Below, one piece after another: positions 1-21,659 of a stretch of 21,659 nt of DNA (position 1 is its first letter; every line of letters begins with the position of its first letter). Location: positions 1-21,659 of the IMG/VR virus record IMGVR_UViG_3300035698_022281. One strand, written 5' to 3'. Made by a program: the position numbers and the translations under genes. Below the pieces are notes generated by a model. The model made no database searches. It was not told where the DNA came from and was given only the letters and a program-made list of their open reading frames with translations. The DNA comes from a virus.

Positions 1-302
1 AGATTTACATTTCGGAGGACTGCACCTTGAAGGTTTGCAAATTGAAGGTCTGCATGTTGGAGGTTTGCATTTTGGAGGTCTGCATCTTGTAGGTTTGCAT
101 GGTGAAGGTTTGCATCTTCAAGGTCTACATATTGAAGGTCTGCATGTTGGAGGTTTGCACTAGGTTGGATAAGGTACCTCCCTACCCTCTTTTCCTTATC
201 CCTAAGAGGAGTGTTAGGATCCCCACCCCAGTCTATGTCTTCAGGGTCAGGTTCCTTTCGTTCAAGGAGTCCTTCAACTACTCTATCAACTGCTTTCTTC
301 AT
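1..302 (-). CDS. Pentapeptide-repeat protein, partial (runs off the left edge)
   Basis: The first 100 codons of a third pentapeptide-repeat paralogue read from ATG 302-300 to the window edge. Residues 1-14 form a helix-prone stretch (MKKAVDRVVEGLLE). Residues 17-26 carry EPDPEDIDWG, followed by the family segment GGDPNTPLRDK and then repeats of the form A-(D/N)-L-(Q/H)-x to the last visible codon. Such repeats fold as a right-handed quadrilateral beta-helix. The ATG overlaps the TGA of the upstream paralogue as ATGA and no good ribosome binding site precedes it, so translation is probably coupled. It is very similar in protein and DNA to the genes at 299-967 and 2031-2528. Function is unknown: some pentapeptide proteins mimic DNA and bind gyrase (Qnr, MfpA), but that is not shown here. 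Confidence 0.85.
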   Translation of the reverse strand, partial: MKKAVDRVVEGLLERKEPDPEDIDWGGDPNTPLRDKEKRVGRYLIQPSANLQHADLQYVDLEDANLHHANLQDADLQNANLQHADLQFANLQGAVLRNVN

Positions 303-967
303 AAAGCTATTCCATCTTCATTAGTCTCAGGAGGAGTATTGTCTCCCCAGTTTACTCTATCAACATTAGCTCCAGTCCAGTGGACACCTATAAGGTTTGC
401 ACCTTCAAGGTCTGCATATGAGAGGTTTGCACCTTGGAGGTTTGCATTTTGGAGGTGTGCCCCTTGAAGGTTTGCATATAGGAGGTTTGCACCTTGGAGG
501 TATGCATTTTGGAGGTTTACATTTTGGAGGTGTGCATTTTGGAGGTGTGCATTTCGAAGGTCTACATCTACAAGGGCTACACCTAGAAGGTTTGCATTTT
601 GGAGGTGTGCATTTCGGAGGTCTGCATTTTGGAGGTGTGCATTTTGGAGGTTTGCATTTCGAAGGATTGCATATCGCAGGTTTGCATTTCGAAGGTCTGC
701 ATCTTGGAGGTCTGCATCTTGGAGGTTTGCACCTAGAAGGTTTGCATATTGGAGGTGTGCATTTTGGAGGTTTGCATTTCGGAGGTCTGCATCTACAAGG
801 GCTACATTTTGGAGGTCTGCATAAGAGCGAATAAGGTAACCACCTACCCTCTTTCCCTTATCCCTAGAAGGAGTATTAGGGTCACCCCCCCAGTCTATGT
901 CTTTAGGGTTAGGTTCCTTCCTCTCAGAAAGGAGCTTATTAACTATTCTATCAATTGCTTTCTTCAT
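299..967 (-). CDS. Pentapeptide-repeat protein (222 aa)
   Basis: The whole middle of this 222-residue protein consists of about 29 five-residue repeats of the type A-(N/D)-L-(Q/R)-x, roughly residues 50-195, predicting a right-handed beta-helix. Residues 1-15 form a helix-prone stretch ending L-S-E and residues 18-27 are EPNPKDIDWG. The C terminus (GANVDRVNWGDNTPPETNED) matches the paralogue at 2031-2528. The ribosome binding site before ATG 967 is weak (GAATGGG) and a hairpin lies just upstream. The stop is TGA, overlapping the next gene's ATG by one base pair fewer than a codon (ATGA). The Leu and Ala positions of the repeat are well kept. The surface positions are mixed N, H, Q, D, R and Y rather than strongly acidic, so a DNA-mimic role is possible but not evident. 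Lying beyond the head genes, it may be a virion or accessory protein. Confidence 0.9.
   Translation of the reverse strand: MKKAIDRIVNKLLSERKEPNPKDIDWGGDPNTPSRDKGKRVGGYLIRSYADLQNVALVDADLRNANLQNAHLQYANLLGANLQDADLQDADLRNANLRYAILRNANLQNAHLQNADLRNAHLQNANLLGVALVDVDLRNAHLQNAHLQNVNLQNAYLQGANLLYANLQGAHLQNANLQGANLSYADLEGANLIGVHWTGANVDRVNWGDNTPPETNEDGIAL
309..349 (-). repeat. 41-bp direct repeat, copy 1 (paralogue C-terminal cap)
   Basis: Identical over 41 bases to 2041-2081. It encodes the conserved tail WGDNTPPETNEDGI. Confidence 0.85.
389..831 (-). repeat. 15-bp tandem repeat array coding pentapeptides
   Basis: The plus strand repeats GGAGGTTTGCATTTC and variants in a strict 15-base period, the DNA counterpart of the five-residue repeat in the minus-strand protein. 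Equivalent arrays lie at about 1-168 and 2127-2394. The regularity makes repeat number easy to change by slippage or recombination, and also opens a long plus-strand frame that is not a gene. Confidence 0.85.
872..919 (-). repeat. 48-bp direct repeat, copy 1 (paralogue N-terminal region)
   Basis: Identical over 48 bases to 2439-2486. It encodes the conserved segment around EPNPKDIDWGGDPNT of the pentapeptide proteins. A diverged third copy lies at about 210-260. Confidence 0.85.
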
Positions 968-987
968 TGCAAACCCATTCTAAAAGA

Positions 988-1025
988 GAAGGGATTCAAT
1001 ACGCACCACCATACCAAATCCCTTC
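988..1025 (-). terminator. Hairpin, possible rho-independent terminator or translation-control stem
   Basis: The minus strand reads GAAGGGATT (1025-1017), a 20-base loop, then AATCCCTTC (996-988), a perfect nine-pair stem, followed by TCTTTT. It sits in the 75-base gap between the 247-residue lipoprotein and the pentapeptide gene. The loop is long and the T-run short and interrupted, so termination would be leaky at best. It could instead limit ribosome access to the poorly preceded ATG at 967. Confidence 0.4.
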
Positions 1026-1042
1026 AGGCCGTAATGTACCCT

Positions 1043-1786
1043 CTACTTGATTGACTTCACATAGGACCGTACTTCCTCATCCTGCTTACCTGTCTGTGCA
1101 CTAGTGAAGATTGCTACAATACCTTCCTTCTGTAACGCAGACAAGTCCAAAGTGACGTTGTCCTTTATTGATTTCTTAAACTGCTGACCTCCATCAATCA
1201 CCTGCCTAGTTACCCTATGCTCAGTCTTAAATTTGATCCGTCCAATAGTTCCTTCAATAACTGAACCAACAATAGGTATCACTGCACCGATTGCTCGAAG
1301 TATAGCTCCCGCAATGGGTGCCGTAGCTGGTATGAACAATAATATTACCAGTACAATACCACCGAAGCTCATTATCCAAAAGACAGACTTAATCCACATC
1401 CAAAGACGCTCAAGAACACCAAACCCTTTACTTACTCCAGCAGTAGCAGTACGTCCACCATACCCAATATCCAAACCTTGATCTTTTGTTCCGGCTTCCG
1501 TTGCACGTATACCCAACAAGTTCAACCCATCAAAGAAACCTTTATTATTCTCAACCTCAATTGACTGTCCAGTTGCTGTGCTCGATTCAGGGTGCACACC
1601 CTCTTTGTACTCAATAGTAACTTCTGTACCTGGGGCAGCTGAATCAAATGCTCCTACTAGAGATGGAACCTCTGGCACAGGAGCTACTTCCTTCTCAGGG
1701 AGAGAAGCAACTCCACAACCTAGTCCAAAACTTATTAAACTTAGCAGAAGTACTGCTACGATCTTTGTTGCTTTATTGTACCTCAT
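1043..1786 (-). CDS. Membrane-anchored lipoprotein of unknown function (247 aa)
   Basis: Residues 1-24 are a lipoprotein signal peptide: basic start MRYNKATK, hydrophobic core, then a lipobox-like LGC with Cys24 as predicted lipidated residue. A Pro/Glu-rich linker follows (to about 45), then a Gly/Thr-rich region. A long hydrophobic stretch covers roughly 130-180 (WIMSFGGIVLVILLFIP and AILRAIGAVIPIVGSV), enough for one or two membrane segments. The C-terminal 65 residues are soluble and charged. A strong AGGAGGTG precedes ATG 1786. It overlaps the smaller lipoprotein gene upstream by 14 bases, so the two are probably translated together. Overlapping lipoprotein and membrane genes suggest lysis (spanin) genes, but a lipoprotein that also has a central membrane segment is not a standard spanin. 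I do not recognise the family. Confidence 0.8.
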   Translation of the reverse strand: MRYNKATKIVAVLLLSLISFGLGCGVASLPEKEVAPVPEVPSLVGAFDSAAPGTEVTIEYKEGVHPESSTATGQSIEVENNKGFFDGLNLLGIRATEAGTKDQGLDIGYGGRTATAGVSKGFGVLERLWMWIKSVFWIMSFGGIVLVILLFIPATAPIAGAILRAIGAVIPIVGSVIEGTIGRIKFKTEHRVTRQVIDGGQQFKKSIKDNVTLDLSALQKEGIVAIFTSAQTGKQDEEVRSYVKSIK

Positions 1787-1967
1787 CAGTCACCTCCTCA
1801 TTTACAGGAGCTACTTTCTTGATTGTCACCTTATACTCCTTATAAGGAGACGCACTAGTATAGGTAGACCCATCACCTTTATTGACATACCTATTCTTGA
1901 TGTTAGCACTACCACACCCAACTAACACCACCATTACCACCACCAATACCCACATACAGTACTTCAT
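1773..1967 (-). CDS. Small lipoprotein (64 aa), possible outer-membrane spanin
   Basis: The protein starts MKYCMWVLVVVMVVLVGCGS: a short signal peptide with lipobox LVGC and a Cys at residue 18, leaving a mature chain of about 47 hydrophilic residues rich in Lys, Tyr, Val and Glu. The start at 1967 is preferred over an in-frame ATG at 1982 because GGAGGTG sits 5 bases ahead of 1967 and inside the longer version. Its end overlaps the start of the 247-residue lipoprotein by 14 bases. Size and lipidation resemble an outer-membrane spanin subunit (Rz1-like). It lacks the usual proline-rich body and no typical inner-membrane partner is nearby, so that role is only a possibility. Confidence 0.75.
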   Translation of the reverse strand: MKYCMWVLVVVMVVLVGCGSANIKNRYVNKGDGSTYTSASPYKEYKVTIKKVAPVNEEVTDEVQ

Positions 1968-1971
1968 AAGA

Positions 1972-1978
1972 CACCTCC
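1972..1978 (-). promoter_or_regulatory. Ribosome binding site that fixes the 64-aa lipoprotein start
   Basis: GGAGGTG on the minus strand, 5 bases before ATG 1967. It lies inside the reading frame if ATG 1982 is used, which argues for the shorter protein. Confidence 0.75.
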
Positions 1979-2030
1979 ACATCTGTTACATGTTCTCGTA
2001 ACTAAATTAACTTCATTAAAGGTTTAACAC

Positions 2031-2528
2031 CTACACACATATTCCATCTTCATTAGTCTCAGGAGGAGTATTGTCTCCCCAAATCACTTCTTTCACATTA
2101 GCTCCAGTCCATTGTACACCTGTGAGATCTGCTCCTTGGAGGAATGCACCTCGGAGGTTTGCATCTTGGAGGTTTGCATATCGGAGGTCTATATATTGAA
2201 GGTTTGCATTTCGAAGGTTTACATCTCGAAGGTCAGCAGTTAGGAGGTTTGCATATCGAAGGTCTGCATTTCGAAGGTTTGCATGTTGAAGGTTTGCATG
2301 TTGGAGGTTTACATGTTGAAGGTTTGCATGTTGAAGGTTTGCATGTTGGAGGTTTGCATATTGGAGGTTTGCACCTAGAAGGTTTGCATTAGGCCGAATA
2401 TGGTAACCACTTACCCTCTTTCCCTTATCCCTAAAAACAGTATTAGGGTCACCCCCCCAGTCTATGTCTTTAGGGTTAGGTTCCTTTCGTTCAAGGAGTC
2501 CTTCAATTATATTATCTATCTTTCCCAT
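2031..2528 (-). CDS. Pentapeptide-repeat protein (165 aa)
   Basis: The shortest complete member of the three-gene paralogue set. Residues 1-13 form the shared helix (MGKIDNIIEGLLE), residues 16-25 are EPNPKDIDWG, and about 17 repeats of the A-N-L-Q-H type run from about residue 50 to 140. The C-terminal cap (TGANVKEVIWGDNTPPETNE) is shared with the 222-residue paralogue. GGAGTG precedes ATG 2528 and the stop is TAG. Its ends share 48 and 41 identical bases with the 299-967 gene, so the duplication is recent or kept alike by recombination, while the number of repeats differs. It lies just after the 476-residue head-region gene and before the lipoproteins. Function is not known. Confidence 0.9.
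   Translation of the reverse strand: MGKIDNIIEGLLERKEPNPKDIDWGGDPNTVFRDKGKRVSGYHIRPNANLLGANLQYANLQHANLQHANLQHVNLQHANLQHANLRNADLRYANLLTADLRDVNLRNANLQYIDLRYANLQDANLRGAFLQGADLTGVQWTGANVKEVIWGDNTPPETNEDGICV
2041..2081 (-). repeat. 41-bp direct repeat, copy 2
   Basis: Identical over 41 bases to 309-349. The flanking pairs at both gene ends could support recombination that deletes or multiplies the genes between them. Confidence 0.85.
2439..2486 (-). repeat. 48-bp direct repeat, copy 2
   Basis: Identical over 48 bases to 872-919, and likewise encodes the region around EPNPKDIDWGG, here in the 165-residue paralogue. Confidence 0.85.
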
Positions 2529-2554
2529 CTTTCACACTCCAAAACAAGAAACTG

Positions 2555-3985
2555 TTATATGTCCTCGAAACTTGAAACATCAATATCCTTTATCATGTTC
2601 CAAAACTCTTCATCAGTTACTTCAGTCTCTCCATCCTCTTCCTCCCCACCATAGGTATCCAGGCCCCACCAAGCTGGATCGACCTCAGTGTTATACTTCT
2701 CTGTAACATAAGCTGCAACCTCATTGCGGAAAGTTTCATTCTGTTTCAATTCATCCTGAACTTGGTCTGTCCACATACGGAAGATCTCACCTACAAACTC
2801 AGAGCGTGCATAATCCCCTCCCTCTCCACTCAAGTCCATACCCATTTCCTTTGCAAGCACTCTAAAGTAAGTATCAATATGAGCCTTCCATTGCCCACCC
2901 TCAATCTCTTCAATCAAAGCAGTCTTAGTAGGAAACCGTTTCCGTTCCCTCAACTGTAGTTTACTTACCTGTGCTACCCACCACTCCTTCTTACTAGGAT
3001 GAGGTTGGAAGCCATACTTCTTCGCTGCTCTATCATAAGCCCTCTTGAACAACTCACCTGCATGCCCTAAAGCAGCTGCAGTAACTATACATAAGAAAGT
3101 AGCCTCTTGTTTTCTCGAGAACTCAATAGCAGTGTTCACAAAAGCATCCACCCAACGGGAGAAATAATTCTCAAACTTACTCTTATACTTAGCCCACTCT
3201 CCACCACCCGGGGGCCTGTGCTTATACTGATCCAAATCCTTCTGAGCTTGCCGCAACAAACCCTCTAACTTACTTTCCACTTCTCCTATCTTCTCCTCAA
3301 GCTCCAACTTCTTCTTGAGGACAGCTCCAGTCAAACTAGATTGAGGATCTAATTTCTTATACTGTTGCTTCAGCCCCTCCAACTCCTTCTTCACCTGCTC
3401 ATACTGTGCAAAGGAAGAGGAAGGCTTACTCAAGATGAGACTGAAACGAGCTTCTTTCGTCATAAACTCATACGTCCTCTGCATGATATCACTCTGAATC
3501 TCATGCACAAAGACCGCCCCATAACTCCCCTTCTGTGCCATCTCACTTTCCCCACAGCGACAAGGCACAGATCCTTTCCCTTTAGCTGCTAGTTTCACAT
3601 ACTCCTCACTCCCCAAACGGTCCTCTACCTTATCAACAGTCTCTACCCTCCCACACTTAGAACACTCATAGTAAGTTTGTCCTGCTGAGTACGTTCCCCC
3701 AATCCAACCCAAGAACTTAGGAAGAGACTGTGTCCCAGTTACGTGATTAGGTGCAATCTTCTGCTGGATGTAAGCAAACATCTCAGGAGGGAAGGGGGCA
3801 TCATCTGCATGGACATAAGCTACCCACTTCTCACCTTTCTCAGCAGACTTCACAATAGACCCTGGGATCTTTCTCTGGTGCGTAGTCACCCTCATTGGAA
3901 AAGGTTTCTTAGCAGTATACTCATCCCAAGGACCTTGAACCTCTAGTAACTTATCCACTAACTTATCAACTCGCTTCTTACACAT
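2555..3985 (-). CDS. Zinc-ribbon / coiled-coil protein in the head-gene region (476 aa)
   Basis: I cannot name this protein. Residues 1-15 (MCKKRVDKLVDKLLE) resemble the N-terminal helix of the three pentapeptide proteins and end in L-L-E. Cys108, Cys111, Cys142 and Cys144 (CSKC and CRC) look like a zinc ribbon. Residues 157-170 read GAVFVHEIQSDIMQ; the HE-(I/V)-QSD pattern is one I associate with conserved domains of large phage polyvalent proteins. A coiled coil is likely at about 192-255, the middle is helical with many aromatic residues, and the tail (from about 440) is very acidic. GGAG lies 6 bases before ATG 3985. It follows portal and two small genes, where a head-maturation, scaffold or virion enzyme gene would be expected. 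A virion or polyvalent protein is my best guess. Confidence 0.75.
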   Translation of the reverse strand: MCKKRVDKLVDKLLEVQGPWDEYTAKKPFPMRVTTHQRKIPGSIVKSAEKGEKWVAYVHADDAPFPPEMFAYIQQKIAPNHVTGTQSLPKFLGWIGGTYSAGQTYYECSKCGRVETVDKVEDRLGSEEYVKLAAKGKGSVPCRCGESEMAQKGSYGAVFVHEIQSDIMQRTYEFMTKEARFSLILSKPSSSFAQYEQVKKELEGLKQQYKKLDPQSSLTGAVLKKKLELEEKIGEVESKLEGLLRQAQKDLDQYKHRPPGGGEWAKYKSKFENYFSRWVDAFVNTAIEFSRKQEATFLCIVTAAALGHAGELFKRAYDRAAKKYGFQPHPSKKEWWVAQVSKLQLRERKRFPTKTALIEEIEGGQWKAHIDTYFRVLAKEMGMDLSGEGGDYARSEFVGEIFRMWTDQVQDELKQNETFRNEVAAYVTEKYNTEVDPAWWGLDTYGGEEEDGETEVTDEEFWNMIKDIDVSSFEDI

Positions 3986-3988
3986 TGC

Positions 3989-4408
3989 TTACTCCGGAAT
4001 GGTAATTTCAGCCACGTTAATCAATTGCATTTGCTTAGCAATCTGCTCCCAAATTTCAAAATCTATAAACTGTAGTACCCCTCCCTCCAAAGTGGCACCT
4101 AGTTTTACACAACTCTCACAAGCTACAATAGTTATTCCATCCTGAGATACTCTCTGAAATGCATTCCCTGTATATCCAGGAACTATATGCGCACAAACAG
4201 AAACCACTCCAGGGATGGTAACCCCCGCTTGTGGAGACTCACTTATTGCTCCTACTCCCCGAAAGACTCCTTCTGAGTTGAATTGGAACTCAGCAGAAGG
4301 ACCCCCTCCTCTTGGAGTAAAACTAATCCCTCCAGCTGGACTTACCTCCAGAGTCCCCATAGGATGGTTATACTTACCAGTCCTAATCTTTACCTCCTGC
4401 CTATCCAT
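3989..4408 (-). CDS. Unknown protein in the head-gene region (139 aa)
   Basis: The chain has no membrane segment and no signal peptide. The first half is Gly- and Pro-rich with a beta-strand look (residues 20-75), and the second half has a Cys in VSVCAHIV and a CESC pair, which could bind metal or make disulfides. The start at 4408 is chosen over ATG 4414, two codons upstream, because the GGAGG site at 4415-4419 touches 4414 directly but sits a proper 6 bases from 4408. It overlaps the end of the 76-residue ORF by 8 bases and ends 3 bases before the 476-residue gene, so all three are likely translated in series. No family recognised; position suggests a head-associated role. Confidence 0.7.
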   Translation of the reverse strand: MDRQEVKIRTGKYNHPMGTLEVSPAGGISFTPRGGGPSAEFQFNSEGVFRGVGAISESPQAGVTIPGVVSVCAHIVPGYTGNAFQRVSQDGITIVACESCVKLGATLEGGVLQFIDFEIWEQIAKQMQLINVAEITIPE

Positions 4409-4631
4409 TTTCATCCTCCATCAGTAATTTCGAGCCTTCAGCTTGAGACTCCACCTTTATAGGTGAAGGTACCTTCTTAGTAGCAGGACAAGTCTCTGCC
4501 CCACAGACAAACAATACCATCCCTTCCTTCTCAGACTCCTCATCCACCACCCTTTGCCACTGGTGAGTATGAGATGCCACCCCCGTAGAAGGTAACTCCT
4601 CTGTAATCAATTTCCGTCTTCCATTAGACAT
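4401..4631 (-). CDS. Small His/Cys protein next to portal (76 aa)
   Basis: A short hydrophilic, Glu- and Lys-rich protein. The centre has HTH (in ASHTHQW, about residues 21-23) and two Cys (VCGAETC), a spacing that could hold one zinc ion as a minimal ribbon. AGGAGAATAGGG precedes ATG 4631. It starts 15 bases after the portal stop and overlaps the next gene. Small zinc-binding proteins are common beside phage head genes but I cannot assign a function. Confidence 0.7.
   Translation of the reverse strand: MSNGRRKLITEELPSTGVASHTHQWQRVVDEESEKEGMVLFVCGAETCPATKKVPSPIKVESQAEGSKLLMEDENG
4415..4419 (-). promoter_or_regulatory. Ribosome binding site that fixes the 139-aa start
   Basis: GGAGG on the minus strand, immediately before ATG 4414 and 6 bases before ATG 4408. 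The spacing favours 4408. Confidence 0.65.
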
Positions 4632-4645
4632 CCCTATTCTCCTAA

Positions 4646-6193
4646 CTAACTTAATATACGGGGTAACTCTTCAGACAGTTGTGAACTCTTTATTTGAGAA
4701 GCAAAACAATCCCTTACCAAGTCTCTTATTTCAGGTGAATTCAAAGACTGGTCCAACCCTTCCTTCTGTGCTTCTGTAAGATCTTTCCTACCCTCTCCCA
4801 TCATATCCATCCCCTGAGAGATATCCTCCTGAGACAGACCAGAGGCCTTCAACACATAAGGTAACCACTTGACCTTCTCTAATTCCAACATATCCCCCAC
4901 CTTCAACAATTGCTCTACAATCTCTACCCTTACCTTCGTAGTCTCCGCTCTCTGTAACTCTTCCAAATACGAAACTGGATTCATTAAGACTATAAAGTCA
5001 TTATCCGCACGCTGGGGGTCAACCCCACTAAAGCAAAGGTGAATACGAAAGAGATGGCAAAAGCCCACTACTAGAGATTGTTGTAACCTCTTACAACTCC
5101 TTGCAAACTGTACATCCTGAGTCTCCAATGGACTCTTCCCTAACAAAGCTCCCTCATTCTCCGCAAAACCTAAATATGCTGGAGGTACCCGCAAGCATCC
5201 AAACAACCTCTTCCTCATATAATCAACATCCAAGGCCTTATCCGAAAGTGCCCCACCTGGTAACTTACTTACATCATTCACTCCATTCGGTCTCACTGGA
5301 ATGTAAATATCCTCATCCAACCCCAATGGGTCTACCTCCGTACGGATATGACCTGTACTTGGATCCACCAAAGTCTTCTTCCGCATCTCCGACTTTACTC
5401 GCTGCAAATGGTTATAGGCATCCGCTGCAGACATATCACCCACGTCAATCTTGAACACAAATCTATCTGGCACCCTCCGCAAGCGGTATACGCACATGGC
5501 ATCTTCCATCATCCGCAACCTACGATAGACTCTCACAGCTGGAGCTAAAATAGATGTACCATACATCCCTATACGATTCTTTCCAAGTAACCGAAAGTGG
5601 ATATAGTCCCAAGGCTGAGAATGGTTTTGAGCCTGCGTGGTCATAACAGCTGTACCTTGCGCGAAACCTTTCAACCTCCCATATTGATCTTCTACCCGGG
5701 AGACATCCCTCCCATCTATATTTGTTAACCCAGTTATAGGCCCCATACCACCATCCGGACGCTGTTGATGCATTAATGCTTCAAAGTCCTCTCCATACTT
5801 TGCAAGTGTCCTAGCCACCCCAAACAGTATCTCCTCTACCCGCAAGGACTCTAAAAACTCCTCCGCCATAGCCTGTATACGAGGATTGGTAGATTGTATC
5901 ATCAAAGACTTACCAGTAGCCAAATTCCTTTGAGTGGAGTCCTCTGCATACAAGTCTAGTACACTGACAATAATGTCATCCACATCCATAGAGTCATACA
6001 AATCATAGGTAGTCTTCCTCTCCTCTGGCATCTGCATCTGTTTCAGGAACCATGCGTAAGTTGGACTGACTCCTGCATCCGGAGTCTGTAACTCCTTAGC
6101 TGGCTTTCCCCCGGGACCTAACCCTACTGGGGTTCTTCCAGCCCCGTACCCAAACAAAGTTTTAACTGCCTGATAAGGGTGAAAGGTTAACAT
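4646..6193 (-). CDS. Portal protein (T4 gp20-like)
   Basis: The portal forms the dodecameric ring at one capsid vertex through which terminase pumps DNA and to which the tail joins. At 515 residues it fits the family. Supporting signs: an early DVDDIIVSVLDLYAEDST segment after a YDLYDSMD motif; a central region rich in Arg and Asp (RVYRRLRMMEDAMCVYRLRR); then DEDIYIPVRPNG, LPGG and DVDYMRKRLFGCLRVPPAYLG, the order seen in gp20-type portals; and a late helical part (LETQDVQFARSCKRLQQSL). AAGGAGAG precedes ATG 6193 and the gene begins 12 bases after the large terminase ends, the usual order. The gp20-like layout points to a myovirus-type head. Confidence 0.85.
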   Translation of the reverse strand: MLTFHPYQAVKTLFGYGAGRTPVGLGPGGKPAKELQTPDAGVSPTYAWFLKQMQMPEERKTTYDLYDSMDVDDIIVSVLDLYAEDSTQRNLATGKSLMIQSTNPRIQAMAEEFLESLRVEEILFGVARTLAKYGEDFEALMHQQRPDGGMGPITGLTNIDGRDVSRVEDQYGRLKGFAQGTAVMTTQAQNHSQPWDYIHFRLLGKNRIGMYGTSILAPAVRVYRRLRMMEDAMCVYRLRRVPDRFVFKIDVGDMSAADAYNHLQRVKSEMRKKTLVDPSTGHIRTEVDPLGLDEDIYIPVRPNGVNDVSKLPGGALSDKALDVDYMRKRLFGCLRVPPAYLGFAENEGALLGKSPLETQDVQFARSCKRLQQSLVVGFCHLFRIHLCFSGVDPQRADNDFIVLMNPVSYLEELQRAETTKVRVEIVEQLLKVGDMLELEKVKWLPYVLKASGLSQEDISQGMDMMGEGRKDLTEAQKEGLDQSLNSPEIRDLVRDCFASQIKSSQLSEELPRILS

Positions 6194-6205
6194 CTACCAC
6201 TCTCC

Positions 6206-8041
6206 TTAATAAGAAAAAGACCCCTGTTGAGGCAGTTTTCCCAAACCTAGTTGGGGAAGTAACGGCTCTCGTAAAGGTCTTTGAGTCTGCCCTGTCTTCT
6301 TCGGTTCTGCCAATCCCCTACAATGAGCAGCAACTGCTACTACAGATACCGCAACATCTGAACTTCCTTTAGAAGGATGATCTGGCTTGGTCCAATCCGG
6401 GTCATCCTCCAACTCCACCATCTCTGTTAACAAAGGTTCATATCTATAATATGATACTCTCTTCATAAGAACGCTATTCCGAAAACTCTTAAAATCCTCT
6501 CTCCCTGGACTATACGTTAAAGCATTAAAGTGAGCTTGCTTTAACAACTGAATGGAGTGCCTACTCTGATATTGGTCATAAGTGATAATAGAAATCGGGT
6601 AACCAGCTGCCCTTAGGTAGCCCCAAAAGTCTACAATCCCTTGTATGTCTACCTCTTCCCCTTCTCTAGCATGTAACCGTAATACCAAATCAAAGTATAC
6701 CCCTACTTTACCATCCACCCAATAAGGGTGACCCATTGCCATTCCCAACGCATCATGCTTCAATCCAATATCTACATGGACTGCTCTCGGCATACCTTCA
6801 TGTATCCGAGGCCTCAAAGTTGACCGGTGTATCCTAAACAAAGCAGTTGGCTCCAAATACGTAGCCAAAGGTGGTGTCCTCAATAGAGAGAAATCTGGTA
6901 CCACCTCCAACTTGAAAGGATGCCTTCTACCAGGATCAATTACTGCTTCCAAAGCTTCCCTATTACCAAAGAACTGATAAGCTCCAGCATTTGCCCTACC
7001 TGCAATATCTCTCAAAGCTCCATCTGCATCTGCTGCAAAGTCAGCTTGATGTTCAACAGGTATATCAATTACCTCTCTACCAGCTGGGGCAACCTCTTCC
7101 TCCTCTAGCAACCTACTAGCAGATATACCATCCCCCACTAACACTTGCGACTTCCCCCCGGAATAGAACTCTACTGGCTTTGCCTCCCACAAGGAGAACG
7201 CAGAAACCTTCACTGTGGGGTCACCTCTCGATTGCTTAATCTTTTCCTCTAAGTAAGCCGTCTCCGTTTTACGAGAAGACATCAAACACAACAATCCTGG
7301 AATGGTACCAAAACGCATATACCTGGATACAACCCGCCTACGGGCAGCGGTATACAAATCCTGTGCCCGAGTCCTCTCTCTATCGTCTCTCACCCTCTTA
7401 AAGAAGTTTGCCTCATCTAACGTAAACCCAAAGATGTTTTCACCTAATGCATGCTCCGCCAAACTACCAATTACAACATGGATACCTGAGTCAGGAAACA
7501 CAACCGGGTCGTCAGGTCGCTTCCGTCTCTTACAATGGTCCTTGAAATACGGGCTATCATCCACCCAGACCTTATACTTATCATACCCAGTCTCCGCTCT
7601 CTGTAAGGCTATATTATAAATACCAAAAACAATTGACGACCCTGGCATCAACCCGTAAAACTCTTGAGGTGACCTTAAACAACTCAAGCAATATATCTTA
7701 TACAACTCCGCAACAGCAGCTGCAGTAGTCTTCCCTACTCCAATAGCTCCCGTCAATATCCACTCCACATACTTAGATGCAGGAGAGAATAAGTCCTTTA
7801 ACTCTCTTCTCCAAACGGGATATAAGCCCTGAGTATACTTCCCTAAATAGTCAGCACTCTCTATAAATTCAGTAACAGTAACAGGAATACGCTTGTAGTC
7901 TGCCTCTATCAAATCCCGGTAGACCTCAGATTGTCCAGTAGAATGGAACTCCTGTAAGATCTTTACAACAGTGGCCTTTCCACTAGTGCCCAAACGATTC
8001 AAGCGTGTTTGGACCTCTGGACTTACTTCAACCATACTCAT
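6206..8041 (-). CDS. terL: Terminase large subunit
   Basis: This ATPase-nuclease drives DNA into the prohead and cuts it. Residues 98-106 (GAIGVGKTT) form the Walker A loop, 204-210 (FGFTLDE) the Walker B strand with catalytic Glu, and LMSSRKTE (253-260) the coupling motif. The C-terminal nuclease shows the acidic residues expected of the RNase H-like fold: Asp424 in HVDIG, Asp489 in ITYDQ and Asp562 in SSDVAVSV. At 611 residues the length is normal. The start is at 8041 with AGGGGAG about 12 bases ahead; ATG 8035, two codons in, is a possible alternative. Portal follows at once and a zinc-finger protein precedes. Confidence 0.93.
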   Translation of the reverse strand: MSMVEVSPEVQTRLNRLGTSGKATVVKILQEFHSTGQSEVYRDLIEADYKRIPVTVTEFIESADYLGKYTQGLYPVWRRELKDLFSPASKYVEWILTGAIGVGKTTAAAVAELYKIYCLSCLRSPQEFYGLMPGSSIVFGIYNIALQRAETGYDKYKVWVDDSPYFKDHCKRRKRPDDPVVFPDSGIHVVIGSLAEHALGENIFGFTLDEANFFKRVRDDRERTRAQDLYTAARRRVVSRYMRFGTIPGLLCLMSSRKTETAYLEEKIKQSRGDPTVKVSAFSLWEAKPVEFYSGGKSQVLVGDGISASRLLEEEEVAPAGREVIDIPVEHQADFAADADGALRDIAGRANAGAYQFFGNREALEAVIDPGRRHPFKLEVVPDFSLLRTPPLATYLEPTALFRIHRSTLRPRIHEGMPRAVHVDIGLKHDALGMAMGHPYWVDGKVGVYFDLVLRLHAREGEEVDIQGIVDFWGYLRAAGYPISIITYDQYQSRHSIQLLKQAHFNALTYSPGREDFKSFRNSVLMKRVSYYRYEPLLTEMVELEDDPDWTKPDHPSKGSSDVAVSVVAVAAHCRGLAEPKKTGQTQRPLREPLLPQLGLGKLPQQGSFSY

Positions 8042-8063
8042 AAGCGATTTACTCTCCCCTTTA

Positions 8064-8750
8064 TTATACTACCTCCTGGCTCTCTTCAGTCGACTGTTTC
8101 TGCATTACTAACTGCACAAGTTCCTGCACCCCCTTCTCTCCTAATAGACTCTCTACCACCTTACGAGTATCTTCTCTCTCCACAGGATTATCAGGTAACA
8201 AAGGCTCCACCTTAGGTACCCCCACCCCACCTAGCTTCTGTAAAAGGTCTCCTAACCTCTTAGATATTGTATCCCCATCTACATCAGACTCCAACACTTT
8301 AGATAAGAAACTTAGATCCGCCCCCACAGACTTCTCTAATTGCTCTCTCAAAGTTAACAACTGTGGGGCAGATAACTTCTCCAAGTAAGTATTATCAATC
8401 TTATGCTGTAACTTAACATCTATCTTTGCAAGAGTATCATGAGCTGCAAGGATTCTACTTACCTTAGCCAATGCCACTATGCGTAAGGCAGTCTGTAACT
8501 TAACATCCTGTACCCGTAGGTTATTTAACAACTCCTGGGATGCCTTACCATCCAAACAGTTATCCTCTACCCAATTAACCATCATACTGAGTAGACCAGC
8601 TAAAGTACGCCTGTTTACCTCTACAATAGGATTCTTACTCTTCGCAGGATGCTTAAAGTGAATATGCCTACCCAAAGCTTGTTTACCTTTACAGGTATAC
8701 TCACAATGAGGACACTTCACTACTTCTCTTGGTTTAGATTGTTTTGCCAT
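8064..8750 (-). CDS. C2H2 zinc-finger protein, possible small terminase subunit
   Basis: The N terminus has a classical C2H2 finger: Cys13, Cys16, His29 and His34 (C-x2-C-x12-H-x4-H). The remaining roughly 190 residues are mainly helical, with heptad-like Leu patterns (residues 85-160) and an acidic tail. It lies directly upstream of the large terminase, where the DNA-recognising small terminase is normally found, and the finger would suit DNA recognition. The sequence is not a small terminase I recognise, so this rests on position and the DNA-binding motif. It overlaps the nuclease gene upstream by 17 bases. The preceding ribosome site (AAGGG, 10 bases before ATG) is weak, fitting coupled translation. 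Confidence 0.75.
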   Translation of the reverse strand: MAKQSKPREVVKCPHCEYTCKGKQALGRHIHFKHPAKSKNPIVEVNRRTLAGLLSMMVNWVEDNCLDGKASQELLNNLRVQDVKLQTALRIVALAKVSRILAAHDTLAKIDVKLQHKIDNTYLEKLSAPQLLTLREQLEKSVGADLSFLSKVLESDVDGDTISKRLGDLLQKLGGVGVPKVEPLLPDNPVEREDTRKVVESLLGEKGVQELVQLVMQKQSTEESQEVV

Positions 8751-9327
8751 CTACTTGTTGCCCTTCAACTGTACCCCAAGCTTCCTTTGGAGCAGAAAAA
8801 GCACGCATCCAACCTTCCAAAGAATACACACATACCAACTCAGTCTCCACCTCACTCCCTTTTCTCTCCTTAAGTATCAACACAGATAAGATATTCAACT
8901 TCATCTCTTCCATGATGTCTTCCATAGCTCCATAACGTAGTACATGCCCCCACCACCCTACTCTCAACATCACAAAAGTGGGATAGTTATTCCTAGTAAA
9001 CACCAACATAGGTTCCTTATCCATTAACTCTGCATCCCTCACACATTGTTGCCACCACCCCTCAATAGGTCCCTTTGTAGAGTCTACCAACAACCTCCCT
9101 AAATCCCAACTTCCTTCTTGCTTCTTACATTCAATACTGAAAGGAAACATCCTCCGGGGAGTATATAAGTCACCTGCAGCTACCACCTCTTGCACATTAC
9201 GATTCTTCTCCCATCCCCCAGACTTAGGTGACCTCCGGAAGTCTCCTGCTGGCCACCACTCATTAAAACGCTTTACCATCTGCCTTTCAAAGCTTGCTCC
9301 TTTTAGTCTACCACCTCCAGGTTTCAT
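8734..9327 (-). CDS. PD-(D/E)XK nuclease, resolvase-like (197 aa)
   Basis: The pattern of a restriction-fold nuclease is clear: Glu14 in GASFERQMVKRF, Asp53 in AAGDLYTP, and Glu66 and Lys68 in SIECKKQ, as in Hjc-type Holliday junction resolvases and related phage endonucleases. A WW-containing segment and a helical and beta region complete the chain. AGGAGGGTGTA precedes ATG 9327. It sits between recombination genes (gp46/gp47) and the packaging genes. A junction resolvase clearing branched DNA before packaging, or a repair nuclease, would fit. Which substrate it cuts cannot be told from sequence. Confidence 0.75.
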   Translation of the reverse strand: MKPGGGRLKGASFERQMVKRFNEWWPAGDFRRSPKSGGWEKNRNVQEVVAAGDLYTPRRMFPFSIECKKQEGSWDLGRLLVDSTKGPIEGWWQQCVRDAELMDKEPMLVFTRNNYPTFVMLRVGWWGHVLRYGAMEDIMEEMKLNILSVLILKERKGSEVETELVCVYSLEGWMRAFSAPKEAWGTVEGQQVDGKTI

Positions 9328-9336
9328 TACACCCTC

Positions 9337-9483
9337 CTAGTCCTTTACGAAGAATATTAAGAAGTTAGCAATTGTGAACAAGGTCCCCAAGACAGCAGTC
9401 TTCCACTGTCCCAACCTAAAGTCACAAACTACCAATCCCACATAACTAATAATCAAAGCCCATGCGAACATTGCCCTTATCAT
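9337..9483 (-). CDS. Small membrane protein (48 aa)
   Basis: The frame opens at ATG 9483 and ends with TAG. It starts MIRAMFAWALIISYVGLVVC (first hydrophobic segment, about 5-20), continues through a polar loop with Asp21, Arg23 and Lys28, and ends with a second hydrophobic run (VLGTLFTIANFLIFFV, about 31-46) and KD. Two membrane helices with both ends inside is the simplest topology. A strong GGAGG (9490-9494) lies inside the last codons of the gp46-like gene, whose stop is one base away. The stop is followed by the next gene's ribosome site. The fit between two tightly spaced genes and the good ribosome site make it likely real. Function unknown; holin-like size, but no lysis gene is adjacent. 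Confidence 0.65.
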   Translation of the reverse strand: MIRAMFAWALIISYVGLVVCDFRLGQWKTAVLGTLFTIANFLIFFVKD

Positions 9484-9484
9484 A

Positions 9485-11338
9485 TTATACCTCCAATCGT
9501 GACACTCCCTGTTGCTTCACCGCAACTAGAGTCTTGTCAAACAAGTCTTGGACAGGTTCCTGATGAGTTACATAAAATACAGTCTGAGTAGGATCTACTG
9601 CAGTAGCCAACAACTCCAACACCATCTCCGTACCAGTACCATCTATATGAGTACATACCTCATCCAGAATGAATAAATTAGTTCCAACTGCCGCTCTTGC
9701 CCTTGCAAGGTCATGTAAAGCAAAGGCTACACAAAGGTCAGCTCGTTGACGCTCCCCAGCAGAGTTACCCAAGTACACATCAGACCCTTGAGAATTCAAA
9801 CACTCTACCTGGAAGTCATCTGCAAACCCCCCGCTCTTCAACTCCTTCTGGGTCCTGAAGTTAATAACCAACTCCCCACTAGTAACTATTTGAGCATACT
9901 CTGTAGCCTTCCTCGAGAGGAAACCTGCAACCTGTTGCATCACTAAAGTCTTGATACCCTTACTACCAAAAGCAGTTACCCAAAAGGAAGCTTGGGCTAT
10001 CAACTTATCTTGAGCAACAACTGTTTGAGAGGCTTGCTCCAATTCCTTCTTGGTAACCTCCAAAGCCTTACGAATAGACTGCAACTCTACCTCAAAGGGG
10101 AGGACTGCATTCGCTAACTCCTCTAACTCCTCTTTATAATGAGCGTAATACTCTACATCCTTTTGCTGAAGTTGAATCTCATGTTGCAGGTTCTCTATCA
10201 CTTTCTGCTGGGCTTGACGCTTAACTACATCCTGCATGCAGGCCTGCAACAATTGATTACCTTTATCCCGTTTCTGCTCAGCCTGGGTCAACTCCTCCAC
10301 GTAAAGAGTCTCCTGCACTTGAGCATCTGCTATCTCCTCCTGTAACTTTGTCCTGGCTGAATGTATAGACGCTTCGTCAAAAGGTCTCTGACAAGTAGGG
10401 CACTCATCCTTAATTTGACTCAATTGAGAAGAAAGGTTACTAATCTGTATACTTACCGCTCCTCTCCTCGAGTGAGACTCTGCCCACTGTATAGAAGCAG
10501 CCTCGTGCACAGAGTGTAAAGTAGTTTGCTCCTCTAACAAACCCACACTCTGATCCACCAAAACTTGAGTGGCTACCACCTGCTGCTCAAGCTTTACTAT
10601 ACCTTGTGAAGTCTCCGCCATACCTTGTAAAGCAGTCTCCAACTCCCCCTGCCTCAATTCTCTCCGCGAGGCATCCTCCTGCTGTCCCCTCATATAAGAA
10701 ACAATCTGGGTCTCAAAACTTTCCAACAACTGCTGCTTAGAATCCCAAAGGGAACGCGCTTTCATTTGCTCTGCTGCATACTCATCCCTACACTCTGCAG
10801 CCTTTGCCCGATACTTCTCAAAGGCTTCCGTTCCCACCACCTTCTCTAGGATCCTTTTCTTCTCAGCATCAGTAGCTACTGCAAAGGTAATCACATCCTG
10901 TCCTAAGACCACTGACTGACAGAAGAGCTGAAAGTCCATACCTATAACCTGCTCTATCCGCTCCTGGGTAGACCTCTTGTCCCCACTAATATCCTTGCCA
11001 TCTCTCAAGAAGCCCAATTGACTCCCTGTCTTCGTTTGCTTACGAGTTACCACATAGTTAGCTATCTCATTCTGCCACGTCACACTAACCGTGCAACTCT
11101 TCTGTCCCTTACGTATAACTTTCTCTCTCCCCCTCTTCTCCACTCCTCTCAAGGTCTTTCCATACAAAGCCCATACTAAGGCTTCAAAGATAGTACTCTT
11201 CCCGGATCCATTGGAAGAGGCGGAATGACTGTCCTCATTCCTTCCCAGGACAAGAATCTTATTACCTTGATCAAGAGGGACTGCCTCCTGTGCGTAACTC
11301 AAAAAATCCTTAAGTTGTACCTCCTTAAAAGTTAACAT
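9485..11338 (-). CDS. SbcC/Rad50-like recombination ATPase (T4 gp46 type)
   Basis: This is the ATPase arm of a Mre11-Rad50 type complex that processes DNA ends for recombination-dependent replication and host DNA breakdown. The N-terminal head has GSGKST (44-49). A coiled coil runs about 170-450, broken by the zinc hook CPTC (313-316) that joins two molecules. The C-terminal head has the ABC signature YLGNSAGERQRADL (522-535) and Walker B LFILDE (555-560). The length, 617 residues, is short for SbcC and normal for phage gp46. It overlaps the nuclease gene upstream by 7 bases, the standard pairing. Confidence 0.93.
   Translation of the reverse strand: MLTFKEVQLKDFLSYAQEAVPLDQGNKILVLGRNEDSHSASSNGSGKSTIFEALVWALYGKTLRGVEKRGREKVIRKGQKSCTVSVTWQNEIANYVVTRKQTKTGSQLGFLRDGKDISGDKRSTQERIEQVIGMDFQLFCQSVVLGQDVITFAVATDAEKKRILEKVVGTEAFEKYRAKAAECRDEYAAEQMKARSLWDSKQQLLESFETQIVSYMRGQQEDASRRELRQGELETALQGMAETSQGIVKLEQQVVATQVLVDQSVGLLEEQTTLHSVHEAASIQWAESHSRRGAVSIQISNLSSQLSQIKDECPTCQRPFDEASIHSARTKLQEEIADAQVQETLYVEELTQAEQKRDKGNQLLQACMQDVVKRQAQQKVIENLQHEIQLQQKDVEYYAHYKEELEELANAVLPFEVELQSIRKALEVTKKELEQASQTVVAQDKLIAQASFWVTAFGSKGIKTLVMQQVAGFLSRKATEYAQIVTSGELVINFRTQKELKSGGFADDFQVECLNSQGSDVYLGNSAGERQRADLCVAFALHDLARARAAVGTNLFILDEVCTHIDGTGTEMVLELLATAVDPTQTVFYVTHQEPVQDLFDKTLVAVKQQGVSRLEV
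9490..9494 (-). promoter_or_regulatory. Ribosome binding site of the 48-aa membrane protein
   Basis: GGAGG, 6 bases before ATG 9483, within the end of the upstream coding region. Confidence 0.65.
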
Positions 11339-12399
11339 TTCAAACTCCCTTCTACAGCTTGCACAAACTCCTTACCCATATCTAACAACCCTGACTCTGT
11401 GTTCCTGTTCTTCATCTCCACATACTGTGCCATCAAAGTAGTAGTATCCGAAATCACTACCTTCTCAGGTACAACTCCACTCTGTGCAGAATTATCCACT
11501 AAGTGATTAAAGACTACTGATTTTGCTCCAGCACTTACCAACTCTTCTCTAATCTGGTCTTCTGGGCCATCTCTCAAGTCCACTCGCACATAAGCTCCCT
11601 CTACAATATTGGCTATAGCCTCCTTACACCATGCCTCTCCAGGATACTGCAACACCACAAAGCGAGGGGTATCCAAATCTATCCAAGTGAAGTTGATCTG
11701 CTTATTCACCACACTCAATCGCAAAAACCCTCTTGGCTCATTAGCATCTCCAAAATTGTGACCTACCAAACCTCCTACGTAATATACTCCCTTCCTGACC
11801 TCTTGCCGCTTATGCACATCTCCTAACAACACCAAGTCCCAACAATGCCTAGTGAGGTCATGCTCCACTCCCTCCATTACTCTATTAGTAGGTCCCACCT
11901 TTGCCCCTTCAATCATCTCATGCCCCATAAGGATCTGAGTAGCACCCCCGGCGGCCCTTGCAGAAATATCTCCCAAGGTACCCCAAGGACATAAGTGAAA
12001 GAGAACATCCCCATCCCCACTCAAATTCAATAAAGGCCTATCCTCCACCACCGTTACATTCTTAATCTCTCCAAAAGCATGTAACCCTGTTTCCCTTTCC
12101 TGGCCTACTACATAATCATGATTACCTGCTAACATAAAAGTCTGTACCCCATAATCATCCGCAGCACTTTTTATGGTATCAAATATCTGATTGAATAAAT
12201 ACGTGTACACCTTACCTCTCACATGCCACATGTCTCCTAAGAAAAAGACAGTAGGCACCTCATTATCAATGGCATACTGATAGACTATTTCCACAGCCTG
12301 AACAATCTCCTGTGCCCGAGAATTCCTCCCCTGCCCATCTACACTAGCAAACGGTGCAAAAGGATGAACATGCGCATCTGCAAATACTAAAGCCTCCAT
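11332..12399 (-). CDS. SbcD/Mre11-like nuclease (T4 gp47 type)
   Basis: A calcineurin-fold phosphoesterase that forms the nuclease half of the complex with the following gp46-like protein. Metal-binding motifs appear in order: Asp8 and His10 (ADAH), Asp56 (LGDMW), Asn93-His94 (AGNHD), His160 (MGHE) and GDVH (193-196). The 355-residue length is normal. AAGGAAGTGAG lies before ATG 12399 and the gene starts 14 bases after the recombinase stop. A short stop-start overlap with the ATPase gene suggests balanced production of the two subunits. Confidence 0.93.
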   Translation of the reverse strand: MEALVFADAHVHPFAPFASVDGQGRNSRAQEIVQAVEIVYQYAIDNEVPTVFFLGDMWHVRGKVYTYLFNQIFDTIKSAADDYGVQTFMLAGNHDYVVGQERETGLHAFGEIKNVTVVEDRPLLNLSGDGDVLFHLCPWGTLGDISARAAGGATQILMGHEMIEGAKVGPTNRVMEGVEHDLTRHCWDLVLLGDVHKRQEVRKGVYYVGGLVGHNFGDANEPRGFLRLSVVNKQINFTWIDLDTPRFVVLQYPGEAWCKEAIANIVEGAYVRVDLRDGPEDQIREELVSAGAKSVVFNHLVDNSAQSGVVPEKVVISDTTTLMAQYVEMKNRNTESGLLDMGKEFVQAVEGSLKC

Positions 12400-12413
12400 A
12401 ACTCACTTCCTTC

Positions 12414-13433
12414 CTAAACACTCTCCACTGTTAACTGTGCATACAATTCTGGATAACTACTCAACATTTCCTCCCACTGTTTCCTCCTGAACTTAACCTC
12501 TTCCCCACTCCCAAGATAAAAACTATAATGGCCTCCACCCTTGAGTTGAATGATACCTTCTGCTATAGCTAACTTCAAAAGATTAGTTCCTTCACTATAC
12601 CCAGTACTGTCTAAGATATCCAACTCACAAGACCCAAAAGGAGCAGACACTTTACTCTTCACTACAGTCAGCTCCACTGTTATACCATCCTCATTCCGTT
12701 TCTTCTTCTTAGCCTTGACCCACAATGAAGAGTGGTACCACCAAGGTTTATAAGCCAAACAAGTCTCTGGGCTTCCATACCCCATAGCATTCACCTTAGT
12801 CTGATGCATCACTACTAAAGCCACTCTCGTATTCTTCAAAGCAGTAGTCAACTTCCGCAGGTGTAAAGAAGCTACTCTAGCATGAGAAGCTACCTCAGAC
12901 CGACTCGCATCATCATCTGCCTTCACCTCCGCCCTCGTAGGAGTAGCGGAGAAAGTGTCCCATACTATAATAGAAGGTGCCTTCAACTGGGCTTTCTTAA
13001 TAACATCCAAATACACTATCACCTGCCCAAACATATCTTCCACACAAAGAGGGTCAGCATAAATTAAGGACTGCTTATCCACCCCAATCCGCTCAGCCCT
13101 ATCAGGGGCAAAGCTACCCTCAGTATCTGCAAGAATAGCTAAGCCCCCTTTCTTCTGAGCCTCTGCTAGTAAATGTATCCCTAAAGTAGTCTTACCAGCA
13201 GCTGGAAGTCCCCAGATAGAAGTAACCCTCCCACAAGGAACTCCTCCTCGCCCAATAGCCTTATCCAACAAGTCTGAACCAGTGGGTACCCAATCCACCA
13301 CTCCACTATCCGGAACAGTAGACAAAAGCCTAATAGTACCTGCCCCAAACTGCTTGGTAATTTGGTTCACCAACTTATTTATCACTTGAGTTGGAGCCTC
13401 TGGTCTTACAGGAGTCCTTGTTACCCCTACCAT
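12414..13433 (-). CDS. RecA/UvsX-family recombinase
   Basis: Strand-exchange ATPase for recombination and repair. Walker A is GLPAAGKTT (75-83) and Walker B SIIVWD (154-159); LVVMHQTKVNAMGYGSPET matches the region leading to the DNA-binding loops. The protein is 339 residues from ATG 13433. This start is preferred over an in-frame ATG 60 bases upstream because AAGGAGG lies 6 bases before it and the longer form would run into the single-strand binding protein gene. Position between a gp32-like protein and gp47/gp46-like proteins mirrors T4-type recombination modules. A short N-terminal region and the missing long RecA C-terminal domain favour a phage UvsX-like form. Confidence 0.9.
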   Translation of the reverse strand: MVGVTRTPVRPEAPTQVINKLVNQITKQFGAGTIRLLSTVPDSGVVDWVPTGSDLLDKAIGRGGVPCGRVTSIWGLPAAGKTTLGIHLLAEAQKKGGLAILADTEGSFAPDRAERIGVDKQSLIYADPLCVEDMFGQVIVYLDVIKKAQLKAPSIIVWDTFSATPTRAEVKADDDASRSEVASHARVASLHLRKLTTALKNTRVALVVMHQTKVNAMGYGSPETCLAYKPWWYHSSLWVKAKKKKRNEDGITVELTVVKSKVSAPFGSCELDILDSTGYSEGTNLLKLAIAEGIIQLKGGGHYSFYLGSGEEVKFRRKQWEEMLSSYPELYAQLTVESV

Positions 13434-13439
13434 AGTAAA

Positions 13440-13446
13440 CCTCCTT
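13440..13446 (-). promoter_or_regulatory. Ribosome binding site that fixes the recombinase start
   Basis: AAGGAGG on the minus strand, 6 bases before ATG 13433 and overlapping the TAA of the upstream gene. Confidence 0.8.
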
Positions 13447-14452
13447 ATGACGCTTGACCTGCACAAAGTTGTGCAAACCCACATCCTTGACACTCTGCAT
13501 TTGTACCATCATACATAAGCCCGTAACACCTAGGAGCTGCAAGAGGGGCAGGTACAGGAGGGGCAGGAGCATTCTGCGGCACCACAGCTACTGGTACAGG
13601 TACAGGTACGGGGGTTGCTACAACAGGTGCAAGAGTTACCTGAGATTGCTGTGGAGTCCTAACAGGCCCCAGTGGGGCAAGAGGAGCTCCAGGTACTGGC
13701 ATACCTTGCACAGCAGGAGTTGCTGCAGGTGCTGGCATACCTGGAACTGGCATACCTTGCACAGCAGGTACCATAGGTGCAGTTGGTGCCATAGGAGCTG
13801 CTCCTGGTACTCCACCTGCTTGCTGTTGTACCTCAATTCCCTGGTAAACAGCGGCCTGCTGTTCATACGTCAAAAACGTGAACTCCTGAGACAGATCAGT
13901 TAAGTCTGCCAACACTCCCATATCTGGAATAGCAGTCCTCTCCCGATCACACCTACCCGTATACAAAGGCTGGGTGTTCTTGGGTCCCCTATCTAAGGTA
14001 AAGTTGAAACCTGCTTCAGGATTGTCCACCTCTCCCCACTGCTCATCTACCACGTACCCAAGAATGATATCAAAGATCTGTGACCCTGACCTCATCACCT
14101 GAGCCCCTACCCCTAAGTTATTCAAGTCAAGCATGTTGTATAACACACTTAAGGAAGGCCTCATCTTCCCAGCCAACTCCTGCTCCTCCTTTGTAGAGGC
14201 TCCCAACTTCTTAAGGATCTCACATATGGCACAAGGCCCCTTCTTCATCTTGGATAAACAAACCACTGGCCTACCCTTGGGTCCTACATTCCAGTGGATC
14301 CACCACGAGAACCAAAACTGTCCTACCTCAGAAGCCCAAGGGGGCAAAATTCGGATACGGTTAGACCCCTCCTTTGGAGTCCAACTTTTTCCTCTTCCCA
14401 ATTCATCCTTTGCAGCCCTTGCTGCATCTACATTTGTTCTTCCATACGCCAT
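13445..14452 (-). CDS. gp32-like single-stranded DNA binding protein with Pro-rich linker
   Basis: The first 200 residues resemble T4 gp32-type proteins: a basic N terminus, NRIRILPPW (31-39), and a zinc site His53, Cys65, Cys74, Cys77 (H-x11-C-x8-C-x2-C, close to gp32). Residues about 215-305 are a low-complexity linker of Pro, Ala, Val, Gly and Met, including a perfect repeat of VQGMPVPG. The end carries four Cys (309, 321, 324, 330) in CYGLMYDG...CQGC...LC, a small metal-binding motif I recall from other phage proteins. gp32 normally ends in an acidic tail used to recruit partners; here that tail is replaced by the linker and Cys knot. It lies just upstream of the recombinase gene. Confidence 0.85.
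   Translation of the reverse strand: MAYGRTNVDAARAAKDELGRGKSWTPKEGSNRIRILPPWASEVGQFWFSWWIHWNVGPKGRPVVCLSKMKKGPCAICEILKKLGASTKEEQELAGKMRPSLSVLYNMLDLNNLGVGAQVMRSGSQIFDIILGYVVDEQWGEVDNPEAGFNFTLDRGPKNTQPLYTGRCDRERTAIPDMGVLADLTDLSQEFTFLTYEQQAAVYQGIEVQQQAGGVPGAAPMAPTAPMVPAVQGMPVPGMPAPAATPAVQGMPVPGAPLAPLGPVRTPQQSQVTLAPVVATPVPVPVPVAVVPQNAPAPPVPAPLAAPRCYGLMYDGTNAECQGCGFAQLCAGQAS
13695..13768 (-). repeat. Short direct repeat in the Pro-rich linker
   Basis: A 23-base unit (13695-13717) recurs perfectly at 13746-13768 and encodes the repeated PAVQGMPV block of the single-strand binding protein. Confidence 0.85.
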
Positions 14453-14464
14453 TACAAATTCTCC

Positions 14465-14929
14465 TTAAGATTGGTTCTGCATTTCGTGCCTTATAGCCCC
14501 AATGGCTCCGGCTTGTCCTCTTTCTCTTAAAGCAAATTGAGCCATTGCGTTTACCATGTCCTTACGACTCCAATACGCACGCTCGGCTGCTTTCATGATA
14601 CCAACATTCTTTTGTGCTTCAATCAACCTCCTCTGCAAGGTGGAATACTTTTCATCTTGCAAGATTAACTGCCTCACTTTGTTCTCGGTTACCTTCTCAG
14701 AAGTGGCCTCCAAATCCTGCCTGACACTAGCATCCAACCGAGCTGTCGCTACATCCACTACCAACTTCAGTTCCGATAATGCAGCAGATGCCTCCTCCAC
14801 CATCGCAGCCCAGTAAGCATAATGAGAAGCTTGCCTAGCACACTCTCCTTGCACATCCTGCTTATCTATAATAAGCTGCTGCTGAAGATCGATCTCCTTT
14901 CCGTTTTCAATTATTATCCGTATCGCCAT
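14465..14929 (-). CDS. Helical protein, possible UvsY-like recombination mediator (154 aa)
   Basis: An almost wholly helical protein, rich in Ala, Gln, Glu and Lys with no Cys-rich or membrane part. The segment from about 75 to 140 (SEKVTENKVRQLILQDEKYS, then LIEAQKNVGIMKAAERAYWS and RKDMVNAMAQF) resembles the layout of UvsY-type proteins, which load the recombinase on gp32-coated single-stranded DNA. Position directly before the gp32-like and UvsX-like genes supports this. The match is by pattern only, so it could be another helical replication accessory protein. AGGAGGCGACAG precedes ATG 14929. Confidence 0.7.
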   Translation of the reverse strand: MAIRIIIENGKEIDLQQQLIIDKQDVQGECARQASHYAYWAAMVEEASAALSELKLVVDVATARLDASVRQDLEATSEKVTENKVRQLILQDEKYSTLQRRLIEAQKNVGIMKAAERAYWSRKDMVNAMAQFALRERGQAGAIGAIRHEMQNQS

Positions 14930-14949
14930 CTGTCGCCTCCTTCCTGGAC

Positions 14950-15135
14950 TTATTTCCTTGTTTTGCTTAGTAACTTCTCAGATAAAGCAGCCATCAATAG
15001 GTGTCCTCGAAAAGGGTATAACTTCTTTCCACCACAATCTAAACAAAAAGAATCCAGTATCAACCCTCTATCTTCCCCCATAACTTTAAGAGCCTCCTTC
15101 TCCGGAATTACAAACTCCAACACTAATACTCTCAT
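14950..15135 (-). CDS. Small CxxC protein (61 aa)
   Basis: Begins MRVLVLEFVIPEKEALKVMG and contains a CLDCGG pair, a possible half zinc site. The start at 15135 is chosen over ATG 15198, which would overlap the polymerase by 49 bases, because AAAGGAG lies 7 bases before the shorter start. It sits between DNA polymerase and the UvsY-like gene. No function assigned. Confidence 0.65.
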   Translation of the reverse strand: MRVLVLEFVIPEKEALKVMGEDRGLILDSFCLDCGGKKLYPFRGHLLMAALSEKLLSKTRK

Positions 15136-15142
15136 GACACCA

Positions 15143-15149
15143 CTCCTTT
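15143..15149 (-). promoter_or_regulatory. Ribosome binding site that fixes the 61-aa start
   Basis: AAAGGAG on the minus strand, 7 bases before ATG 15135 and just after the polymerase TAG. Confidence 0.65.
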
Positions 15150-16670
15150 CTATCCAATTGCATCCATTACAACCTTTGTATGCCTCTGGTCTCCCCAAAA
15201 CTCTCCAACCTCTACATCAATATCAAATAGATGGTTCCCTAACTCCACTACTGGTCTCTCCATCTCCTCCTTCAAAATGGTGACTGCTCTAATTATCTCA
15301 GACCTGGGGGCTACTCCATAAATAGCATCATGCTGAGAGATAACAAGATGTGCTTTCAAACCCGCTTGCTTAAACCTCCGATGCACTCTAATGGTGGACA
15401 GGCTCAATATATCCGAAGCAGTACTCTGCATGAAGAAGTTATAACCTTGCCGTTGCATCCGCCCACGTGCCTTCCTTGACTCCTTCTGCATGAACTCCCC
15501 ATAGAATCTGGTCACACTCTCCTTCAAGTATTGAATACCCCACAGGTGCCTCTTCCTCCCAAACACAGTCATCAACTCCCCATAGTCATCTACCATACTC
15601 TCCACTCTAGCAAAGTATTTAGGTATATTCGGGAAGCGTGCAAAATACTTATCTACAAATATCTTCGCTTGATGTAAAGCTTGCTCTTCTGTTAAAAACC
15701 TCCCAGCCGCCTTATCCTCCTCAGACACTACAGTCTTCAACTGCTCAGCTAATGAAGGTAAGCCTCTTCCATAATTCAAACCAAAGACAATACACTTCTC
15801 CCAATTCTTCTCCTCTACCGTAATTTCAGTATAGGGCTTATTAAGTATCTCTCCTGCAATACGCTGGTGTACCTGACCTAGCCCAATAATCTCCAGTAGC
15901 TTCTGATCTCCCGAAATGATAGCTAACAACACCAACTCAATCTGATTATAGTCAGCTCCAAAGAACAACCAACCAGGTGGAGGTGCCATCGTCCCTCTTA
16001 TGTCTCCTCGCTGAATACTATGCACATTCGGCTCATTCACTGCCAACCTACCAGTTGCAGTCCTGTGTAGTTGCCATCTTGGATGGACTAAACCATCCTC
16101 CCAAATATGCTTCAATATACCTTTACTAGACTTAGAACCTATTGAACCTTTCAAGTACGTTCCCAACTGATGCTGTAACACTGCTACCTCTAACAACTTA
16201 CCAACAATAGGATGATGCCCTTTCAAACTTGCCAAGGTGTCCTTGTCAGTAGAACCCTTACCTGTACCAGTCCTCTTAAGTATCGGTAAGTGCAACTTAT
16301 CATAAAGGATCTTTTGCTTCTGCACAGAGGAGTTTACATTAAACTCTTCTCCGGCCATCTCATATACTTCCTGCAATACTTGAGTAGCCGTAGCCCTATA
16401 CTGCTTGTCCAACCTCTCCATATTCTCATGGTGTACATACAACCCATTCCATTCCATATCCTCTAACACTTCTGCCATGGGGAGCATAATGTTATCATGC
16501 AACCCTCGCAAGCCTGCGTTCTCCAACTCCACCGCTAAAGACATGCACACTTGATGGGTGGTGTCCGCATCAGCTGCTGCATATTTCCATAACACAGCCT
16601 CAGGCACTTCTGAAAATGGAATAGACTTCTTAGGTAGATACTTCCGCAACTCACTACTATACTTCGGCAT
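15150..16670 (-). CDS. DNA polymerase family A, polymerase domain (3' part of a gene split by an in-frame TGA)
   Basis: Carries the last proofreading motif and the whole polymerase core. Exo III is YAAAD (Tyr30, Asp34). Motif A is ADYNQIEL (Asp240). Motif B has Lys292 and Tyr300 in KCIVFGLNYG. RQGYNFFMQSTASD (408-420) is the region just after the fingers and motif C is SQHDAIYG (His447, Asp448). Two changes from the family are visible: the motif B Arg is Lys, and the motif C Glu after HD is Ala. The frame is the same as the glycosylase-exonuclease ORF: TGA (16682-16680), then TAC ACT TGG, then this ATG. No ribosome site precedes ATG 16670, unlike most genes here. It therefore probably is not started independently, and the true product would be a single protein of about 868 residues made by reading the TGA. 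Confidence 0.9.
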   Translation of the reverse strand: MPKYSSELRKYLPKKSIPFSEVPEAVLWKYAAADADTTHQVCMSLAVELENAGLRGLHDNIMLPMAEVLEDMEWNGLYVHHENMERLDKQYRATATQVLQEVYEMAGEEFNVNSSVQKQKILYDKLHLPILKRTGTGKGSTDKDTLASLKGHHPIVGKLLEVAVLQHQLGTYLKGSIGSKSSKGILKHIWEDGLVHPRWQLHRTATGRLAVNEPNVHSIQRGDIRGTMAPPPGWLFFGADYNQIELVLLAIISGDQKLLEIIGLGQVHQRIAGEILNKPYTEITVEEKNWEKCIVFGLNYGRGLPSLAEQLKTVVSEEDKAAGRFLTEEQALHQAKIFVDKYFARFPNIPKYFARVESMVDDYGELMTVFGRKRHLWGIQYLKESVTRFYGEFMQKESRKARGRMQRQGYNFFMQSTASDILSLSTIRVHRRFKQAGLKAHLVISQHDAIYGVAPRSEIIRAVTILKEEMERPVVELGNHLFDIDVEVGEFWGDQRHTKVVMDAIG

Positions 16671-16679
16671 CCAAGTGTA

Positions 16680-16682
16680 TCA
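16680..16682 (-). other. In-frame TGA interrupting the polymerase gene
   Basis: This TGA lies between exo II (upstream) and exo III (downstream), in a continuous frame: ...LDFLAS, TGA, YTWMPKYSSEL... The coding similarity continues straight through with no gap. It may be a read-through or recoded codon, a nonsense mutation or a sequencing error. Confidence 0.85.
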
Positions 16683-17756
16683 ACTTGCCAAGAAGTCCAA
16701 GTTATGTGGAAAGTTCTCCTCTACCACATGGTGGGCTAACATACTATCAAACACTATATTGTTAACAGTGTGCCCCAACTGCCCCCTACAGAACAACCTA
16801 TCAAACTTTACATTCTGTCCTGCCTTAGGTACATCACTTAAACAGAACTTCTTAATCATTCCCTTCACATGTTTGAGGTCAGTCTCCGACCACAACTCTC
16901 TAGCCTTATGTCCTAACAAAGGGACCACATAACCATGATGGAGACGATTACTGAAACTCAAACAAAGTAACTTATCTTGCTTAAAGTTGAAACCCATTGT
17001 CTCAGTATCAAACGCAGTAAAGGAATTAGTAGTAGCAGTTAAGTCTGCAAAGGCTGCCTCCACTTCCTCTACCGTCAAGGTGTTATGGTAGTCAAAGTTA
17101 TCTACACACTGGACTACTCTGTCCACAGAGTAACCCTTCATTACTATATCCTGTGCCAAAGTCAAGTCTCTTGCCAACCACCTAATCACCTCCCACCTTC
17201 TCAAACCAGCTGCTGGGTGAATGGTGGGAATAAATATTGTATGAGGGAAGTCAGGATGAGCATACTTGAAACCTCTATGCGATTCAATACCAGTCAACCC
17301 TAACACAGCTTGCAGAGCAGTGTTACCCATTACCATTACTACCCTCGGGCAAGCTAGTACCAACTCCTCCTTCCAAAGGGGAGCACAACAAGCAGCCTCT
17401 TCTAATGAAGGAGTTCTATTATGTGGGGGATGACACTGCACAGCATTAGTGATATATACTTCCTCTCGTAGTATACCTACTTGGTGCAAAACAGTATTCA
17501 GTACTACCCCTGCATCCCCAACAAAAGGCTTCCCCCGGGCTTCTTCTTGAGCTCCCGGAGCCTCTCCTATCAACATAATGTTACAAGGACGTAAAGTAAC
17601 TAACCTCTCTGAACGGGTGGAACGATACTTACTGCAAGTAGGATGTAAAGTGCAAGCAGTGCAAGCAGCAAATGGGGCAGGAGGGGGTGAATCCACTCTA
17701 CTTCCCCAGTCAATGAGATTAGGATCAGGCTCTACAGTTTGATTATGTTCTGGCAT
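16680..17756 (-). CDS. Uracil-DNA glycosylase (family 4) fused to the exonuclease part of DNA polymerase A (5' part)
   Basis: Residues 9-18 are EPDPNLIDWG, a motif also seen in the pentapeptide proteins. The glycosylase follows at about 30-210: four iron-sulfur cysteines (Cys32, Cys35, Cys108, Cys124), the active-site segment IGEAPGAQEEARGKPFVGDAG at 63-83, and IHPAAGLR near 179. It removes uracil from DNA. From about 240 the 3'-5' exonuclease starts: exo I FDTE (Asp250, Glu252) and exo II GQNVKFD (Asn315, Asp319). The ORF then stops with TGA before exo III. ATG 17756 is chosen over TTG 17759. GGAGAGG lies just before it. It overlaps the 55-residue ORF by 14 bases. A glycosylase attached to a polymerase would scan the template or cleared strands for uracil. 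Confidence 0.9.
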   Translation of the reverse strand: MPEHNQTVEPDPNLIDWGSRVDSPPPAPFAACTACTLHPTCSKYRSTRSERLVTLRPCNIMLIGEAPGAQEEARGKPFVGDAGVVLNTVLHQVGILREEVYITNAVQCHPPHNRTPSLEEAACCAPLWKEELVLACPRVVMVMGNTALQAVLGLTGIESHRGFKYAHPDFPHTIFIPTIHPAAGLRRWEVIRWLARDLTLAQDIVMKGYSVDRVVQCVDNFDYHNTLTVEEVEAAFADLTATTNSFTAFDTETMGFNFKQDKLLCLSFSNRLHHGYVVPLLGHKARELWSETDLKHVKGMIKKFCLSDVPKAGQNVKFDRLFCRGQLGHTVNNIVFDSMLAHHVVEENFPHNLDFLAS

Positions 17757-17910
17757 CAATCCTCTCCTCTCGTGCTACTACTGCTACTGGATATACTCTC
17801 CTGAGGACAATATGAGACAACCGTGTAAGCGGCGCACATATCCTCTCAGAAGGAGACTCCACTCCCGCAGGACCATTTCCAAAATCAATCTGTAAAGGAT
17901 CAGGTTCCAT
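17743..17910 (-). CDS. Small ORF (55 aa) sharing the EPDPxxID[WF]G motif
   Basis: Starts MEPDPLQIDFGNGPAGVESP and is followed by an Arg- and Val-rich stretch ending in RT. AGGAGG (17918-17923) lies 7 bases before ATG 17910 and overlaps the stop of the sigma-like gene. Its end overlaps the glycosylase-polymerase start by 14 bases. The first part matches residues 9-18 of the neighbouring polymerase. Likely translated because of the ribosome site and tight packing; the function is unknown and it may be a duplicated leader. Confidence 0.6.
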   Translation of the reverse strand: MEPDPLQIDFGNGPAGVESPSERICAPLTRLSHIVLRRVYPVAVVAREERIDART

Positions 17911-17917
17911 CAACTTA

Positions 17918-17923
17918 CCTCCT
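17918..17923 (-). promoter_or_regulatory. Ribosome binding site of the 55-aa ORF
   Basis: AGGAGG on the minus strand, 7 bases before ATG 17910, overlapping the TAG of the preceding gene. Confidence 0.65.
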
Positions 17924-18497
17924 AAAGTCCAGACATGGGCAAAGGCTGCATAAAGTCCTGTATATCACAGCACTCCCTTTGAACCGTGCACCCTAACTTT
18001 GCAACTAACTTCTTACATCTCTGAGCAACTGCCTCACCTGTGATGCCCCTTTCCACCCCCATAGCCACATTGGACATGGTAGAGTGGAATTTGGCCCTCA
18101 ACAACTCTTTCTCCTTATCTGCTAACTCTGCTTGAATAAACAAAGCTTCCAACTTATCCCACCTTACACCTTCTGGGGGGTCTCTCTCATCTACCTCACC
18201 ATCTACAAACTCATCCAAAGCAGCTACCCTAGAGTATGCACCCCAAAACTCTGCTAGCGCCCTAAAGAAAGAACGGTAAGCATAAGTAGTTAGCTTACCC
18301 TTCTCTGGAGAGTAACTTCTAGCTATATAACACAACCTCACATGGAGAAGACTAATCACCTCCTCCCGATCAACTGACTGCATTCTGGCTGCTACACCAG
18401 ACTTCTTCAAAAAACCAAACACCAACCCTGAATCTAACCATCCCTCTACCTTACGCTTCTGCTCAGCCGTTAACACAACTCCCGCTTTTCTGGTCAC
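17922..18497 (-). CDS. Sigma-70-like factor (191 aa)
   Basis: The protein begins with GTG at 18497 after AAAGGAAG. Residues about 45-95 (EEVISLLHVRLCYIARSYSP then KLTTYAYRSFFRALAEFWG) resemble sigma region 2, which binds the polymerase and the -10 element. Residues 118-175 (AELADKEKELLRAKFHSTMS, then NVAMGVERGITGEAVAQRCK) resemble the helix-turn-helix of region 4 that reads the -35 element. The length fits a small alternative sigma factor. It could steer host RNA polymerase to phage promoters. Without an experiment a sigma role is only likely; a replication or DNA-binding protein with a similar fold cannot be excluded. Confidence 0.7.
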   Translation of the reverse strand: MTRKAGVVLTAEQKRKVEGWLDSGLVFGFLKKSGVAARMQSVDREEVISLLHVRLCYIARSYSPEKGKLTTYAYRSFFRALAEFWGAYSRVAALDEFVDGEVDERDPPEGVRWDKLEALFIQAELADKEKELLRAKFHSTMSNVAMGVERGITGEAVAQRCKKLVAKLGCTVQRECCDIQDFMQPLPMSGL

Positions 18498-18527
18498 AAT
18501 ACACTTCCTTTCTGTGTAAGAGTCTAC

Positions 18528-19370
18528 TTAACTATTTGTACGTTGACCTAATTTCTGTAAAAGCTGTACATTACCTCCAGCCGCGTGTATCTTATCCATA
18601 TCACAGGAAGCTTCATAATCTAACAAACCTTTCGGTTTTAAAGTATGTGCAGTCATACGAGTACCTTGAAGAGCTACCGCACATGGGAAGGAGGTGTCAA
18701 TACTCCTCACACAGGTGCACTTCGCATACTCTCTCAACATAGACGGTTGTATCATGCCCAACAGATGGATTGGTTTAATCTTACCAAAAGGTCGCATCTG
18801 CACATTCTCTATACGCTTTACAACCTCCCATCTTACAGCATCTCCCCCTGGCCTACACGGGATACCAATACTGTCAATCCACCCATTCTTTTGCCATACA
18901 TCCCATGCTTCTAAATAAGAAGTAGCTAAATCAGGTCTCTCCTGATGGGTATCCGCTTGGACTACTCCCATAAACTTAATCTTATAAGAGACCTGGTATG
19001 CAAAGTCCCTCAGAAACTCTTCAGCCTGCAACATAGTCTCTTCGGGGTTACCTCTCACGTCTGGGAGGACTACCTCCTGAGGCCTCAACTCCTCTACTAT
19101 GCCCAAAAGATCTCCACCTGAAATCAACTCCCCCTCAAAGGCACCATTGTCTAGAATGACATAGGCACCAGCTTCCCTCGCTGCAATGTAAGCTGCTCTG
19201 TACTCTGGAAACTTCAAGTACGTGGGAGCTATAACAAAACAATAATCAGTTAGAGGGAGGACAGTCTTCAACATCCCCAGTGGTATCTCGCACGCTATCG
19301 CTACTTGTTCCTTCCCCAAGCTCTGTGATTTGCCACAAAGCCGCGTACCCTGAAATGTCTGCAAGTCCAT
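18528..19370 (-). CDS. dpdA: DpdA-like 7-deazaguanine DNA transglycosylase
   Basis: A tRNA-guanine transglycosylase-like TIM-barrel protein of about 280 residues. DpdA swaps guanine in DNA for a 7-deazaguanine base. Signs are ILDNGAFEG (residues 72-80), LPD (102-104), GVVQAD, IGIP (168-171), HLLG (202-205) and RSIDTS (222-227), an order I associate with phage DpdA. The exact CxCxxC zinc motif of tRNA enzymes is not seen. It lies after queD, queE, folE and a small helical gene, which strongly supports DNA modification rather than tRNA. The start at ATG 19370 has AGGGAG 7 bases ahead. TTG 19376 and ATG 19274 are alternatives; the last would reduce the overlap with the upstream gene from 125 to 29 bases. 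Confidence 0.85.
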   Translation of the reverse strand: MDLQTFQGTRLCGKSQSLGKEQVAIACEIPLGMLKTVLPLTDYCFVIAPTYLKFPEYRAAYIAAREAGAYVILDNGAFEGELISGGDLLGIVEELRPQEVVLPDVRGNPEETMLQAEEFLRDFAYQVSYKIKFMGVVQADTHQERPDLATSYLEAWDVWQKNGWIDSIGIPCRPGGDAVRWEVVKRIENVQMRPFGKIKPIHLLGMIQPSMLREYAKCTCVRSIDTSFPCAVALQGTRMTAHTLKPKGLLDYEASCDMDKIHAAGGNVQLLQKLGQRTNS

Positions 19371-19602
19371 CCTCAATCTCCCTATTCAAGTTAGTTAACA
19401 TTTCCAAATCCTGTGAAGACAGAACTTGCTTCTTCTTAATAGCTTCCATCACCCGCACAAGTTTCACCTGCATAGCAGCTTCAAAAACACTCGGTCTATA
19501 CTTCCGAAAGCTATCTCCTCTAGACACATGACGGTCCACTAAGATATCCACCACCTTTTGAAAGAAAGTGCCCGCTTGTTTACGCAGTTCTTCAATTGTC
19601 AC
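19246..19602 (-). CDS. Small helical protein, possible dNTP pyrophosphohydrolase-like (118 aa)
   Basis: GTG start at 19602 after AGGAGAG. Residues 27-92 (RGDSFRKYRPS, KLVRVMEAIKKK, and NREIEDGLADISGYAALWQ) resemble the all-alpha nucleotide-modification-associated family (DUF1599-like), which is related to MazG-type pyrophosphohydrolases. The E-x2-D and D-x3-YA helix ends are the recognisable part. Lying in the deazaguanine block it might remove unmodified nucleotides or tune the pool. The tail beyond residue 95 overlaps dpdA by up to 125 bases in another frame. It stops at TGA, evidence that TGA works as a stop in this genome. Confidence 0.6.
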   Translation of the reverse strand: MTIEELRKQAGTFFQKVVDILVDRHVSRGDSFRKYRPSVFEAAMQVKLVRVMEAIKKKQVLSSQDLEMLTNLNREIEDGLADISGYAALWQITELGEGTSSDSVRDTTGDVEDCPPSN

Positions 19603-19611
19603 AACTCTCTC

Positions 19612-20217
19612 CTATCCGTTTATAAGATCCAATACTTCTGACCGAGCTTTTGCATCCGTCTCAAAAACTCCCAATAACTTAGAAGTCACAAAAGACACAT
19701 TCGCCTTATGAGCTCCTCTACAAGCAATACAAGTATGCACAGCTTCCAACACTACTGCTATACCTTTTGCGCGTAACTCAGCTTGCAAAAAATCTGCCAC
19801 TTCCTTAGTCAACTTTTCTTGAGTCTGAGGTTGGGCTGCAAAGTAGTCTACCACCCTAGCGGGCTTACTCACCCCCAATACCTTACCATCTGGAATATAA
19901 GCAAAACTAGCTCTCCCAAAGAAGGGTAAAAAATGATGACTGCATAGAGAAGTGAAGTCTATTCCCTTCACCAACAAAATCTGATCATGCGCACTCTGAA
20001 AAACTCTCACCTCTGGCTTGAGCATATGAGCTCCACTAGTAGCATCTGCCCAATACCTTACAATCCTACCTGGGGTATCTTGTAAATTCAACTCAGCCGT
20101 GGGCCAATGCTCCTCATCCAATTCCAACTTTTCCATAGCTGTGCGTACTCCATCTTCTGCCCGTAACAGGTCAGCCTCTGAGTACCCAGTCTTCTTCGCG
20201 CATTCTGCCATCTTCAT
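19612..20217 (-). CDS. folE: GTP cyclohydrolase I
   Basis: Opens GTP to dihydroneopterin triphosphate, the first step toward 7-deazaguanine. Visible family motifs are DTPGRIVR (47-54), FTSLCSHHFLPFFG (88-101) with zinc ligands Cys92 and His95, AYIPDGKVLGVSK (106-118), and AVHTCIACRGAH with the third zinc ligand Cys163. The 201-residue length fits. AAGGGAG lies 9 bases before ATG 20217; the upstream queE stop is 2 bases before that ATG. In this phage it surely serves the deazaguanine pathway together with queD, queE and dpdA rather than folate. Confidence 0.95.
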   Translation of the reverse strand: MKMAECAKKTGYSEADLLRAEDGVRTAMEKLELDEEHWPTAELNLQDTPGRIVRYWADATSGAHMLKPEVRVFQSAHDQILLVKGIDFTSLCSHHFLPFFGRASFAYIPDGKVLGVSKPARVVDYFAAQPQTQEKLTKEVADFLQAELRAKGIAVVLEAVHTCIACRGAHKANVSFVTSKLLGVFETDAKARSEVLDLING

Positions 20218-20221
20218 ACTA

Positions 20222-20917
20222 TCATACTCCCTTCACATCAGAACCCCAAACTAACTTATGCAACTGCACACCCACACGCATTACAAAGCGCCTTTGAAGT
20301 TCACGCTGCTCTATTACCCGCTCTGCTAACCACCTAGCTGTTAACCCACCCACGACATGAAAGAATACCGTTGCTTGACACTGCTGGTCCGGTGCTAAAG
20401 ACTTTAAGAAAGTCAATGCATAAGCAAAGTCTTCCTCATCTGCGCACACGAACTTGATAACATCAGACGGTCTCAATCCCGCATAGTTAGTTTTGATCAT
20501 CCTGTCAGCCTTACCTGTAGAAGGTAACTTGTAATCCAACACTAGATCTAACTTAGCTCGGAAAGGTTTAGATAACAACCAACCAACGGGTTGTGCCCCA
20601 TTTGTCTCCAACACTAGCTGCCGAACACTTAGCCAGGTGTGTAAAGCATTCAACAGACTGAACAACTCAGCCTTCGGTTGTTCCAAAGGCTCACCACCCG
20701 TCACACAAATGAACTGAGGGGAGTTATTCACCTCCCTAATGTTATTGAGCAATAGGGGCACTCCCATCTCTGTGCACCCTTCAATACCCTGAGCGTATTT
20801 GGTATCACACCAAGCACAGTTCAGAGTACAACCTCCAAAACGAATAAACAAAGTAGGAATGCCTTGGGTCAAACCTTCACCCTGCAAACTCTCAAACACT
20901 TCACAAACATGCAACAT
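20222..20917 (-). CDS. queE: 7-carboxy-7-deazaguanine synthase (radical SAM)
   Basis: Converts carboxytetrahydropterin to 7-carboxy-7-deazaguanine (CDG). The N terminus has FESLQGEG (8-15), and C-x3-C-x2-C at Cys30, Cys34 and Cys37 (GGCTLNCAWCDTKYA), the iron-sulfur cluster site; VTGGEP follows. The start at 20917 is preferred over ATG 20938: AAGGAGG (20923-20929) lies 5 bases before it, and the shorter N terminus is that of the family. Stop codons TGA and TAG stand side by side at the end. Confidence 0.95.
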   Translation of the reverse strand: MLHVCEVFESLQGEGLTQGIPTLFIRFGGCTLNCAWCDTKYAQGIEGCTEMGVPLLLNNIREVNNSPQFICVTGGEPLEQPKAELFSLLNALHTWLSVRQLVLETNGAQPVGWLLSKPFRAKLDLVLDYKLPSTGKADRMIKTNYAGLRPSDVIKFVCADEEDFAYALTFLKSLAPDQQCQATVFFHVVGGLTARWLAERVIEQRELQRRFVMRVGVQLHKLVWGSDVKGV

Positions 20918-20922
20918 ACCTA

Positions 20923-20929
20923 CCTCCTT
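20923..20929 (-). promoter_or_regulatory. Ribosome binding site that fixes the queE start
   Basis: AAGGAGG on the minus strand, 5 bases before ATG 20917 and downstream of the alternative ATG 20938, which it excludes. Confidence 0.8.
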
Positions 20930-21305
20930 ATAACTCATCAGGTGAGAAGGTGACTACTCCAGAAGAAGTCTCTCGCACAGTTACATAATCCACCCTCACT
21001 TCCCTATCCCTTTTAGTTAGAGCATCCAGAACCTGCTGGATCTCCAATGCCAAATACGCCGCAAAACACTCAGCAGTAGTAGGGCCTACCATCAGCTCAT
21101 TCAAACATTGATGGTCATGCTTTTCAAGCACCTTACCAATGTGCCCAAAGTCCACCAACATCCCAAACTCATCTAAAAGTACACCCTTCACACAAACCTC
21201 TACCTTATAGGTATGGCCATGATTCCGAGTACAAGGAGTAGAGAATACACCATCTGGTAAGGAATGTGCACACTCCAACTCAACAGTTTTAACAACCCTA
21301 AACAC
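20928..21305 (-). CDS. queD: 6-carboxytetrahydropterin synthase
   Basis: Second pathway enzyme, making carboxytetrahydropterin from the FolE product. Zinc and active-site residues are visible: His14 (ECAHSL), Cys25 with His29 and His31 (PCTRNHGH), then GMLVDFGHI, DHQCLNE, PTTAECFA and TVRET. The 125-residue length is normal. The start is GTG at 21305 with GGAGGG 9 bases ahead; its stop overlaps the ribosome site of queE. It lies in an operon with queE, folE and dpdA. Confidence 0.93.
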   Translation of the reverse strand: MFRVVKTVELECAHSLPDGVFSTPCTRNHGHTYKVEVCVKGVLLDEFGMLVDFGHIGKVLEKHDHQCLNELMVGPTTAECFAAYLALEIQQVLDALTKRDREVRVDYVTVRETSSGVVTFSPDEL

Positions 21306-21309
21306 TAGC

Positions 21310-21659
21310 CTACCCTCCTACCGGAGGTACAGGAGCTACAGGAGCAGGATCTACAGGAGCTTGGGAAAGGTTATGGTACTCAGTTCCCCCTTCACCCTCA
21401 CGGTTCTGAAGAGTACCCTTCTTACTGAGCTCATGAATAACTGTAGAGACCGTTCCACCACTTTTACCGGGAAACGCTTCAATTACAGCCTTCCTCATAG
21501 TTGCACGGGAGTGCCAACCTTCTGCCAACATCTTTCTGATCAAGCCCTTCGTAGTGGGCTTTGGTCCGGACTTTGCAGCAGGGGCTGGTGCAGGGGTGGC
21601 AGTAGGGGCAGTCGGGGAGGTATGTGCTGCAGGTACAGGAGCTGTAGGTACAGGAGTTG
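21310..21659 (-). CDS. Pro/Ala-rich protein with a C-terminal winged-helix-like segment, partial
   Basis: The frame is open from the right edge of the window to TAG at 21310, so the gene starts outside. The visible N-terminal part is low complexity (TPVPTAPVPAA, PTATPAPAPAA), like the linker of the single-strand binding protein. A compact segment of about 50 residues follows (LIRKMLAEGWHSRATMRKAV, then IEAFPGKSGGTVSTVIHELS and KKGTLQN), with a helix-turn-helix look and a possible wing. It ends in another Pro-rich tail (APVAPVPPVGG). A TTG at 21543 could be read as a start, but the continuing frame and no ribosome site argue against it. Possibly a DNA-binding protein; function not known. Confidence 0.7.
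   Translation of the reverse strand, partial: TPVPTAPVPAAHTSPTAPTATPAPAPAAKSGPKPTTKGLIRKMLAEGWHSRATMRKAVIEAFPGKSGGTVSTVIHELSKKGTLQNREGEGGTEYHNLSQAPVDPAPVAPVPPVGG

Follow-up and report, generated by a model that had tools for sequence, protein, structure and literature searches.

A lone in-frame TGA in a phage glycosylase-exonuclease-polymerase gene, most likely a nonsense variant or a base error

Background

Uracil-DNA glycosylase, exonuclease and family-A polymerase (PolA) domains are found fused in phage proteins such as UOF77006.1 (MW202455.1) and DBA35002.1 (BK063670.1), in PHROG 17 and in related IMG/VR loci collected for this study (L007-L086). In these fusions the enzyme is encoded by one open frame. 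Polymerases that are split over two genes are known as well. The T4-type polymerase of Aeromonas phages 44RR and 25 is divided into 43A and 43B, which in the case of phage 25 co-purify with polymerase activity (PMC2988022). In MW202554.1 (locus L003, positions 1727-4364) the glycosylase-exonuclease and the polymerase are separate frames with an NrdR-like zinc ribbon (PF22811) between them, and this is a real split of the same enzyme. The parts of these split polymerases are separated by intervening DNA, be it untranslated sequence, a homing endonuclease or the zinc ribbon.

Stops inside conserved phage genes are also seen in opal-recoding phages (crAss-like phages and some of the zeta group), which contain many TGAs, mostly in late genes, and often a suppressor tRNA (PMC7886860, PMC12386605); opal suppressor tRNAs are used by some crAss-like phages (PMC7886860). 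In addition, termination at UGA is leaky in E. coli and Salmonella (PMC7918605). According to a survey of prokaryotic genes, in-frame stops can stem from sequencing errors and pseudogenes, among other sources, and the majority of putative read-through events are short-lived (PMC7918605).

Here we analyze IMG/VR record IMGVR_UViG_3300035698_022281 in full (21,659 bases, hereafter the window), in which an in-frame TGA interrupts an enzyme of this kind. The locus has the same domain order and motifs as the known fusions and aligns with them without a gap across the stop, but it differs by the lone TGA and by a polymerase domain that is more divergent at conserved sites. Like the split polymerases it consists of two open parts; here, however, they are separated by a single codon with the frame intact, and the break falls inside the exonuclease site. 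With the opal-recoding phages it shares an in-frame TGA in a conserved phage gene, although it has just one, located in a replication gene, and the fragment contains no tRNA.

The interrupted gene

Judged by its genes, the window appears to be part of a large myovirus genome, with a portal that matches gp20 of T4 and top terminase matches in phages of about 100-180 kb. The complete genome of this phage is probably large, with only 21.7 kb of it in the window. The genes named below are on the minus strand.

The gene is a single minus-strand frame of 358 codons, the TGA (16682-16680), TAC ACT TGG and a further 506 codons up to the TAG at 15150 (Table 1). A check of the open reading frames bears out the original prediction that both parts share one frame with only these four codons between them. 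The first part (17756-16683) counts 358 codons from its ATG, or 359 if counted from TTG 17759, and its start has a strong Shine-Dalgarno sequence (-8.4). With the stop read as one unknown residue, the glycosylase, exonuclease and polymerase domains follow each other in the fusion order together with their catalytic residues. The Pfam domain DNA_pol_A_exo1 covers residues 227-357, ahead of the TGA, and DNA_pol_A lies after it. The exonuclease motifs are divided as had been predicted, with exo I (D250, E252) and exo II (D319) before residue 359 and exo III (Y392, D396) after it. In this contig the frame of the fusion enzyme is therefore not uninterrupted, given the TGA at residue 359.

When the stop is replaced by tryptophan, AlphaFold models the read-through protein with a mean pLDDT of 89.6 and a pTM of 0.88, and the PDB entries that match this model best are Klenow fragments of DNA polymerase I. 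Residue 359 is placed near the end of a helix (353-360) that is followed by a loop.

Table 1. Features of the interrupted gene in the window (residues numbered with the TGA as residue 359).
Feature	Position	Strand	Evidence or remark
First open part, UDG family 4 + exo I + exo II	16683..17756	-	PF03167 1.6e-28, PF01612 6e-9, TIGR00758 UDG_fam4
Uracil-DNA glycosylase domain, residues 59-189	17190..17582	-	Pfam UDG
Exo I, D250 + E252	17001..17009	-	D and E present in 69/69 non-redundant relatives
Exo II motif QNVKFD with D319	16800..16817	-	Motif check against relatives
In-frame TGA, residue 359	16680..16682	-	Column variable in relatives (mostly I, E, L, D, V)
TAC ACT TGG, three sense codons	16671..16679	-	Still aligned with polymerase family
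Second open part, exo III + family-A polymerase, 506 codons + TAG	15150..16670	-	PF00476 1.3e-70
Exo III, Y392 + D396	16569..16583	-	Motif check against relatives
Polymerase motif A, D602 to 609	15930..15953	-	Valine at 609 instead of the usual arginine
Polymerase motif B, 650-662	15771..15809	-	K instead of the usual R650; K654 and Y662 retained
Polymerase motif C, H809 D810	15327..15332	-	Motif check against relatives

Comparison with related loci

Scans of viral contigs with the polymerase, glycosylase-exonuclease and terminase proteins, as well as with a degenerate DNA pattern of the junction, returned no near-identical or close relative, and neither did megablast and distant blastn searches against phages. 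The loci returned from genome contigs match the glycosylase part alone (residues 2-232), and the second open part used as query found mainly long PolA genes in fecal contigs, which are uninformative at the junction. The terminase alignment was used for finding kin (best identity 44%). In three of these (G041, G043 and G047) the glycosylase-exonuclease-polymerase is one open frame without stops. At 27-28% in the polymerase these kin remain distant, so that they reflect how the gene generally looks and not its recent past.

A broader comparison is provided by 239 IMG/VR loci with the enzyme; 237 open frames exceeding 650 residues, with three of the terminase kin included, yielded 208 distinct proteins. 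One viral contig in the collection (L014) holds two full glycosylase-exonuclease-polymerase genes in tandem, at 5479-7752 and 7881-10226.

The codons on either side of the TGA align without gaps to intact homologues, both in phage records and among the IMG/VR relatives, and no insertion is present in either group, in agreement with the earlier statement that the polymerase family reads straight through this site. Given this gapless alignment and the variability of the stop column, a sense codon is expected at residue 359. At the position that follows the stop column, tyrosine is the commonest residue (84 of 187 relatives), and the window has it too; together with the variable column this makes TAC ACT TGG still look like polymerase sequence. 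Because the codons after the TGA are homologous and the alignment crosses the stop without a gap, an intron, intein or insertion at this point is ruled out.

None of the 239 loci has a stop at the codon of the window's TGA, and none has a frameshift in the enzyme. A lone internal stop within the enzyme was found in two of them, in both cases a TAG: at position 5210 of L030 (window residue 305) and at position 9069 of L036 (window residue 402). Three further stop matches fall at the gene start or in a separate upstream glycosylase. For L030 a near-identical sister contig is at hand: L027 and L030 share 99.87% identity over 6,762 bases and have nine differences, one of which makes a lysine codon in L027 the stop in L030. 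Thus the stop of L030 is not fixed, or it is an error, and the pair shows that a lone stop in this gene family can be missing from a sister contig of the same virus. It is the best available counterpart of the stop in the window. The two enzymes are of one kind, and both stops are lone, in frame and within the exonuclease domain; that of L030 differs in being TAG instead of TGA, in lying between exo I and exo II, and in having a sister with a sense codon.

Most likely explanation

Considering these results, the most likely reading is that an otherwise intact fused gene carries either a lone nonsense variant or a base error, an explanation that we regard as probable. The gene has one frame, a lone stop, homology directly on both sides, intact relatives and no recoding. 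The frame runs for 868 codons without a frameshift or second stop, and the read-through protein is modelled confidently as one enzyme. We infer that the stop is recent or false. Counting against this explanation are the location of all three lone stops in the exonuclease domain and the presence of an ATG nine bases after the TGA. The original prediction had left four options open. Of these, error has the best support once it is widened to cover a nonsense mutation that is not fixed; we obtained no positive evidence for regulated read-through, opal suppression or an established two-piece enzyme.

The locus would then be an ordinary phage fusion (UDG family 4, a 3'-5' proofreading exonuclease and a family-A polymerase), normally made as one protein of about 868 residues. 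The TGA in the single contig would represent either a recent nonsense mutation in the sampled virus (or in a fraction of it) or a wrongly assembled base. If the stop is real, a 358-residue glycosylase with half an exonuclease would be released, and little polymerase would be made, through leaky reading of the UGA or weak reinitiation at the ATG.

As it stands, the window offers a further case of a lone stop in a phage gene from a metagenome. Such a stop should not be taken as recoding unless reads or sister contigs are available, and the L027/L030 pair illustrates how a case like this can be settled. If the stop were functional, it might act as a translational valve on the phage polymerase, or leave a proofreading site that is shared by two proteins.

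Alternative explanations

It might be argued that the UGA is functionally read through, either with a leaky tRNA of the host or with an opal suppressor tRNA of the phage, so that a limited amount of full-length polymerase is made next to truncated glycosylase. This is unlikely, even though several observations are in line with it: the sequence past the stop still follows the family pattern, the stop column accepts many residues (bulky ones included) and the read-through protein gives a confident model. There are precedents in the leakiness of UGA in E. coli and Salmonella (PMC7918605) and in the opal suppressor tRNAs of some crAss-like phages (PMC7886860). Programmed read-through would be marked by a stop conserved at the same codon, whereas the 239 relatives, none of them close, have no stop there. 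Around the TGA, Rfam gives no match and the RNA is not more stably folded than shuffled sequences (z 1.05, 0.31 and -0.17). The base following the UGA is a U, which in E. coli makes for an efficient stop context. The 21.7-kb window contains no tRNA, and opal tRNAs are missing from 48 related loci, although the genome is probably large and a suppressor tRNA could lie outside the window.

The use of TGA elsewhere in the window also argues against suppression. All 100 tryptophan codons are TGG, and no other internal TGA occurs in the 6,728 codons; if TGA made up one tenth of the tryptophan codons, its complete absence would have a probability of less than 1 in 10,000 (0.9 to the power 100). Moreover, TGA is the true stop of a 222-aa gene, of a 118-aa gene and of queE (where TAG follows the TGA). 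In the 222-aa gene the next TAA or TAG comes six codons past the TGA, and the 165-aa paralogue stops at the same place with TAG; read-through of the 118-aa stop would enter the neighbouring gene in another frame and then meet a further TGA. The case made earlier against genome-wide recoding holds, and such recoding is rejected on the 100 TGG codons, the true TGA stops and the TGA being the lone internal one. Recoding phages, by comparison, carry numerous TGAs, most of them in late genes (PMC7886860). Selenocysteine is ruled out too: there is no SECIS or other Rfam match and no stable fold, and cysteine occurs in the stop column in none of 187 relatives.

Another possibility is that the second piece is made by termination and reinitiation, and that the 358-residue glycosylase with half an exonuclease and the 506-residue exo III-polymerase assemble as one enzyme. 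The ATG at 16670 lies only nine bases past the stop, the model has residue 359 near a helix end ahead of a loop, and both 43A/43B of Aeromonas phage 25 (PMC2988022) and the split PolA of MW202554 can serve as precedents. Nevertheless, we consider such a two-piece polymerase quite unlikely. As noted in the original prediction, ATG 16670 has no ribosome binding site: its anti-Shine-Dalgarno energy is -1.5, compared with a median of -7.25 over the genes, and among all ATGs of the minus strand 77% pair at least as well. An independent start for the second piece thus finds no Shine-Dalgarno sequence at this ATG. Coupled reinitiation nine bases past the stop is possible but usually reduced; it drops steeply with distance, and in E. 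coli gene pairs a further 14 nt lowered it by 40-80% (PMC10666635). TAC ACT TGG, located between stop and start, still matches the family, which would be expected of codons that were under translation until recently, and the break divides the exonuclease active site, which the known splits do not.

A related proposal is that the UGA is kept on purpose, with stops in the exonuclease domain limiting the full-length enzyme and yielding free glycosylase, while polymerase is obtained via read-through or reinitiation. The lone stops at 305 (L030), 359 (window) and 402 (L036) indeed all lie within this domain; the chance of both other stops falling within about 54 residues of the window's is roughly 0.016, but this figure is post hoc, based on two cases and weak. 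We regard the proposal as very unlikely.

Finally, the polymerase domain (15150-16670) differs from the family at 8 of 31 well-conserved columns, a higher count than in 181 of 188 sequences, whereas the glycosylase and exonuclease domains show an average departure. The motif A arginine at 609 is present in 181 of 187 relatives and replaced by valine in the window, and the motif B arginine at 650 is replaced by lysine. The residues that are near-universal in the relatives are all present (D250, E252, D396, R570, D602, K654 and D810). This pattern fits a divergent lineage or a relaxing gene. Decay of a polymerase that is dispensable to the phage, with the stop as its first clear lesion, could draw on these departures but has very little probability: the 868 codons contain no frameshift and no second stop, the catalytic aspartates, R570, K654, Y662 and H809 are retained, and the divergence may reflect lineage-specific adaptation.

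Other features of the window

Directly upstream of the polymerase gene lies a 191-residue product (17922-18497, minus strand) with weak similarity to ECF-type sigma factors (TIGR02937, below cut-off). For the 282-aa product encoded at 18528-19376, neither Pfam nor NCBIfam gives a match. Two pentapeptide-repeat paralogues at 299-967 and 2031-2528 (minus strand) have matching ends (PPETNEDGI..), of which one is closed by TGA and the other by TAG. The window also contains the 7-deazaguanine precursor genes FolE, QueE and QueD (19612-21305, minus strand), a set that suggests modified DNA in this phage.
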